Origin: Streptomyces exfoliatus
Lineage (GTDB): Bacteria > Actinomycetota > Actinomycetes > Streptomycetales > Streptomycetaceae
NCBI RefSeq assembly: GCF_000725545.1
Contig: NZ_JNZP01000024.1
Location: forward strand, 1 to 64,000
DNA: 64,000 bases
Direction: 5' to 3'
Position 1 is the first letter of the stretch; every line of letters begins with the position of its first letter. Below the pieces are notes generated by a model. The model searched no databases. It was not told the origin of the DNA and was given only the letters and a program-made list of their open reading frames with translations. Made by a program: the position numbers and the translations under genes. This document shows, in pieces, positions 1 to 64,000 of the stretch.

Positions 1-1
1 G

Positions 2-3000
2 GATCACGTCCTCAGCTACAAGTGGACGCTGCCCGACGGCACCGACGTGACCACCGGCGGCAACCAGGTCCAGACGGCTCTGCCGTCGGCCGTCGCCCCT
101 GGTGACAGTGTCGATCTCCAGGCCGTGGTGAAGACCCCGATCAACTCCGACAACGGCAACAAGCGTACTGACTACGTCCTGACCTGGGACGTCTACAACA
201 AGACCACCGGCACCTGGACGTCCGGCACCTCCGGCATCCCCGGTCTGAAGCAGAACGTGGCCGTGGAGGACCCCACCTCCAACCAGCTCGGCCTGGAGAA
301 GTTCTACTCCTACACCGGCAAGAACACCGGCGCCGGCCTCACGGTCATGAACAACCTGTCCTCGGGCAACAGCGTCTGGACGTACAACGCGTTCACCAAC
401 CCCGGCCGGGGCCTGAACACGTTCTTCCGCGTCGCGTACAACAGCCTCGACACCTCGGACACGGTGGCCGGTCACGGCTGGTCGTTCCAGGCTGCGGGCC
501 CGGTCCGGCTGGGCGCGCCGCTGGAGTTCCACCCGAAGCCGCACCCGACGGAGATCCGTCTCCCGGACGGCGACGGCACCACCCACGTCTTCCGCTGGGA
601 CAGTGTGAACAGCGTCTGGAAGGCCCCCGCGGGCGTCCACTACAAGCTGACGGCCAAGGCCGGCCTCGACTGCACGCCGCTGAAGGACCCGATCCCCGAC
701 GCCTGGACGATGACGCGTCCGGACGGTTCGCGGTTCGTGTTCGGCTGCGACGGCTACCTGACGTCCGCGATCGACCAGAACGGCAACACCCAGACCTACA
801 CCTACGAGGAACGCAAGTCCAACAACAAGCCGACGAAGTTCCTCCGTTACATCACGGACCCGTCCGGCCGTCAGACGCTCACCGTCGACTACTACGGCAA
901 GGGTGACGCCGCTTACGAGTACATCAACGACTCGGGCGCCAAGGTCAGCGGCACCAACCTGACCAACTCGAAGATCTACGACCACATCAAGTCGGTCACG
1001 GACATCTCCGGGCGCAAGATCGGCTTCTACTACACGACGAAGGGTCTGCTGGGTCAGTTCACCGACGGTGTGGGTTCCGCCCAGCCGAAGAACTTCCGGT
1101 TCACCTACGACGCGACTCAGGGCAACAAGAACGTCAAGCTCGTCAAGGCCACCGACCCGCGCGGAAACGCCAGCTCGATGGCGTACTACGCCCCGCAGGC
1201 CGGTGACGACCCGAAGTACCACTGGTGGACCAAGACGATCACTGACCGCCTCCAGGGCACCACGGGCTTCGCGTATGCCGTGAACGCGGTCAACAGCAAG
1301 TTCACGGACACCAAGGTCACCGACGCGGAGAACCACGCGACGGACTACGTGGCGGACGACTTCGGCCGCCCCGTCCAGACGACCAACGCCAAGTCCCAGA
1401 CCACCAAGATGAGCTGGGACGCGGACAACAACGTCACGTACCTGGAGGAGGCCAACGGAGCCAAGTCCGCCTACTGCTACGACCAGAAGACGGGCTTCCC
1501 GCTCTGGCAGCGCAACGCGGAGCACAACAAGGCGGGCGTCCCGGCGCAGTCCGAGTGCGCCCCCGGCACGTATCCGGCGAACGCGGCGACGTTCCAGTAC
1601 CAGACCCGCGCGGACGGATACTCCGCCGACCTGTTCCGCAAGTCGTCCCCTGAGGGGCGTACGTGGGAGTTCGGCTACGACGCCTTCGGCAACCTGAAGA
1701 CGGTCACCGACCCCAAGGGCGTCTCGACCACGACGGCGGGTGACTACACCACCTCGTACGAGTACAACTCCTACGGCCAGCTGACCAAGGCCACCGACCC
1801 CAACGGCAATCCGACGACGTACAGCGACTTCGGTCCGACGGGCTACCCGCACGGCATCACCGACGCGAAGTCCCACCGGACGACGTACGTCTACGACGCG
1901 CGTGGCCAGGTCACCGAGGTCACCGACGCGTTGGGCAAGAAGACCACGCAGACGTACGACACGTTCGGCCGTCCCCTGACGAGGACGGTGCCGAAGGACC
2001 AGGCCGCCGGCGACGTGATCACCATTCCGGCGCCGGAGTACGACGCCAACGACAACATCACCAAGTCGACGGCCCCCAACGGCTCCGTGTCCACCGCGGT
2101 GTACGACGTCACGGACCAGATCACGGCGGCGACCGGCCCGGCCAACAACCAGACCGCCTCGCGCACCACCTCGTACACCTACGACAAGGTCGGCAACGTC
2201 AAGACGGTCACCGAGCCCAAGGGCACGCTGACCACGTCCGTCGCGACGGACCACGTCACCACGAGCCACTACGACGAGATCTACCAGCTCACCTCCGTGG
2301 TCAACGCGGAGGGCGCCAAGCTCTCGTACGAGTACGACAACGTCGGCAACGTCGTCAAGGTCATCGACCCGAAGAAGAACGCGACCGCCGACACCACCGA
2401 CTACACGTCCAAGTCGACCTACGACCTCGCCCACCGGGTCACCTCGGCCACGGACGCGGCGGGGAAGACGACGTCGCAGACCTACGACAAGGACTCGCTG
2501 GTCGTCTCGACCACCGACGCCGAGAACAACGTCACCACCGTCGCCTACGACGAGCGTGGCAAGCGGAAGGAGGTGAAGGTCCCGCACGACGGCACCTCGC
2601 CGATCACGTACCGCACGACGAAGTACGAGTACGACCAGGTCGGCAACATCACCAAGGTCCTCACCCCGCGGGCGACCGCGGCCGGCAGCACCGAGGCCTT
2701 CACCGCCCGAACGACGTACGACGAGCTGAACCGGCCGGTCCGGCAGTACCAGCCGTACGACCCGAGCGACGCCCGCTACAACAAGGCGGACGTCTACCGG
2801 GAGACCCAGTACGACGCGGTCGGCAGGACGGCGAAGACCTCGCTGCCGCCGTCGAACGGCGAGACGGTCCGCAACGACACCACCTACGGCTACTTCGACA
2901 ACGGCCTGGTGAAGTCGGCCAAGGACCCCTGGGACATCGTCACCACGTACGACTACGACACGATGGGTCAGCAGACCACGCGCACCCTCACCTCGGCGGG

Positions 3001-5764
3001 CGGCTCCTCGAACCGCACGATGACGTGGTCGTACTACCCGGACGGTTCGCTGAAGTCCCGCTCGGACGACGGCGTACCGGTCGGCAAGTCGGTCGTCCTC
3101 GCGGACAACTCCGACACCCAGAACACCTCCTCGACCGGCACCTGGGCGAAGGGGAACATCACCGGTCAGCAGGGCTACGACCACGCCACGCATGCGGCGG
3201 GCGCGGGTACGGACGCCTTCACGTGGACGCTGAACATCCCGGCGGACGGTACGTACGACGTGTACGTGCGGTACCCGCAGGTGACGGGCGCGGCCTCGAC
3301 GGCGAAGTACACCCTGACCCACTCGACCGGTACGGTCGACAAGGCGGTCGACCAGAGGGCGAACGCCGGCGGCTGGGTCTCGCTGGGCGCCCACCCCTTC
3401 AAGCAGGGCAACGCGTCCCGCCTGCAGCTGTTCCAGAACAGCGGCGGCACCGTCGTCGCCGACGGCGTGAAGCTCGTCCGTGACACGAGCGGCGGGCCGG
3501 CGGACACGGAGAAGAAGACCCTCGTCTACTCCTACGACGTCAACGGCAACATGACCAAGGTCGACGACACCTCGTCCGGCGCGGCGGTCGACGGCTACAC
3601 GGTCACCTACACCGGCCTCAACCAGATTCAGAAGGTCACCGAGGCGCTGTCCGGCCAGGAGCAGAAGTCGACGTCGTACACGTACGACATCAACGGCCAG
3701 GCGGAGACGGTGTCGCACCCCGACCAGTTCTCGAAGTACACGTACGACCTGCGTGACCTCGTGGCGACCGTGTCCGTCGGCAAGACGTCCACGGACCCCT
3801 CGCCCAAGGTGACGTCGTACACGTACACCGACCGCGGCATGCCGCTGAAGGAGACGAAGGCCAACGGCAACACCGTCGACCACACGTACTACCTCGACGC
3901 GGCGCTGAAGTCGATCACGGAGAAGAAGGCCAACGGCACGCTGGTCTCCTCGCACGCCTACGCCTACGACCCCAACGGCAGCAAGGCGCAGGACGTCGCG
4001 AAGAAGATGAACGCCGACAACCACGCGGCGTACCTCGAATCGACCACCGCCTACACCTACGATCCGGCCGGCCGGCTGGCCAAGTCGGTCAAGACGGGCA
4101 ACGGCGCCGGCACGGACACCTACGTCCACGACGACAACGCCAACGTCGTCAGCCAGACGGTCGACGACGTCACCTCCACGTACGGGTACGACCGCAACCG
4201 GCTGCTGTCCATGACGACGCCGAACGCCACGTTCTCGTACAACTACGACCCGTTCGGCCGCCAGGAGTCCGTCACCTCGGACGGACAGGTCATCGAGCGG
4301 AGCGTGTACGACGGCTTCGACCGTCTCGTCGAGTCCCAGACCATGGGTGACACGGGCGCGCTGAAGTCCACCACGTACACGTTCGACCCGCTGGACCGCA
4401 CCACGTCCAAGACGGCCGACGGCAAGACGACGAAGTTCGCGTACCGGGGTCTCTCCTCGGAGATCCTGGACGAGAAGGTCGCGAACGCGGTGACCAAGTC
4501 GTACCAGTACGGCCCGTCGGGCCAGCGTCTGTCGCAGGTCAAGCACAACACCGACGGCACGACCGAGGACGGCTACTACGGTTACAACAGCCACACCGAC
4601 GTCGAGACGCTGACGGACAGCAGCGGTGACACGAAGGCGACCTACGGGTACACGGCGTACGGAAAGGACGACAAGGCCGAGTTCACCGGCATCGACAAGC
4701 CGGTCGCGGCCGATCCCACGAAGGAGGCCTACAACCCGTACCGGTACAACTCCAAGCGCTGGGACGCCCAGTCCGGCACGTACGACATGGGATTCCGGAG
4801 CTACAACCCGGGCCTGAACCGCTTCACCACGCGGGACATGTACAGCGGAGCCCTCTCCGACATGAACCTCGGCATGGATCCGTTCACCGGCAACCGGTAC
4901 GCCTTCGCGGGTGGCAACCCGACCAGCATGGTGGAGCTCGACGGGCACCTGCCGTGCGCCGAGGGCATCATGGACGTCTGCGGCGGGGGCGCGAGCACGG
5001 CCGGTGCCTGGTGCCTGGTCTGCGCGACGAACGCCAACCCGGGTATGGCCAAGCCGCGGGCACACATGCCCGCGGTGGAGAACGGTGACCTGAAGAACAT
5101 CGTCGAGGAACTCTACGCACGGGACTTCGTCAAGGACTCCGACGTCCAGGGCGACGGCCGGACGGCCACCGCGCTGATCCAGGAGTACAACACGGGTAAG
5201 CCGGTGGGTAAGTGGCATGCCGAGAAGGCGTCCAACAAGCTGAAGGGACTGGCGGGCCTTCTCGAGCAGGACCGGAAGGCCCGGGTGGGCGGCGGTAACG
5301 GCATCCTCTCGGACGCCGACCTCAAGGTGGCCAAGAGCGAGGCGGCCGACCTGTGGAACGCGCTCAACGCGAAGGACGTAGCGGGTGCCGCGACCGCCCA
5401 TGTGCAGTCCCACCCGGAGACGCTCAAGGCCATCACGAAGAACCGGGAGGACATCATCAAGTCCGTGGCCATGGCGGACATCACGGGCCAGGCCTTCGAG
5501 CAGCACCATCCCAAGGCAGCTCCGAGGCCGGTCGGTGAGCCCACGAAGCTCAGCGGCGGATACAAGGCCTTCGGTGTCGTCGGCGGCGTGGCGAGCGCCG
5601 CGCAGGCACCCAGTTACGTGCGGCAGTACGGCTGGAAGCGTGGCGCGTGGGAGCTGTTCAAGGACGTGGTCGACCCCCTTGGCATGTCGGACAATACGAC
5701 CGACCCGTTCTATCCTGAGGACACCGGGCCCTGCGGCCCCAGGGGTATCTACTGCCAGGCGTAG
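2..5764 (+). CDS. Rhs/YD-repeat polymorphic toxin, 5' end outside window
   Basis: The reading frame is open from base 2, so the true start lies upstream; the first in-window start-like codon is GTG 47 and residues are numbered from it. The protein is a long run of Tyr-Asp (YD) repeats (many 'Y.YD..GN' units), typical of Rhs shells that encapsulate a C-terminal toxin. Residues about 1010-1150 form an inserted beta-sandwich resembling golvesin C-terminal-like domains. The Rhs core closing motif is at about 1565-1635 (RYNSKRWDAQSGTYD ... YNPGLNRFTTRD ... NRYAFAGGNPTS), followed by a variable tip of about 270 residues. The tip has six Cys near its ends, a short hydrophobic stretch (FGVVGGVASAAQAPSYV) and no toxin motif I recognise. 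In the family, the tip is the released toxin and the next gene is its immunity partner. The shell call is firm; the toxin activity is unknown. Confidence 0.93.
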   Translation, partial: DHVLSYKWTLPDGTDVTTGGNQVQTALPSAVAPGDSVDLQAVVKTPINSDNGNKRTDYVLTWDVYNKTTGTWTSGTSGIPGLKQNVAVEDPTSNQLGLEKFYSYTGKNTGAGLTVMNNLSSGNSVWTYNAFTNPGRGLNTFFRVAYNSLDTSDTVAGHGWSFQAAGPVRLGAPLEFHPKPHPTEIRLPDGDGTTHVFRWDSVNSVWKAPAGVHYKLTAKAGLDCTPLKDPIPDAWTMTRPDGSRFVFGCDGYLTSAIDQNGNTQTYTYEERKSNNKPTKFLRYITDPSGRQTLTVDYYGKGDAAYEYINDSGAKVSGTNLTNSKIYDHIKSVTDISGRKIGFYYTTKGLLGQFTDGVGSAQPKNFRFTYDATQGNKNVKLVKATDPRGNASSMAYYAPQAGDDPKYHWWTKTITDRLQGTTGFAYAVNAVNSKFTDTKVTDAENHATDYVADDFGRPVQTTNAKSQTTKMSWDADNNVTYLEEANGAKSAYCYDQKTGFPLWQRNAEHNKAGVPAQSECAPGTYPANAATFQYQTRADGYSADLFRKSSPEGRTWEFGYDAFGNLKTVTDPKGVSTTTAGDYTTSYEYNSYGQLTKATDPNGNPTTYSDFGPTGYPHGITDAKSHRTTYVYDARGQVTEVTDALGKKTTQTYDTFGRPLTRTVPKDQAAGDVITIPAPEYDANDNITKSTAPNGSVSTAVYDVTDQITAATGPANNQTASRTTSYTYDKVGNVKTVTEPKGTLTTSVATDHVTTSHYDEIYQLTSVVNAEGAKLSYEYDNVGNVVKVIDPKKNATADTTDYTSKSTYDLAHRVTSATDAAGKTTSQTYDKDSLVVSTTDAENNVTTVAYDERGKRKEVKVPHDGTSPITYRTTKYEYDQVGNITKVLTPRATAAGSTEAFTARTTYDELNRPVRQYQPYDPSDARYNKADVYRETQYDAVGRTAKTSLPPSNGETVRNDTTYGYFDNGLVKSAKDPWDIVTTYDYDTMGQQTTRTLTSAGGSSNRTMTWSYYPDGSLKSRSDDGVPVGKSVVLADNSDTQNTSSTGTWAKGNITGQQGYDHATHAAGAGTDAFTWTLNIPADGTYDVYVRYPQVTGAASTAKYTLTHSTGTVDKAVDQRANAGGWVSLGAHPFKQGNASRLQLFQNSGGTVVADGVKLVRDTSGGPADTEKKTLVYSYDVNGNMTKVDDTSSGAAVDGYTVTYTGLNQIQKVTEALSGQEQKSTSYTYDINGQAETVSHPDQFSKYTYDLRDLVATVSVGKTSTDPSPKVTSYTYTDRGMPLKETKANGNTVDHTYYLDAALKSITEKKANGTLVSSHAYAYDPNGSKAQDVAKKMNADNHAAYLESTTAYTYDPAGRLAKSVKTGNGAGTDTYVHDDNANVVSQTVDDVTSTYGYDRNRLLSMTTPNATFSYNYDPFGRQESVTSDGQVIERSVYDGFDRLVESQTMGDTGALKSTTYTFDPLDRTTSKTADGKTTKFAYRGLSSEILDEKVANAVTKSYQYGPSGQRLSQVKHNTDGTTEDGYYGYNSHTDVETLTDSSGDTKATYGYTAYGKDDKAEFTGIDKPVAADPTKEAYNPYRYNSKRWDAQSGTYDMGFRSYNPGLNRFTTRDMYSGALSDMNLGMDPFTGNRYAFAGGNPTSMVELDGHLPCAEGIMDVCGGGASTAGAWCLVCATNANPGMAKPRAHMPAVENGDLKNIVEELYARDFVKDSDVQGDGRTATALIQEYNTGKPVGKWHAEKASNKLKGLAGLLEQDRKARVGGGNGILSDADLKVAKSEAADLWNALNAKDVAGAATAHVQSHPETLKAITKNREDIIKSVAMADITGQAFEQHHPKAAPRPVGEPTKLSGGYKAFGVVGGVASAAQAPSYVRQYGWKRGAWELFKDVVDPLGMSDNTTDPFYPEDTGPCGPRGIYCQA

Positions 5765-5791
5765 GCCCTCTCGCTGAAACACCGAAATAAT

Positions 5792-5824
5792 GGGGCCCAT
5801 CGCGCATCCGGCGCGATGGGCCCC
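5792..5824 (+). terminator. Perfect 14-bp hairpin between rhs and the immunity candidate
   Basis: Arms 5792-5805 (GGGGCCCATCGCGC) and 5811-5824 are exactly complementary with a 5-nt loop. There is no U-tract, as is common for streptomycete terminators. It lies 27 bp after the rhs stop and 49 bp before the next start, so it could end the long toxin mRNA or attenuate transcription into the immunity gene. Confidence 0.7.
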
Positions 5825-5873
5825 GCCCCATGCGCCATCGCGTCGCCATTTCAGGAACCGTGGAGAGAGACAG

Positions 5874-6320
5874 TTGGAGAAGATCGAGTTCGCGGACGTC
5901 GTTCGGGCGTACCTCCGGACTGTGCCGCAGGCCGCCGAGGTGTTGCGGCGGATTCCGGAGCCGCAGCGATCGAGTTTCGAAGCCTGGCCAGATGAGGAGT
6001 CCGATCTCTTCGACTTCCTCCCGATGGCTTTCGTGCGTCCGGTTCTCCTCCCCCGCCTGACGGAGGATCCGCCCCGACCTGACGTTCTGACACCGTGCTT
6101 CGACTTCATCGAGGGACTGGCCAGGAACCCGAACGCGTACGTACAGAACGCGCTGCATTTCGAGGTGTATGAGCAGTTCCTGCGCAGCCGCGAGATCCTG
6201 TTGAGGGCACGCCGGTTCTGCGGCCCGGTCGCGGGTGAGGCCCTTCTCCAGATGCTCAAGGAGAACTATCCGGCGACGCTGGACGAGCTGAACGGCGAAT
6301 CCGAGCCCGACCGCCCCTGA
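5874..6320 (+). CDS. Small cytoplasmic protein, candidate Rhs immunity protein
   Basis: 148-aa protein beginning LEKIEFADVVRAYL. I chose the TTG start at 5874 because GGAGAG (5862-5867) sits 6 nt upstream. The longer reading from 5790 would start inside the hairpin and has no ribosome site. The protein is acidic, helical and has no signal peptide or membrane segment. I recognise no domain. Its position directly after an Rhs toxin tip is where cognate immunity genes usually sit, so the functional call rests on context only. If it is the antidote it should bind the 270-residue Rhs tip. Alternatively it may be an unrelated small protein. Confidence 0.7.
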   Translation: MEKIEFADVVRAYLRTVPQAAEVLRRIPEPQRSSFEAWPDEESDLFDFLPMAFVRPVLLPRLTEDPPRPDVLTPCFDFIEGLARNPNAYVQNALHFEVYEQFLRSREILLRARRFCGPVAGEALLQMLKENYPATLDELNGESEPDRP

Positions 6321-6541
6321 GCGGAAGTCGGTTCGCCCCGCTATGTACGGCGCACGGTGTGGGCCGGCTGAGCGCCCATGGGATCTCCGCGCGCCCTACC
6401 GGTGTCCACGGGGAGCGGGAAATGATGAGCCCACCGCACATCTGCGACCGCACAGCCGCACCACACATGCACCGCACATGAACCAGGCGATCCGCGTCCG
6501 CGTCCCCGTCCCTCGGGCAGGGCATGCGGCGGAAGGAGCTC

Positions 6542-7300
6542 ATGGTGTTGCTTCTCATCTCCCCGGACAGTGTCGAGGAAGCCCGCGACTGCGCGAAGGC
6601 GGCGGAGCACCTCGACATCGTCGACGTCAAGAAGCCCGACGAGGGCTCGCTCGGCGCCAACTTCCCCTGGGTCATCCGAGAGATCCGCGACGCCGTACCG
6701 GCGGACAAGCCGGTGTCCGCCACCGTGGGGGACGTCCCGTACAAGCCCGGCACGGTGGCTCAGGCCGCGCTCGGCGCGGTCGTCTCCGGCGCCACGTACA
6801 TCAAGGTCGGCCTCTACGGCTGCACGACGCCCGACCAGGCCATCGAGGTCATGCGCGGGGTCGTCCGCGCGGTGAAGGACCACCGCCCCGACGCGCTCGT
6901 CGTCGCCTCCGGTTACGCCGACGCCCACCGCATCGGCTGCGTCAACCCGCTCGCCGTGCCCGACATCGCCGCCCGCTCCGGTGCCGACGCGGCCATGCTG
7001 GACACCGCCATCAAGGACGGGACGCGGCTGTTCGACCACGTTCCTCCGGAGGTCTGCGCCGAGTTCGTGCGGCTGGCCCACGGCTCCGGTCTGCTCGCGG
7101 CCCTCGCGGGCAGCGTCACGCGGGCCGACCTCGGCCCGCTGACCCGCATGGGCACGGACATCGTGGGCGTGCGGGGAGCGGTCTGCGAGGGCGGCGACCG
7201 CAACGCCGGCCGGATCCAGCCGCACCTGGTGGCCGCCTTCCGGGCGGAGATGGACCGGCAGGCCAGGGAGCACGCCGCCGACGCCCCCGTCGTGAACTGA
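6542..7300 (+). CDS. mfnB: (5-formylfuran-3-yl)methyl phosphate synthase (MfnB family)
   Basis: The sequence matches the 4-HFC-P synthase family (TIM barrel), which condenses two glyceraldehyde-3-phosphate molecules into a phosphorylated hydroxymethyl-furaldehyde in methanofuran biosynthesis. Visible conserved blocks are [19 protein letters not shown] near the N-terminus, [29 protein letters not shown] and [18 protein letters not shown]. The lysines and aspartates of the family's active site are present in DVKKP, YIK and LDTAIKD. Start: ATG 6542 after GGAAGGAG (6531-6538), or GTG 6545, which fits family N-termini equally well. It is the first gene of a tight operon with two dehydrogenases and a methyltransferase. 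Methanofuran itself is not expected in this organism, so the furan probably goes into another small molecule. The 221 bp upstream hold no gene. Confidence 0.9.
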
Positions 7301-7308
7301 CCGCCGGC

Positions 7309-8712
7309 ATGCCGACGCCCGAGGCCGACGGCGTCCCCGGACGCCGGTCCTCACGCTTCCCCGTCGTCGACCCGGCCACAGGGGAGACCTTCGACGAGGC
7401 CCCCGACCAGCAGCCGGCCGAGCTGGACGAGGTGGTCGCCCGCGCCCGCCGAGCCTGGGGCGGCTGGCGCGCCGACCAGGCCGCCCGCACCAGCGCCCTG
7501 CTCGCCGCGGCCGACGCCGTGGACGCGGCGGGCGACGACCTCGCCCGGCTGCTCACCCGCGAACAGGGCAAGCCCCTCGCCGAGTCGTACGCGGAGGTCG
7601 CGCGTACGACGGCCCGCCTGCGCTACTTCGCCGAGCTGGCGCCCCGGACCCGCCGGATCGACGACGGCCGGCCCGTTCGCAGCGAGATCCGTTGGCGTTC
7701 CCTGGGGCCCGTCGCCGCCATCGTGCCGTGGAACTTCCCCCTCCAGCTCGCGGCGGCGAAGTTCGCCCCCGCGCTCGCGGCGGGCAACACCATGGTCCTG
7801 AAACCGTCGCCGTTCACCCCGCTCGCCACCCGGCTGCTCGGCTCCCTCCTCGCCACCGCCCTGCCGGAGGACGTACTGACCGTCGTCACCGGCCGCGAAC
7901 CCCTCGGTGCCCGCCTCGCGGCCCACCCGGGCATCCGCCACGTCACCTTCACCGGCTCGGTGCCCACCGGGCGGGCCGTAGCCGGAGCGGCGGCGGCCTC
8001 GCTCGCCCGGGTCACCCTGGAGCTGGGTGGCAACGACGCCGCCGTCCTCCTCGACGACGTCGACGTGGACGGGATCGCGGACCGGCTGTTCTGGGCGGCG
8101 TTCCGCAACTGCGGTCAGGTCTGCATGGCGGTCAAACGCGTCTACGTCCCGGCCCGGCTCCACGCCGAGGTCGTCGAAGCCCTCGCCCGGCGCGCGAAGG
8201 CCGTCACCGTCGGGCCCGGTCTCGATCCGGGAACCCGGCTGGGACCGGTCAACAACGCCCCCCAGCTGGCCCGGGTCGAACAGATCACGGAGCAGGCCCT
8301 CGCCCACGGCGCCCGGGCGGCGTCCGGCGGCCACCGGCTGGACGGACCCGGATACTTCTTCGCCCCCACGATCCTCACCGACGTCCCGCCCGGCAGTCCG
8401 GTGGTGACCGGGGAACAGTTCGGACCGGTGCTGCCGGTGGTGCCGTACGGCACCCTCGACGAGGCCGTCGACGCGGCCAACGGCACCGGCTTCGGCCTCG
8501 GCGGCTCCGTGTGGGGCACCGATCTCGACCGGGCCGAGGCGGTGGCCGACCGGCTGGAATGCGGCACGGCCTGGATCAACCACCATGCCGAACTGTCCCT
8601 CCACCAGCCCTTCGCAGGCGTCAAGGACAGCGGGGTCGGCGTCGCGGGCGGACCGTGGGGGCTCTACGGCAACCTCCGGCCGTTCGTCGTCCACCGCCCG
8701 GAGGAGGGGTGA
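7309..8712 (+). CDS. NAD(P)+-dependent aldehyde dehydrogenase
   Basis: 467 aa, normal length for the ALDH superfamily. The Rossmann/cofactor region shows IVPWNFPLQLAAAKFAPALAAGNTMVLKPS. The catalytic glutamate motif is LELGGNDAAV and the catalytic cysteine lies in FRNCGQVCMAVKR. It oxidises an aldehyde to the acid. The ATG is 8 nt after the mfnB stop and has no strong ribosome site, suggesting translational coupling. In this operon a plausible substrate is a furan aldehyde derived from the MfnB product, but the sequence alone does not fix it; the fold is close to succinate-semialdehyde/benzaldehyde-type dehydrogenases. Confidence 0.93.
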   Translation: MPTPEADGVPGRRSSRFPVVDPATGETFDEAPDQQPAELDEVVARARRAWGGWRADQAARTSALLAAADAVDAAGDDLARLLTREQGKPLAESYAEVARTTARLRYFAELAPRTRRIDDGRPVRSEIRWRSLGPVAAIVPWNFPLQLAAAKFAPALAAGNTMVLKPSPFTPLATRLLGSLLATALPEDVLTVVTGREPLGARLAAHPGIRHVTFTGSVPTGRAVAGAAAASLARVTLELGGNDAAVLLDDVDVDGIADRLFWAAFRNCGQVCMAVKRVYVPARLHAEVVEALARRAKAVTVGPGLDPGTRLGPVNNAPQLARVEQITEQALAHGARAASGGHRLDGPGYFFAPTILTDVPPGSPVVTGEQFGPVLPVVPYGTLDEAVDAANGTGFGLGGSVWGTDLDRAEAVADRLECGTAWINHHAELSLHQPFAGVKDSGVGVAGGPWGLYGNLRPFVVHRPEEG

Positions 8713-8714
8713 CG

Positions 8715-9821
8715 ATGAGGTTCCAGGCGGCCGTACTCCGCTCGTACGACAGCCCGTTCACGGTCGAGGACGTGACCCTGCGGACGGAACCCGACGACGG
8801 CGAGATCCTGGTCGAGATCGCGGGCGCGGGGATGTGCCGGACCGATCTCGCGGTCCGGCGCTCCGCCGGCCGCAGCCCGCTGCCGGCCGTCCTCGGGCAC
8901 GAGGGCGCCGGGGTCGTGGTGCGGACGGGCGGCGGCCCCGACACCGCGCTCGACGTGGGTGACCACGTCGTGCTGAGCTTCGACTCCTGCGGGCACTGCC
9001 GGAACTGCCTCGGGGCGGCCCCCGCCTACTGCGACTCCTTCGCCTCCCTCAACCTCTTCGGAGGACGCCAGGAGGAACCGCCGCGGCACACCGACGCGGC
9101 CGGGAAGGCGCTGGCCCCCCGGTGGTTCGGCCAGTCCTCGTTCGCCGAGTACGCGCTCGTCCCGGCCCGCAACGCCGTCCGGGTCGACCCGGCACTGCCG
9201 CTCGAACTGCTCGGGCCCCTCGGCTGCGGCTTCCTCACCGGCGCCGGAGCCGTGCTGAACACCTTCGGAGCGGGCCCCGGCGACACCCTGGCGGTCCTCG
9301 GCGCCGGAGCCGTGGGCCTGGCCGCGGTGATGGCGGCCACCGCCGCCGGCGCCCTGACCGTGGCCGTCGACCGGCATCCCCAGCGGCTCGCCCTGGCCGA
9401 ACGGTTCGGCGCGATCCCGCTGCCCGCCGGAACGGCCGGGCTGCCCGAACGGATCCGACGGCTGACCGGCGGCGGCGCGCAGTACGCCCTGGACACCACG
9501 GCCTCGGCCCCGCTCATCAACACCGCGCTCCAAGCGCTGCGCCCCACGGGAAGCCTCGGCCTGGTGGCCCGACTGCACACCGCGCTGTCGCTGGAACCCG
9601 GCACCCTCGACCGGGGCCGCGGCATCCGCCACATCTGCGAGGGGGACGCCGTACCGGGACTCCTGATACCCCGGCTGACCCGGCTGTGGCAGGCCGGCCG
9701 CTTCCCCTTCGACCAGCTGATCCGCACCTACCCGCTGGCCGACATCAACGAGGCCGAACGCGACTGCGACGCGGGCCGCGTGGTCAAGCCCGTCCTGCTC
9801 CCGGAGAGGAAGAGCCGATGA
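8715..9821 (+). CDS. Zinc-dependent (aryl-)alcohol dehydrogenase, MDR family
   Basis: 368-aa medium-chain dehydrogenase. Catalytic zinc ligands are visible in GMCRTD, LGHEGAG and GPLGCGF. The four structural-zinc cysteines lie in SCGHCRNCLGAAPAYC. The nucleotide-binding loop is VLGAGAVGLAAV. The layout resembles class-III/aryl-alcohol (benzyl alcohol) dehydrogenases. ATG 8715 is preceded by GAGGAGGGG overlapping the end of the aldehyde dehydrogenase gene, which stops 2 nt upstream. In the operon it could interconvert a hydroxymethyl-furan alcohol and the aldehyde; substrate assignment is inference. Confidence 0.92.
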   Translation: MRFQAAVLRSYDSPFTVEDVTLRTEPDDGEILVEIAGAGMCRTDLAVRRSAGRSPLPAVLGHEGAGVVVRTGGGPDTALDVGDHVVLSFDSCGHCRNCLGAAPAYCDSFASLNLFGGRQEEPPRHTDAAGKALAPRWFGQSSFAEYALVPARNAVRVDPALPLELLGPLGCGFLTGAGAVLNTFGAGPGDTLAVLGAGAVGLAAVMAATAAGALTVAVDRHPQRLALAERFGAIPLPAGTAGLPERIRRLTGGGAQYALDTTASAPLINTALQALRPTGSLGLVARLHTALSLEPGTLDRGRGIRHICEGDAVPGLLIPRLTRLWQAGRFPFDQLIRTYPLADINEAERDCDAGRVVKPVLLPERKSR

Positions 9822-9901
9822 GCGAGGCGCGTGGCACCCCGGGCCCACCCCGTCCGACCAGCGGAGACCCCGAAACCCTCACTCCCGCCCACGGAGGACA
9901 C

Positions 9902-10807
9902 ATGGCCGGCACGGCGCATCAGCAGACGGACGTGGAAGGTGTGGACGGAGGCGTGGGCCTCACCGCCCTCCTGGTCGCCGCCGCACGGGCGATCGAGACC
10001 CACCGCCACGACAGCCTGGCCCAGGACGTCTACGCGGAACACTTCGTGCGCGCCGCCCCGGCATGCGCGGACTGGCCGGTGCGCATCGAACAGGTCCCGG
10101 AGGGCGACGGAAACCCGCTGTGGGGGCGGTTCGCCCGCTACTTCGGCCTGCGGACCAGGGTCCTCGACGACTTCCTCCTCCGGTCGGTGCGCACGGACGC
10201 CCGGCAGGTGGTCCTCCTCGGCGCGGGCCTGGACGCACGCGCGTTCCGGTTGGACTGGCCGTCCGACCTGGTGGTCTTCGAGATCGACAGGGCAAGCGTG
10301 CTGGCCTTCAAGCAGCGGGTGCTCACGGACCTGTCGGCCGCCGCGAGGGTGAAGCGCGTCCCCGTGCCGGTCGACCTGCGCGCGGACTGGGTGTCCGCGC
10401 TGACCGCCGCCGGTTTCGACCCGGCCGTGCCGAGCGTCTGGCTGGCCGAGGGGCTCCTCTTCTACCTGCCGGGCGCCGCCGAGACGTACCTCGTCGACAC
10501 GGTGGACCGGCTGACGACCGGAGGCAGCGCGCTGGCCTTCGAGGCCAAGCTGGAGAAGGACCTGCTGGCGTACCGCGACAGCCCGCTCTACACGGCGACG
10601 CGCGAGCAGATCGGCATCGACCTGCTCGGCCTCTTCGACCTGGGCCCACGGCCCGACTCAACCGGGGCCCTGGCGGCCAGGGGCTGGTCCACCTCGATGC
10701 GTACGCCCTTCGAGTTCAGCCGCCTGCACCGACGCGGTCCCCTCCCCGAGCCGAACGACGCGCTGGAGGGGAACCGGTGGGTGTTCGCGCACAAGCCGCG
10801 GCCGTGA
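9902..10807 (+). CDS. Class I SAM-dependent O-methyltransferase (TIGR00027/LCM-like)
   Basis: Motif I is VVLLGAGLDARAFRLDWP and the second family signature is VWLAEGLLFYLP, both typical of the leucine-carboxyl-methyltransferase-like family common in actinobacterial secondary metabolism. I prefer ATG 9902 because GGAGG (9893-9897) lies just upstream and family members start near GVGLTALLVA. An alternative ATG at 9818 overlaps the preceding stop as ATGA and would add 28 low-complexity residues. It is the last gene of the furan operon and could methylate a carboxylate or hydroxyl made by the two dehydrogenases. A 13-bp hairpin covers its stop codon. Confidence 0.88.
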   Translation: MAGTAHQQTDVEGVDGGVGLTALLVAAARAIETHRHDSLAQDVYAEHFVRAAPACADWPVRIEQVPEGDGNPLWGRFARYFGLRTRVLDDFLLRSVRTDARQVVLLGAGLDARAFRLDWPSDLVVFEIDRASVLAFKQRVLTDLSAAARVKRVPVPVDLRADWVSALTAAGFDPAVPSVWLAEGLLFYLPGAAETYLVDTVDRLTTGGSALAFEAKLEKDLLAYRDSPLYTATREQIGIDLLGLFDLGPRPDSTGALAARGWSTSMRTPFEFSRLHRRGPLPEPNDALEGNRWVFAHKPRP

Positions 10808-10821
10808 CGGCCGCGGCTTGT
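10791..10821. terminator. Bidirectional terminator, 13-bp perfect stem
   Basis: Arms 10791-10803 (ACAAGCCGCGGCC) and 10809-10821 are perfectly complementary around GTGAC. The hairpin includes the methyltransferase stop and abuts the stop of the convergent EF-hand gene, so it can serve both transcripts. Confidence 0.8.
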
Positions 10822-11354
10822 CAGACGGCCCGGGCGGTCACCAGCCGGTCGCCGGGGATCCCGGCCAAGTCCGGCGCGTAGTAGTCCTTGATGCCGGCGG
10901 CCCAGGTGGTGACGAGGACGCGGTCCTCGGCGTCCGGTTCGAAGGCGTCGAAGAGCGCGTGGATGTTCTCCACCTCGAAGCCGATCGCCGTCATCAGCGA
11001 GACGAAGAGCGGGCGCTCGATCAGACCGTCCCGGTCGGGGTCACCGAGTGCGGCGAGCGCCTCGGCGAACTCGGTGATCGTGGGGCCGAAGCGCTCGGGG
11101 TCGAGCACGAACGGACGGAATTCGTCGAGGGTGATCACGCCGTCGCCGTCGGCGTCCAGTTCCATGGCCAGCGTCGTCCACCAGCGGCGGAACGCGGCCC
11201 GGATGGCCGCCTTGGCGCCGGCGTCCGATGCGACGGCCGCCTCCAGAACCCGGCCCGTCATGAGGTCGAAGTCGTCGGAGTCGATGACTCCGTTGCCATT
11301 GGCGTCGAAGAGGGAGAAGACCAGCTCGACCCGCTTGGCGGCTTCGGTTCGCAT
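10821..11354 (-). CDS. Calerythrin-like four-EF-hand calcium-binding protein
   Basis: 177 aa, the same size as calerythrin of Saccharopolyspora erythraea. Three clear EF loops are visible: DANGNGVIDSDDF, DADGDGVITLDEF and DPDRDGLIERPLF. A fourth, degenerate loop is EPDAEDRVLVTTW. There is no signal peptide, so it is probably a cytoplasmic Ca2+ buffer or sensor. Start: ATG at 11354-11352 with ACAGGA immediately upstream; a 61-residue upstream extension of the frame has non-coding character and was not used. It is monocistronic and convergent with the furan operon. Confidence 0.9.
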   Translation of the reverse strand: MRTEAAKRVELVFSLFDANGNGVIDSDDFDLMTGRVLEAAVASDAGAKAAIRAAFRRWWTTLAMELDADGDGVITLDEFRPFVLDPERFGPTITEFAEALAALGDPDRDGLIERPLFVSLMTAIGFEVENIHALFDAFEPDAEDRVLVTTWAAGIKDYYAPDLAGIPGDRLVTARAV

Positions 11355-11712
11355 TCCTGTCACCTGTCGTTCGCGGCCCGGCGGTCCCGGGCCTGGCTGA
11401 ATGAGTGGCCCTGCCCAACGGTGCGGGGAGGCAGGCGTGACGGTGAGGCGGTCCCCGTCAACCGGAAGGAGTAACTCCGCCTCTCTTCGGCGGACAGGCG
11501 TCCGACTGGACTGGTCCACGCGTCTATTGACGGACAATCACTTAATCGCACAGTGATACGATCTGCGCGCAAGCGGGGCGGGCGGATGAGCGCAGGACGA
11601 CACCTCGGACTTCAGGGGTGTTCCGGGCAGGCGTCCCGATGCGGGCGATCCGCCGGTGCACCCAATTGACGGGAATTCAGCAATTGACCGTCGGTCGCCT
11701 GAAGAGAGTCTT
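11355..11712. other. Divergent intergenic region upstream of conservon 1
   Basis: 358 bp with no credible gene between the EF-hand gene and cvnA. It contains an AT-richer island at about 11527-11562 with a TTGACG hexamer (11527-11532), a 6-bp inverted repeat ATCACT/AGTGAT (11537-11542, 11552-11557) and TACGAT (11557-11562). The spacing between TTGACG and TACGAT (24 nt) is too long for a standard housekeeping promoter, so I call only a probable regulatory region for conservon 1. Confidence 0.4.
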
Positions 11713-12879
11713 ATGACGGAATACATACAGAACCCGGTGCTCTGGGCTCTGTCGCTTCTCGTTCTCGCCGCCATCGCCGTCATCGTCCGCCAGCGCAAGG
11801 CGGCCCAGGCGTTGAAGCGGCAGATCGGTGGGCTCCGGAGCCATTACTCCGACCTGGAGAACCACTACACACAGTCCGTCGAGACGGCGCAGGAACAGGC
11901 CGAAGAGGCGACGAAGACCGTCCTGAAGTCCGCGATGCGGACGCTTCAGGGCCTCGCCGCCGAACAGCAGCTGGTCGTGTCCCGGCTGCAGAGCAAGTAC
12001 GGCGAGTCCGCCATGCTCCAGGACCTGCTCGAGATCGACCACACCAACTCCCAGTTCGGCCGGCGCGCGCAGTCCATCGCCGTGCTGTGCGACGGCTGGC
12101 TCGGCCGCCACCGCGACGCGGCGTCCGTGTACGACGTGGTCCGCAGCGCCCAGGGCCGGATCCGGCACTTCGGTCGCGTGGAGATCCTCTCCCGCGTCGA
12201 CTTCGGCATCACCAGCCGCGCCGTGGAACCCGTGGCACTGGCGCTCGCCGAGCTCCTCGACAACGCCACCAGCTACTCCAGCCCGGACACCGTCGTCGAG
12301 ATCAACACCCGCACCGTCCCCAAGGGCGTGTGCATCGTCGTCGACGACGCGGGTGTCGGCATGAGCGACGAGGAGCGGGCCCGCGCCGAGGGCCTGCTCG
12401 CCAGCAACCGCGTCACCGGCGTCTCCGGACTCGGCAACCCGCCGCAGTTCGGCTTCGCCGTGATCGGCGTCCTGTGCGAGCGCTTCGGCTTCGAGGTGTC
12501 CGTGGACTCGTCCTCCCCCTACGGTGGCGTCCGCGCGGTCGTCCTGCTGCCGCACGAGCTGCTCACCAGCGTGCCCGTGCAGAAGCCGACGGCGCCGCCG
12601 GCGACCACTCCCGCCCTACCGCACCCGGCCGGGCCCGAAGCCGTGCCCGTGCCCGCCTCGACCAGCGACGGCCTGCCGAAGCGGCGCCGCAAGCGGCCGA
12701 TGGCCATCGTTCCCAGCGATACGCCCGCACAGGCTCCGAGCCGCTCCGACGCCGAAGCGGCGGCGATCATGGGTGCCTTCCAGCGAGGCACGCAGTCCGG
12801 CCGGGCCTCCTTCCCGGAGGCGCCGGACCGGACGAGCAGCACATCTCGTGCAAGCAGCGAAGGACATGAGGTCTCGTGA
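11713..12879 (+). CDS. cvnA: Conservon sensor-kinase-like protein CvnA (conservon 1)
   Basis: 388 aa. A single N-terminal membrane helix (VLWALSLLVLAAIAVIV) is followed by a cytoplasmic coiled region and a GHKL ATPase domain: N-box LAELLDNATSYSS, G1 box DDAGVGM, and glycine-rich QFGFAVIGVL. The C-terminus is Pro-rich and disordered. CvnA proteins resemble nitrate-sensor-type histidine kinases and form a membrane complex with CvnB-D, comparable to eukaryotic GPCR/G-protein assemblies. Start ATG 11713 follows GAAGAGAG (11701-11708). It overlaps cvnB by GTGA. The signal sensed is not apparent. Confidence 0.93.
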   Translation: MTEYIQNPVLWALSLLVLAAIAVIVRQRKAAQALKRQIGGLRSHYSDLENHYTQSVETAQEQAEEATKTVLKSAMRTLQGLAAEQQLVVSRLQSKYGESAMLQDLLEIDHTNSQFGRRAQSIAVLCDGWLGRHRDAASVYDVVRSAQGRIRHFGRVEILSRVDFGITSRAVEPVALALAELLDNATSYSSPDTVVEINTRTVPKGVCIVVDDAGVGMSDEERARAEGLLASNRVTGVSGLGNPPQFGFAVIGVLCERFGFEVSVDSSSPYGGVRAVVLLPHELLTSVPVQKPTAPPATTPALPHPAGPEAVPVPASTSDGLPKRRRKRPMAIVPSDTPAQAPSRSDAEAAAIMGAFQRGTQSGRASFPEAPDRTSSTSRASSEGHEVS

Positions 12880-13277
12880 ACGACGATCTGTCATGGATGC
12901 TCGACAGCGCCCTGGAGATTCCCGGGGCGCTGCACGCGGTCCTGATATCCGCCGACGGCCTTCTGATGGCCCGGTCGAACGACTACGACAAGGACAACGC
13001 CGACCGCGTCGCGGCCGCGATGAGCGGCGTGCAGTCGCTGAGCCGCTCCCTCGGCTTCTTCTGCGAGGACCCGCGCGCGCAGTGGCGGCAGACCCTGGTC
13101 GAGTTCGACGGTGGCTGGGTCTTCCTGATCTCCGCCGGTGAGGGCGCCTACCTCGGCGTCTCCGCGTCCCCGGACGTGGACATGGCGGACATCACCTTCC
13201 GCATGCAGCAGCTCGTCGGCCAGCTCGGCAAGGTGCTCATGACGCCGCCGCGCGAGAACCTCGGCACGCGCTCATGA
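12876..13277 (+). CDS. cvnB: Roadblock/LC7 protein CvnB (conservon 1)
   Basis: 133 aa, one Roadblock/LC7 domain (LDSALEIPGALHAVLISADG ... RVAAAMSGVQSLSR), as in MglB-like GTPase-activating partners. It begins with GTG overlapping the cvnA stop (GTGA) and ends overlapping cvnC (ATGA), so translation is coupled across the operon. In other conservons CvnB interacts with CvnA and CvnD and is thought to modulate the GTPase. Confidence 0.93.
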   Translation: MNDDLSWMLDSALEIPGALHAVLISADGLLMARSNDYDKDNADRVAAAMSGVQSLSRSLGFFCEDPRAQWRQTLVEFDGGWVFLISAGEGAYLGVSASPDVDMADITFRMQQLVGQLGKVLMTPPRENLGTRS

Positions 13278-13651
13278 CGGGACGCGAGGACTGGGAGCCG
13301 GAGGCCGCCGAACTGGTCCGGCCGTACGTCATCACCAAGGGACGCGGCCTGCCCGACGAGGAGCAGCTCTCCCTGATCACGCTGGTGACGGTGGCGCCGG
13401 AGGAGGGCCAGCGGCCCACCCGGCTCTCCCCCGAGGAGCAGCGGCTCCTCGACATCTGCGCCGCCGGCTACCTGTCGGTCGCCGAGATCGCGGGTCACAC
13501 CCGGCTGCCGCTCGGCGTGGTGAAGATCCTCCTCGCCGCCCTCGCCGAGGGCGGCTACCTCGTCACCCGCTCGCCGGTGCGCCGGGCCGTCCTCGCCGAC
13601 CGGGAAATCCTGGAGGAGGTGCTGAATGGTCTCCGCTCCAAGTTTGGGTGA
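13274..13651 (+). CDS. cvnC: DUF742 protein CvnC (conservon 1)
   Basis: 125 aa, DUF742 family. It shows the usual N-terminal LVRPYVITKGRG segment and a winged-helix-like part (LDICAAGYLSVAEIAGH ... VVKILLAALAEGGYL). It overlaps cvnB by 4 nt and cvnD by 26 nt. Its biochemical role is unknown, but it is an invariant conservon component that interacts with the others. Confidence 0.92.
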   Translation: MTGREDWEPEAAELVRPYVITKGRGLPDEEQLSLITLVTVAPEEGQRPTRLSPEEQRLLDICAAGYLSVAEIAGHTRLPLGVVKILLAALAEGGYLVTRSPVRRAVLADREILEEVLNGLRSKFG

Positions 13652-14228
13652 GCAGGACTACGTACGCGGCGGGGCTTCGCAGATCCCGGTGAAGATCCTC
13701 GTCGTCGGACACTTCGCGGTGGGCAAGACCACGTTCATCGGCTCGATCTCCGAGATCGAGCCGCTGACCACCGAGGAGCGGATGACGCAGGCCGCCGAGC
13801 ACGTCGACGACCTCAAGGGCGTCCGCAGCAAGACCACCACCACGGTGGCCATGGACTTCGGCCGGCTGACCATCAGCGACCGCATCGTGCTCTACCTGTT
13901 CGGCACCCCCGGCCAGCAGCGGTTCGTGCAGATGTGGCAGGACCTCGCGCGCGGGGCCCTCGGCGCGCTGGTCCTCGTCGACCCCGAGCGGCTGGCGGAC
14001 TCCTTCGGGGTCATCGACCTGATCGAGCAGTACGGGCTCGAATACGCCATCGCCGTCAACCACTTCGACGGCTCGCCCCTGCGGGACGAGGCGGCGCTGC
14101 GCGAGGCGCTGGACCTGCTCGACGACACCCCCGTCGTCACCTGCGACGCGCGCGACGAGAAGTCGTCCGCCGACGCACTGACCACCCTGGTCCGCTTCTT
14201 GCTGGACCGCGCCCGACAGGAGCAGTAG
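13626..14228 (+). CDS. cvnD: Small Ras-like GTPase CvnD (conservon 1)
   Basis: 200-aa MglA/Ras-like GTPase: P-loop VVGHFAVGKTTFIG, switch region SKTTTTVAMDFGR, G3-like FGTPGQQRF and G4 variant NHFD in place of NKxD. In conservons CvnD is the switch protein of the membrane complex. The start ATG 13626 lies inside cvnC, giving tight coupling. The next gene, a P450, starts 5 nt after its stop. Confidence 0.94.
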   Translation: MVSAPSLGEQDYVRGGASQIPVKILVVGHFAVGKTTFIGSISEIEPLTTEERMTQAAEHVDDLKGVRSKTTTTVAMDFGRLTISDRIVLYLFGTPGQQRFVQMWQDLARGALGALVLVDPERLADSFGVIDLIEQYGLEYAIAVNHFDGSPLRDEAALREALDLLDDTPVVTCDARDEKSSADALTTLVRFLLDRARQEQ

Positions 14229-14233
14229 CCGAC

Positions 14234-15592
14234 ATGGACACCCAGACCCCCGCCCCGGTGCCCCCGCCCGGCTGCCCCGCCCACGCCTCGGGCGCCCGCG
14301 TCCCGCTGCACGGACCGGAGTTCGCCGCCGACCCCCAGGCGTACTACGCCTACCTGCGCCACTTCGGGCCCACCGCGCCCGTCGAGCTGGCCCCCGGCGT
14401 GGAGGCCACGCTCGTCACCGACTACGCGACGGCCCTCCACCTGCTCCAGGACTCCGCGTCCTTCCGCAAGGACGCGCGCCTGTGGCGGGACTTCAACGAG
14501 GGCCGGGTCCCCCGGGACAGCCCCGTCGTGCCCCTCCTCGCCTACCGCGAGAACTGCATGTTCAGTGACGGCGGTGAACACCTGCGGCTGCGCCAGGCGA
14601 TCACGGACAGCATGGCCCGGGTCGACTCGCACCGGCTGGCCCGGAGCACCGAGCGGATCTCGGAGTACCTGATCTCCCAGTTCGGTTCCCGCGGCTCGGC
14701 CGACCTGCTCGGCGACTACGCCAAGCAGCTCCCGCTGTTCGTCTTCAACGAACTCTTCGGCTGCCCGGCCGGTGTCGGCGACCGGGTGCTGTTCGGCATC
14801 ACGGGCATGTTCGACGGCGTGAACGCCGAGAAGGCGACCGCCGTACTGTTCGGGGCCGTACAGGAACTGGTCACGCTCAAGCGGAGCCGGCCGGGCGACG
14901 ACGTCACCTCCTGGCTGATGCAGCATCACGCCAACCTCACCGACCAGGAGATGGTCGACCAGCTCTCCCTGCTGCTCGGCGCGGGCGCGGAACCCCTGCG
15001 CAACCTCCTCGGCAACACCCTGCACCGGCTGCTCACCGACGACCGCTACGCCGACGGCGGCGGACTGATCGGGGAGGCGCTCGACGACACGCTGTGGGGC
15101 AACCCGCCGATGTCGAACTACGCGCCCCACTACGCGGCCTCGGACATGGAGTTCGCGGGAGAGAAGGTGCGGGCCGGGGACCTGATGCTGGTGAGCTTCG
15201 CCGCCGCCAACTCGGGCCTCGCGCTCACGGCCGCCCGTACGGCCGGCAACAACCGGTCCCACCTGGCGTGGAGCGCCGGACCGCACGGCTGCCCGTCCAA
15301 GGAGCCGGCCAGGCACATCACCGTCACGGCCATCGAGCACCTGCTCAACAGGCTGCCGGACGTCGAACTCGCCGTTCCGGAGGACAGCCTGAGCTGGCGT
15401 CCGGGCCCCTTCAACCGGGCCCTGGCCGCGCTGCCCGCGAAGTTCACCCCCGTCCCCTCCTCGGTTCGCGGCGAGGCGAGGTCCGGCGCGGCCGGCTCGT
15501 CGTCCGGCGCGTCCGGTGACCAGGCGGGCGGGGACGGCAAGGGCGAACGGAAGGGCCGCTGGAGCCAGTTCCTGTCCTGGCTCACCAACTGA
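14234..15592 (+). CDS. cvnE: Conservon-linked cytochrome P450, CYP157-like (CvnE), lacking ExxR
   Basis: 452 aa. The heme-ligand loop is recognisable around SAGPHGCPSKEPAR (Cys present). The K-helix reads EALDDTLW where nearly all P450s have ExxR, and the I-helix AGAEPLR lacks the usual acid/alcohol pair. CYP157 enzymes of Streptomyces, which are found in conservons, are known to lack ExxR, so the assignment to that group is likely. A 45-residue C-terminal tail (Ser/Gly-rich, then KGRWSQFLSWLTN) could be an amphipathic membrane anchor. It may not be a normal monooxygenase; a redox or ligand-sensing role in the Cvn complex is possible. Confidence 0.9.
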   Translation: MDTQTPAPVPPPGCPAHASGARVPLHGPEFAADPQAYYAYLRHFGPTAPVELAPGVEATLVTDYATALHLLQDSASFRKDARLWRDFNEGRVPRDSPVVPLLAYRENCMFSDGGEHLRLRQAITDSMARVDSHRLARSTERISEYLISQFGSRGSADLLGDYAKQLPLFVFNELFGCPAGVGDRVLFGITGMFDGVNAEKATAVLFGAVQELVTLKRSRPGDDVTSWLMQHHANLTDQEMVDQLSLLLGAGAEPLRNLLGNTLHRLLTDDRYADGGGLIGEALDDTLWGNPPMSNYAPHYAASDMEFAGEKVRAGDLMLVSFAAANSGLALTAARTAGNNRSHLAWSAGPHGCPSKEPARHITVTAIEHLLNRLPDVELAVPEDSLSWRPGPFNRALAALPAKFTPVPSSVRGEARSGAAGSSSGASGDQAGGDGKGERKGRWSQFLSWLTN

Positions 15593-15787
15593 TCCACGAA
15601 ACCTCCATCGCCTCCTTCTCCTCTGCATACCTGTTCGATCATGTGGGTAGTGATCACCGCGGTATCAGTGTTGCGTAAGAGGCAGAGGAGCTGTCGTGGA
15701 CCACATATCCACCGACACCGCTTGGTCAGAGCCACCATCCGGCGTCGCTGCGCACCGGGATACCCGCCCTTGCCGGCGGGTATCTTC

Positions 15788-16945
15788 ATGCGCACCCCGA
15801 TTTCTGGCGGGGAGCCGGTGACCGGCTTGCTGCCCGACATCACCCCGGATCCGCCGGCCGGCACGCTCGGCGCCTTCACCCGGGCTCAGTTGGTACGCCT
15901 CTGCGAGATCGCGGAGCTCTCTCCGGACGACACGGAGGCGTACGCGCGGACGTTGGTGGAGGCGCTGGGCCCGGCCGCCGAGCGGTCGCTGGCCCTGCCG
16001 CCCCCGACGCGGACCTTCCTGTCCGACGACCACACCCCCGTCGAGTACTCGCTCTCCTTCAGCCCCGGCCGGGCGCCGGTGCTGCGCGTGCTCGTGGAGC
16101 CGGGCTGCGGCGCGGACACCCGGGTGGAGAACGGCCGGATCGGTCTGGACGTCGTCCGCGCGATGGCCCGGCGCTGGGACTTCTCCACCGAACGGCTCGA
16201 CGAGATCGAGGACCTGTTCTTCCCGGCCCAGCCGAAGGGTCCGCTGGCCCTCTGGATCGCGCTGGAGCTGGTGCCCGGCGGCGTGCCCAGGGTCAAGGTG
16301 TACCTGAATCCGGCCGCGTCAGGGGTGAAACGTTCCGCCAAAACCGTGAGGAAGGCTCTGCGCCGACTCGGTCACAAGCGGGCGTACGCGGCGCTGCCGA
16401 AGGCCGACGGCCACCCCTTCCTCGCCCTGGACCTGGGCCGGTGGGAGACGCCGCGGGTGAAGGTCTACGCCCGGCACCTCGACCTGTCGGCCGCCGAGGC
16501 GGGCGGCCTGTCCCGTACGGGCTCGGGCCCGGGACCGGCGGAGATCCAGGAGTTCTTCCGGGCCACCGCCGCCACCGACGACCTCGACCGGCGGCCGGGG
16601 CTCTCCTGTCACTCCTTCACCGAGACGGAGACCGGCCGCCCCAGCGGCTTCACCGTCCACATCCCGGTGCGCGACTACGCCCGCGACGACGGCGAGGTCC
16701 TCGAACGGGCGGTGGACGTCCTGCGGACCCACGGCATGGACCCCGCCCCGCTGGTCGGCTCGCTGTCCGCGCTCACCACGCGGCGGCCGGAGGACGGGGT
16801 GGGCCTCATCGCCTACCTCGCGCTCGCCCACCAGCAGGGCCATCCGCCCCGGGTGACCGCGTACCTCTCGTCGGAGGCCTACGCCGTCCGACCGCCGACG
16901 GAGCAGGGGCGCCGCGCGCCGGCGGAGGTAGGGGCGGAGCTCTAG
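15788..16945 (+). CDS. DMATS-type (ABBA) indole prenyltransferase
   Basis: 385 aa from ATG 15788 (alternative GTG 15818 after GGCGGGGAG). The protein matches bacterial tryptophan dimethylallyltransferases: VEYSLSFSPG, LRVLVEPGCG, WIALELVPGGVPRVKVYLNP, RWETPRVKVYARH, SGFTVHIPVRDY and PPRVTAYLSSEAY mark the repeated beta strands and diphosphate-binding Lys/Tyr positions of the ABBA barrel. It should transfer a dimethylallyl group to an indole, most likely tryptophan. It follows conservon 1 after 195 bp and is convergent with an FAD monooxygenase. In Streptomyces coelicolor the pair SCO7467 (prenyltransferase) and SCO7468 (FMO) makes 5-dimethylallylindole-3-acetonitrile, an attractive model here. 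Regiochemistry cannot be read from sequence. Confidence 0.9.
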   Translation: MRTPISGGEPVTGLLPDITPDPPAGTLGAFTRAQLVRLCEIAELSPDDTEAYARTLVEALGPAAERSLALPPPTRTFLSDDHTPVEYSLSFSPGRAPVLRVLVEPGCGADTRVENGRIGLDVVRAMARRWDFSTERLDEIEDLFFPAQPKGPLALWIALELVPGGVPRVKVYLNPAASGVKRSAKTVRKALRRLGHKRAYAALPKADGHPFLALDLGRWETPRVKVYARHLDLSAAEAGGLSRTGSGPGPAEIQEFFRATAATDDLDRRPGLSCHSFTETETGRPSGFTVHIPVRDYARDDGEVLERAVDVLRTHGMDPAPLVGSLSALTTRRPEDGVGLIAYLALAHQQGHPPRVTAYLSSEAYAVRPPTEQGRRAPAEVGAEL

Positions 16946-16981
16946 GTCGTGTCCGGCGGATCAGGGTCGGACACGACCTAG
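16942..16981. repeat. 40-bp palindromic (REP-like) element at the end of the prenyltransferase gene
   Basis: Arms 16942-16955 (CTAGGTCGTGTCCG) and 16968-16981 are perfectly complementary around a 12-nt loop. The element includes the TAG stop. Its left 24 nt match 20 of 24 positions of the palindrome at 57338-57361, suggesting a dispersed repeat that can double as a terminator. Confidence 0.7.
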
Positions 16982-17026
16982 CCGTGTCCGGACGGACATG
17001 GCCCAGCGGCCCCCGACCGTGAATCA

Positions 17027-17066
17027 CGGTGAAGCCCCCGGTGGACATCCACCGGGGGCTTCACCG
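17027..17066. terminator. Strong bidirectional terminator, 19-bp perfect stem
   Basis: Arms 17027-17045 and 17048-17066 are exact reverse complements separated by 2 nt. The hairpin lies between the convergent prenyltransferase and FMO genes. Confidence 0.85.
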
Positions 17067-17101
17067 TCAGGGGCCGCCGGGCCGGGAGCCCGGCGCGATC
17101 C

Positions 17102-18427
17102 TCAGACGCTCTGGAGCCCGCGCATCTCCTGGAGGTAGGGGCCGACGTCGACCTGGATCGAGGTGCCGCCCTCCGCCGTGCCGTAACGCGCGGAGATGCC
17201 GCCCAGGTACGTGTCGATCTCCTCGCGCATCGCGTCCGCGTCCGGCAGGGTGACCTCGCCGTCGATGATGCGTGCGACCCAGTGCGTCTGGCCCTCCACG
17301 AGCCGTGTGATCGCGCCCATCGGGCGGACCAGGCCGACGAAGTACAGCCCCGGCCGGCCGGGAGCGACGATCCGCCGGTACAGCTCGACCGACCCGCCGG
17401 GTCCGACCGGGCATCCCTGGGGCAGGAACGGGAAGTCCATGCGGTAGCCGGTGCAGTAGACGATCGCGTCGGCCTCCTCGGAGGTCCCGTCGGTGAAGAC
17501 CACCCGCCTGCCGTCGAGGTGGTCGATCCCAGGCCTGGGCGTCACCGCGCCGTGCCGTATGCGGCTGAGGATCTCGTCCGAGATGGTCACGGGGGAGGAG
17601 AAGAGCGGGTGGTCGGGCTCGGGCAGGCCGTAGTCGGACAGCTTGCCCCGTGCGACCCGCAGGGCGTTCTCGGCGAACTCGACCTGCTCGGGCAGGGACA
17701 TGGCGGTGAACCACGGCACCTCGGCCATCTCGTCGACCGACATGCCGTAGAGCTGCTTGGGAACGATGTGGAGTCCCCGGCGCACCGAGAGCACGGTGCG
17801 GGCGGCATGTCGGGAGAGGTCCGTGGCGATGTCCACCGCCGACGCTCCGAGGCCCACGACGACGACGCGCTGCCCGGCGAAGTCGGACCCGTCCTGGTAG
17901 TCGAGGGCGTGCAGGATCCTGCCGGCGAACCCGTCCGAACCGGGCGGCGCGGGCTTCGGCAGCGTCGGCACCGTGTTGTGCCCCGAGGCGACGACGACAT
18001 GGGCGAACCGCCGCGACCGCAGGGCCCCGTCCGCCCCCCGGCTGACGACCGTCCAGGACGCGTCGTCGCCCTTGTCGCCCTCGTCGCCCGCCGGCTCCCG
18101 CACCGACACGACCTCGACGCCGAACTCGACGCGGTCCAGCACCCCCGCCCATTCGGCGAAGGAGCGCAGATAGGCCGCCACCTCGCTGTGCCGCGGGTAG
18201 AGGGGGTACGCGTCGGGCATCGGGAACTCGGTGTACCCCGTGAGCTGCTTGGCGGTGTTCAGGTGGAGCGACTGGTATCCGGGCCCCGGCTCACCGGCCC
18301 CCGGCTGCCGCCAGATCCCTCCGACGTCGACCGCCCGCTCCAGGCAGACGAAGTCGATCCCCTTGGCCGCCAGAGCGTGTGCGGCCGCCAGTCCCGACAG
18401 CCCCGCACCGATCACGCACACACTCAA
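17102..18427 (-). CDS. FAD-dependent (class B-type) monooxygenase, candidate aldoxime-forming FMO
   Basis: 441 aa. FAD site [19 protein letters not shown] with downstream [14 protein letters not shown]-like linker [12 protein letters not shown], second dinucleotide site [17 protein letters not shown] and C-terminal [14 protein letters not shown] place the start at TTG 18427-18425 because GGGAGA precedes it by about 5 nt and the FAD motif follows at once; an ATG 14 codons earlier is possible. By family it hydroxylates a nitrogen or sulfur atom. Next to a DMATS prenyltransferase it resembles SCO7468, which turns prenyl-tryptophan into an acetaldoxime. Here it is on the opposite strand, so the two genes are not co-transcribed. 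Confidence 0.88.
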
Positions 18428-18640
18428 GGTTTCTCCCACAGAACAGACGCTCTTCACTCGAACGATCATTCACTGCCCACGTGCCCTACGCCTCACACGC
18501 GCAACACCGCGGGGAACCTGTCACACCGGTCACACCCGCCACACCTGTCACGCCGTCGCGTACGGCGGCAGGCTACCGGGTCGCACGGATGACCGACCTC
18601 GCGGCGTATGCTGACGCCACGTCAATCGCTGGGGGGCGGT

Positions 18641-20347
18641 ATGCGACGGGGTGAGGTCCTGGCGGGCCGGTACCGCCTGGAGGAACGGATCGGCGCCGGG
18701 GGATTCGGGGTGGTCTGGCGGGCGTACGACCCGCAGGTCCAGCGCGTCGTCGCCGTGAAGTTGGGCGTGCCGCGGTCGTCCGCCGAGGGCCTGCGGATGG
18801 TGCGGGAGGCCAGACTCAACGGCAACCTGCCGCATCCGAACATCGCGACGGTGTACGACTTCGGCGAGACGGACCGCGAAGGGGAGCGCACGCTCTACCT
18901 GGTCATGGAGCTCATCGAAGGAGCGCCGCTGTCCGCCGTCCTCAAGCAGGGGCCGCCGCCGCTGGACACCGCGCTGGCGTGGGCCGCGCAGGTCTGCGAC
19001 GCACTGGCCACAGCGCATGACGCGGGCGTGATCCACCGGGACATCAAACCGGCGAACGTGATGATCACGCCGTCCGACGTCGCCAAGGTCCTCGACTTCG
19101 GCATCGCCCGCGAGCAGGTCGAGCAGCCCGGCGCTCCGCGGTTGACGAGTGAACACACGATCATCGGCTCGCTCCCCTACATGGCGCCCGAGCGCTGGAC
19201 CGACAAAGGGGTCGACGGACGCGCCGACCTGTACGCGCTGGGCTGCATGCTGCTGGAACTGTGCACGGGGCACCTGCCGTTCCCGGGGGAGGAGTGGCAG
19301 GAACTGTGCGTACGGCACACCACGGCCGTACCGCCGGTTCCCAGCGCGCTCAGGCCCGGGCTCCCGGCGGCACTGGACACGCTGGTCGCGGAGCTGCTGG
19401 CCAAGGCCCCCGCGGACCGGCCGGACCACGCGCGGGAGGTCGCGCGCCGACTGCGGTCGATCCGCGCCACGGCGGCGGCCGCGACGGTGACCGGCACGGC
19501 CGCGTCGGACGTGGTCGCTCCAACCCCGCCCCGGCGAAGACGGAGAGCCCTCGTGTCCGGAGCGGTGGCCGCACTCGCCGTGCCCGTGATCGCCGTCGCG
19601 GTCTGGCAGCTGGCGCCTTTCGACGGGGCCGGCGCGGGCCGTGCGGCCAAGACGCCGGACAGCGCCACGACCGGCACGAACGCGCCATCCTCCCTCGCAC
19701 CACCCTCGGCCGCCCCGTCCTCCGCCGGCCCGTCCTCCACCGGACCCGGCACCACCGCCTCGCCGTCGGTCAGCGCGAGCACCGGCGCCCCGCCTGCGCC
19801 CTCGGAGCGGCCGGCCACCCCGGCGCCGAAGCCCCAGCCCACGCCTACGCCCACTCCGAAGCCCACACCCACTCCGACTCCCACGGCGGCGCCTCAGCCG
19901 CCTCCGCTGCCGACCGGATGGATCCGGCTCACGAACGCGGCGAGCCGCATGTGCCTGGCCGTGCCCGACGGCAGCACCCAGGCGGCCGAGGGCCTGGTCC
20001 AGGCCCGGTGCAACGGCGGACCCGAGCAGTTCTGGGAACTCACGAAGGAGAGCGGCGGCAGCGGGACGGTCTACTCGATCCGCAACGGCGCCAGCGGCCA
20101 GTGCATGTCCGTCGACGCGGCCCGCAAGCAGGAGGGCGCGCTGGTCACCCAGTACCTGTGCGGGAACGAGAACGGACTCTTCGCCGACCAGTTCTGGACG
20201 TTCCGCTACGACGGATCCCACCGAGCCTGGCAGTTGGTCAGCCGCAACAGCGCCAAGTGCGTAGCGGTGCGTGAGGGCGGCGGGGACATGGAACAGGCCC
20301 TGCAGCTCGCCTGCGGAAGCGCCGGGTGGGGGCTGTGGCGTACGTGA
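18641..20347 (+). CDS. Membrane Ser/Thr protein kinase with extracellular ricin-B lectin domain
   Basis: 568 aa. Kinase domain at residues 1-275: GAGGFGVVW, VAVKLG, HRDIKPANV, DFGIA and MAPERW are all intact, so it should be active. A single membrane helix at about 305-325 (VSGAVAALAVPVIAVAVW) is preceded by a basic RRRR stop-transfer cluster. A Ser/Pro/Thr linker with PTPTPKPTPTPT repeats leads to a beta-trefoil ricin-type domain (about 425-568) with QFWEL and QFWTF QxW-like motifs and paired Cys. The expected topology is kinase inside and carbohydrate-binding lectin outside, replacing the PASTA repeats of PknB. The ligand may be a cell-wall or environmental glycan. ATG 18641 follows GGGGGGCGGT. 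Confidence 0.93.
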   Translation: MRRGEVLAGRYRLEERIGAGGFGVVWRAYDPQVQRVVAVKLGVPRSSAEGLRMVREARLNGNLPHPNIATVYDFGETDREGERTLYLVMELIEGAPLSAVLKQGPPPLDTALAWAAQVCDALATAHDAGVIHRDIKPANVMITPSDVAKVLDFGIAREQVEQPGAPRLTSEHTIIGSLPYMAPERWTDKGVDGRADLYALGCMLLELCTGHLPFPGEEWQELCVRHTTAVPPVPSALRPGLPAALDTLVAELLAKAPADRPDHAREVARRLRSIRATAAAATVTGTAASDVVAPTPPRRRRRALVSGAVAALAVPVIAVAVWQLAPFDGAGAGRAAKTPDSATTGTNAPSSLAPPSAAPSSAGPSSTGPGTTASPSVSASTGAPPAPSERPATPAPKPQPTPTPTPKPTPTPTPTAAPQPPPLPTGWIRLTNAASRMCLAVPDGSTQAAEGLVQARCNGGPEQFWELTKESGGSGTVYSIRNGASGQCMSVDAARKQEGALVTQYLCGNENGLFADQFWTFRYDGSHRAWQLVSRNSAKCVAVREGGGDMEQALQLACGSAGWGLWRT

Positions 20348-20847
20348 CCGGCTCTCTCACCGACGGTCACCAGCGGGCCCTCGGCGGGGGTGCGCGGCAT
20401 CAGCGAAGAGAACGCCGGCGCGGGCACGGGGCAGGTGTACGGCCAACCCCGCGCGGACGCGGCCGGGATGTGCCGGAGGCGTCGCGGACGCCCTGACGTC
20501 ATGAGCGGACCGCGCGATCGGCACCCCTCCGGGGGATTCCGGTCGGGGACCGTTTCTGTGGAGGGCGGAGGCGTGCGGACGCCTCCGCCTTCTTCCGTTC
20601 CGGGTGTCCGAGGGCCCTCCCACGTTCTGACATCGGGTTTCGGCCAAAGGCTCTCGGCCTGCCGTACGAGGGCAATACCAGACCGGGCCGATCTCCGGGT
20701 AAGTTTGCCAACTGCGCGCCGCACATGAACGGTTGACGACTACAGTGTGTGGTTGCTGATCATCGGTAGGCTCATCGCACCCTTGTCGTCCACACCCCCC
20801 GAACGCACCGCAGTACGCCGATTCCTGGGCACGTACCAAGGACACTC
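20348..20847. other. Intergenic region between the lectin kinase and conservon 2
   Basis: 500 bp without a supportable gene. It holds a hairpin terminator at 20564-20589. Near cvnA2 there is an AT-richer stretch with TTGACG (20733-20738), but I see no convincing -10 at the correct spacing. The cvnA2 ribosome site AAGGA is at 20838-20842. Confidence 0.5.
20564..20590 (+). terminator. Rho-independent-type terminator after the lectin kinase
   Basis: 11-bp perfect stem: GGCGGAGGCGT (20564-20574), loop GCGG, ACGCCTCCGCC (20579-20589), followed by the T-rich TTCTTCCGTT. Confidence 0.65.
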
Positions 20848-22755
20848 ATGTCTCAACTTCGCGCACCCGCCTCGCGACCAGATCGACGCGAGGGCGGGCG
20901 GCACGGCCGGTCAGGCACCCGCTCCGCTCCCGGCGGCGGCACCAAACCCCCGGCGCAGTCCTCCGCGCAGCACACGACGGAAGCCCGCATACGCCCCCAA
21001 CTCCTGCGCACCTCCGTGCTCCCCGCCGTCGCGGTGGCACTGGGCGGGGCCGCGGCCGTCCTCTTCACCATCCGCTCCACCGGCGCCAGCCCCACCCCCG
21101 GCCTCTGGGCCGCGCTCACCGGTGCCGCGGCCCTGACCGTCGCCTCGGTGACGGCCGCGGCGCTCGGCGCGGACCGGGCCGCGAAGGCGGTGCTCGACCG
21201 CTGCAACGCCCTGCGTCGCACCAGCGCCCGCGGCCAGAGCGAACTGCGTACGGTCGTCGAACAGTTGCGCAGGGGAGAGGGGCTGCCGCCCCGCCCCGCG
21301 CCGCCGGCCGGCGCCGCCTCCGGCGACGAGTTCGACCTGCTCTCCCACGAGCTGACGCGCTCGCACGAGGCCGCCGTCGCGGCCGTCGTGCAGGCCTCCC
21401 GGCTCTCCAGCAGCGTCGGCAACGAACAGAAGGTCGAGGTCTTCGTCAACCTCGCCCGGCGCCTGCAGTCCCTCGTCCACCGAGAGATCCAGCTCCTCGA
21501 CGAGCTGGAGAACGAGGTCGAGGACCCGGAGCTGCTCAAGGGCCTGTTCCACGTCGACCACCTGGCCACCCGCATCCGCCGGCACGCCGAGAACCTCGCC
21601 GTGCTCGGCGGCGCCATCTCCCGCCGCCAGTGGTCCAACCCGGTCACCATGACCGAGGTGCTGCGCTCCTCCATCGCCGAGGTCGAGCAGTACCCACGCG
21701 TGAAACTCGTACCTCCGATCGACGGTACGCTCCGGGGGCATGCCGTGGCCGACGTCATCCACCTCCTCGCCGAACTCGTCGAGAACGCGACGCTGTTCTC
21801 CGCGCCGCACACCACGGTGCTGCTCCGCGCGCAGTACGTCACGGCAGGCCTCGCGATCGAGGTCGAGGACCGCGGTCTCGGCATGCCCGTCACCGAGCAG
21901 AACAAGATGAACGCCCTGCTCGCCGACCCCGACCAGGTCAACGTCGCGCATCTGCTGCAGGACGGCCGTATCGGCCTCTTCGTCGTCTCGGCGCTCGCAC
22001 GCCGGCACGGCATCGCCGTACGACTGCAGTCGAACATCTACGGCGGCGTCCAGGCCGTCCTCGTGCTGCCGCAGGGCCTCCTCGGAGCCGACCCCGAGGG
22101 TCTCGCCCAGCACGAGCGCCAGGCCGCCGCGACCGCGGGTTCCGCCGCGGTACCGCCGAACCAGGTGCAGATGCAGCCCCAGCAGACCGGGCAGCCACAG
22201 CCCCACACCCCGCCGCAGCCCGCGCCCGCGGTCACCGCCCCCGTCACCGCCCCGGCCCCCATGCCCGCCCCGACCACGGCACCGGCCCACCCCCAGGCGC
22301 CCGTGCCCGCGGCCATGAGCGCGGTCGCCCCCGCGTACGTACCGCAGCCCGCGCCCTCCCCGGAGCGGGCCGCCGTCCGCCACGAGGAGACCCCCGCCTC
22401 CGGCCCGTACGCCCCTCCCCGTACGAGCGAGCGGTCGGACGGGTACGCGGACTCCGGTCGCACCCCCGCGATACCGGCCCGGTCGGCCGGCGCCGAACAC
22501 ACAAGCCCGCCGGCCTCCCTCATGACGCCGCTCCCCCCGGCGCCCGAGGCCACCGGCAGGCCCCTGCTTCCCAAGCGGCGCGCCCAGGAGCACATCGTCC
22601 CGCAGCTGCGCGACGAGCCCGCGGCCCGCAAGCCCGAGGAGCACACCCTGCACGACCCCGGCTTGATGGCCGCCTTCCAGCGCGGCATCGGTCTCGCCGA
22701 GTCCCAGCCCGCCCCCCATGAATCGCTGCGTCCAGGCGACGCGCACAAGGAGTAG
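20848..22755 (+). CDS. cvnA: Conservon sensor-kinase-like protein CvnA (conservon 2)
   Basis: 635 aa, much longer than the conservon 1 CvnA. It has two N-terminal membrane helices (residues about 55-75 and 85-105), a coiled region (LARRLQSLVHREIQLLDELE) and a His-containing dimerisation-like helix (HVDHLATRIRRHAENL). The GHKL ATPase domain shows N-box ELVENATLFS, G1 EDRGLGM and G2 GRIGLFVVSALA. The last 230 residues are a Pro/Ala-rich disordered tail ending in a short conserved motif (HDPGLMAAFQRGI) that is also present in the conservon 1 protein (AAAIMGAFQRGT), probably a docking peptide for CvnB or CvnD. The cvnB start is 7 nt beyond the stop. Confidence 0.93.
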   Translation: MSQLRAPASRPDRREGGRHGRSGTRSAPGGGTKPPAQSSAQHTTEARIRPQLLRTSVLPAVAVALGGAAAVLFTIRSTGASPTPGLWAALTGAAALTVASVTAAALGADRAAKAVLDRCNALRRTSARGQSELRTVVEQLRRGEGLPPRPAPPAGAASGDEFDLLSHELTRSHEAAVAAVVQASRLSSSVGNEQKVEVFVNLARRLQSLVHREIQLLDELENEVEDPELLKGLFHVDHLATRIRRHAENLAVLGGAISRRQWSNPVTMTEVLRSSIAEVEQYPRVKLVPPIDGTLRGHAVADVIHLLAELVENATLFSAPHTTVLLRAQYVTAGLAIEVEDRGLGMPVTEQNKMNALLADPDQVNVAHLLQDGRIGLFVVSALARRHGIAVRLQSNIYGGVQAVLVLPQGLLGADPEGLAQHERQAAATAGSAAVPPNQVQMQPQQTGQPQPHTPPQPAPAVTAPVTAPAPMPAPTTAPAHPQAPVPAAMSAVAPAYVPQPAPSPERAAVRHEETPASGPYAPPRTSERSDGYADSGRTPAIPARSAGAEHTSPPASLMTPLPPAPEATGRPLLPKRRAQEHIVPQLRDEPAARKPEEHTLHDPGLMAAFQRGIGLAESQPAPHESLRPGDAHKE

Positions 22756-22762
22756 ATGCACC

Positions 22763-23197
22763 ATGGCGAGCAATGTGCCGACCGGCCATTCCTCGGATCT
22801 CGACTGGCTGCTGAGCGGTCTGGTCCAGCGGGTCCCGTACACCCGCAACGCGGTTCTGCTCTCCTCCGACGGCCTCGTCAAGTCCGTCCACGGCCTCGAC
22901 CCCGACGCGGCCGACCACATGGCGGCCCTCGCCTCCGGGCTCTACTCGCTCGGCCGCAGCGCGGGCGCCCGGTTCGGCGACGGCGGCGAGGTCCGGCAGG
23001 TGGTCGTCGAGCTCGACTCGACGCTCCTCTTCGTCTCCACGGCCGGATCCGGCACCTGTCTGGCGGTCCTCGCCGGACGCGAGGCGGACGCCGCGGTCCT
23101 CGGGTACGAGATGGCGATGCTCGTGAAGAGCGTCCGCCCGTACCTGGTCACCCCCGCCCGGCAGGCCGCCGGCGCGGTCGGTGGCACTGGGCAGTGA
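22763..23197 (+). CDS. cvnB: Roadblock/LC7 protein CvnB (conservon 2)
   Basis: 144 aa, Roadblock/LC7 fold (LSGLVQRVPYTRNAVLLSS ... DHMAALASGLYSLGRSAG). I used ATG 22763 with AAGGAG (22747-22752), not an upstream in-frame ATG inside cvnA. The end overlaps cvnC as GTGA. Confidence 0.92.
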   Translation: MASNVPTGHSSDLDWLLSGLVQRVPYTRNAVLLSSDGLVKSVHGLDPDAADHMAALASGLYSLGRSAGARFGDGGEVRQVVVELDSTLLFVSTAGSGTCLAVLAGREADAAVLGYEMAMLVKSVRPYLVTPARQAAGAVGGTGQ

Positions 23198-23571
23198 CCG
23201 TGACGTCCTCCCAGGAAGGGCCCTGGCTCGACGACGCCGCCGGCCGGCTGATCCGCCCGTACACCGTCAGCGGTGGCAGGACCAAGCCGACCACCGCCCT
23301 CGACCTGCTGTCCATGGTGATGGCGACCGGGTCGTCGCCCCAGGCGCACATGGGCCCCGAGCACAGCCTGGCCCTCGGGCTGTGCGACGGGCCCACGTCG
23401 GTGGCCGAGATCGCGGCACACTTACGGCTCCCGGCCGTGGTCACCAAGGTCCTGCTCTCCGACCTCGTGGACTGCGGGGCGCTCACCGCCCGCGCTCCCC
23501 GGTTCCACGCCAATCCAACCGACCGTTCCTTGCTGGAGGCAGTGCTCGATGGCCTACGACAACGGCTCTGA
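23194..23571 (+). CDS. cvnC: DUF742 protein CvnC (conservon 2) with a TTA codon
   Basis: 125 aa, DUF742 (RLIRPYTVSGGRTKP; VAEIAAHLRLPAVVTKVLLSDL). The GTG start overlaps the cvnB stop. Codon 77 (23422-23424) is TTA, read in Streptomyces only by the developmentally regulated bldA tRNA-Leu. Because cvnC overlaps cvnD by 23 nt and cvnD overlaps the GAF gene, a shortage of this tRNA should limit the whole distal part of the operon. It is the only in-frame TTA I noticed in the window. Confidence 0.92.
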   Translation: MTVTSSQEGPWLDDAAGRLIRPYTVSGGRTKPTTALDLLSMVMATGSSPQAHMGPEHSLALGLCDGPTSVAEIAAHLRLPAVVTKVLLSDLVDCGALTARAPRFHANPTDRSLLEAVLDGLRQRL

Positions 23572-24172
23572 GCGCAACGACAGTTTCGCCACCGACCCGT
23601 TCCCCACCGCGCTCAAGATCCTGGTGGCGGGGGGATTCGGCGTGGGCAAGACGACCCTGGTGGGCGCGGTCAGCGAGATCGAACCGCTGAGCACCGAAGA
23701 GCTGCTGACCTCGGTCAGCGCGGGCACCGACAGTCTCGTGGGCGTGGAGTCCAAGACCACGACCACCGTCGCCATGGACTTCGGCCGCATCACGCTCGAC
23801 GACCGCCATGTCCTCTACCTCTTCGGCACCCCGGGCCAGGAACGCTTCTGGTTCATGTGGGACGAACTCTCCGAGGGCGCGCTCGGGGCGGTCGTCCTCG
23901 CCGACACCCGCAGGCTCCAGGAGTGCTTCTCCGCCGTGGACTTCTTCGAGCGGCGGGGCATCCGGTTCGTCGTGGCGGTCAACGAGTTCGACGGCGCCTA
24001 CCGCTACGAACCGGACGAGGTACGGGCCGCGCTCGACCTCAAGCCGGAGGTGCCGGTCGTCCTCTGCGACGCCCGGATCTCCAGCTCCGGCATCCGCACC
24101 CTGCTGACCCTCGTCCAGCATCTGATCACCACCATCCCGGCCACCGTGCCGAGCTACGGAGCCACGCCATGA
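23549..24172 (+). CDS. cvnD: Small Ras-like GTPase CvnD (conservon 2)
   Basis: 207 aa: P-loop VAGGFGVGKTTLVG, switch SKTTTTVAMDFGR, FGTPGQERFWFMW and G4 variant NEFD. It is paralogous to the conservon 1 GTPase and overlaps cvnC upstream and the GAF gene downstream (ATGA). Confidence 0.94.
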   Translation: MAYDNGSERNDSFATDPFPTALKILVAGGFGVGKTTLVGAVSEIEPLSTEELLTSVSAGTDSLVGVESKTTTTVAMDFGRITLDDRHVLYLFGTPGQERFWFMWDELSEGALGAVVLADTRRLQECFSAVDFFERRGIRFVVAVNEFDGAYRYEPDEVRAALDLKPEVPVVLCDARISSSGIRTLLTLVQHLITTIPATVPSYGATP

Positions 24173-24741
24173 CGTACGACCCCACCGGTCACCTCCTGCT
24201 CACCCCCGTCGACAAGGACGCGCCGGCCCGTGTGCAGCGGCTGCGTGAACTCGGTCTGGGGGAGCGGCCGGAGCCGGCGTTCGACGAGTTCGCGCACCGC
24301 CTCGCCGACGTGACCGGGGCCCCGTTCTCGATGGTCAACTTCATCGACGAGAACCGGCAGTTCTTCGCGGGGCTGCACACCCCCGAGGGCACCCACTCGG
24401 GCAGCGACCTGGGCGCGGCCGCCGCGGGCGCGGGCGGCGTGAGCCGCTTCATGGCCCGTGACCACGGCTACTGCCCGCACGTGGTGGTGCGGCGCAAGGC
24501 ACTCGTCCTCGAGGACGTCTGCGACTACCCGCGGTTCGCGGGCAACCCGGTCGTGGACGAGATCGGCATCCGCTCCTACATGGGCGCTCCGCTGATCGAC
24601 CGTACGGGAGTGGCCCTCGGCACCATCTGCGTGGTCGACACCGACGTCCGGCCGTGGGGGCGCGCAGGACTGGAGACGATCAAGGCGATGGCGGCCGAGC
24701 TGATGGAGCAGATCAACCGTCGTGAGGACGGCATGTTCTGA
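24169..24741 (+). CDS. GAF-domain protein, terminal gene of conservon 2
   Basis: 190 aa, one GAF domain (FSMVNFIDENRQFFAGL ... YCPHVVVRRKALVLEDVCDY ... YMGAPLIDRTGVALGTICVVD). It starts with ATG overlapping the cvnD stop (ATGA), so it is a true operon member. Conservons often end in a P450; here a small-molecule or redox-sensing GAF protein occupies that place. The Cys in DHGYCPHVV and DVCDY could matter for redox or heme binding; this is inference. A 21-bp hairpin follows. Confidence 0.92.
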   Translation: MTYDPTGHLLLTPVDKDAPARVQRLRELGLGERPEPAFDEFAHRLADVTGAPFSMVNFIDENRQFFAGLHTPEGTHSGSDLGAAAAGAGGVSRFMARDHGYCPHVVVRRKALVLEDVCDYPRFAGNPVVDEIGIRSYMGAPLIDRTGVALGTICVVDTDVRPWGRAGLETIKAMAAELMEQINRREDGMF

Positions 24742-24760
24742 CCGCCGCCACCCTCGGGAA

Positions 24761-24807
24761 CGCCGGGAGCCCCGGTACGGCCGACAGCCGTACCGGGGCT
24801 CCCGGCG
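24761..24807. terminator. Bidirectional terminator, 21-bp perfect stem
   Basis: Arms 24761-24781 and 24787-24807 are exact reverse complements with loop CGACA. The hairpin separates the convergent GAF and acyl-CoA dehydrogenase-like genes. Confidence 0.87.
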
Positions 24808-24816
24808 TCCGGGGCG

Positions 24817-26025
24817 TCAGGCGTGCACCGGCTCGGGTTCGGGCGTGCGGACCAGCTCGGACAGGCGTTCCGACCAGCTGCCCTTGTCCTGGCCGAGGGC
24901 GACCTCGGCCAGCCGCAGGAGCTGGATGTCGGAGGTGCCGGCCGGGGCGAAGATGTGGTGCGCGTCCCGGAGGTACCGCTCGATGGCCCGGTCCGTGAAG
25001 AGACCGGCGGCGGCGTGGATCTCCATGGCGTTACGGCCGGAGTCGATCGCCGACTCGACGTTGACGAGCTTGGCGTTCATCAGCTCGGCGTCGCAGGACA
25101 TCCCCTGGTCGAGCAGGTGCACGGCGTGGTACGCGGCCAGCCGTGCGGTCATCAGCCGGGACTGCATCTGCCCCAGCTTCAGCTTGACCGTGGGCAGGTC
25201 GTGGAGCGGCTTGCCGTACCGGATGCGCTCGGAGGCGAACCGGGTGGTCTCCTCCAGGATCGCCTGGTGGATGCCGAGCGAGACGGCGGTGAGGTTGGCC
25301 CGTCCGTAGAGCACGCTGGAGGAGTACGCGACGGAGAGCCCGTCGCCCTCGTCGCCGAGCCGGTTGGAGGCCGGCACCCGGCAGTTCTCGAAGATGAGCT
25401 CGCCGAAGCTGAAGCCGTGGAGGCCCATGGCCTGCTGCTGCGGACCGGTCCTGAACCCCGGGCGATCGGATTCGACCAGGAACGCGGTGAGTCCCTTCGA
25501 TCCGGGACCGGTCCTGACCACGACGCCGTGCAGATCGCCGACATGGCTGTTGCCGACGAAGACCTTGCTCCCGTTGAGGATGTAGTCGTCGCCGTCGCGT
25601 ACCGCGCTGGCGCTCATCCCCAGGACGTGACCACCGGATTCGGGTTCGGTGACCGCGATGGTCGGCAGGCACTCGCCGGCCGCGATGGCCGGAAGCCAGG
25701 TCTTCCGCTGCTCGTCACTGCCGAAGTGCACGATCTTGGCGGTGCCCAGCTGCGAGGCCTGGACCATGGCGCCCATGGCGCCGGACACCCGGGAGAGCTC
25801 CTCGATGATGATGGTCTTGGCCAGATGACCTGCGCCCATGCCGCCGTATTCCTGGCCGATGGTCGCGCCCAGCCAGCCCTGCTCGGCGATCAGCCGGGAC
25901 AGCTCGTGGTGGACCGTGCGGGACGCCTCCATCTCGGCTATCCGCGGCCGGACCTCACGCTCTGCGAAGTCACGGACCGTCTCCCTGAGCTGATGATGCA
26001 GCCGGCTGCTGAAATAGCCGTCCAT
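24817..26025 (-). CDS. Acyl-CoA dehydrogenase-like flavoprotein lacking the usual catalytic Glu
   Basis: 402 aa with complete ACAD architecture: N-terminal helices, FAD/substrate segment (TIAVTEPESGGHVLGMSASA; FVGNSH) and C-terminal helical domain (ASERIRYGKPL; MEIHAAAGLFTDRAIERYLRDA). The C-terminal YEGT motif that carries the base in medium-chain enzymes reads FAPAGTSDIQ. The alternative Glu position of isovaleryl/long-chain enzymes (ER before LVLA) reads GR. Dehydrogenation of an acyl-CoA by the standard mechanism is therefore doubtful. Related flavoproteins without this Glu act as N- or S-oxygenases or on acyl-ACPs. It is monocistronic; substrate unknown. Confidence 0.87.
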   Translation of the reverse strand: MDGYFSSRLHHQLRETVRDFAEREVRPRIAEMEASRTVHHELSRLIAEQGWLGATIGQEYGGMGAGHLAKTIIIEELSRVSGAMGAMVQASQLGTAKIVHFGSDEQRKTWLPAIAAGECLPTIAVTEPESGGHVLGMSASAVRDGDDYILNGSKVFVGNSHVGDLHGVVVRTGPGSKGLTAFLVESDRPGFRTGPQQQAMGLHGFSFGELIFENCRVPASNRLGDEGDGLSVAYSSSVLYGRANLTAVSLGIHQAILEETTRFASERIRYGKPLHDLPTVKLKLGQMQSRLMTARLAAYHAVHLLDQGMSCDAELMNAKLVNVESAIDSGRNAMEIHAAAGLFTDRAIERYLRDAHHIFAPAGTSDIQLLRLAEVALGQDKGSWSERLSELVRTPEPEPVHA

Positions 26026-26602
26026 ACGAGTCCCTCCCCTGCGAAACGCCTGATCGGTTGTCCGGTCAGGTGGTGCATCGGCAGTGGTCCCGTCCCGAAC
26101 AGGCCGACCACTTCATGGTGTTGATCTTTCCGGGACGGAGCAATATCGCCACCAACTTTGTCCGAAATTCGAGCGGTTGACGATTGAATCTGTCTGTGTT
26201 TCGTGTGGTCTTGGCCTGCTCGGCCCGATCCGCAGGACATTCCCCGTGTGCATCTTTCTGCCACATGCCAACGGCAACGAAGTCGTGGGCATATGGCTAC
26301 GAGGCTGCCCGGTTCGCCACATGAGCACCTTCATCCCCAAAGGGTCGGCATGCCGGAAGCTCTCCGGTCCCGTTCCTGCCCAGGTGGAGCCGCTCTGCGC
26401 CCCCGGGACGCTCCGTTCGGGCTCCCGGGGGAGGCGCGCGGGCGCACCCACCGGCGCGAAGGCGTGTCACGCAGAGTGAGCGGCCCGCGACCGGCGCACG
26501 CCCACCTCCCGGGCGCGGGGAAAGGGTTCGTGACCATCAGGGAAAGTGCGGTATTGTTCTCATGCGCGTCCAGCCAGGGGAAACCCCAGGTCAGACGGGC
26601 AG
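26026..26602. other. Gene-free region between the ACAD-like gene and tRNA-Pro
   Basis: 577 bp. A 131-codon plus-strand open frame (26084-26479) has no ribosome site, atypical composition and no recognisable product, and was rejected. Just before the tRNA, TTCGTG (26527-26532) and TATTGT (26552-26557) are a weak candidate tRNA promoter with a 19-nt spacer. Confidence 0.4.
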
Positions 26603-26676
<74 letters not shown>

Positions 26677-26694
26677 CTCGAAAGAGTCGTCGGC

Positions 26695-26730
26695 AAGGGG
26701 CCGTTTCAGAGTGATCTGAAACGGCCCCTT
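26695..26730 (+). terminator. tRNA terminator, 15-bp perfect stem
   Basis: AAGGGGCCGTTTCAG (26695-26709) pairs with 26716-26730 around AGTGAT. It lies 18 bp after the tRNA and is also positioned to stop minus-strand transcripts from the signal-peptidase-like gene. Confidence 0.8.
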
Positions 26731-26741
26731 GATCGTTCTCG

Positions 26742-26785
26742 GACCGACCGACCGACCGACCGACCGACCGACCGACCGACCGACC
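26742..26785. repeat. (GACC)11 tetranucleotide tandem repeat
   Basis: Eleven perfect head-to-tail copies of GACC between the tRNA terminator and the 3' end of the signal-peptidase-like gene. It is a simple-sequence repeat prone to copy-number change and lies outside coding sequence. Confidence 0.95.
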
Positions 26786-26814
26786 GCCGGCGAGCGGCCG
26801 TCAACGGGCGGTTG

Positions 26815-27417
26815 TCACCGGACGGGGCGCCTCCTGCGCGAGATGATCTCCGTGGCGATCGCGCCGAGGACGAGGACGAACCCGAGCAGCGCCGTGAGCC
26901 CGGCCCCGAGAAGGCCGGAGCGGTCGTCGAGGGCGCGCGCCAGGACCGCTCCCTCCGCGACGGTGCCCGACCGGTCGTCGAGGAAGTACCGGGAGTCGTT
27001 GGAGTTCGCCCGGTGGTCACCCAGCAGGAAGAGTCGTCCCTCCGGGACCACCACGTCATAGGCGGGGGCCTGGCCCGACGGGTCGCCGCCGTTCACGTAC
27101 GGCTCGGTCAGCGGCTCCCCGTTCACGGTCAGCGGGCCCCCGGGCTGCTGTGCCACCCGGTCGCCACCGACGCCGACGACCCGCTGCAGCACGGCCAGAC
27201 CGCCGTAACGCCCGGCGGTCCGCTGCAGCACCACATCGCCCCGCCGGATCGATCCGGCCTCGGTGCGCTCCAGGAGGACGCGGTCGCCGGGCGTGTACGT
27301 CGGTCGCATGGCGTCGCTGGACACCTTGGCGGTCGTGTACCCGGTGCCGACGTGCACGAGCGCCCCCACTGTGAGGATCAGCCCCGACGCCCCCAGAACC
27401 CGGAAGACTCGTCTCAC
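26815..27417 (-). CDS. Signal peptidase I (S26)-like membrane protein lacking both catalytic residues
   Basis: 200 aa with an N-terminal membrane helix (VLGASGLILTVGALVHV) and a second C-terminal helix (LLGAGLTALLGFVLVLGAIA). It has the S26 boxes: SDAMRPTYTPGDRVLL, GDVVLQR, LQRVVGVGGDRV and GDHRANSNDSRYFL. In active enzymes the nucleophile is the Ser directly before Met in the first box (SxSMxPT) and the general base is the Lys of KRVxGxPGD. Here those positions are Ala and Gln. It is therefore probably a catalytically dead homologue. GTG start at 27417 overlaps the preceding stop (GTGA), so it is coupled to the 27414-27884 gene. Confidence 0.83.
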   Translation of the reverse strand: MRRVFRVLGASGLILTVGALVHVGTGYTTAKVSSDAMRPTYTPGDRVLLERTEAGSIRRGDVVLQRTAGRYGGLAVLQRVVGVGGDRVAQQPGGPLTVNGEPLTEPYVNGGDPSGQAPAYDVVVPEGRLFLLGDHRANSNDSRYFLDDRSGTVAEGAVLARALDDRSGLLGAGLTALLGFVLVLGAIATEIISRRRRPVR

Positions 27418-27884
27418 CGTTCCGCCCGGTCGATCGCCTCGATCATGCCGCCGAGGACTCCGTGGTAGGCGTTTTTCCGGAATGCGGGATACCGCTCCGC
27501 GATGCTGCGGAGCGCGTCGACGGAGAAGCGGTACGCGCTTTCCAGGAACTCGGCCGTGACGCACGAACCGGGGACGGGGTCCCACGACCGCAGGACCGCC
27601 AGCTCTCCGCCCGCCGGAACGAATTCGATGAGCATGCTGCTGTCGGTGAAACCGATGCGGCCGGGCTGTCCGTCGGAGACGGCTCGTGCCGCCAGGAGAA
27701 CGCAGTGCGCGAAGTCGAGCAGCGGAACCCTCAGCTCGTCGGGTTGAAAGCCCGCTGCCGCTATGGACACCCGCGTTCCGAAATAGCCGTAGCGCAGGTT
27801 CATCTCACTCGTTTCCGCCAATTCGGCGGCCTGCTTCTCGGAAGGCTCCCCGATCGAGTCGGGATCGAATGCAAGGAGGAGCAT
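27414..27884 (-). CDS. Hypothetical protein coupled to the signal-peptidase-like gene
   Basis: 156 aa from ATG 27884 (MLLLAFDPDSIGEP). An alternative GTG at 27953 would add 23 residues; no strong ribosome site decides between them. No domain recognised. Features: soluble, acidic, with a hydrophobic core segment LLDFAHCVLLAARAV followed by GFTDSSMLIEFVP, and a helical C-terminus. It overlaps the pseudo-signal peptidase by 4 nt, so the two are co-expressed and may act together. It is divergent from the ABC exporter. Confidence 0.75.
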   Translation of the reverse strand: MLLLAFDPDSIGEPSEKQAAELAETSEMNLRYGYFGTRVSIAAAGFQPDELRVPLLDFAHCVLLAARAVSDGQPGRIGFTDSSMLIEFVPAGGELAVLRSWDPVPGSCVTAEFLESAYRFSVDALRSIAERYPAFRKNAYHGVLGGMIEAIDRAER

Positions 27885-28132
27885 GGAATAGAGAAACCTT
27901 TCGCTTCTGTGACTCCGCAGGTCACCGAGCGGTCGTCGTCGGCTCGGCGTCACCGGGATTATCGACCTCTCGAATGATCATCTGTCAAATGGCCGGACAA
28001 TACGCCTCAGCCGTCTCGCCACTCCCGTGAAACCGCGCGGGGGAGAGGCCGGAAAAAACCCTTGGACGGCCCGCGTTCCCGGGCGGAACACTGTCGACAC
28101 TGTCCCGTTCGATACGACAAGACAGGGTTGGG

Positions 28133-29995
28133 ATGGGAACGCCTGAATCGCGCGAACGTTCACCTGGCAGGGGCCCCGTGCTCCTCGCTCTCCGCTACTA
28201 CGCACGGGAGTTGGCCCGGCTCAAACGGCTGACCGTGCCGGCGATGCTGCTTCCGGCACTGGGCAACATCGGAATCTTCTACATCGTGCCGCTGGTCGTG
28301 GCGAAACTCGTCGGGCACATCGCCGGTGATCCGGGCGGCGGCTTCGGTCCGATGCTGCCCTACGTCCTCGGCTTCGCCGGAGTGCTGCTCCTCGCCGAGG
28401 CGCTGTGGCGCGTCGGACTGCACTGTCTGAACCGCCTCGACGCGCTCGGCATCGAGCACCTGTACGTGATCGGCATGGACGAGCTGTTCGCCAAGGACGC
28501 CGCCTTCTTCCAGGACAACTTCGCCGGCTCACTGACCAAGCGGGTCCTGAGCTTCGCCTCCCGGTTCGAGGAGTTCGTCGACACGCTCACCTTCTCGGTC
28601 ATGGGCAGCTTCGTCCCCCTGGTGTTCGCGTCGGTGGTGCTCTGGACGTACGAACCCCTGCTCGTCGTCGGACTGCTCGTGATGATCGCGGTGACGGCCC
28701 TGTGCGTAGGGCCCCTGATCCGTCGCCGCCAGACGCTCGTCGGGCAGCGGGAGGAGGCGATCGCCCGGGTGTCGGGCCATGTCGCCGACAGTCTGATGAA
28801 CATGGACACGGTCCGCTCGTTCGCCGCCGAGGAACGCGAGGCCGCCGAACACCGGTCCCGCGTCGCGGAGTCGCGCCGCCTCACGCTGCGGTCCTGGGAC
28901 TACGGCAACCTGCGCATCGACACCCTGGTAGCGCCGATGTCCGTGCTCACCAACGTCCTCGGACTGCTGCTCGCCCTCTCGCTCGGCGCGGGGGAGCACG
29001 GAGTCGAGGCCGTCGTCGTCGCCTTCACCTACTACTCCAACGCCACCCGGATCATGTTCGAGTTCAACCAGATCTACCGGCGTCTGGAAAGCTCGATGAC
29101 CGAGGCCGCGCAGTTCACCGAACTGCTCCGCATCCCGCCGACCGTACGCGACCCGGCAGTGCCGGAGCCGCTCCGGTCCCAGGACGCGGCCGTACGCTTC
29201 GAGAAGGTGACCTTCGCCCACGCGGGCGCGAAGCCCCTCTTCGAAGGCCTCGACCTGGCCGTCCCCAGCGGGGCGAAGGTGGGATTCGTCGGCAGGTCCG
29301 GCGGCGGCAAGACCACCCTCACCCGTCTGCTGCTGCGGATGACGGACATCGACGGCGGCCGGATCACGATCGGCGGACAGGACATCAGCCGACTGCGCCA
29401 GGCCGAACTGCGCAGTCTGATCGCCTACGTGCCGCAGGACCCGGCGATGTTCCACCGCACGCTGCGGGAGAACATCGCCTTCGCCCGGCCGGGCGCCACC
29501 GACGCCGACATCCGGCGGGCGGCGGAGGCGGCGCACGTCACGGAGTTCGTCGAGACTCTTCCCGAAGGCTTCGACACCATGGTGGGCGAGCGCGGAGTGA
29601 AGCTGTCCGGCGGCCAGCGCCAGCGGGTCGCCCTCGCACGGGCTATCCTGCGCGACGCGCCGATCCTGCTGCTCGACGAGGCGACCAGTGCGCTGGACTC
29701 CGAGAGCGAGATCCTCGTACAGGACGCGCTCTGGCGCCTCATGGACGGGCGGACGGCGCTCGTCGTGGCCCACCGGCTCAGCACGGTCGCCACCATGGAC
29801 CGGCTCGTCGTCCTCGACAGCGGGCGCATCGTCGAACAGGGCACCCACCACGAGCTGCTCGCCGCGGAAGGCGCCTACGCCAAACTGTGGCAGCACCAGT
29901 CGGGCGGCTTCCTCGACGGCGCCCCCGCCGGGTCCGGGCGTACGGCCGACGGACCCTCGGTCATGGCCCGCGGCGGGCTGCCCCGTCAGGAGTAG
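28133..29995 (+). CDS. ABC exporter half-transporter (fused permease-ATPase)
   Basis: 620 aa. N-terminal membrane domain with about six helices (residues 30-320) and C-terminal ATPase: Walker A GRSGGGKTTL at about 386-395, Q-loop YVPQDPAMF, signature LSGGQRQRVALARA, Walker B ILLLDEATSALD and H-loop VAHRLSTV. This is the MsbA/LmrA-type lipid, drug or peptide exporter class; it should work as a homodimer since no partner is adjacent. Substrate unknown. It ends overlapping the convergent DinB gene by 10 bp. Confidence 0.92.
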   Translation: MGTPESRERSPGRGPVLLALRYYARELARLKRLTVPAMLLPALGNIGIFYIVPLVVAKLVGHIAGDPGGGFGPMLPYVLGFAGVLLLAEALWRVGLHCLNRLDALGIEHLYVIGMDELFAKDAAFFQDNFAGSLTKRVLSFASRFEEFVDTLTFSVMGSFVPLVFASVVLWTYEPLLVVGLLVMIAVTALCVGPLIRRRQTLVGQREEAIARVSGHVADSLMNMDTVRSFAAEEREAAEHRSRVAESRRLTLRSWDYGNLRIDTLVAPMSVLTNVLGLLLALSLGAGEHGVEAVVVAFTYYSNATRIMFEFNQIYRRLESSMTEAAQFTELLRIPPTVRDPAVPEPLRSQDAAVRFEKVTFAHAGAKPLFEGLDLAVPSGAKVGFVGRSGGGKTTLTRLLLRMTDIDGGRITIGGQDISRLRQAELRSLIAYVPQDPAMFHRTLRENIAFARPGATDADIRRAAEAAHVTEFVETLPEGFDTMVGERGVKLSGGQRQRVALARAILRDAPILLLDEATSALDSESEILVQDALWRLMDGRTALVVAHRLSTVATMDRLVVLDSGRIVEQGTHHELLAAEGAYAKLWQHQSGGFLDGAPAGSGRTADGPSVMARGGLPRQE

Positions 29996-30501
29996 CCCTT
30001 CGTCCCGTCGAGGAGCTCCCTGACGATGTCCGCGTGCCCCGCGTGCCGGCCGGTCTCCTCGACGAGATGGACCAGCATCCAGCGGAGACTGGCTCCGCCC
30101 GACCGGAACTCGGTGTCACGTCCGACGTCGTCCAGGCTCGCGGCGGCGACGATCTCGTCGCTCCGTTCGCACTGCGTCTCGTACTCGGCGAGCAGCTCGG
30201 CCAGCGACCGGCCCTCGACCCGCCAGTCGGAGTCCCTGTCCTCCTCGTCGAAGGAGGGGTTCTTCGTCTTGTCCCCGCCGAGGAAGAGCACCTCCAGCCA
30301 GGTGTGTTCGACCCACCGCATGTGCGATATGAGCCCGGCCATCGTCATCAGGGGCGAGGTCGGCAGGACGACCCGGTGCGCGTCCTGATCGCTCAGCCCC
30401 TCGCACTTCCACCGGAGGATCCGGCGCTGGAGCTCCAGCCAGCCGAGCAGGGTGGTGCGTTCGTCACCGACGAGGGGAGGTCGTTCCAGTTCAGCGCTCA
30501 T
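29986..30501 (-). CDS. DinB-family (DUF664) protein, probable thiol-dependent metalloenzyme
   Basis: 171 aa four-helix-bundle protein. The three metal-binding His positions of the DinB/YfiT fold are visible in LISHMRWVEHTW and HLVEETGRHAGHAD. In actinobacteria such proteins are often mycothiol- or bacillithiol-type S-transferases or are uncharacterised. The first residues MSAELERPPLVGDERTTLLG match the family start. It is single-gene and convergent with the exporter. Confidence 0.87.
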   Translation of the reverse strand: MSAELERPPLVGDERTTLLGWLELQRRILRWKCEGLSDQDAHRVVLPTSPLMTMAGLISHMRWVEHTWLEVLFLGGDKTKNPSFDEEDRDSDWRVEGRSLAELLAEYETQCERSDEIVAAASLDDVGRDTEFRSGGASLRWMLVHLVEETGRHAGHADIVRELLDGTKGYS

Positions 30502-30552
30502 GCGTCGGCACGTTAGCCGAGCGCCTTCCCCCGGCGCGAGGCCGCGCGGCCC

Positions 30553-32760
30553 TCAGCCCTTCCGCACCGAGAAGCGGAGCAGCCTGCCCGACCACGTGGC
30601 GTAGAGGTGACCGCCGGCGATGTGGGTCGACCAGGAGCCCGAGCCGCCGTCGGCCGCGTGATGCCAGACCTGTTCGCCGGTCTCGGCACGGAACGCGTAC
30701 AGGCCCTTCTCGCCCGCGACGAGGAAGAACCCGCTCAGGGAGCCCAGGAGTTCCGGGTCGCCGAGGCCGGAGCCGGCCGTCCAGCGTTCGGCGCCGGTCC
30801 CGGCGTCGATGCCGCGCAGGACCTTCTCGTCCAGGAGGCAGACGGTCGCCCCGGAGCGTGCGAAGCCGCGGTTGCCGCGGGCGGCGGTCCGTACGGTCCA
30901 CAGGGTCTTGCCGTTCTCCGGGTCGAAGGCGACGAGCAGGCCGCGCGTCGAGCCGTTGGCCCCGGTGCCCGGGTAGCAGAACAGGGTTCCTTCGAGCAGG
31001 CTCAGGGAGTGGCCCCAGAGGAGGATCTCGCTGTTCGTCGGCGGTAGCTTCGTGGGCGCGCTCCACAGCGTCCTGCCGTCCACGGGGTCGAGTGCGAGCA
31101 GGTTCATGCCGCCGTCGACGGCGTAGAGCACCTTGCCGTCGTCGGGCGGGTAGAGCATGACGAGGTCCTTCGCCCACAAGGCCTCGCCCGAGTCCGCGGC
31201 GAGGGCGGCGTACCCGCTGGTGCTCGCGGCCGGGTCCGTCTTCGAGGAGCTGCCCCAGGCGATCACGGCACCGTCCCGGGTGCCGCCGACGACCGAGAGG
31301 GCGTTCTTCACGGCGGACGACGTCCAGCGCACCGTGCCGGTCGACGCGTCGAGCGCCTGGAGCCGACCGCCGCTCGTCGTGACGACCAGCGTGCCGTCGC
31401 CGAACTCGAGCCGGGGCGCGTCGTCCCCGTCCGGGGCCGCACTCCACACCTCCTTACCGGTCCTGCCGCCGAACGCGTGCACCTTGCCGTCGGTACGTAC
31501 CGTGTAGACGCGTTCGTCGTCGGTGAGCGCGTCCGTGTTCTGCCCGCCGGAGTCCTGCCACAGCAGCGTGCCCGTGGTCCGGTCGAACGCGGCCCCGGAG
31601 GCCTGCCGGGTGCACAGCAGCGTGGTCCGGGTCACCGCGCTGAGGGACATGCCGGGACGGGGAAGGTCACGAGTCCAGTCGAGTACCGGGAGGGCGCCCA
31701 CGCCCCGGCCGCCGTCAGGGCGCAGGAACCAGGCCGCGCCGCCGCCCGCCGCGGCCACGGCGAGCACCCCGCCGCCGATCAGCAGCCGACGGCGGCTGAG
31801 CAGCGGAGGGCGTATCGCGTCCCGCAGGGTGCGTTCGTCCTCGGTCACCTGAAGTTCGACCGCGCCGAGCCAGCCCGCGGTCGTCTCCGGCCGGAGCCAT
31901 GACTGCAGGTGACCGACGGTGGGGCGACGGGCCGGGTCCTTGTCGAGACACGCCGTGACGATCCCGAGCAGGCCCTGCGGAACGCCGTGCAGCTGCGGTT
32001 CCTCGTAGGCGACCCGGTAGAGCAGGGCGTGGGCCGCGCCGGTGCCGAACGGCGGCGTGCCGGTGGCGGCGAAGGCGAGCACGGCGCCGAACGCGAACAC
32101 GTCGCTCGCTCCCGTGAGGGGGGCGCCCTGCGACTGCTCGGGCGACATGAAGCCGGGCGATCCTGCGACCTGGCCCTCGGCGGTGAGGACGGTGCCGTCG
32201 ACGGCCCGGCTGATGCCGAAGTCGATCACCCGGGGCCCGTCGGGGGTGAGCAGGATGTTGGACGGCTTCAGGTCGCGGTGGACGAGCCCCGCGCGGTGGA
32301 TCGCGGCCAGCGCCTCGGCCAGGCCGCCGCCGAGCACGCGCAACGTGGCCTCGGGCATGGGCCCGTGGGCGGCCAGGGCGTCGGAGAGCGACGGGCCGGG
32401 GATGTAGGCGGTGGCCAGCCAGGGCTGCGCCCCCTCGGGATCGGCGTCGACCACCGGCGCGGTGAAGGCACCGGAGACCGCGCGGGCGGCGTCCACCTCG
32501 GCCCTGAAGCGCCGCCGGAAGTCGGGGTCGGCGGCCAGCTCCGGGCGTACGACCTTGACGGCCACCGCACGGCCGCTGCGCGAGGCGGCGAGGTGGACGC
32601 GCCCCATGCCGCCCGCACCGAGTTCACGGATGATCCGGTACGGACCGATGTACGCGCCGGTGGAGCCGGCGTGCGGGGATGGCGGGGCCTGCGGACCAGG
32701 GGACGGTGGCGGGCCGAACGGCGGTGGACTGGACGGCGGTCGGCCGGGCGGCGTGGTCAC
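30553..32760 (-). CDS. AfsK-type Ser/Thr kinase with PQQ beta-propeller (second of two)
   Basis: 735 aa. Pro-rich leader (about 40 residues), kinase domain (GAGGMGRVHLA, VAVKVVRPE, HRDLKPSNILL, DFGIS, SPEQ), membrane segment at about 325-345 preceded by arginines (RRRLLIGGGVLAVAAAGG), then a PQQ-like eight-bladed propeller with repeated 'G..LW' and 'DP.NGKTLWTV' units. This is the layout of AfsK, which autophosphorylates and phosphorylates AfsR. The start ATG overlaps the stop of the upstream paralogue (ATGA), so both kinases come from one transcript. The propeller is expected outside the membrane as the sensing part. Confidence 0.92.
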   Translation of the reverse strand: MTTPPGRPPSSPPPFGPPPSPGPQAPPSPHAGSTGAYIGPYRIIRELGAGGMGRVHLAASRSGRAVAVKVVRPELAADPDFRRRFRAEVDAARAVSGAFTAPVVDADPEGAQPWLATAYIPGPSLSDALAAHGPMPEATLRVLGGGLAEALAAIHRAGLVHRDLKPSNILLTPDGPRVIDFGISRAVDGTVLTAEGQVAGSPGFMSPEQSQGAPLTGASDVFAFGAVLAFAATGTPPFGTGAAHALLYRVAYEEPQLHGVPQGLLGIVTACLDKDPARRPTVGHLQSWLRPETTAGWLGAVELQVTEDERTLRDAIRPPLLSRRRLLIGGGVLAVAAAGGGAAWFLRPDGGRGVGALPVLDWTRDLPRPGMSLSAVTRTTLLCTRQASGAAFDRTTGTLLWQDSGGQNTDALTDDERVYTVRTDGKVHAFGGRTGKEVWSAAPDGDDAPRLEFGDGTLVVTTSGGRLQALDASTGTVRWTSSAVKNALSVVGGTRDGAVIAWGSSSKTDPAASTSGYAALAADSGEALWAKDLVMLYPPDDGKVLYAVDGGMNLLALDPVDGRTLWSAPTKLPPTNSEILLWGHSLSLLEGTLFCYPGTGANGSTRGLLVAFDPENGKTLWTVRTAARGNRGFARSGATVCLLDEKVLRGIDAGTGAERWTAGSGLGDPELLGSLSGFFLVAGEKGLYAFRAETGEQVWHHAADGGSGSWSTHIAGGHLYATWSGRLLRFSVRKG

Positions 32761-35060
32761 GAGGTGGTGCTCCGGAATGCGTAGAGGGTGGTCTCGGAAG
32801 CGGCGAAGAGGCTGTCGCCGGAGGTCTGCAGGAGCCAGGCGGACTTGCCCCCGGCCTCGCCGCCGGAGGGCTGGTGCGCCCAGAGCGGCTTGCCGTCGGA
32901 GGCGCGCAGGACGACGAAGCCCGGGACGTCACCGGTGGCGTACGTGGCGGCGGCGACGACGGACGGGGAGACGGTGGGGCCATGGGAGTTCGCGCCGCCG
33001 GAGGTCGTCAGGTTCAGCGGGCTCGCGGTGTGCCACGCCTGCTCGCCGATCCTCATGTCCAGGGCGAACACCCTGTCCTGACCGTCGAAGACGTGGGCCC
33101 GCCCGCCGCGGACCGTCGCCGGGCTGAGGGTGGTGGTCTCGTTGACGGCGGTCCACAGCTTCGCGCCGTCGGAGGCGCGGAAGGCCTGCACCTTGACGCT
33201 GACGACGAGCAGCGTCGTCCCGTCGGAGGCCAGGCGCGGGTACGCGCCCGGTTCGATGACGTCCGGGACGCTCCACCGCTCCGTTCCGGAGCGCAGGTCG
33301 AGGCCCCGAAGGGTTCCGTTGTCCTGCAGGAAGCAGTGGCGTCCGTCGGCGTGTGCCTGGAAGTCGCTGCCGCGGATCCTGCGGTGCGACCACAAGACCC
33401 TGCCGGAGGTGAGGTCGACCGCGACGATCCCGTATCCGTCGTCGCCGCTGACGGCGAGGACGGCGATCGAACCGGAGACGGACTGGACGCTCTGCACGTA
33501 GGGCACGCGGCCGTCGGCGCCGGCCCGGGTGACCGCGTACGCGAACTTCTGCCTGCCCGTGGCGTCGACGCCGAACAGATAGCCGTTCTCACCGCTCCAG
33601 CCCTCGGCGAACAGCATCGATCCCTGGACGCCCAGCCACTTCGGCGCACTCGTGACCTCGGAGGGCGGACGGAGCGAACCCGTCCAGCGCTGCTTGCCCG
33701 TCGCGGTGTCGTACCCGATCGCGTCGGTCGAGTCCCAGCGCACCAGTGTGTCGCCCAGGAGCCGCAGTTGCCCGTTGTCCAGCGACTTCACCGGGGTCTT
33801 CCACCGCGGCTCCGGGCCCGCCGGAATCCCGGGCTCGGCTACACCCGTGGAGCCCGTGCCCGCGCCCGTGACCGTACCGCCGCCGGACCGGGGCGGCTCC
33901 TTGCCGGTCCGGGACCGCCACGCGGTCAGCGCGGCGGCGCCCCCCGCCGCCACGGCGGTGGTGCCGCCCGCGGCGATCCACAGGAAGGCCCGGCGGCTCG
34001 GCCCCTCCGCTCCGGCGGGGGCCAGGGTCGGCGCCAGCGGCGTCACGGGTACGGGCGGCGCGGTCACCAGGACGGCGGCGTGCGCCGCCCGTCGCGCCAG
34101 GTCCCGCCGCAGGCCCTCGGTGAGCAGCGCGGCCGGGTCGGCGGCCCCCAGCGTGGCGAGGACCGAGGCGGCGGGTGGCCGGAGGGCGGGGTCCTTGTCC
34201 AGGCAGGCGTCGATCAGCGGGCCCAACGCCGTTGGGACGCCGTCGAGCCGGGGAGGATGGTGGACGGCCCGGTAGAGGATCTCGGCCGTCCCCCCGGCGC
34301 CGAAGGGGCCCTGCCCCGTGGCCGCGAAGACCAGGACGCAGCCGAGGGAGAAGACGTCGGCCGCCGGTCCCGCCTCACGGCTCGACACGATCTGCTCGGG
34401 CGCCATGAAGCCCGGCGTCCCCATCACCGTGCCCGTCCGGGTCACCTGGGTCGCGTCCGCCGCCCTGCTGATGCCGAAGTCGATGACGCGGGGCCCGTCC
34501 TCGGCCACGAGCACATTGCCCGGCTTGAGGTCACGGTGGACGATGCCCGCCTCGTGGATGGCGAGCAGTGCCTCGGCGAGGCCGGTGCCGAGGGCGCGGA
34601 GCGCGGGCTCGGGCAGCACACCGAAGCCGCGTACGACCTCGTGCAGCGAGGGCGCGGGGACGTAGGCCGTGGCCAGCCAGGGCTGGGGGGCGTCGGCGTC
34701 CGCGTCGAGCACCGGCGGGGTGAAGAACCCGCTCACGCTGCGGGCGGCTTCGGCCTCGCGCCTGAAACGCCCGCGGAAGTCCGGCGTCTCGGCGTACTCG
34801 GGCCGGATCACCTTCAGGGCGACCAGGCGCGATCCCGGAGACCTGGCGAGGAAGACCCTGCCCATGCCGCCCTCGCCCAGGAGCTGGAAGACCTCGTAGG
34901 GGCCGATGCGGGCGGGGCTCGCTTGCCCGGGGACCTGGCCGTGCGAAGGCGGCGGCACGGTGGTGAACGGCCGGGTGGCCGCGTCCGGCTCCCGCCGGAC
35001 CGTGGTGAACGGGGGCTGCCCGGCCGTGGGGTCGGCGCCCCCGGAGGAGGGTGTACGCAC
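32757..35060 (-). CDS. AfsK-type Ser/Thr kinase with PQQ beta-propeller (first of two)
   Basis: 767 aa. Kinase domain at about 52-310 (GEGGMGRVFLA, VALKVIRPEY, HRDLKPGNVLV, DFGIS, APEQ), membrane helix at about 348-370 after RRAFLW, a short Gly/Thr linker, then PQQ-like blades (GKQRWTGSL, GRVLWSHRR, GAKLWTAVNE, GEQAWHTAS, GKPLWAHQP). All kinase motifs are intact. GTG start at 35060, 14 nt after the stop of the membrane-protein gene. It is a paralogue of the downstream kinase, with similar domain order but divergent sequence. Confidence 0.92.
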   Translation of the reverse strand: MRTPSSGGADPTAGQPPFTTVRREPDAATRPFTTVPPPSHGQVPGQASPARIGPYEVFQLLGEGGMGRVFLARSPGSRLVALKVIRPEYAETPDFRGRFRREAEAARSVSGFFTPPVLDADADAPQPWLATAYVPAPSLHEVVRGFGVLPEPALRALGTGLAEALLAIHEAGIVHRDLKPGNVLVAEDGPRVIDFGISRAADATQVTRTGTVMGTPGFMAPEQIVSSREAGPAADVFSLGCVLVFAATGQGPFGAGGTAEILYRAVHHPPRLDGVPTALGPLIDACLDKDPALRPPAASVLATLGAADPAALLTEGLRRDLARRAAHAAVLVTAPPVPVTPLAPTLAPAGAEGPSRRAFLWIAAGGTTAVAAGGAAALTAWRSRTGKEPPRSGGGTVTGAGTGSTGVAEPGIPAGPEPRWKTPVKSLDNGQLRLLGDTLVRWDSTDAIGYDTATGKQRWTGSLRPPSEVTSAPKWLGVQGSMLFAEGWSGENGYLFGVDATGRQKFAYAVTRAGADGRVPYVQSVQSVSGSIAVLAVSGDDGYGIVAVDLTSGRVLWSHRRIRGSDFQAHADGRHCFLQDNGTLRGLDLRSGTERWSVPDVIEPGAYPRLASDGTTLLVVSVKVQAFRASDGAKLWTAVNETTTLSPATVRGGRAHVFDGQDRVFALDMRIGEQAWHTASPLNLTTSGGANSHGPTVSPSVVAAATYATGDVPGFVVLRASDGKPLWAHQPSGGEAGGKSAWLLQTSGDSLFAASETTLYAFRSTTS

Positions 35061-35074
35061 GTCGTCGGGGCGGG

Positions 35075-35953
35075 TCAGCTCAGCGAACCGAGGACGTCAC
35101 GGGCGACGGCGGCGGCGGCGTCCTCGGCCTGCTTCTGCGTCGTGGTGGAGTCCTTCCGGCTGAAGGTGTAGTTCGAGGTGACCACGGCGTTGCCCTCGCG
35201 GACGATCACCTGGGCCTGAGTCAGGGACCCGTCGGGGTTCCCCGCGTACACGACGAAGGCCTCCTGGCCGAGGCCGCTCACGGGCTTGGAGTCCATCACC
35301 TTGCGCAGGGTGCCGATGTCCTTGAGGGCGACGCTCTTCTTCATGTCGTAGTTGCCCTTGGCCCCCGGCATGACCGAGAGATGTACGTCCAGGGTCTGGA
35401 ACGGACCGTCATGGCCCGGCCTCTCCCAGCGCGGCCCCCTCGTGATCATCGACGCCAGGTCCTTGTCGTCGAAGAGCCCCGGCGTGCACGCGGCACCCGG
35501 CATGATCGCCTCGACCGTGGACGCCTTGACCAGCTCGCACCCCTTGGGCACCTTGGTGAACGCCTTCTCCGTCGGCTCCTCGGCCTTGCCCGCGCCGCCC
35601 GGCACACCGGCGGACGGCGGGCCCGACGCCGTGCCCTTGTCGTCACCACCCGACACGGCGACGACCACACCGACGGTCACGGCCACGGCGAGCGCCGCCG
35701 CGCCGGCGATCAGCCAGATCCGCGAACCGCCGCGCGGACCTCCGCCGGGACCGGCGGGCACCGGCTGCGCCCAGGCCGAGGGCGCGGCCGGCGCCTGCGG
35801 CGGCACCGGGGGCGGGCCGTGCGGCGGGACCGGAGCCGGGGCCGGGCCGGAGCCCTGTGCCGTGGGGCGCCAGCTCGGATCGGCCTGTCCGAACGGCTGG
35901 GTGGGACGGTCGCCGAAGCCCTGCCGGGGGTCCACGGGCGGGGTCTCGCTCAC
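35075..35953 (-). CDS. Single-pass membrane protein with extracellular sensor-like domain
   Basis: 292 aa from GTG 35953-35951 (ribosome site GAGAGGG 6 nt upstream); the longer open frame runs into the divergent SARP gene and was rejected. A Pro/Gly-rich cytoplasmic leader of about 90 residues precedes a membrane helix (IWLIAGAAALAVAVTVGVVVAV). The outer domain of about 170 residues contains two Cys (KGCELV, GAACTP). No exact family is recognised; DUF3558-like or other small extracytoplasmic domains are possible. It heads the operon with the two AfsK-type kinases, suggesting a role in signal reception or kinase regulation. Confidence 0.82.
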   Translation of the reverse strand: MSETPPVDPRQGFGDRPTQPFGQADPSWRPTAQGSGPAPAPVPPHGPPPVPPQAPAAPSAWAQPVPAGPGGGPRGGSRIWLIAGAAALAVAVTVGVVVAVSGGDDKGTASGPPSAGVPGGAGKAEEPTEKAFTKVPKGCELVKASTVEAIMPGAACTPGLFDDKDLASMITRGPRWERPGHDGPFQTLDVHLSVMPGAKGNYDMKKSVALKDIGTLRKVMDSKPVSGLGQEAFVVYAGNPDGSLTQAQVIVREGNAVVTSNYTFSRKDSTTTQKQAEDAAAAVARDVLGSLS

Positions 35954-36132
35954 GGGCAGCCCTCTCTTCTTCTCGTACGGTTCTCGCTCGCGGGCGACGA
36001 GGTTGGCCGGATCCCGGCATGACTTGGCAGACTCTGTCGCGTGGTGCTGCGATGCCGATGAAATCCTGCTGAAGCAAGCTGTTGAGAACCGCGCGGTCAC
36101 GGGGCACGCGCGGGAGACGTGGGGACTTCGAC

Positions 36133-39100
36133 GTGGGCATGGATCCGGCGGATACGGATACGGATACCGATACGGATACCGGGCGGCTGGCGATCGACCT
36201 GCTCGGTCCGGTCCGGGCACGCAGGGACGGAGCGCCCCTGTCCCTCGGCCCGGTGAGACGGCAGGCGTTCCTCGCCGCCCTCGTCCTGCGCGGCCCCGAC
36301 CTGGTGACGTACCGGCAACTCCTGGACGACGTATGGGGAAGCGAACCCCCGGGTACCGGCCACCGCGTCCTGCCGAGCTACGTCTATCCGCTGCGCAAGG
36401 CGCTCGACACGGCGGGCGTCGGACCCGACCGGTCAGTGATCCTCGGCGGGCGCGGCGGCTACCGCTTCGTGGCCGGATCCGCCGTCACCGACCTCGACGA
36501 ACTCGTTGACGCGGCCCTGCTCGCCCGGCGGGCGAAGGCCGCAGGAGACCACGACGCCGCCCTTGAGCGCACCAGTCGGGCCCTCGGCCTGTTCCGCGGC
36601 GAGCCGCTGACCGGCCTGCCGGGGCCGCTCGCCGACTCCGAACGCCGACGGCTCTCACGGCAGCGGCGCGCCCTGCACCAGGACCGGGTCGAGTGCCTCG
36701 TCCTGCTCGGGCGCCACTCGGAGGCCCTGGACGAGCTCATGGCGGTGCCCCTGGCCCGGCCGCACGACGAGCCCCTCGCCGCGCTGCGGATGCGCGCGTT
36801 GTACGGCAGCGGCCGGCAGGCGGAGGCGCTCGCCGTGTACGGGGAGACGCGCGGGCGACTCCTCGACGAGCTGGGCGTGGAGCCCGGTGAGGAACTGCGC
36901 CGGATCCAGCAGGCCGTCCTGCGCCGCGACGACCGGGTCCTGCTGGGCCGGCCGGGCGGACCGCGCGCGGCCAAAGCCGCCGTACCCGCTCCACGGATCG
37001 CCGGGCACGACATCGGGAACGAGGCCACGGGGAGCGAGGAATCCGGGCGCGAGGACGCTCGGCGCCGGGACCCGGTGGCATCCCCGCACCACGACGCCAC
37101 ACCCCCCGACCCCGCCACCCGGCCCGGCCGCCCCCGCCCCCGCCACAACGAACTCCCCGGCGACACCGCCTGTCTCGTCGGCCGCGAAGCCGAACTCGCC
37201 CTGCTCACGGCCCCCGTGCCGCCCGGAGCGGTGTCCGTGGCGGTCGTCGACGGCACCGCGGGCGTCGGCAAGAGCGCCCTGGTGGTGCGCGCCGCCTGGA
37301 CGCTCGGCGACGCCTACCCCGACGGCTCCCTGTACGTGGACCTGCGCGCGCACGGAGCCGGCCACGAGCGCGTCGACCCCCGGCGGGCCCTGCGCCGGCT
37401 CCTGCGCGCGGTCCGCGGCACCGGCGACGACCTGCCGGAGCCCGGCCCCGACGAACTCGCCGAACTCGTGGCAGCCTGGCGGGCGGCCACCAGTGCGCTC
37501 CGGCTGCTCCTGGTGGTGGACGACGCCCGCAGCGCCGAACAGGTACGGCCGCTGCTGCCCGCCGGCCCGGGGAGCCGGGTCCTGGTCGCGGGCCGACAGC
37601 GGCTGCCCGGTCTCGACGCCGATGTGCGGCTCACCGTGGAGCCCCTGGACACGGGCGGTTCGGTCGGCCTGCTGCGCACGCTGCTCGGCCGGGAGCGGGC
37701 GGACCGCGAGCCCGAGGCCGCCCGCGCACTCGCCCGGCGCTGCGGCGGTCTGCCCCTGGCGCTGCGCATCGTGGGCGCCCGGCTGCAGAACCGCCCGTCC
37801 TGGACGCTGGAGCATCTGGCCGCACGGATGTCCGACGACGCGCGCGGCCTCGGCGAGCTGAAGGCCGAGGACCGCAGCATGGCGGCCGCGTTCCGGATGT
37901 CGTACGACCAGCTCACCCCGGAACTGCGGCGCGGCTTCCTGGCGGTGGGCCAGTCCCCGACGGCCCGGTTCGACGGGCTGACCCTCGCCGTCATGCTGGA
38001 CCGCTCCCGTGAAGACGCCGACGACCTCCTGGAGGACCTGGTCGACGCGAGCCTGCTGCACCAGCCGCAGCCCGGCCGCTACCGGCTGCACGACCTCGTA
38101 CGGGCCCACGCGCGGCACCTCGCCGCCGAGGCCCCCGCGCAGGCCGCCGCCGACCGCGCCGCCGTCCTGGGCCTCTACACGGCCGCGGGCCGCCTCGCGG
38201 GCGGCTGGGGCCCCGAGGCCTTCCCGACCGGCCCCGAGGTCACCGCGGCGCCCTTCGCCGACTGGCGGGAGGCCACCGCGTGGCTGGACGGCGCGAGCGG
38301 CGAACTCGTCGACGTGGTGGCGTACGCGGCCGACGCCGGGGAGTACGACCACGCCGGCTGGATCGCCGAGGCCCTGGCCGACCACCTGGTCCGCCAGGGC
38401 CATCACCAGGAGGCCCGCACCGCCCTGGAGACGGCCCTGACCTGCGCGGACATGGCCGGTGACCGGCGGATGCCCGCCTCACTGCGCAACTGCGTGGGCC
38501 TCGTCGATGTCCACCGGGGCAGGTTCCGTGAGGCGTACGCCTGGTTCGCCGACGCGCTGCGCCTCAGCCGCGGTCAGGGGGAGCCGTGGGACCGGGCCCG
38601 GGCCATGGCCGGGATGGGTGTGGCGCGGTGGCCGCTGGGACACGTCGACGAAGCGGTCGCCCACCTGGACGAGGCCCTTGAGCTGGCGGTCCGGCTGGAC
38701 GACGACTGGCTCGCGGGCACCGTGACCTGCAACCTCGGCGCCATCCACGCCAAGGCCGGTCGGCACGAGGAGGCCCTGGGGCACTACCGCTCCGCGCTCT
38801 CCGTGGCGGAGAAGAACGGCCGGCCCGGGACGATCAGCGAAACCCTGTGCTTCGTCGCCGACGCCCACCTGGCCCTCGGCCGCCCCGAGGAGGCCATGAG
38901 CCTGCTGCGGCGGGCGGTGGACCTGGCGCAGGAGGCGGGCGACGTGTCCCTGCGCGCGAACGCCCTGTCCCGCCTCGGCGCCGCCGAACACGCCCAGGGC
39001 GACCCGCACGCGGCCGTCGACACCCACCACGAGGCCTTGTCGGCCCTCACCGAGCGCACGAGCGCCTGGCTGGAGATGCAGATCCGCACCCGCCTCGGCC

Positions 39101-39228
39101 AGAGCTACGCGGCGGTCGGCCGCCGCACCGAGGCACGGCGTGAGTTCCGGACCGCGCTGTCCCTGCCGGAGGCCGGCGACCACCCCCGCGCCTACGGCCC
39201 CGCGCGCGACGGACTGGACAGCTGCTGA
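36133..39228 (+). CDS. AfsR-type SARP transcriptional regulator
   Basis: 1031 aa from GTG 36133 (GGGGA at 36121-36125); ATG 36139 is the alternative. Order: N-terminal OmpR-like winged helix (YRQLLDDVWG; LPSYVYPLRKAL), bacterial transcriptional activator domain (to about 270), a disordered linker, NB-ARC ATPase with P-loop VVDGTAGVGKSAL at about 372-385 and RCGGLPLALRI, then C-terminal TPR repeats. This is the architecture of AfsR, a global activator of antibiotic synthesis phosphorylated by AfsK. It is transcribed divergently from two AfsK-type kinases, strengthening the AfsK/AfsR reading. The coding start contains a hexanucleotide repeat giving (Asp-Thr)5. No afsS-like gene follows directly. 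Confidence 0.92.
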   Translation: MGMDPADTDTDTDTDTGRLAIDLLGPVRARRDGAPLSLGPVRRQAFLAALVLRGPDLVTYRQLLDDVWGSEPPGTGHRVLPSYVYPLRKALDTAGVGPDRSVILGGRGGYRFVAGSAVTDLDELVDAALLARRAKAAGDHDAALERTSRALGLFRGEPLTGLPGPLADSERRRLSRQRRALHQDRVECLVLLGRHSEALDELMAVPLARPHDEPLAALRMRALYGSGRQAEALAVYGETRGRLLDELGVEPGEELRRIQQAVLRRDDRVLLGRPGGPRAAKAAVPAPRIAGHDIGNEATGSEESGREDARRRDPVASPHHDATPPDPATRPGRPRPRHNELPGDTACLVGREAELALLTAPVPPGAVSVAVVDGTAGVGKSALVVRAAWTLGDAYPDGSLYVDLRAHGAGHERVDPRRALRRLLRAVRGTGDDLPEPGPDELAELVAAWRAATSALRLLLVVDDARSAEQVRPLLPAGPGSRVLVAGRQRLPGLDADVRLTVEPLDTGGSVGLLRTLLGRERADREPEAARALARRCGGLPLALRIVGARLQNRPSWTLEHLAARMSDDARGLGELKAEDRSMAAAFRMSYDQLTPELRRGFLAVGQSPTARFDGLTLAVMLDRSREDADDLLEDLVDASLLHQPQPGRYRLHDLVRAHARHLAAEAPAQAAADRAAVLGLYTAAGRLAGGWGPEAFPTGPEVTAAPFADWREATAWLDGASGELVDVVAYAADAGEYDHAGWIAEALADHLVRQGHHQEARTALETALTCADMAGDRRMPASLRNCVGLVDVHRGRFREAYAWFADALRLSRGQGEPWDRARAMAGMGVARWPLGHVDEAVAHLDEALELAVRLDDDWLAGTVTCNLGAIHAKAGRHEEALGHYRSALSVAEKNGRPGTISETLCFVADAHLALGRPEEAMSLLRRAVDLAQEAGDVSLRANALSRLGAAEHAQGDPHAAVDTHHEALSALTERTSAWLEMQIRTRLGQSYAAVGRRTEARREFRTALSLPEAGDHPRAYGPARDGLDSC
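36151..36180 (+). repeat. Hexanucleotide repeat encoding (Asp-Thr)5
   Basis: Five copies of GATACG/GATACC in frame just after the SARP start codon. Copy-number change would alter N-terminal length by two residues per unit without a frameshift. Confidence 0.9.
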
Positions 39229-39307
39229 GGCGGGGGAGACGGGCCGCCGCCTGCCTCCACTGACCGTTCCAGGTGAGTGAGCGTGTCCGTCGGGGCCGCG
39301 GCCCGTT

Positions 39308-39613
39308 GTGAGGGGTGTGACCTCAACCCGACGCATCTCCTCAGTCCTCGCCGTCGCAGCCGCCTTCTCGTGCCTCGGCGGCACCGCGGCACAGGCCGCC
39401 GCCCCCGTCGGCCCGCTCGGACCGCCGGTGAACCCGGTCAGCGAGCTCGACGCCCTCACCATGACCGGGATTCCCGAGGAGTCCCGCGCGCAGTTCCCCG
39501 GCATCGCCGGTCAGCTGGGCGGGCTCAACCGTGTCAACGACCTGAACCAGATCCACCAGCTCACCGATCTGGCCGCGCCGGCCACCGGGCTGCTGCCCGA
39601 GATCTCCACCTGA
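39308..39613 (+). CDS. Small secreted protein
   Basis: 101 aa. A Sec signal peptide is clear: RR, hydrophobic core ISSVLAVAAAFSCLGG, then cleavage after AQA (TAAQAAAPVG). The mature part is about 70 residues with no Cys, rich in Gly, Leu, Asn and Pro (LGPPVNPVSELDALTM; GGLNRVNDLNQIHQLTDL). The start is GTG 39308 or GTG 39317; neither has a clean ribosome site. It is not a chaplin or rodlin that I recognise. It lies downstream of the SARP gene and may be a surface or matrix peptide. Confidence 0.62.
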   Translation: MRGVTSTRRISSVLAVAAAFSCLGGTAAQAAAPVGPLGPPVNPVSELDALTMTGIPEESRAQFPGIAGQLGGLNRVNDLNQIHQLTDLAAPATGLLPEIST

Positions 39614-39711
39614 CCGACACCGCCAGGACGAGCCGGCAGCGTGCGACGGCGCACCCTGCCGGCTCCGTCATGCACGGCGGCCGGAGTCACCAGCGCCGGC
39701 CGAGGCACGCG

Positions 39712-39963
39712 TCACCAGCCGAAGCGCCGGTCCACGACGGCGGCGAACTCCTCGAACGAGAGGACGCGGTCGCCGTTCTGGTCGGCCGCGTCGAACAGGG
39801 CGGAGGCCTCGTCGGCGGTCCCCACGGCCCAGAACGGGATCACTCCCTGCGCGGCCAGGGTCGGGCCCTTCGCCCGCAGGGCGTTGATGACCTCGACCCG
39901 TGTCAGGGTGCCGTCGTGGTCGAGGTCGAGCGCGTCGAAGAGAGTGCGGGCCTTGTCGCTCAT
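39712..39963 (-). CDS. Two-EF-hand calcium-binding protein (CabC-like)
   Basis: 83 aa. EF loops are DLDHDGTLTRVE and DQNGDRVLSFEE, joined by a central helix. ATG at 39963-39961 gives MSDKARTLFDALD, the usual start for small actinobacterial EF-hand proteins such as CabC. A longer upstream reading was rejected. Probably a cytoplasmic Ca2+ buffer or sensor; CabC influences aerial mycelium formation in Streptomyces. Confidence 0.85.
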   Translation of the reverse strand: MSDKARTLFDALDLDHDGTLTRVEVINALRAKGPTLAAQGVIPFWAVGTADEASALFDAADQNGDRVLSFEEFAAVVDRRFGW

Positions 39964-40168
39964 GCTGTGTGTGTCCTGTTCCCTGTGGCCGGGGCCGTCG
40001 TGTCGGCCGCTGCGTCCCTGTACGGAAGGACGCCGGGTGCCCCCCGCACGTTGCCTCAAGCCTGTCACCGCGCACTCTCCTCCAGGGCGTGGCCGAGCCG
40101 CCAGGAGGTCGTCCACAGGTTCCCCCGGACGCGACCGGGGTGTCCGTGGGGCCCGATAGGGTGGGTGA

Positions 40169-42214
40169 ATGGTCCTTTCCGACGGTTCCGCCGTGATCTC
40201 CGACGCGGCGGAGGCCCTCCACCGCGTCTTCGGCTACAGCTCCTTCCGAGGGGAGCAGCGGGAGATCATCGAGCAGGTCGTCGACGGCGGCGACGCCCTC
40301 GTGCTGATGCCCACGGGTGGCGGCAAGTCGCTCTGCTACCAGATCCCGGCCCTGGTCAGAGAGGGCACGGGCGTCGTGATCTCGCCGCTCATCGCCCTGA
40401 TGCAGGACCAGGTGGACGCGCTCAGGGCCCTCGGGGTGCGGGCCGGATTCCTCAATTCGACCCAGGACACGTACGAGCGGCAGGCCGTGGAGCAGGCCTT
40501 CCTCGCCGACGAGCTCGACCTGCTCTACCTGGCTCCGGAGCGCCTGCGCACCGAGGGCACCCAGCGGCTCCTCGACCGGGGCAAGGTGTCGCTCTTCGCG
40601 ATCGACGAGGCGCACTGCGTGGCGCAGTGGGGCCACGACTTCCGGCCCGACTACCTCGCCCTGTCCATGCTGCACGAGCGCTGGCCCAAGGTGCCGCGGA
40701 TCGCGCTGACGGCGACGGCCACGGAGGCCACGCACAAGGAGATCGCGGCACGGCTCGGTCTGGAGGACGCCCGGCACTTCGTCGCGGGCTTCGACCGGCC
40801 GAACATCCAGTACCGCATCGTCCCGAAGAACAGCCCGCACAAGCAGCTGCTGGAACTCATCAGGACCGAGCACGAGGGCGACGCCGGAGTCGTCTACTGC
40901 CTCTCGCGGGCCTCGGTGGAGAAGACCGCCGCCCTCCTCGTGGAGAACGGCATCGACGCCGTGCCGTACCACGCCGGCATGGACGCCCGTACGCGCGCCG
41001 CGAACCAGGCCCGCTTCCTGCGGGAGGACGGGGTCGTCGTGGTGGCGACGATCGCCTTCGGCATGGGCATCGACAAGCCGGACGTGCGCTTCGTGGCCCA
41101 CCTCGACCTGCCGAAGTCGGTCGAGGGCTACTACCAGGAGACCGGCCGCGCCGGCCGTGACGGGGAGCCGGCCACGGCTTGGCTGGCGTACGGACTCCAG
41201 GACGTCGTCCAGCAGCGCAAGATGATCGACGGCTCCGAGGGCGACGAGCAGCACCGGCGTTCCCTCGCGATGCACCTGGAAGCCATGCTGGCGCTCTGCG
41301 AGACGGTCGACTGCCGTCGGGTGCGGCTGCTCGCCTACTTCGGGCAGAAGGGCGAGCCCTGTGGCAACTGCGACACGTGTCTGACCCCGGCGGAGTCGTG
41401 GGACGGCACGGTCGCGGCCCAGAAGCTGCTGTCGACCGTGTGGCGGCTGGCCAAGGAGCGGCGCCAGAAGTTCGGTGCCGGGCAGATCATCGACATCCTC
41501 CAGGGCAAGAGGACGGCCAAGGTCATCCAGTTCGACCACGACGGGCTGTCGGTGTTCGGCGTCGGCGCGGACCTGGGCACCGCGGAGTGGCGCGGCGTCG
41601 TCCGTCAGCTCCTCGCGCTGGGGCTCCTCGCGGTGGAGGGCGACTACGGCACGCTCGTGCTCACGGAGGAGAGCGGCGAGGTGCTCGGTGGGCGCCGCAC
41701 CGTCACGATGCGCAAGGAGAAGGCGCCGGCCGCCCCGTCCCGCAAGGAGCCCGGGGGCCGCTCGGCGAAGGGCGCCCGCGTGCCGGTCGACCTTCCGGCC
41801 GCCGCCGTGCCGGTCTTCGAGGCGCTCCGCGCCTGGCGGGCCGCGACGGCCAAGGAACAGGGCGTACCGGCGTACGTCGTCTTCCACGACGCCACCCTGC
41901 GGGAGATCGCGACGCGGCTCCCCACGACGGTCGCGGAGCTGGGCACCGTCGGCGGCGTCGGCGAGGCCAAGCTCACCAAGTACGCCGAGGGGGTCCTGGA
42001 GACCCTGGCCGAGTCCGGCGGCACCGGTACGGGTGCCGCTGCGGGTGCCGGTTCCGAATCCGGACCGGCTGTCGGTGCGGGCGCCGGTGCGGGCGCCGGT
42101 GGTGTGGCAGCCCGGGTGCCAGCCGCCCCGGCGCCCGACGCTCCGCCGTCGTACGACGAGGAGCCGCCCTTCGACATGGACGAGTTCGAGCCGCCGTGGG
42201 ACGAGGACGAGTAG
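40169..42214 (+). CDS. recQ: ATP-dependent DNA helicase RecQ
   Basis: 681 aa. SF2 helicase motifs: [13 protein letters not shown], Walker [35 protein letters not shown], then [19 protein letters not shown] and [12 protein letters not shown]. The RecQ zinc site has four Cys ([18 protein letters not shown] plus the upstream Cys pair region), followed by the winged helix and an HRDC-like domain ([23 protein letters not shown]). A Gly/Ala linker and a very acidic tail ([19 protein letters not shown]) follow. It unwinds DNA in recombination and repair. It stands alone, convergent with fdhD. Confidence 0.95.
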
Positions 42215-42238
42215 ACCGGATCGCTTCACACATCCCTT

Positions 42239-42263
42239 CCGGGCCGTCGTCACGACGGCCCGG
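42239..42263. terminator. Bidirectional hairpin between recQ and fdhD
   Basis: 12-bp arms CCGGGCCGTCGT (42239-42250) and 42252-42263 around a single C, in the 61-bp convergent gap. Confidence 0.7.
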
Positions 42264-42275
42264 GTCACCGCCCGG

Positions 42276-43115
42276 TCACGGCCGGCGGTCAGGGAGGTCG
42301 ATCCGTTCGTCGCCGCAGTAGACGTTCATCGACGCGCCGCGCAGGAAGCCGACGAGGGTGAGTCCGCTCTCGGCGGCGAGGTCGACGGCGAGCGACGAGG
42401 GGGCGGAGACCGCGGCGAGCACGGGGACGCCGGCCATGACGGCCTTCTGCACGAGCTCGAAGGAGGCCCGGCCGCTGACCATCAGTACGGTGCCCCGCAG
42501 CGGGAGGAGTCCTTCGCGCAGGGCGTGGCCGATGACCTTGTCGACGGCGTTGTGCCGGCCGACGTCCTCGCGGACGCCCAGCAGCTCACCGTCGGGGCCG
42601 AAGAGGCCGGCGGCGTGCAGGCCACCGGTCGTGTCGAACACCCGCTGGGCCGCTCGCAGCTTGTCCGGCAGGCCGGCGAGGGTGTCCGTCCCGATGCGCA
42701 GCGGGTCCTCGGCCACGGTCCAGGCGGCCGTCGTACGCACCGCGTCGAGGCTGGCCTTGCCGCACAGCCCGCAGGACGACGTGGTGTAGAAGTTCCGCTC
42801 CAGGGAGGCGTCCGGGGCGGCCACGTGAGGGGCCAGACCGACGTCGACCACGTTGTACGTGTTGCCCCCGTCGGCGGTGGCGCCCGCGCAGTAGCGGATG
42901 CCCGCCACGTCGGCGGCGGTGTGCACCACGCCTTCGCTGACCAGGAAGCCGACCGCGAGGTCGAAGTCGTCGCCGGGGGTGCGCATGGTCACCGTCAGCG
43001 GGCGCCCGCCGACCCGGATCTCCATCGGCTCCTCGGCGGCCAGCGTGTCCGGACGGTAGGACGAGTCCCCCTCGCGTACGCGCAGGACGCGCCGCCGCGC
43101 GGTCACTCGCCCCAT
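42276..43115 (-). CDS. fdhD: Formate dehydrogenase accessory sulfurtransferase FdhD
   Basis: 279 aa. The sulfur-carrying Cys loop is [12 protein letters not shown]; other family blocks are [32 protein letters not shown] and [15 protein letters not shown]. FdhD transfers sulfur from a cysteine desulfurase to the molybdenum cofactor of formate dehydrogenase. ATG 43115 follows GAGGAG. No formate dehydrogenase gene is in the window. Confidence 0.95.
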
Positions 43116-43254
43116 TGTTCACTCCTCTGACGTTCGGCCTCACCCCAGACTCTGCCACGGGGCGGGTGCCGGGCTGCGCATCGGATCATGCCCACCTAGG
43201 CTGACGCTGTCCTTTTGAGTGTCTTCTGTCCGTAAAGGTTCTCGCGGGAGTCCC

Positions 43255-44238
43255 ATGGTCGTCGTCCAGCCCGTCGTCGTGCCCCCCGAGCGGGCGGCCC
43301 TCTTTCTGGTGGCCACGGTCAACCCCGGCGGTGAGGCCACGGTGGCGGAGGCCCTCCAGGAGCTGACGGGGCTGACCCGGTCGGTGTCCTTCCGCTACCC
43401 CGACGACGGCCTCAGCTGTGTCGTCGGCATCGGCTCCGAGGGCTGGGACCGGCTCGTCGGCGGCCCGCGCCCCCGCGAACTCCACCCCTTCCCGGCCCTG
43501 CGGGGCCCCCGCCACCGCGCCCCGGCGACCCCCGGTGACCTGCTCTTCCACCTGCGCGCCCGCCGTATGGACCTCTGCTTCGAGTTGGGTCGGCTGATCG
43601 TGGAACAGCTCGCGGGCGCGGTGACCGTCGTCGACGAGGTGCACGGCTTCGCGTACCTCGACGAGCGCGACCTCCTCGGCTTCGTCGACGGCAGCGAGAA
43701 CCCGGCGGGCCAGGTGGCCTCCGAGGCGGTCCACGTCGGCGACGAGGACCCTCCGTTCCGCGGCGGCAGCTACGTCGTCGTGCAGAAGTACCTGCACGAC
43801 ATGGCGGCCTGGGACTCGCTCACCGTCGAGCAGCAGGAGCAGGTCATCGGGCGCGCCAAGGCGTCCAACGTCGAGATGTCCGACGACGTCAAACCGGCGG
43901 ACTCGCACGTGGCGCTGACCACCGTCGTCGACGAGGACGGTGGTCAGCGGCAGATCCTCCGCGCGAACATGCCGTTCGGGAGGGTGGGCAGCGGAGAGAT
44001 CGGCACGTACTTCATCGGCTACGCGCGCACCCCGGCCGTGACCGAGCTGATGCTGCGCAACATGTTCCTGGGGGACCCGCCGGGCAACACCGACCGCATC
44101 CTCGACTTCTCCCGGGCCGTCACCGGCGGCCTCTTCTTCGTGCCGAGCGCCGACTTCCTCGACGACCTGCCCGCCGCGCCGCCGCCCGCCGCCCGCCAGG
44201 GGGACTCCCTGGGCATCGGCGGCCTGAAAGGAGCCTGA
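43255..44238 (+). CDS. Dye-decolourising peroxidase (DyP type B), encapsulin cargo
   Basis: 327 aa. DyP motifs: LLGFVDGSENP (GxxDG with catalytic Asp), proximal heme His in ADSHVALT, distal Arg in ILRANMPFG, and FFVPSADFLDDLP near the end. The C-terminal peptide GDSLGIGGLKGA is the classical encapsulin-targeting signal, so the enzyme is packaged inside the shell encoded by the next gene. ATG 43255 follows GCGGGAG; an upstream ATG at 43219 was rejected for lack of a ribosome site. The encapsulin gene starts 4 nt after the stop. Confidence 0.95.
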   Translation: MVVVQPVVVPPERAALFLVATVNPGGEATVAEALQELTGLTRSVSFRYPDDGLSCVVGIGSEGWDRLVGGPRPRELHPFPALRGPRHRAPATPGDLLFHLRARRMDLCFELGRLIVEQLAGAVTVVDEVHGFAYLDERDLLGFVDGSENPAGQVASEAVHVGDEDPPFRGGSYVVVQKYLHDMAAWDSLTVEQQEQVIGRAKASNVEMSDDVKPADSHVALTTVVDEDGGQRQILRANMPFGRVGSGEIGTYFIGYARTPAVTELMLRNMFLGDPPGNTDRILDFSRAVTGGLFFVPSADFLDDLPAAPPPAARQGDSLGIGGLKGA

Positions 44239-44242
44239 GTCC

Positions 44243-45085
44243 ATGACGACCCCCGACGCCCCGAGCGACTCGTACAGCGGTACCGACACGAACAACCTGC
44301 ACCGCGAACTCGCCCCGATCACCCCGGCGGCCTGGGCCGAGATCGAGGAGGAGGCCCGCCGCACGTTCCGGCGCAACGTCGCTGGCCGCCGCGTCGTCGA
44401 CGTCCCCGACCCGGCGGGACCGGAACTCGCCGCCGTCGGCACGGGGCACCTCACCGACATGAGCCCGCCGGCCCCCGGCGTCACGGCGCGCCTGCGCGAG
44501 GCGAAACCCCTCGTCGAACTCAGGGTGCCGTTCACCGTGGACCGGGCCGCCGTCGACGACGTCGAGCGGGGCGCGAAGGACTCGGACTGGCAGCCGGTGA
44601 AGGACGCGGCGCGTGCCATGGCCTTCGTCGAGGACCGGACGATCTTCGACGGGTACGGGGCGGCGGGCGTCGACGGGCTGCGTGCCCGGTCGTCGAACCC
44701 GGTGGTCCGGCTGCCCGCCGAACCGCGCGACTACCCCGACGCCGTCAGCAGGGCGCTGACCTCACTGCGGCTCGCGGGCGTCGACGGCCCGTACGCGCTG
44801 CTCCTCGGGGCCGAGGAGTACCGGGCGGTCAGCGAGACCTCCGACCACGGCTACCCGATCGCGGCACACCTCGGGCGCATGCTCGACGGCTCCCCGATCT
44901 GGGCGCCCGCGCTGAGCGGCGGCTTCGTCCTGTCCACCCGTGGCGGCGACTTCGAGCTGCGCCTCGGCCAGGACCTGGCGATCGGCTACACGTCGCACGA
45001 CGCGAACAGCGTCCAGCTCTACTTCCAGGAGACCCTGACCTTCCGTACGTACACGGACGAGGCCGTCGTCGTACTGGAGGCCTGA
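44243..45085 (+). CDS. Family-1 encapsulin shell protein (HK97 fold)
   Basis: 280 aa, typical for linocin M18/CFP29-type encapsulins. Recognisable parts are NNLHRELAPITPAAWAEIEEE at the N-terminus, GARSSNP-like loop (RARSSNPVVRLP), YALLLGAEEYR, GSPIWAPALSGGFVLSTRGG and DLAIGYTSHDANSVQLYFQE. It should assemble into a protein nanocompartment that loads the DyP through its C-terminal peptide. Ribosome site AAGGAG at 44228-44233 lies within the end of the DyP gene, so both form one operon. Confidence 0.96.
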   Translation: MTTPDAPSDSYSGTDTNNLHRELAPITPAAWAEIEEEARRTFRRNVAGRRVVDVPDPAGPELAAVGTGHLTDMSPPAPGVTARLREAKPLVELRVPFTVDRAAVDDVERGAKDSDWQPVKDAARAMAFVEDRTIFDGYGAAGVDGLRARSSNPVVRLPAEPRDYPDAVSRALTSLRLAGVDGPYALLLGAEEYRAVSETSDHGYPIAAHLGRMLDGSPIWAPALSGGFVLSTRGGDFELRLGQDLAIGYTSHDANSVQLYFQETLTFRTYTDEAVVVLEA

Positions 45086-45099
45086 CCGGAGGGACCGAA

Positions 45100-45134
45100 G
45101 GCCCGACCGGAGGCCCGAGGGCCTCGGCCGGGCC
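45100..45134. terminator. Imperfect bidirectional hairpin after the encapsulin gene
   Basis: GAGGCCC/GGGCCTC core (45110-45116, 45119-45125) extends to about 15 pairs with one bulge and one mismatch. It lies between the convergent encapsulin and DD-peptidase-like genes. Confidence 0.55.
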
Positions 45135-45149
45135 GGGAGAGCCGTGCGG

Positions 45150-46388
45150 TCAGCTCGTGCCCGGGCTCGTCGCGGGCGGCGGGACGGGGATGTCGTAGAC
45201 GTGGTCCGGGGTCACGATGCGCGTGATGGCCCGGCCGAGGAGGGTGCTGGGCGCGCTGTTCTCGTGGACGACGTCCGTGTTGAGCAGCACCACCAGGGTG
45301 GCCTTGGCCTCCGGCAGGTAGATCGTCAGGGACTGGTAGCCCGGCAGGGAGCCGTTGTGCCCGATCCAGCCCTGGATGTCGAAGAGGCCGAGGCCGTAGC
45401 CGCTGCCGGGAGCGCCCGACGGATAGACCTTGAGGCGTTCCGCCTGGGTCTCGGGGGTCAGCAGCGTGCCGGTGGCGAGCACCCGGGCCCAGGTGCGCAT
45501 GTCCCGGAGGTCGGAGATCATCGCGCCGGCGGCCCAGCCCCAGGAGGGGTTCCAGTCCGTGGCGTCCTCGACGCCGCCCGACGCGGTCTGGTTCGTGTAG
45601 CCGTGGGCGTGCGGGCTCGGGAAGGAGGCGTCGGTCGGGAAGAGGGTGTGCCGCAGGCCCGCGGGCTCGAGCACGTTCTTCTGGACGAACTCGTCCAGCG
45701 GCATGCCGCCGGCCTTCTCGACGACGAGGCCGAGCAGGATCGTGTTCGTGTTGCAGTAGTCGAACCTGGCCCCCGGCTGGAACTGCACCGGATGACCGAA
45801 CGCGTAGTCGAGCAACTCCTGAGGGGTGAACTGCCGGTCGGGGTCGGAGGTGAGGGCCTCGTAGAAGTCCTCGTCCGCCGAGTAGTTGAACAGGCCGCTG
45901 CGCATGGCGGCGAGGTCGCGCAGGGTGATCTTGTCGCCGTTCGGGACGTCGTCGACGTACCGGGAGATCGGGTCGTCCAGTTGCACCTTGCCCTGGTCGA
46001 CGAGTTCGAGCAGGGCCGTCACCGTGAAGGTCTTGGTCTCGCTTCCGATCCGCATGTACAGGTTCGGGCTCATGGGCTGCCCGGTGGCCTCGTCGGCGAC
46101 GCCGAAGGAGCGGATGTACGTGCCCTTGTCGGGGGCCGAGAGGCCGACCGTGACTCCGGGGATCCCCGCCTCCTTCATCACGTCCTTGATCGCCTTGTCC
46201 AGGCGGCCGGCGACGGCCGGGGTCAGCTCGGGGAACTCGGTCTGCGCCGGGGCTGCTGCCGCCAAGTGCGGTGAGGGGACGGGTGGTTCGGTGGCGAACG
46301 CGGCGCCCGCGCCCACCGGGGCGGTGCTGATGACGAGAGCGGCCAGGGCTGCGCGGACGCGTCGGTTCCGTGTGTGCCGGTTGATCAC
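45150..46388 (-). CDS. Secreted serine hydrolase, DD-carboxypeptidase/class C beta-lactamase-like
   Basis: 412 aa. GTG 46388-46386 is supported by AGGAGG upstream. A signal peptide follows (RRVRAALAALVISTAPVGAG ... AFA). Penicillin-binding motifs: SxxK in GSETKTFTV, YxN in DYCNTNT and HxG in GHNGSLPG. It resembles the Streptomyces R61 D-Ala-D-Ala carboxypeptidase/esterase family. Likely role: extracellular peptidoglycan-precursor trimming or ester hydrolysis. No membrane anchor is visible. Confidence 0.92.
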   Translation of the reverse strand: MINRHTRNRRVRAALAALVISTAPVGAGAAFATEPPVPSPHLAAAAPAQTEFPELTPAVAGRLDKAIKDVMKEAGIPGVTVGLSAPDKGTYIRSFGVADEATGQPMSPNLYMRIGSETKTFTVTALLELVDQGKVQLDDPISRYVDDVPNGDKITLRDLAAMRSGLFNYSADEDFYEALTSDPDRQFTPQELLDYAFGHPVQFQPGARFDYCNTNTILLGLVVEKAGGMPLDEFVQKNVLEPAGLRHTLFPTDASFPSPHAHGYTNQTASGGVEDATDWNPSWGWAAGAMISDLRDMRTWARVLATGTLLTPETQAERLKVYPSGAPGSGYGLGLFDIQGWIGHNGSLPGYQSLTIYLPEAKATLVVLLNTDVVHENSAPSTLLGRAITRIVTPDHVYDIPVPPPATSPGTS

Positions 46389-46525
46389 GGCGGGCCTCCT
46401 GCCGGCCGGCGGACAACACTCCACCTTCAGGCTAGGCCGGGCGGCACCGGCTCGCACGGTGGCCCCGAGGGGCGGTCTGTTACGTTGCCGGGGCCCGGAC
46501 CACGGACGAGAGGGAGACCCGCACG

Positions 46526-47233
46526 ATGGCCGTCATCCACCACACGACCATGAAGCCCACCAAGCTGGAACTGATCAGGGAGTGGCTCCCCACCCGGGAG
46601 TGGTACACCGGCGCCGAGGCCCGGCCGGAGAAGGCCGGGGGCTTCCGGATCGACGACCCGGCGGGCGAGGTCGGCATCGAGTTCATGGCGGTGACCGACG
46701 GCGAGGGCGACGAGAACGCCACGTACCTCGTCCCCATGACGTACCGCTCCGGCCCCGTCGAAGGGGCGGGGAACGCCCTCATCGGGACCATGGAGCACGA
46801 CGTCCTCGGCAAGCGGTGGGTCCACGACGGCGCCCATGACCCGGTGCTCGTCGCCCAGTTGTACGCGCTCCTCGCCGGCCGGACCCGGGCACAGGCCCAG
46901 TCCCTCACCGACACCCCCGAGCCCACCGTCGCCGTCTCGCCCCTCACGACGGGCGGCGCGGCCGACGTGGACCTGGTCCGGGTCACGGAAGGCCCCGACC
47001 ACACCGACGTGGTGGTGCGGACACCCGGCGGGGCCGCCCCGCTGACGCTGCGGCTGCAGCGCGTCCTCCTTGCCGGAACGGACCGGGCCCCGGGCGGCGC
47101 GGACCAGGACGCGGGCCGGCTGCCCGGTCAGGTCCCCGGCCCGGTCGTCGGGCAGGTCACCGGCGAGTGGCGGCTCCCCGACGGAACCACCGCCCGCGGG
47201 GCGTACGTCGTCGCCTTCACCGACCACGGATAG
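46526..47233 (+). CDS. Maltokinase N-terminal cap-like domain protein
   Basis: 235 aa. It starts MAVIHHTTMKPTKLELIREW, the hallmark of the cap domain that precedes actinobacterial maltokinase (Mak) catalytic domains, followed by ATYLVPMTYRSGP and GTMEHDVLGKRWVHDGAHDPV. The kinase domain itself is absent, so this is a free-standing cap domain. Such proteins are common in Streptomyces with unknown function. Ribosome site AGGGAG at 46511-46516. It is divergent from the DD-peptidase gene. Confidence 0.85.
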   Translation: MAVIHHTTMKPTKLELIREWLPTREWYTGAEARPEKAGGFRIDDPAGEVGIEFMAVTDGEGDENATYLVPMTYRSGPVEGAGNALIGTMEHDVLGKRWVHDGAHDPVLVAQLYALLAGRTRAQAQSLTDTPEPTVAVSPLTTGGAADVDLVRVTEGPDHTDVVVRTPGGAAPLTLRLQRVLLAGTDRAPGGADQDAGRLPGQVPGPVVGQVTGEWRLPDGTTARGAYVVAFTDHG

Positions 47234-47260
47234 CCCTGGGCCCGTCCAAGTGGCCCGGAG

Positions 47261-48340
47261 CTAGACCCAGTTGACGCCCGCCGCCGCGAGCAGCGGGTCG
47301 TCGACCAGTTCCCAGAGCGGGACGGCGAAGTTGCCCGTGCGGTAGCGGCCGCCGAAGTGCAGGCCGAGGACGCGGTGGTCGGTGAGGTCGAAGACCGGGG
47401 AGCCGCTGTTGCCGCCCAGCGTCGAGCAGTCGTGCTTCATCACCAGGCCGCCCGGGGTGAACTCGGTCGCCGCCCCCGGCTGGAGCCGCTTCACGTTGTA
47501 GACGTCCATGAAGATCCGGCGCATCGACTCGGGTTCGTTGCGCCGGCCGTCCCAGGCCGGATACCCGACCACGTACACCGGGCGGCCGGGGACGCTCGCG
47601 GGCGCGTCCGCCGCGACCGCCAGCGGGGTGGGCAGGCCGCCGTCCGCCGAGGGCTCGACCCGCAGCAGGGCCATGTCGACGTCCGGGTGGATGCCGATGA
47701 TCTCCGTGACCTCGTACGGGACGGAGGCCCCGGGCGGCTCGCCGTCGAGCGGCAGCTCCTCCGCCGGGTCGACCCGCGCCGACATCCCGTACTCGAAGGT
47801 CCAGTCGACGCCGTCGTCCTGGAGGCGGCTGAACTCCACCGCCACATGACGGTTCGTCATCACCGCGCCGGGCCCGACGACGAAGGCAGTGCCGACCCAG
47901 TCGAGGCGTGGGTGCCCGGTGACCTCGACCCGGCCGACCCGCGCCAAGGACTCACGGATCGCCGCCCGTTGGGAGTCGAGGACCGCCCACTCGTCGCGCT
48001 GCGGGGCGAAGTCCTGGCGCTGGACCAGGATCGCGGGCCGGCCCTCCAGGAGGACGATCGCCTCCACGCCGAAGCTCTCGTCCCCGTCGAGCTCGTCCTC
48101 CCGGTGCGCGGCCAGCTTCTCCAGACCGCTGACCCCGGCCTCCAGGACACGGGCCCGCTCCTCGCGGGCGAAGCGCGATATCTCGGCCGCCGGTGCCGCG
48201 CCGGCGGGCAGCTCGAAGGTGGACTCGGCGATCTCCGCCTCCAGGTCACCGCGCACCCGCGCGGCCACCGCCCGCAGATCCCCGAAGATCCGCTCCGTCG
48301 CGGTCGCGACCGGCGACACGCTCCGTGGTCCGTTCGGCAT
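47261..48340 (-). CDS. Cytoplasmic trypsin-like serine protease of the STAND-protease module
   Basis: 359 aa from ATG 48340-48338, with GAGGTGA 6 nt upstream overlapping the end of the giant upstream gene. Residues 1-140 are a helical N-terminal region without a signal peptide. The chymotrypsin-fold protease has His in MTNRHVAVEF, Asp in PDVDMALLRVE and Ser in LGGNSGSPVF, so the triad is complete. The fold resembles V8/Glu-endopeptidase-like bacterial trypsins. It is the last gene of a minus-strand operon headed by a nuclease and a 1785-aa STAND protein with its own trypsin domain. No secretion signal means it acts inside the cell. Role is likely effector or activator in a conflict system. 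Confidence 0.9.
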   Translation of the reverse strand: MPNGPRSVSPVATATERIFGDLRAVAARVRGDLEAEIAESTFELPAGAAPAAEISRFAREERARVLEAGVSGLEKLAAHREDELDGDESFGVEAIVLLEGRPAILVQRQDFAPQRDEWAVLDSQRAAIRESLARVGRVEVTGHPRLDWVGTAFVVGPGAVMTNRHVAVEFSRLQDDGVDWTFEYGMSARVDPAEELPLDGEPPGASVPYEVTEIIGIHPDVDMALLRVEPSADGGLPTPLAVAADAPASVPGRPVYVVGYPAWDGRRNEPESMRRIFMDVYNVKRLQPGAATEFTPGGLVMKHDCSTLGGNSGSPVFDLTDHRVLGLHFGGRYRTGNFAVPLWELVDDPLLAAAGVNWV

Positions 48341-48346
48341 GGTCAC

Positions 48347-51300
48347 TCACCTCGGCCTTCCGTTCGTCGCGTTCCCCGGGGCGGGCCGCCCCGACTGGGC
48401 CGCCATGATCTCCTCGTACAACTCCGGCCTGAACTGCCTGAGATGGGCCAGGATGCCGCTCATCTGCGTCCCGACGTTCACGAACCTGGTCCTGGCGCCC
48501 TGGAACTCGACCTCGTCCACCTTCCGTGTCCCGCGGTGCAGCCCCACCACCGTCCAGTCGTCGAGACAGACCGGTGAGCCGGACGAGCCGCCACGGGTGT
48601 CGGTGAAGTACAGGAGGTCGTGCTCGTCCGCCCGGTAGACCAGGTTGTTGCGCAGCGCGACCCGCTTCGGCAGGCCCCCGGGGTGCTGGATGATGTTGAC
48701 GGGAACGCGCTGCCGTTCCCGGACGAGGAGCGGCCGGGTGGCGACCCGGAGCGTCGGGCGCCGTTCCTGGTCGGAGGAGAGCCGCACGATGGCGTAGTCG
48801 AGCGCCGCGTCCCAGGCGGCGAGTTCACCGGCCGTCGCCTCCGGCGCCGCCGCCGTGTTCTCGACGAAGTCGAAGCGGGAGCGGGACATGAGCGCCTGCA
48901 GCCGCAGGTCCTCGTCGCTCACGTAGGGCCGTACGCCCGACTCCCACGAACGGGCCATCACCACATGGTGGTTGGTGATCAGCAGGCCGGGGGCGATCAT
49001 CCAGCCCGTACCGCCGTGCGGATAGGAGGGCAGCAGCGGGGCGCCCGACTCGTACGGCGGGATCCTCAGCAGGGCGACCGAGGATCCGGCCCGGATGCCG
49101 CCGTGCAGGAACTCGTATGGCACGGTGTCGTCCTGGAGGATGACCTCCTCCTTCATTTCTCCCGGCATCATGTCCGCGGGCAGCTCCGCCTCGCCGGTGA
49201 TCGCGCGGGCCACGGTGTCGAGGGCGCCCTGAAGGACGGCGCGCGGGCCCGGTTCACGGGTCAGCTCGATCGCGTTGTGCAGCCAGATCTCCAGCGGCAC
49301 CAGCCCGTCGATCAGCCGCTCGACCTGGTTCATCGCGTTCAGGTCGGCGTGCACCTGCTCCCGGGGGTCGTCCAGCGCTTCGAGCGTGGACGTGAAGTGG
49401 CCGGGGACGCCGACGAGCAGGGCGGGACGCAGGGACCGGTCCGCGAGACCCGCCTCCATGGCGGCGTTGCGGAGCCGGACGAGCTCGGGCTGCGGCAGGA
49501 ACGGTTCCTTGCGGAGCGCGGCCCCGGCCGCGGTCGGCGGCGGGCGCGTCCACAGCCCCGTACCGCCGTGGCGGGGGCGGGGGCCCGCCCAGATGTCGGG
49601 CTCCCCGCTGCCGGGCGCGCGAGCGCGCGAGGACGCGCCGCGTGCGGTTCCGGCCAGGCGTGCCGCGCCGCGCGGCAGCGGGCCCGCGTCCATCGCGGAG
49701 GCGACCCCGAGCAGCAGGTCGCCGCTGCCGTCCCGGAGCGTCAGCGCCTGCCGCGCGACACTGTCCAGGGTGCCGCGCCGCCGCGCCTCCCGCAGGTCCC
49801 GCTCGATCCGGGCACGGTCGAGACGGCCGTCCCCGGGGTACGGCTCACCGGCCGCCGACTCCAGGATGCGGGCCAGTGGCTCGCGGAGCCCCGGCTCGTC
49901 GCCGAGGGTGGTGTCGATCCAGTGGGCCAGTTCCGTCACCACCGCCTCCTCGTCCGCCGGCAGCCCCACGAGCCGCAGCGTGTGCTCCAGGAGCCGGGGG
50001 TCCGCCGGGCAGGCCGCGGCCGCCGCCGTACGGGCCAGGGACGGCTGCCTGGCCAGGTCGGCGTCCGGCATGCCGCGCAGCGTCCGGGCGAGCCGCTCCC
50101 GCGCCGGAGCGGCGTCGACGTCCGCGAGCGACGCGAGCCGCGAGCGGGCGACGAGCACGCCCAGGGACTCGTACCGCAGTCCGAGGCCCGCCGCGATCTC
50201 CTCCGCCTCCTGCAGGTCCCGGTCCGCGTCCGCGAAGTCCCCCGTGTCCTGCGCGAGCCGCGCCGACAGCTGGAGGAGTTCGAGCTGGGTCTCCGCGCAG
50301 CCCGCCTCCGCCGCGCCGTCCACGGCCCGCTCGGCGCTCGCGCGCGCCTCCGCCGTCCGGCCGGACCGGGCGAGGGTCTCGGCGAGCAGCGCGTGCAGCC
50401 GGCTGCACGGCGTCCACGGGCGCCGCTCCGCGAGGCGCTGCGTCGCGGCCTCCACGTACCCCTGGGTGAGCAGGTCCTCGACCTCGCGCGCGGCGATCCG
50501 CTCCCAGTCCTCCTGGTCGGCCTCGGCCATGATCTGGTCGGGCACGTGGCCGCCGATCCTGCCGAGGAGGAACGCGGCCGGTCGGTGCGCCATCTCCAGG
50601 TGCGTCTGGCCGCCCAGGTAGGCGTCCACTCCGGGCTCCCAACGGGCTTCGACCGTGCGGGGGTTCTCGCCGAGCCTGAGCCGGTGGTAGATCTCCTCGG
50701 CGCGATTCCGGGTCCCCTCGCGGGCCGCGTAGTACGCGACGGCGCTGCGGTCGACCGCCCGCATCAGATCGGTGCGCGCGCTGTCGGAGAGCCGCAGCAT
50801 GATGGCGCGCAGATCGGCCCTGTGGCGGATGGCCTCGGGTCCGGCCGGCTCCATCAGGTCGACCCGTGAGGTGAGCAGCCCGTACAGCCGGCGGGCCTCG
50901 CCCGCAGAGTCGACGCGGAGCCCCGCGGGACCGGCGAGCACCTCCCTGACCAGGTCGGGGGTGATGAAGCGGAGGGCGAGGCCCGCCTGGACGAGGGCCC
51001 TGACGTCGTCCTCCGCGATGTGCTTGAGGATGCGGTCGTACAACGTTCCCTGGATCAGCATCTGGTCGACCTGGCGGTCGAAGTACCGCCGCCGGGAGGG
51101 CAGTCCGCGCAGGAGGGAGCCCAGCGAACGGGAGTCGGCGCCCAGGGCGACCGCCGTGCCGGCCGCCAGCCTCAGGCTCAGCGGATGGCCGCCGATCCGG
51201 TCCGCGAGCTCCTCCGCGAGCGTCTCGTCGAGGACCCCGGACGACATCAGGAGGTCCACGGACGCTTCGTGGTCCAGCTCGGTCAGCTCCCTGGTGCGCG

Positions 51301-53704
51301 GCGTGAGGACCCGGGCGGGGTGGTCGATCGGCGCCCGCCCGGAGACGATGAACCGCAGCCGCGAGTACGCCGCCCGCAGCGCCGTCCAGATGGCCCACAT
51401 CCGGCCGAGGACGGGGGAGCCCCGGTACTGGGCCTCCTCGAAGGAGTCGATCACGACGAGCAGCGGGGGCGCCTGCCCGTCGGGCGCGGGCCGGACCGCC
51501 TCGGCGACCAGGGACGCGATCCGGTGGGCGAGTTCCTGCTCGCGGGCGCTGGCGCGGGCGTGGAAGTCGGACGTGTAGTCGCGGGCGAGCGTGGCCCGGG
51601 TGCCGGCGAGGCGGTGGAGTTCGTCGAGTTCGTTGCGTTCGCCCCGCTGGGCCGCCGCGGTCCGCTCGCACTCGTCCGCGAGGGCCTCGAAGGCGGCCCG
51701 GTGACCGGCGTGGTGGACGGCGAGCTGCCGGGCCATCTCCGCGATGACGGTGGCGGGTTCGTGGACGGAGAGCGTGGGGCGCGCGAAGTCGATGTAGACG
51801 AAGGGGAATCCGGTGGGGGACGCGGCCAGCGCGTCGATGAGGAACTTGGCGAGCAGGGTGCTCTTGCCGATGCCGCCGACCCCGTGCAGGAGGACCGGGG
51901 GCTCCGCCGGCTCCTCGGGCAGTGCGAGATAGGCGTGCAGGTCGTCGAGTTCGGCGGTGCGTCCGTGGAAGGTCCCCTGGATCAGCCGGTGCAGAGGCTG
52001 GAGCAGCCGGGCCGCCTCCAGACGGTGCTGGACGACGTCGACGGGAGGCAGCCCGGTGACGCCCGGTACCCGGCTCAGCCAGAGCACGGCCTGCAGGGTG
52101 TCGGACAGCTCCTCGACCTCGTCGCCCGCCGACGACGGCCCGCCGGGGGAGGGGGCGGGGGCGGGGGCGAGTGGCGGGCCGGTGCCGGAGAGCAGGGCGA
52201 GGGCGGTGTGCTCGGGGCCGGAACCCTGCGGGCGCAGGCCGATGTTGACCCGCAGGGCACGCAGCGCGGCACCGGGCCCGGCGAGTCCGGCGAGTGTCGC
52301 GTCGCGGACCTCGGGCTTGAGCGTCCACACCGTGGCGCCGGGAGACGGCAGGGCGGTGCAGTCGTCGACGAGTTCGAGGACGGCGCGCCCGGTGGACAGC
52401 TCCTCGCCCGGCAGCCGGAGCAGTGCGGGGTCGAACTCCTGGAGCAGACAGGCGGCCTCGCGGTAGGAGCGGCGCGGGTCGGGCAGCGCGGCGGCGGGAG
52501 CCGAGAGGGTCGCGCGCAGGGTGTCGCGCAACAGCGGGGCGGCCTCCCCGGGCGGGGCCGACGTCCGGGGCAGTGCCCGGTGGAGTCGTACGACGTCCTC
52601 CACTGCCGTGCACAGCCTGCGCATGTGACTCTCCCCGTTCGGCGGGGAGTCGACGGCGCGCAGCACTTCGCTCACGGCCGTCTCCGTCAGCTCGCGGACG
52701 GACTCCTCCCAGCCGGGGGCGGTGGTGTCGGTCGCGTCGGTGAAGAACTCCTCGAAGAAGCGGCGGAGATCGTCGGCGTCGGCCGGACGGGCGGTGTCCC
52801 GGCACTCGTTCTTGCGGATTTCGTAAGGGAGTTGACGCATGGTCTCGGCGTAGCCGAGCAGCACGAGCCGGGGCACGGTCTCGGCCCGTACCGGAGTGTG
52901 CTCGTAGATCGCCCGTGCCAGCACGCCGATGGCGTCCCACGCGTCGGCGTGCGGGTCGAGCCGGTCGCAGTCGTCGAGGACGAGCCAGAAGCGGTCCTCG
53001 GCGGCGGTCGCACGGGCGACGATCTTGTGGGCGGCGTCCTCGAGGGCGGGCAGTGGATCGTTCAACCGTGTGGGATTCAACGGAAATCCGTCGGCCTCCG
53101 GTCCCGCCACGAAGGCCGCCAGCCGCTCCATCAGACGCGCCGCCGTCGACGTACGGGACAGGGTCACCCGGACCGGACGGAAGCCGAGGTGCTGGCCGAG
53201 ATGGCGGATGAGTTCGTACGTGTACGAGCGCCCGCTGTCCGGGGGACCGTCGACGATCAGGACCGTCTGCTCCGGGTCGGCGACGAAGCCCCTGAGCCTC
53301 TCGCGCAGCTCGGACCGGTCGAGGAACACCTCGGTGCCGTGCTTCAGGAGCTGACTGTCGAACGGGTCCCGCCGTGCACGCCGCAGCCCTTCGTCCTCGC
53401 GCAGCCGGGTGAGCAGGTTGCGGGCCTCCGCGCCCTGCTCGTAGCCGTGCGGGTCGTCGATGGCGGCCAGCGCGTCGAGACCGGCGAGGACGGCGAGGAG
53501 CCGGCGCTGATGGGCGATGTCCCGGCGGGCGGCCTCCACCACGAGGGCGGCGTTCCGGTCGGCGTCCGGGGTGAGCGGCAGGTCCTCGACGAAACCGGCC
53601 GGGAGACCGGCGCGCAGCAGCCGTTCGCGTGGGTCGGGGGTATCGAGGAGGTGGTCCCGCACCCAACGGGCGACGAGCCCCCACTCCGTCTCGGTGAGCG
53701 GCAT
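48347..53704 (-). CDS. Giant EAD-like/double-NTPase/helical-repeat/trypsin protein (STAND-type)
   Basis: 1785 aa. Residues 1-95: small helical domain resembling effector-associated (death-like adaptor) domains. About 140-300: first P-loop-like module with degenerate Walker A GPPDSGRSYT (Arg replaces Lys) and Walker B FWLVLDDCDRLD. About 570-800: second, intact STAND/AAA NTPase with an entry motif FHGRTAELDDLHAYL, Walker A LLHGVGGIGKSTLL at about 605-618 and Walker B LLVVIDSFEEAQ at about 750; SGGHPLS-like GGHPLSLRLAAG follows. About 900-1330: helical/TPR-like repeats. About 1400-1500: second EAD-like domain (LRNAAMEAGLADRSLRPALL). C-terminus: trypsin domain with His in LITNHHVV (about 1578), Asp in ALDYAIVRL (about 1636) and Ser in RGGSSGSPV (about 1709). 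Presumably an oligomerising sensor that activates its protease. Confidence 0.9.
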   Translation of the reverse strand: MPLTETEWGLVARWVRDHLLDTPDPRERLLRAGLPAGFVEDLPLTPDADRNAALVVEAARRDIAHQRRLLAVLAGLDALAAIDDPHGYEQGAEARNLLTRLREDEGLRRARRDPFDSQLLKHGTEVFLDRSELRERLRGFVADPEQTVLIVDGPPDSGRSYTYELIRHLGQHLGFRPVRVTLSRTSTAARLMERLAAFVAGPEADGFPLNPTRLNDPLPALEDAAHKIVARATAAEDRFWLVLDDCDRLDPHADAWDAIGVLARAIYEHTPVRAETVPRLVLLGYAETMRQLPYEIRKNECRDTARPADADDLRRFFEEFFTDATDTTAPGWEESVRELTETAVSEVLRAVDSPPNGESHMRRLCTAVEDVVRLHRALPRTSAPPGEAAPLLRDTLRATLSAPAAALPDPRRSYREAACLLQEFDPALLRLPGEELSTGRAVLELVDDCTALPSPGATVWTLKPEVRDATLAGLAGPGAALRALRVNIGLRPQGSGPEHTALALLSGTGPPLAPAPAPSPGGPSSAGDEVEELSDTLQAVLWLSRVPGVTGLPPVDVVQHRLEAARLLQPLHRLIQGTFHGRTAELDDLHAYLALPEEPAEPPVLLHGVGGIGKSTLLAKFLIDALAASPTGFPFVYIDFARPTLSVHEPATVIAEMARQLAVHHAGHRAAFEALADECERTAAAQRGERNELDELHRLAGTRATLARDYTSDFHARASAREQELAHRIASLVAEAVRPAPDGQAPPLLVVIDSFEEAQYRGSPVLGRMWAIWTALRAAYSRLRFIVSGRAPIDHPARVLTPRTRELTELDHEASVDLLMSSGVLDETLAEELADRIGGHPLSLRLAAGTAVALGADSRSLGSLLRGLPSRRRYFDRQVDQMLIQGTLYDRILKHIAEDDVRALVQAGLALRFITPDLVREVLAGPAGLRVDSAGEARRLYGLLTSRVDLMEPAGPEAIRHRADLRAIMLRLSDSARTDLMRAVDRSAVAYYAAREGTRNRAEEIYHRLRLGENPRTVEARWEPGVDAYLGGQTHLEMAHRPAAFLLGRIGGHVPDQIMAEADQEDWERIAAREVEDLLTQGYVEAATQRLAERRPWTPCSRLHALLAETLARSGRTAEARASAERAVDGAAEAGCAETQLELLQLSARLAQDTGDFADADRDLQEAEEIAAGLGLRYESLGVLVARSRLASLADVDAAPARERLARTLRGMPDADLARQPSLARTAAAAACPADPRLLEHTLRLVGLPADEEAVVTELAHWIDTTLGDEPGLREPLARILESAAGEPYPGDGRLDRARIERDLREARRRGTLDSVARQALTLRDGSGDLLLGVASAMDAGPLPRGAARLAGTARGASSRARAPGSGEPDIWAGPRPRHGGTGLWTRPPPTAAGAALRKEPFLPQPELVRLRNAAMEAGLADRSLRPALLVGVPGHFTSTLEALDDPREQVHADLNAMNQVERLIDGLVPLEIWLHNAIELTREPGPRAVLQGALDTVARAITGEAELPADMMPGEMKEEVILQDDTVPYEFLHGGIRAGSSVALLRIPPYESGAPLLPSYPHGGTGWMIAPGLLITNHHVVMARSWESGVRPYVSDEDLRLQALMSRSRFDFVENTAAAPEATAGELAAWDAALDYAIVRLSSDQERRPTLRVATRPLLVRERQRVPVNIIQHPGGLPKRVALRNNLVYRADEHDLLYFTDTRGGSSGSPVCLDDWTVVGLHRGTRKVDEVEFQGARTRFVNVGTQMSGILAHLRQFRPELYEEIMAAQSGRPAPGNATNGRPR

Positions 53705-53877
53705 TCCGCACCTGTCCGGCGCTCTCGGCGCAGCGCCGGTCGCTCCGGCGCCGGGACGTGACAGACCGGGTCAGAACACGCACCCGATCCCTTCCATCGT
53801 TTCACCGGCCCCTGGCGGCCGCAATCGCGAGCGGGCGCCCGCGGGAAGCGGCAGCGGCGGGACGGGCGCCGTCGGCC

Positions 53878-54765
53878 TCAGGGGTGCAGCACGATGTCCT
53901 CGAACGACTCCAGGCGCCGCCAGCGCTCCTCGGGCGCCCGCGTCGGAGGCATCACGTCCACGTCGGGCAGCGGCCCGAACTCCAGCTCGGTGATCTCCGC
54001 GACGTCCGCGACCGGCACCTGGTACGTACGGTACGGGCCCAGTGGCGGCGGCGCTCCGGCCGTCGCCCCCGCGAGCGCCCGTTCCGCGTCCCGGCTCAGG
54101 TCGGGGCTCTGGTCGAGGACGTACCCGGCGGCGGCGAGCGCCCCGTCCTGGAGGAACGCGGCCACCTTCCAGAAGCGCATCGGCACCTGGATCCCCCGGT
54201 ACGGCGGATCGGAGTCCTGGAGCACAGGCCCCGTCAGCACCGTCAGCCTCCGGTCGAACGCGGCGGCGTGGTCGAGGAGGTAGTTCTCCAGGCCCTGCCA
54301 GATCTTCTTGCCCTGGTTGAAGACGTCCGCCTGGGGTGCGGCGTTGGTGAAGTGGAAGGTGTCCGCGTCGGCCGCGAGTGCCACGGCAGGGGTCCCCCAG
54401 ACCGGATCGAGCCTGCGGACCAGATGACCGCGGTCGAGACTGTTGTTCCGGTAGACGTCGTCGCCCGCCTGCTGTTCCTCGGGCAGTCGGGGATCGAACC
54501 GCCAGACGTCGTTCCTCGGCACGTCCTCCCGCAGCTCCCGCCCCTCGACGCACACCGCCGTCGAGGCGGCGAGACGCCGGTCGGGCCGGAAGACCACGGT
54601 GAAGTGGGTGTACGGCAGGATCACCGTCGCGACCGTCGGCCGGGCGGGCAGCGGCAGCGGGACGACCGGGCCGAGGAAGCTCTCGTCGTATCCGGTGCGG
54701 TCGGCGGGCGCGGCACGGCCGGCGCCGCCCGCGCCGGGAGGGGGCGGGGGATCGGAAGGGTTCAT
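53878..54765 (-). CDS. DNA/RNA non-specific endonuclease (NUC family) without signal peptide
   Basis: 295 aa from ATG 54765-54763. The beta-beta-alpha-metal active-site motif is NNSLDRGHLVRR (DRGH), and the helper motif TNAAPQADVFNQGKKIW is the expected second block of the Serratia-nuclease family. The N-terminus is Pro/Gly-rich (SDPPPPPGAGGAGRAAP) with no Sec or Tat signal, unlike most secreted members, so the enzyme appears to be cytoplasmic. It begins a minus-strand set (nuclease, STAND-trypsin giant 173 bp later, trypsin) and is divergent from a metacaspase. It could be the toxic effector restrained or released by these proteases; this is inference. Confidence 0.9.
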   Translation of the reverse strand: MNPSDPPPPPGAGGAGRAAPADRTGYDESFLGPVVPLPLPARPTVATVILPYTHFTVVFRPDRRLAASTAVCVEGRELREDVPRNDVWRFDPRLPEEQQAGDDVYRNNSLDRGHLVRRLDPVWGTPAVALAADADTFHFTNAAPQADVFNQGKKIWQGLENYLLDHAAAFDRRLTVLTGPVLQDSDPPYRGIQVPMRFWKVAAFLQDGALAAAGYVLDQSPDLSRDAERALAGATAGAPPPLGPYRTYQVPVADVAEITELEFGPLPDVDVMPPTRAPEERWRRLESFEDIVLHP

Positions 54766-54883
54766 ACGATGTAGGTACCGCGTGGAGAGGGTCGCGCTCG
54801 GCGCCGGACCACAGGCCACTCGATCAGACGCCCCGGTGTCCCCTCCGCTTCCCGCCAGGAGGCACACCCGCCAGGAGGAACCC
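54766..54883. promoter_or_regulatory. Divergent control region of the nuclease and metacaspase genes
   Basis: 118 bp shared by both 5' ends. It carries a 12-nt direct repeat CCCGCCAGGAGG at 54851-54862 and 54867-54878; the second copy supplies the AGGAGG ribosome site of the metacaspase. No clear -10/-35 pair was found. Shared regulation of the two operons is likely from position alone. Confidence 0.5.
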
Positions 54884-55693
54884 ATGGCCACCGGACTCGC
54901 CCTGCACATCGGACTCAACCGGGTCGACCCCGCCCACTACGACGGCTGGGACGGCGCCCTGGTCGCCTGCGAGAACGACGCCCACGACATGGCGCGCCTC
55001 GCCCGCACCGCCGGATTCGAGAGCACCGTCCTGCTCACCGCCGACGGCACCGTCGCCAACGTCACGGCCGTGCTCGGCGAGGCCGCCGCCCGGCTCAGCC
55101 CCGGCGACATCCTGCTCCTCACCTACTCGGGGCACGGCGGCCAGCTGCCCGACGCCACCGGCTCCGACGACGAGCCGGACGCCCTCGACGAGACACTGGT
55201 CCTCTACGACCGCCAGTTCCTCGACGACGAGGTCAGGCGGACCTTCCGCGCCTTCGCCGACGACGTGCGGATCGTCTCCTTCTTCGACTGCTGCCACAGC
55301 GGCAGCAGCATCGAGGTCCCCGGCGGCGAGGCGGACGGCGTCAGGGCCCGCTACCTGCCCGAGCCCCAGCAGCACCGGCTGTACGAACGGGACCGGGAGT
55401 TCTTCGACGAGCTGCGGCGGTCGCTGGCGAAGGACGCGCCGGCCGACGGGGCGGCCAGGGACGCGCTGCTCGTGTCGGCCTGTCAGGACAACCAGTTCGC
55501 CGCCGACGGAGACGTCAACGGAGCTTTCACGGCGGCCCTGTTGCAGGTGTGGGACGACGGCGCGTTCCGGGGCGGCTACCGCGACTTCCACCGGGCGATC
55601 CAGCGGCGGCTTCCCCCGACCCAGAGCCCGAACCTGTACGTGACCGGCACACCGGGCGAGGAGTTCCTGAACCAGCGGCCGTTCACGGTCTGA
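54884..55693 (+). CDS. Metacaspase/orthocaspase-type cysteine protease
   Basis: 269 aa, about the size of a bare caspase p20-p10 domain. Catalytic His is in LLTYSGHGGQLPD and catalytic Cys in VSFFDCCHSGSS. Acidic residues after the His (DDEPDALDETLVLYD) resemble the metacaspase S1 pocket, predicting Arg/Lys specificity, not Asp. The fold starts with ALHIGLNRVDPAHYDGW and has the LVSACQDNQFA segment. No signal peptide or added adaptor domain. ATG 54884 follows AGGAGG. It is divergent from the nuclease/STAND-trypsin operon and most likely part of the same system. Confidence 0.93.
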   Translation: MATGLALHIGLNRVDPAHYDGWDGALVACENDAHDMARLARTAGFESTVLLTADGTVANVTAVLGEAAARLSPGDILLLTYSGHGGQLPDATGSDDEPDALDETLVLYDRQFLDDEVRRTFRAFADDVRIVSFFDCCHSGSSIEVPGGEADGVRARYLPEPQQHRLYERDREFFDELRRSLAKDAPADGAARDALLVSACQDNQFAADGDVNGAFTAALLQVWDDGAFRGGYRDFHRAIQRRLPPTQSPNLYVTGTPGEEFLNQRPFTV

Positions 55694-55721
55694 GGCCTCG
55701 GAGGTCCCGGGAAAGACGAAA

Positions 55722-55747
55722 GGCAAGGAGGTAGACCGCTCCTTGCC
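55722..55747 (+). terminator. Hairpin after the metacaspase gene
   Basis: 9-bp stem GGCAAGGAG (55722-55730) / CTCCTTGCC (55739-55747), loop of 8 nt, 28 bp after the stop. Probable terminator; it lies just upstream of the rox promoter region. Confidence 0.5.
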
Positions 55748-55768
55748 ACTCTCAAGGTATAGCGCACA

Positions 55769-55791
55769 GGGGGCCTTGCCGCAAGGCCCCC
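55769..55791. promoter_or_regulatory. 23-bp palindrome resembling the rifamycin-associated element (RAE)
   Basis: Perfect 11-bp arms GGGGGCCTTGC (55769-55779) and GCAAGGCCCCC (55781-55791) around one C, 64 bp before the Rox-like gene. The core GGGGCnTTGC...GCAAGGCCCC is, from memory, very close to the RAE found upstream of rifamycin-inactivating genes in actinomycetes. A TATAGC (55758-55763) sits just upstream and may be the -10. Expected effect: induction of the monooxygenase by rifamycins. Confidence 0.72.
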
Positions 55792-55855
55792 GTCGTGCTG
55801 CAGAATCTCCGCTCGTAGCCAGTGACTCTGGCAGTTCTTCGAACGGGGCGTATGA

Positions 55856-57283
<1,428 letters not shown>

Positions 57284-57337
57284 GTACGGTGCGGTGGCTC
57301 CTACGGCACGCGTACGAGCCACCGGCACCGCCGCCGG

Positions 57338-57424
57338 CTAGGGCCTGTCCTTCGGATCAGGCCGGATCAGGGAGCGTGCGTGCCGGGCCCCGCGAGCCCG
57401 GCATGATCCGAAAGACAGGCCCTA
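57338..57424. repeat. Compound palindrome (REP-like) between rox and the LAL gene
   Basis: 21-nt outer arms 57339-57359 and 57404-57424 pair with one mismatch. A nested 8-bp hairpin (57381-57388 / 57396-57403) fills the centre. The right arm covers the TAG stop of the convergent LuxR-type gene. The left 24 nt match 20 of 24 positions of the palindrome at 16942-16965. Likely a dispersed element serving as bidirectional terminator. Confidence 0.7.
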
Positions 57425-60319
57425 CGGCCTGAGCGCCGTCGCCAGCTGGGCCCGGGAGCGGACGTCGAGCTTCTGGTAGATCCGCGTCAACCGCGCCTCG
57501 ACCGTCTTCACGCTCAGGTACAGCTTCGCCGCGGCCTCCTGGTTGCTGGCACCCTGGCCCACGAGGCGGGCGAGGCGCAGCTCCGCCTCCGTCAGCACGG
57601 AGAGCGCGGGCGGCGCCTCCTCGCCCCCCGAGCCGCCCCCGGCGCTCTCGCCCGCGGCGCCCGCCGGGGTCTCGCTCGCCAGGGCCAGCCAGGGCGCCGC
57701 CCCGGCCCGTTCGAACACCGCGGCCGCCGCGTGCAGGGCGCCCTGCGCCGCCGACCTGCGCCGTCTGCGGCGCTCCACCCGGGCGAGCGCGATCAGTGCC
57801 CGGCCCCGCTCCAGGGGCAGCCCGGCGCACCCGAAGGCCTCGGCCGTGACGGTGAGCAGCTCCGCGGCCTCGTCCGTGCGGCCCTCCGCCGCGAGCCACA
57901 GGGCGTACGCCCGGTCGCAGCCGAGCAGGACGGTGGACCGTCCGAGCCGGGACGCCACCGGCCGTACCTCGTCCAGGAGCGCCAGGGCCTCGGCGCCCGC
58001 GTCATGGGCGATCAGGGCCTCGGCCAGCTCCTCGTGCCAGCGCAGCATCGAGGGGTCGACGGTCGACTGGGCGCGTTCGTCGGCCTGGACCCGACGCAGC
58101 GTCTCCAGGGCGGCGGCGACGTCCCCGTTGATGAGCTGGACCCGGCCGAGCGCGTACCGGCTGCGGGAGAGGAAGACCCGGTCGCCCTCCTCCTCCGAGG
58201 CCTGGACGCTGCGCCGGGCGTAGCTCGCCGCCCGTGCGAAGCTGCCGCCGGCCGTCTCCGCGAGCGCGAGCGCGTACCAGGCGGGGCCGGGGGAGAGGCC
58301 CGCCTCCAGGGTGAGCGCGAGGGACTGTCCGGCGTGCGCGAGCGCCGCCCCGCAGGGTCCGATCCGCGCCTCGATCTGGGCGAGGGTGCCGTAGAGCTCG
58401 ATGGCGTCCTCGACGGAGCCGCGCCGCTGGACCAGGGGCAGCAGTGCGTTGACGTCGTCGCGGGCGTCCGTGAGCCGGTCGTCGAACAGTGCGTGACGGA
58501 TCGTCAGGATCTGTGCCGCGTTGCGGATCCCGAGCGGACGCTCGGCCCGTTCGAGGGCGCGGGCCTGCGCGAGCACGGACTCCGCGTCCGGTGATCCGAG
58601 GGCGCGTTCCATCCGCGCCTGTACGGTCAGGGCCTGCGCCGCCGTGCGCGGGTCGCCCATGGAGGCGGCGAGCGCCGCCGATTCGACGGCCGCCGTGCGC
58701 GAGCGTTCCGGGTCGCCGTCCGCGAGCACGTACTTGACGGCCAGCCGGAGCTGGACGGCCGCGCGCAGGGCGGTGTCCCCCTCCGAGTCCTCCATGGCGT
58801 GGACGTACATCTCGTCGAGCCCGGTCAGTCCCTGGCCCGCGGTGTCGAGCACGGCGAGCCGGGCCCTGACCCGGTCGGCGGGCGCCGCGTCCCGGGCGAG
58901 CAGATCGGTGGCGGCCCGCATGGCGAGATCGGCGCGGGCCGCGCGGGCGGCCTCCTCCGCGGCGTCGACGAGCCGCGCGATGCGCCGCGTGCCGTGCCGC
59001 CCCGGAGTCGACTCGGCGGCAAGCAGGGCGAGTTCGGCGGCGAGCGCGCTGTTGCCGCGCCGCCGGGCCAGATCGGCGGCGGCCGCGACCTCGGCGGCGA
59101 GGTCCTCGTCCGGGCTGTCGGTGGCGAGCGCCCGGTGGCGTACCGCCTCCACGGGGTCGTCCACGACCTCCGCGAGCGCCGCGTGCCCGGCACTGCGCTC
59201 GGCCCAACAGGCGTCGTGCACGAGGGTGGAGGGCAGCAGTCCGGCGGTGAAGGTCACGGAGCCGTCCTCGGCGAGCGACACGAGGCCCGCACGCTCGGCC
59301 GCCGCGAGGTCCGCCTCTGCGTTGGGCCGCCCGGCCCGTCGCACCAGCGTCGACGAGGGGCGCAGCGCGAGCGCGGCGAGCAGCAGTGTCGCGCGTACGG
59401 CGAGGGGCGCGGCGCCCAGGAGCTGGCGGGCGAGGTCACGGGCGCGCCCGGAGAGGGTCAGCGCCTCCGCGTGGTGCACGGGTGTCCGCGCGTCCGCGAG
59501 CGAGCGGCCGACGGCGAGCGCGAGTCGCGGATTGCCGCCGCTGGCACGGTGGATGCGGCCGGCCATCCGGGAGGGGAGCCGGTGGTGGATGAGGAGTTCG
59601 GCGATCTCGTCGGCGTGCAGCGGGGGCACGAGCAGCACGTCCGCCTCGGACGGCACCCAGAGGTGGGCGGCGTGCGGGTCCTCGGGACGGTGGTGCTCGC
59701 GGTCGGGCTCCTTGGCCTCGCCGTACGGCTCAGGGGTCTCGACGGCCACCACCCGCAGCGCGGGCGGCGCCAGGTGGAGGGCGAAGCGCAGCAGGTCCGC
59801 GCTGTCCGCGTCGACGTGCTGGACACCGTCGACGACGAGGAGGACCGGGCCGCGGCAGGTCAGGGTGCGCAGGATCTGGGCGATGCCGAGCCGGAGCGCG
59901 ATGGGGTCCCAGCCGCCCGCGTCGATCGGCGCCTCGCGGCAGAGCATGGCGACGGCGGTGCGCTGGGGACCGGGCAGCTCGTCGAAGACCCAGGAGGTCT
60001 CGGGCCGGTCGGCGCCGAGTCCCGGCCAGGTCGCCGTCGTCGCCACCGAGGCCACGAGCGCGGCCGCGGCCGCCCCCGGTATCTCCCGGTCGGACGGCAG
60101 GGTCGCCAGCCACAGGACGGTCTCGCCGCGTGCTTCGGCGCGGGCCGCGGCGGCCAGCGCGACCTCGGTCTTGCCGACGCCGGCGGGCCCGGTGAGCAGG
60201 GCGCGGCCCCGGATGTGCAGGGCGCGCTCCAGCCGGGCGAGGAGTTCGTCGCGCCCCACCGGCGCCGGGGATGCCCCCGCGCCCGCAGGGCGCAGAGCGA
60301 CGTACGGAGCTGTCGTCAC
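57422..60319 (-). CDS. Large ATP-binding LuxR-family regulator (LAL)
   Basis: 965 aa from GTG 60319-60317, strongly supported by GGAGGTGG upstream; an upstream open stretch of 93 codons was rejected. N-terminal AAA/NTPase: Walker A LLTGPAGVGKTEVAL and Walker B LLVVDGVQHVD. The middle is a long helical TPR-like region. C-terminal LuxR helix-turn-helix: LTEAELRLARLVGQGASNQEAAAKL followed by VKTVEARLTRIYQKL. LALs are pathway activators that respond to a small molecule or protein ligand. Neighbours are a rifamycin monooxygenase (convergent) and a secreted protease; the target is not evident. Confidence 0.92.
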   Translation of the reverse strand: MTTAPYVALRPAGAGASPAPVGRDELLARLERALHIRGRALLTGPAGVGKTEVALAAAARAEARGETVLWLATLPSDREIPGAAAAALVASVATTATWPGLGADRPETSWVFDELPGPQRTAVAMLCREAPIDAGGWDPIALRLGIAQILRTLTCRGPVLLVVDGVQHVDADSADLLRFALHLAPPALRVVAVETPEPYGEAKEPDREHHRPEDPHAAHLWVPSEADVLLVPPLHADEIAELLIHHRLPSRMAGRIHRASGGNPRLALAVGRSLADARTPVHHAEALTLSGRARDLARQLLGAAPLAVRATLLLAALALRPSSTLVRRAGRPNAEADLAAAERAGLVSLAEDGSVTFTAGLLPSTLVHDACWAERSAGHAALAEVVDDPVEAVRHRALATDSPDEDLAAEVAAAADLARRRGNSALAAELALLAAESTPGRHGTRRIARLVDAAEEAARAARADLAMRAATDLLARDAAPADRVRARLAVLDTAGQGLTGLDEMYVHAMEDSEGDTALRAAVQLRLAVKYVLADGDPERSRTAAVESAALAASMGDPRTAAQALTVQARMERALGSPDAESVLAQARALERAERPLGIRNAAQILTIRHALFDDRLTDARDDVNALLPLVQRRGSVEDAIELYGTLAQIEARIGPCGAALAHAGQSLALTLEAGLSPGPAWYALALAETAGGSFARAASYARRSVQASEEEGDRVFLSRSRYALGRVQLINGDVAAALETLRRVQADERAQSTVDPSMLRWHEELAEALIAHDAGAEALALLDEVRPVASRLGRSTVLLGCDRAYALWLAAEGRTDEAAELLTVTAEAFGCAGLPLERGRALIALARVERRRRRRSAAQGALHAAAAVFERAGAAPWLALASETPAGAAGESAGGGSGGEEAPPALSVLTEAELRLARLVGQGASNQEAAAKLYLSVKTVEARLTRIYQKLDVRSRAQLATALRP

Positions 60320-60545
60320 TGTCCACCACCTCCGCCGCTCCGGGCCCCGGCCCAAGAGCCCCGTGGGCAGAGAATACGGAGCCATCCGGCGGAGTCCAGG
60401 CCCCTTGTCCGGCATACGGACAGGGCACCCCGCCGGAGCGGGGCGGCCGAACACCAGGACGCGCCCGTGGTGTAGACCACGAGCGCGCCGCTGACCAGCA
60501 ATGATGCTGTTGTGGGGGGTGGTTCGGAGGTGGAGCCGTGGTGCC

Positions 60546-62378
60546 TTAGAAGGTGAGGCTCCACGAGTCGATGTAGCCGGTGTCACCCGAGGCCACATCG
60601 CGGACCTGAAGCTTCCAGGTGCCGTTGGCGAGCTCGCTCGACGCGTCGACCGTGTACGTGGTCAGGACGTTGTCGGCGCTGTCCGAGGAGGAGGACGCCT
60701 TGAGGTTGCGCACCGTGCCGTCGGGGGCGATCAGGTCGATGACAAGGTCCCCGCGCCAGGTGTGCTTGATGTCCACGCCGACCTTGAGGGCGGCGGGGGC
60801 GTTGCCGGTGCGGCCGGTGACGGCGATCGAGGACGACACGGTGGTGTTGTCGGAGATCGTCACGTTCGTGGCGTTGGAGAAGACCGTGCCGGTCGGCGGC
60901 GTGGTGGTGCCGGTGACGGCGTCCACGGTCTTCGCGGTGTCCGCGATGCCGGTGCCGCAGCCGCCGGTGCAGGTGCCGGGCAGCGCACGGGCGTTGGTCT
61001 TGATCGCGGACTCGATCTCGGCCGGGGTGAGGGTGCTCTTGGCCGACTTCAGCAGGGCGGCGAGGCCGGCGATGTGCGGCGCCGCCATCGAGGTGCCCTG
61101 GTACGGCTTGTAGTTCTCGACCGACTGGGTCGTCGTGCCCGAGTTCAGCGTGGAGTAGATGCCGTTCTCGGGGGTGGTGACGGTGCCGGGCGTGTCGGTG
61201 GAGCGGCGGGTCTCGCCACCGGGGGCGGACACGTCGATGATCGTGCCGTAGTTGGAGTAGTACGACCGGTTGCCCTCACGGCTGGTCGACGCCACGTTGA
61301 TGACGTTCGAGCAGTTCGCGGGGGTGAAGCCGGAGGCGTTGGCGTTGCTGTTGCCCGCGGCGACGACGACGGTGGTACCGCGCGAGACAGCGCCGTTGAT
61401 GGCGGTCTGGTAGACGCTCGGGCAGGTCGAGCTGGCGCCGCCCAGGCTCAGGTTGATGACCTTCGCCGGGTTCGCGTTGGCCGGGACGCCCGGCACGGTG
61501 CCGCCGGAGGCCCAGGTGATGGCGTCGGCGATGTCGGCGGACGAGCCGCCGCACTTGCCGAGCACCCGCACGGGCTGGATCTTCGCGTTGTACGCGATGC
61601 CCGCGATGCCCTTGGTGTTGTTCGTGACGGCGCCGATGGTGCCGGCCACGTGGGTGCCGTGCCAGGAGGAGTTGGAGGCGCGGGAGCCGGTGCCGCACTC
61701 GCCGTCGGTCGCGTTCCAGTCGCCCTCGTCCTTGGCGTCCGCGTCGCGGCCGTTGCCGTCGCGGGCGTCGGCGGAGGCCGAGATGAAGTCGTAGCCGGCG
61801 ACGACGTTGGTCGCCAGGTCCGAGTGGGCGGCGTAGCCGGTGTCGATGACGGCGACGGTCACGCCGGAGCCGGTCGTCTTGTCCCAGGCTGCAGGAACGT
61901 TCATGCCACCGGTGGGCTCGAAGAGGTCCCACTGCTTGGCGTAGTCGGTGTCGTTCGGCGTGACGGCCATCGCGTAGGCGCGGATGTCGGGCTCGACCGA
62001 AGCGACGGACGGGTCGGCGCGGAACGCGTCCATGACCTCCGTCAGGTCCTGCTTGGTGGCGCTGTCGCCCAGGTCGACCAGGGCGCCACCGCCGGCGAGG
62101 CGACGCTCGAAGGAGAGCTGCTCGCCCGTCTTCGCGGCCTTCTCGGCCGTGTCGCTCTTCGCGGCGGTGTTGGAGCCGGCCTCGGCGGCCTGGCTCTTGT
62201 AGGTCACGATGACCTTCTCGACCGGGGCGCTGGGCAGCGCCCCCATCGTCTGCGAAGCCGGTGCGGGCTTCGGGGTGGCAGCGCCCGGGGCGGCGGCGAT
62301 CGCCCCGGTCGTGGCAGCGGCGCCGAGGATCGCGGCGCTCGCGACCACGGATATGACTCTCCGCCTGGAACCGTTCAA
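60546..62378 (-). CDS. Secreted subtilisin-like serine protease (S8) with P domain
   Basis: 610 aa from TTG 62378-62376 (AAAGGG 7 nt upstream), which places the signal peptide right at the N-terminus (RRRVISVVASAAILGAAATTG). Inhibitor_I9-like propeptide (VEKVIVTYKSQ ... VEPDIRAYAM), then catalytic Asp in VAVIDTGYAAHSDL, His in SSWHGTHVAGTIG and Ser in YQGTSMAAPHIAG. The C-terminal 115 residues form a proprotein-convertase P domain (HTWRGDLVIDLIAPDGT; IDSWSLTF). An extracellular protease, probably nutritional or maturation-related. The 226 bp downstream to the LAL start hold no gene. Confidence 0.94.
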   Translation of the reverse strand: MNGSRRRVISVVASAAILGAAATTGAIAAAPGAATPKPAPASQTMGALPSAPVEKVIVTYKSQAAEAGSNTAAKSDTAEKAAKTGEQLSFERRLAGGGALVDLGDSATKQDLTEVMDAFRADPSVASVEPDIRAYAMAVTPNDTDYAKQWDLFEPTGGMNVPAAWDKTTGSGVTVAVIDTGYAAHSDLATNVVAGYDFISASADARDGNGRDADAKDEGDWNATDGECGTGSRASNSSWHGTHVAGTIGAVTNNTKGIAGIAYNAKIQPVRVLGKCGGSSADIADAITWASGGTVPGVPANANPAKVINLSLGGASSTCPSVYQTAINGAVSRGTTVVVAAGNSNANASGFTPANCSNVINVASTSREGNRSYYSNYGTIIDVSAPGGETRRSTDTPGTVTTPENGIYSTLNSGTTTQSVENYKPYQGTSMAAPHIAGLAALLKSAKSTLTPAEIESAIKTNARALPGTCTGGCGTGIADTAKTVDAVTGTTTPPTGTVFSNATNVTISDNTTVSSSIAVTGRTGNAPAALKVGVDIKHTWRGDLVIDLIAPDGTVRNLKASSSSDSADNVLTTYTVDASSELANGTWKLQVRDVASGDTGYIDSWSLTF

Positions 62379-62891
62379 GGTGTGGCCCTTTCGAGTACGA
62401 CGTAACTGCGGAGCAGTGGCGGCGGCGCGGGACACACGGGGCAAGTGGGGTCGCCGTCCGTCGGTCCCTGGGCTTGGGGAGCCCGTGCGCCGCCACCGGC
62501 GCGACGGCCCGGGTCAAGGCCGTCCCCGGCGGATGCCACCCTCCTCATGCACCTGTCAGGGTGCGTTCGGGGGATGATATCTGCCGGTGCGGAGGACAGT
62601 AGGGAACGGGGGGATGAACCCGATACGGGGAAAACCCTTGTCACCCCTCGCGGGGCGGCGGGGGGTCGGTGAGGGGAGTGTGAACGGCGGACGCCCGGAC
62701 GGACGGCCGGCGCCCGACGGCGGGCCCGTCCAGGGGGAGGTGGGGGCCGCTGGAGGGGGCGCGGGGCCCGTCCGAGGGGTGCGAGGGGTCCCGCCCGAAG
62801 TGGGCGAAGGTGTCGTGCGCGCGGGGAGGCGGGGAGAGGGTCGCCCGGCCCAGTTCGAGTGTCGTGACCCCCGCGGACGCGCTCGCGCCGC
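62379..62891. other. Gene-free region upstream of the S8 protease
   Basis: 513 bp. It should contain the protease promoter, but I could not fix -10/-35 boxes. An open frame at 62587-62922 on the plus strand is G-rich, repetitive and lacks support. The right end contains a duplicated copy of the GNAT gene's 3' end (see the repeat at 62849-62933). Confidence 0.45.
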
Positions 62892-62933
62892 TCAGCCCAG
62901 TTCGAGCGTCGTGACGCCGTAGACGCGCTCGCG
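62849..62933. repeat. Direct duplication of the GNAT gene 3' end
   Basis: 62849-62887 (39 nt) and 62896-62933 (38 nt) are near-identical, both beginning CCCAGTTCGAG and ending GACGCGCTCGCG, with a few substitutions and one 1-nt length difference. The right copy encodes the last 12 residues of the acetyltransferase (to VTTLELG); the left copy lies beyond its stop codon. Confidence 0.85.
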
Positions 62934-63758
62934 TGCCACCGGTCGGACCGGGCCCGTGTACATCCGGGCCGTCTCGAACGTCGGCCGCAGGCCCCGCTCC
63001 TCGGCCAGCCGCGCCGCCGCCGGATTCGACTCCGGCATGTCGACCGCGATCCGGTCCGCGCCGAAGTCTCGCGCCTCGGCGGCGAGGGCGTCGAGCAGGG
63101 CCGCCGCGTCGGCCCGTGTGTCCGCGAACAACGGCCCGATCCGCGCCTCGTCCTGCGCCGGACGTACCACCCCGTACCCGGTCAAACGCCCCTCGGTGAC
63201 CCGTACCAGCGCACGATGGCCGGGAGTTGTCAGCCAGGCGCCGAGGAAACGCGGCCGGTCCGCGTGGTGGCAGGCGGCGTCGTACGCGGCCAGGGCGCCC
63301 GGGTCGACCCGCTCGGCGGCCACCACGCCGGCCACCGGTCCGTCCGGGGCGGGCACCTCGCCCACGTAACGCGCCGTGCGGTAGGCCGTGGAGAAGCCGG
63401 AGCGCCGGTAGTTGTCCTGCTGCGCGGGCACCCCGTCGAGGCCGACGGACCGGCCCCCGGCGTGGGCGAGAGCGGCCTGCCAGGTGGCCAGGCCGTACCC
63501 GAGGCCGCGGAGTCCGGGACGTACCAGATAGAAGCCGAGGAAGGCGTACGCGTCGTCGTAGGTGACGACGGAGACGGCGGAGACCGGCTCCCCGTCGAGC
63601 CGGCCGAGGAAGAAGCCCCGGGGGTCCTGCGCGAAGAACGCCCGAGCGTCGGAAAGGCCGGGATTCCACCCCTCCTCGGCCGCCCAGGAGCGCACGAGCT
63701 CCCAGTCCCGTTCCGTGGCGCGGGAGACGGACAGCGAGCCGGAGGAGCCGGTGGTCAT
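62892..63758 (-). CDS. GNAT-family N-acetyltransferase (two-lobed, YitH-like)
   Basis: 288 aa. N-terminal GNAT lobe with LGFYLVRPGLRGLGYGLATW carrying the acetyl-CoA loop (R-G-x-G-x-G/A), preceded by PVSAVSVVTYDDAYAF. The C-terminal lobe (RALVRVTEGRLTGYGVVRPA; NPAAARLAEERGLRP) is typical of YitH/DUF1248-type proteins. It acetylates a small amine or a protein; substrate unknown. ATG 63758; monocistronic. The final 12 codons have a direct duplicate downstream. Confidence 0.9.
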   Translation of the reverse strand: MTTGSSGSLSVSRATERDWELVRSWAAEEGWNPGLSDARAFFAQDPRGFFLGRLDGEPVSAVSVVTYDDAYAFLGFYLVRPGLRGLGYGLATWQAALAHAGGRSVGLDGVPAQQDNYRRSGFSTAYRTARYVGEVPAPDGPVAGVVAAERVDPGALAAYDAACHHADRPRFLGAWLTTPGHRALVRVTEGRLTGYGVVRPAQDEARIGPLFADTRADAAALLDALAAEARDFGADRIAVDMPESNPAAARLAEERGLRPTFETARMYTGPVRPVARERVYGVTTLELG

Positions 63759-63908
63759 GCGGATTCCTTCAACAGCCGGGAGCGGGCGGGCGTTCGGTCA
63801 CCCGGCGGGTCAGCCGGTGGGCCGGTGGCCGGACGGACGGTCGGGTGGCCGGCCGACCCCGAACCGGACAAGGCGCGGTGAGCATAGCGCCGCGCGGGAC
63901 CGCTCCCA

Positions 63909-63936
63909 CCCGCGGCCGAACGATTCCGGCCGCGGG
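63909..63936 (-). terminator. Hairpin terminator for the edge gene
   Basis: 10-bp arms CCCGCGGCCG (63909-63918) and CGGCCGCGGG (63927-63936), loop 8 nt, located 24 bp after the stop of the minus-strand gene at the window edge. Confidence 0.55.
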
Positions 63937-63960
63937 CGCCCCCGGGTGACCGCCGGGGCC

Positions 63961-64000
63961 TCAGTGGACGAGACGCAGGCGCGGACCCGCGACCGAGAGG
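63961..64000 (-). CDS. 3' end of a minus-strand gene running off the window
   Basis: Only 12 codons and a TGA (63961-63963) are visible, reading LSVAGPRLRLVH. The downstream hairpin at 63909-63936 supports a real gene end. The product cannot be identified. Confidence 0.45.
   Translation of the reverse strand, partial: LSVAGPRLRLVH

Follow-up and report, generated by a model that had tools for sequence, protein, structure and literature searches.

A candidate cell-death module in Streptomyces that joins an NLR-like STAND ATPase with trypsin-fold proteases, a metacaspase-type protein and a NucA/EndoG-type nuclease

Proteolytic activation of cell-death effectors has been seen in several bacterial immune systems, of which, to our knowledge, few pair a metacaspase with serine proteases around a single nuclease. 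In System 3 of Kaur et al. (2020), as far as the accessible text of that source describes it, a NucA-type nuclease and trypsin-like proteases share an operon or a polypeptide, more than one trypsin can be present, some operons include a trypsin-STAND protein, and a proteolytic cascade is proposed to deploy NucA (PMC7159879). The LypABC system, which is CARD-NLR-like (for CARD-NLR systems, Wein 2025, as cited in Banks 2026, PMC13236601), has an NLR-like TPR ATPase and two trypsin-fold proteases; the available part of that paper states that Caulobacter lysis requires the LypA and LypC proteases and the LypB Walker motifs, that nuclease-dead LypC still supports lysis, and that the system serves gene-transfer-agent release, not defence (PMC13236601). 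Protease-activated pro-nucleases, one of them a caspase-nuclease pair, are described in the accessible text of a further report as defending against phage (Tuck 2025, PMC12799240). The System 3 gene arrangement, with its several trypsins and trypsin-STAND protein, as well as the NLR-like TPR ATPase and two trypsin-fold proteases of LypABC, recur in the Streptomyces locus described here.

Layout of the locus and its proteins

The window, i.e. the whole stretch of 64,000 nucleotides that was analysed, contains four genes that adjoin one another, all with open reading frames, and a short motif between two of them:

47261..48340, minus strand: TRY, trypsin-fold protease, 359 aa (Pfam Trypsin_2)
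48347..53704, minus strand: GIANT, pseudo-ATPase, STAND-TPR and EAD5-trypsin parts fused, 1785 aa (Pfam)
53878..54765, minus strand: NUC, Endonuclease_NS (NucA/EndoG-type) nuclease, 295 aa (Pfam PF01223)
54815..54827, minus strand: CTGWTCGRGTGGC motif between CASP and NUC, upstream of NUC, possible promoter or operator
54884..55693, plus strand: CASP, divergent metacaspase-type Peptidase_C14 protein, 269 aa (Pfam PF00656)

CASP is divergently transcribed and thus lies outside the operon, of which NUC is the first gene; TRY and the giant's trypsin share NUC's strand, and the ATG codons at 54884 (CASP), 54765 (NUC) and 48340 (TRY) are the likely starts. The CTGWTCGRGTGGC motif has one match in the window, where chance alone, at up to one mismatch, would yield 0.73 matches, and an overlapping pattern, TGWTCGRGTGGCC, occurs in 32 of 99 fetched loci, redundant loci counted. 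An earlier note on this DNA had reported that four adjacent genes keep their catalytic residues and lack secretion signals, and both points are borne out by the open frames, the Pfam domains, the residues conserved in orthologues and a hydropathy scan, in which neither a hydrophobic N-terminus nor a membrane segment was found (the highest values over 19 residues were 1.16 to 1.22). The dN/dS ratios of the four genes, about 0.23 to 0.30 in a single pair (the window versus locus L015), show purifying selection on the module genes in that pair. Within the window's clade the neighbours of the locus are constant, and most loci there are flanked on one side by a LuxR-type regulator.

The giant divides into six parts:

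53456..53704, minus strand: residues 1-83, six predicted short helices (AlphaFold2, pLDDT about 54 to 83)
52505..53317, minus strand: NTP1, residues 130-400, degenerate Walker A (GRS), AAA_22 match
51095..51997, minus strand: STAND NTPase, residues 570-870, intact P-loop (AAA_16/NACHT)
50105..50587, minus strand: TPR-like helical repeat, residues 1040-1200, putative sensor arm (weak TPR_2 match, E 0.046)
49103..49501, minus strand: EAD5 domain, directly N-terminal of the giant's trypsin (PF19957)
48539..49012, minus strand: C-terminal trypsin-fold protease (Trypsin_2, with Thr190 and His213)

The NTPase, helical-repeat and EAD-like domains first read from the translation are all present, and the picture is refined to two NTPases and an EAD5 placed before a C-terminal trypsin. 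Pfam recognises AAA_22 at residues 146-262, AAA_16/NACHT at 579-762, EAD5 (PF19957, 142 bits) at 1402-1534 and Trypsin_2 (65 bits) at 1565-1722; the first 100 residues have no Pfam match at E 10. In the Walker A motif of NTP1 an Arg, R159, replaces Lys and is invariant in 16/16 sequences, and the P-loop of the STAND domain, GxxGxGK[ST], is kept in 37/37 loci. An AlphaFold2 model of residues 1-1199 (pLDDT 74.6) gives a STAND fold similar to the NTPase domains of CED-4, APAF1 and plant NLRs, with Cdc6/Orc1 an equally strong match, and a TPR-like region that resembles the TPR of LGN. Such matches extend across STAND/AAA+ ATPases as a whole and so cannot choose between NLR families, and absence from the structural-match list was not used to exclude any ATPase family. 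In relatives the giant is encoded as one, two or three genes, NTP1 being a separate ORF in six loci (L043, L045, L046, L047, L048 and L067). Judged from these sequences the giant represents an operon that is fused here and divided in relatives, and not the plain single protein it had first been taken for.

Both trypsin-fold proteases appear intact. The catalytic triad of the giant's trypsin is conserved in 37/37 aligned orthologues, the window among them, and in TRY (Trypsin_2, 72 bits) both the His and the Ser motif are present at 33 of the 34 loci, the exception being truncated by a contig end. TRY matches glutamyl endopeptidases at E 5.7e-7, and the giant's trypsin matches V8/Glu-endopeptidases weakly (phmmer, best E 0.0033). 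Both carry the V8-like S1 residues Thr/Ser190 and His213 (chymotrypsin numbering assigned from the alignment), which the accessible text of one review describes as indispensable to the S1 site of glutamyl endopeptidases, adding that what determines Glu specificity is still not clear and that one enzyme retained its preference when His213 was mutated (PMC5508998). In PADLOC, TRY matched a 'nacht' model at 54 bits, and none of the four proteins had an Avs family listed at E 0.1.

CASP matches Peptidase_C14 (PF00656) at 88.9 bits, its only other Pfam match being a chance-level GYF, and the caspase His and Cys are present in 33/33 aligned orthologue rows, including that of the window. It is similar over its full length to Geobacter GSU0716 (PDB 3bij; phmmer E 3.5e-77), a protein that is likewise metacaspase-like but was deposited as uncharacterised. 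NUC has Endonuclease_NS as its sole Pfam match (PF01223, 145.7 bits), contains the DRGH motif and matches EndoG at E 1.9e-4; its catalytic His is found in 34 of 35 aligned orthologue rows, the window among them. Neither a pro-domain nor a gate was recognised in NUC, whose AlphaFold2 model has a pLDDT of 45, too low to judge gating.

Association of the genes across genomes

Among 392 Streptomyces genomes, the STAND part of the giant was found in 40, NUC in 42 and CASP in 46. Both NUC and CASP lie within 12 kb of the giant in 31 of 41 giant loci, and in 31/31 of these the orientation is constant, with NUC on the giant's strand and CASP on the opposite one; the counts are drawn from related species of one genus. 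A second collection of 34 loci, whose species may overlap with the first, held 28 complete loci, and three of the other six were truncated by contig ends. When the flanks of 15 loci were compared by blastn, they fell into seven or eight groups without common flanks. The distances of the module proteins are correlated (r 0.83 to 0.98, 30 loci plus the window).

The locus could also be a STAND-protease system to which an independent caspase-nuclease pair is merely linked. In favour of this, 10 of 43 NUC loci have no giant nearby, or nine when one probable contig break (G688) is set aside, CASP occurs without a giant in 12 loci, and all 12 lone CASPs belong to a more distant group (53-59% identity). 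Against it, with G688 excluded 0 of 9 lone NUCs have a CASP nearby and 0 of 12 lone CASPs a NUC, so that none of these loci shows a caspase-nuclease pair on its own. Order and orientation fixed in 31/31 loci across seven or eight contexts, the correlated distances and the TRY-NUC fusions known elsewhere also speak against unrelated neighbours, an explanation that we regard as very improbable. The four genes belong together, as their fixed order and orientation and their co-inheritance show. The earlier note's expectation of co-occurrence thus largely holds, and its four-gene unity holds as an association; NUC and CASP are not obligatory, some giant loci lacking one or both.

In Streptomyces, the genomes of four giant loci lack both NUC and CASP (threshold E 1e-60), while three loci have CASP and no NUC, and two have NUC and no CASP. 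The core accompanied by an alpha/beta hydrolase gene, without NUC or CASP, is found in G555, G539, G623 and G668; this hydrolase gene, present in some related loci, is absent from the window locus. EAD5 occurs in 9 of 374 Actinomycetes genomes, four of them outside Streptomyces. Outside that genus, L094 and L095 have a complete core without NUC, CASP or hydrolase by tblastn, L096 has no recognised core part, and L097 has just a weak match to EAD5; core genes of L086, L087 and L094 that had escaped GC-bias gene calling were recovered by tblastn. The pseudo-ATPase, STAND-TPR, EAD5-trypsin and TRY make up the constant core; since this is also found without NUC, CASP and the alpha/beta hydrolase, those three count as cargo.

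The catalytic His is kept in all 33 giant-linked NUC copies read and lost in two of seven orphan copies (L065 and L099), five keeping it; the seven come from nine orphans, G581 and G515 not being among those read. Because the sequences are related, this contrast is only a weak hint that NUC activity may be held by the module. A first pattern scan had suggested that loss of DRGH tracks loss of the partners, but most variants proved to be D-K-G-H or E-R-G-H with the catalytic His intact. Two orphan NUC loci retain TRY beside NUC, one with shifted frames.

A proposed route from sensing to cell death

The reading that we favour, as the probable one, is that the locus is an intracellular NLR-like (STAND) sensor-protease-effector module causing cell death, in keeping with an affinity to conflict systems recognised at the outset: the domain set points to the intracellular conflict or cell-death kind catalogued by Aravind's group. 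At rest, the STAND-TPR part and the pseudo-ATPase would form an ADP-bound monomer with the proteases off. On reading an invader signal through the TPR arm, the STAND domains would oligomerise, clustering the attached EAD5-trypsin domains and switching the proteases on; these would act directly or via TRY, cleaving after Glu, and would release or activate the effectors, with NUC degrading DNA or RNA. CASP would serve as a second protease, of the basic-residue type, beside or below the serine proteases, and the cell would die or halt growth before the invader spreads. We infer oligomerisation, Glu specificity, who cuts whom, the phage trigger and the death outcome, and likewise the order of the cascade and the activation of NUC. 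EADs usually follow a pairing rule, which the single EAD5 copy in the genome (profile search of G000 at E 0.01, 147.7 bits) does not fit.

NUC may not be the executor, since the nuclease activity of LypC is dispensable for Caulobacter lysis. The core may instead be a proteolytic alarm that triggers lysis via an outside factor, with NUC, CASP and the hydrolase as accessory weapons or regulators. This fits the loci that pair the core with the hydrolase alone, as well as L094 and L095, which lack all three, and also the continued lysis by LypC nuclease mutants (PMC13236601, accessible text); it accords poorly with NUC heading the operon and with the catalytic His retained in every giant-linked copy, and we consider it possible but rather doubtful. 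The same machinery could also serve developmental or stress-linked programmed death of the Streptomyces mycelium and not phage defence. A metacaspase together with an EndoG-type nuclease resembles death programmes, the constant neighbours and LuxR-type regulator of the window's clade would suit such a role, and the accessible account of LypABC assigns it to gene-transfer-agent release (PMC13236601); the patchy presence of the module (40/392 genomes), which fits accessory defence, its several insertion sites and the second, divergent copies in two genomes (L034 and L042) make this unlikely.

Within the favoured sensor-protease-effector reading, we tentatively entertain a bolder version: an apoptosis-like machine of two branches, in which NLR-like clustering would activate Glu-specific serine proteases, and these, acting with a metacaspase, would switch on a pro-nuclease of the EndoG/NucA family. 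Its origin would be separate from that of the canu caspase-MBL-nuclease pair, and its sensor and first protease would have been progressively fused from a split operon into one giant. The module would provide a bacterial metacaspase with a defined partner set. It also shows a constant core beside exchangeable cargo and a giant in one-, two- and three-gene forms, which together would allow a direct test of the sequence of steps in a death pathway with several proteases.

Comparison with NucA-trypsin, LypABC and caspase-nuclease systems

As described in the accessible text of PMC7159879, System 3 is mostly alphaproteobacterial, uses EAD1 or the Death-like bDLD2 and places the trypsin N-terminal to STAND, whereas the present locus is from Streptomyces, uses EAD5 and has the trypsin at the C-terminus; a metacaspase, present here, is not mentioned there. 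Trypsin-NucA fusions that adjoin a related STAND gene in proteobacteria resemble TRY in one half and NUC in the other: TRY has 36% identity to the N half (E 5e-36), NUC has 39% to the C half of a Paraburkholderia fusion (E 2e-49), and in the alignment the N-terminal DRTGYDESFLG motif of NUC resembles the protease-nuclease linker of such fusions.

These fusions are of the LypC kind of trypsin-endonuclease, homologous to TRY and NUC, which are separate genes here, and the STAND part of the giant is homologous to plasmid-encoded LypB-like proteins. The comparison was made with Paraburkholderia and Paracoccus LypB-like proteins, not with Caulobacter LypB itself: the giant's STAND matched the former at E 1.9e-19 (4.6e-14 with low-complexity masking) and the latter at E 3e-8 by BLAST, with no match at E 10 when the STAND profile was used in hmmsearch, and hhalign gave 99.7% against the two. 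The local LuxR-STAND and a TIR-STAND control gave no match at E 1. LypABC has a degenerate second ATPase domain, at the C-terminus of LypA, and the giant has a degenerate ATPase as well. That the latter is of the LypA type is suggested by eye, from one strand with Trp-hydrophobic-Asp and another with 'GY', but the resemblance was not significant in BLAST, hmmsearch or hhalign, and shuffle tests of the pseudo-ATPase against the LypA ATPase were mixed, with z from below 0 to 4 and no better than a LypB control at 2. The components of LypABC/CARD-NLR are separate, as far as its accessible description goes, but fused into the giant here, with a metacaspase added; the CARD is not recognised in our locus, where EAD5 sits on the activating protease instead (PMC13236601). 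EAD5 aligned with the N-terminal region of two LypA-like proteins with an hhalign probability of 1%.

The canu and related nuclease-protease pairs share with our locus a nuclease partnered by a caspase or trypsin, along with a STAND context (AVAST), and differ, in the accessible text, in that the canu nuclease has a metallo-beta-lactamase fold and NUC is an Endonuclease_NS, and in that CanA has an Ig-like C-terminal domain, while CASP is a bare Peptidase_C14 protein, divergently transcribed (PMC12799240). Nor is CASP of the EACC1-associated type of Kaur System 4, scoring 36.4 bits against model NF047832, below its cut-off of 140. In the open-licence literature we found no paper whose title or abstract covers this module in Streptomyces, which is weak evidence.

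With System 3 (PMC7159879) and the LypABC layout (PMC13236601) already described, the set is less novel than had been thought, NucA nuclease, trypsin and STAND being known together. Taken together, the locus looks like an actinobacterial relative of NucA-trypsin (Kaur System 3) and of LypABC/CARD-NLR, in which the domain set is already known and what is new is the metacaspase, EAD5 in place of LypA's CARD, the split of TRY and NUC, and the fusion of the operon.

Layout and conservation of the module

The module is real, conserved and coherent, and consists of four genes side by side at 47261-55693 of the window, to which Pfam assigned the following domains.

Genes of the module and their Pfam domains
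47261-48340, minus strand: TRY, a trypsin (Trypsin_2)
48347-53704, minus strand: the giant, 1785 aa (AAA_22, AAA_16/NACHT, EAD5 and Trypsin_2)
53878-54765, minus strand: NUC, a nuclease (Endonuclease_NS)
54884-55693, plus strand: CASP, a metacaspase (Peptidase_C14)

Gene order on the minus strand is NUC, giant, TRY, with CASP divergent to NUC and 118 bp between the two genes. The source genome is a Streptomyces of 7.87 Mb in 128 contigs (the window lies on contig 24), and its nearest relative among the loci found, in S. griseoluteus (L016), shows ~95 to 98% identity over the module proteins. Catalytic residues are conserved among the aligned orthologues, and a single pairwise estimate, against one relative (L015), put the dN/dS of the four genes at 0.23 to 0.30. 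A hydropathy scan detected no hydrophobic N-terminus or membrane segment in any module protein.

A CTGWTCGRGTGGC-like motif (54815-54827) lies within 54766-54883, upstream of NUC, and likewise adjoins two orphan NUC copies (L064 and L093). By eye, no Shine-Dalgarno sequence was evident for NUC, which may be leaderless. Adjoining CASP, the gene at 55856-57283 exceeds the NCBIfam threshold for rifampin monooxygenase (848.6 bits, cut-off 800), and two genes of 339 and 280 aa (43219-45085), which we take to resemble Dyp-type peroxidase and encapsulin, lie near the module in many relatives. A large RHS-repeat-like ORF, recognized by eye, occupies 2-5764, with an AT skew of 0.23-0.32.

Co-occurrence across genomes

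A pattern-based scan with the giant as query, covering one genome per prokaryote species and detecting close relatives only, returned 34 loci, every one titled Streptomyces. CASP was present in 31 of these, NUC in 30 and TRY in 32 (one of them cut by a contig end), and 28 loci held the complete component set. The CASP/NUC side was truncated by a contig end in three loci, L036 lacked NUC, and the two loci without TRY (L034 and L042) were both second copies in genomes also having a first copy. These second copies are divergent, with the caspase motif DCCNSG in place of DCCHSG, and by eye a short hydrolase-gene remnant apparently lies between their NUC and first NTPase.

A second survey, of 392 Streptomyces genomes, detected the STAND part of the giant (cut-off E 1e-100) in 40 genomes (41 loci), NUC (E 1e-60) in 42 (43 loci) and CASP (E 1e-60) in 46 (47 loci). 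Routine separation of the orthologues, which the earlier note had named as counting against a module, was not seen: NUC and CASP both lay <=12 kb from the giant in 31/41 loci, and in all 31 NUC shared the strand of the giant whereas CASP lay on the opposite one. CASP alone was nearby in three loci, NUC alone in two, and neither in five, one of which resembles a contig break. Fisher tests on genome presence gave p 3e-29 to 6e-33 across the 392 genomes, yet related species are not independent. Flank diversity and distance correlation are more telling: the flanks of 15 loci, compared by blastn, fell into seven or eight groups without a common flank, and the module proteins were correlated in their pairwise distances (r 0.83 to 0.98). 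Within a sample of 101 genomes, strong matches to the giant and TRY occurred in the same seven genomes and were adjacent in 7/7, with one additional weak match each (37% identity), in a different genome.

Core, cargo and the fused giant

The giant is a fused operon, its parts following an identical order in every locus read. It is a single protein, as in the window, in 21/34 loci; the EAD5-trypsin part is its own gene in seven, first NTPase, STAND-TPR and EAD5-trypsin form three genes in five, and the form is undecided in one truncated locus (L044). An extra alpha/beta-hydrolase gene (GHSLGS motif; Pfam matches below cut-off in the one protein tested) sits between NUC and the first NTPase in 8/34 loci, one of the eight truncated by a contig end. 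In genomes G555, G539, G623 and G668 this hydrolase is followed by the complete core, without NUC and CASP, and G502 and G064 carry NUC and hydrolase without CASP. Two non-Streptomyces loci (L094 and L095) hold first NTPase, STAND-TPR, EAD5, trypsin and TRY; the 19 kb fetched there gave no match to NUC, CASP or hydrolase. Hence the sensor-protease set forms a constant core, whereas the cargo of NUC, CASP and hydrolase varies.

NUC occurred in ten giant-less loci and CASP in thirteen; a single apparent contig break accounts for one NUC case and one CASP case. Two giant-less NUCs retain an adjacent TRY, with giant and CASP gone and the TRY frames shifted in one. The catalytic His of NUC was kept in 33/33 giant-linked copies read, whereas 2/7 orphans read had lost it.

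Relatives and known systems

TRY matched 32 plasmid records; many of the matches fall in proteins annotated as DNA/RNA non-specific endonuclease, and others in proteins labelled PLD-like or S8 peptidase. An operon of Paraburkholderia pSYMBR3459 encodes a trypsin protein of 603 aa, a STAND ATPase of 1031 aa and a trypsin-NucA fusion of 662 aa. The fusion is matched by TRY over its N-terminal half (36%, E 5e-36) and by NUC over its C-terminal half (39%, E 2e-49); the ATPase is matched by the STAND part of the giant (E 1.9e-19). Similarity of the STAND part to a Paracoccus set was weaker (BLAST E 3e-8; nothing at E 10 by hmmsearch with the STAND profile), and the controls, a locus-adjoining LuxR-type STAND and a TIR-STAND, gave no match at E 1. 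The N-terminal motif of NUC, D-R-x-G-Y/F...F-L, recurs in varied form in the protease-nuclease linker of trypsin-NucA fusions, and is thus a candidate hinge or processing region.

Streptomyces also has a second type of trypsin-plus-STAND module, at L062:7815-13683 (an S. cellulosae plasmid) and L072:3140-9113, in which a TRY homologue precedes a 1625-aa trypsin-TIR-STAND protein (83% identical relative in L072). Endonuclease_NS proteins of 618-652 aa, likewise from Streptomyces (L074:7107-9065 and L075:6965-8821), have a trypsin-like GLHFGG stretch, not called by Pfam, at the end of their N-terminal half and are perhaps divergent trypsin-NucA fusions.

TRY aligns with V8-type glutamyl endopeptidases at E 5.7e-7, the giant's trypsin only at E 0.0033, and both contain Thr190 and His213, described in a review as mandatory S1-site elements (PMC5508998). 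Cleavage after Glu by both proteases is a prediction only, because that review treats the determinants of Glu preference as not settled (PMC5508998).

The earlier note was right about the genes and about the general concept; it underestimated how much of the set had already been described, and overstated the certainty that a protease cascade releases the nuclease. System 3, as outlined by Kaur et al. (2020, PMC7159879), combines a NucA nuclease with trypsins, at times with a STAND-trypsin protein, and a proteolytic cascade deploying NucA was proposed there; the Streptomyces module falls within its NucA-trypsin core definition. Caulobacter LypABC, which shares this layout, causes lysis that requires the protease serines of LypA and LypC and the Walker residues of LypB, while the LypC nuclease residues are dispensable (Banks et al. 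2026, PMC13236601). LypABC-like operons have parts in common with the Streptomyces module, although no CARD was recognized in the latter. In Hachiman, AVAST and canu, an MBL-fold nuclease, which differs from NUC, is activated by trypsin or caspase partners (Tuck et al. 2025, PMC12799240). Identity with canu was rejected, since the nucleases differ in fold family and CASP showed no Ig-like domain. The Streptomyces module merges themes of these systems: an NLR-like ATPase, two serine proteases, a metacaspase and an EndoG-type nuclease.
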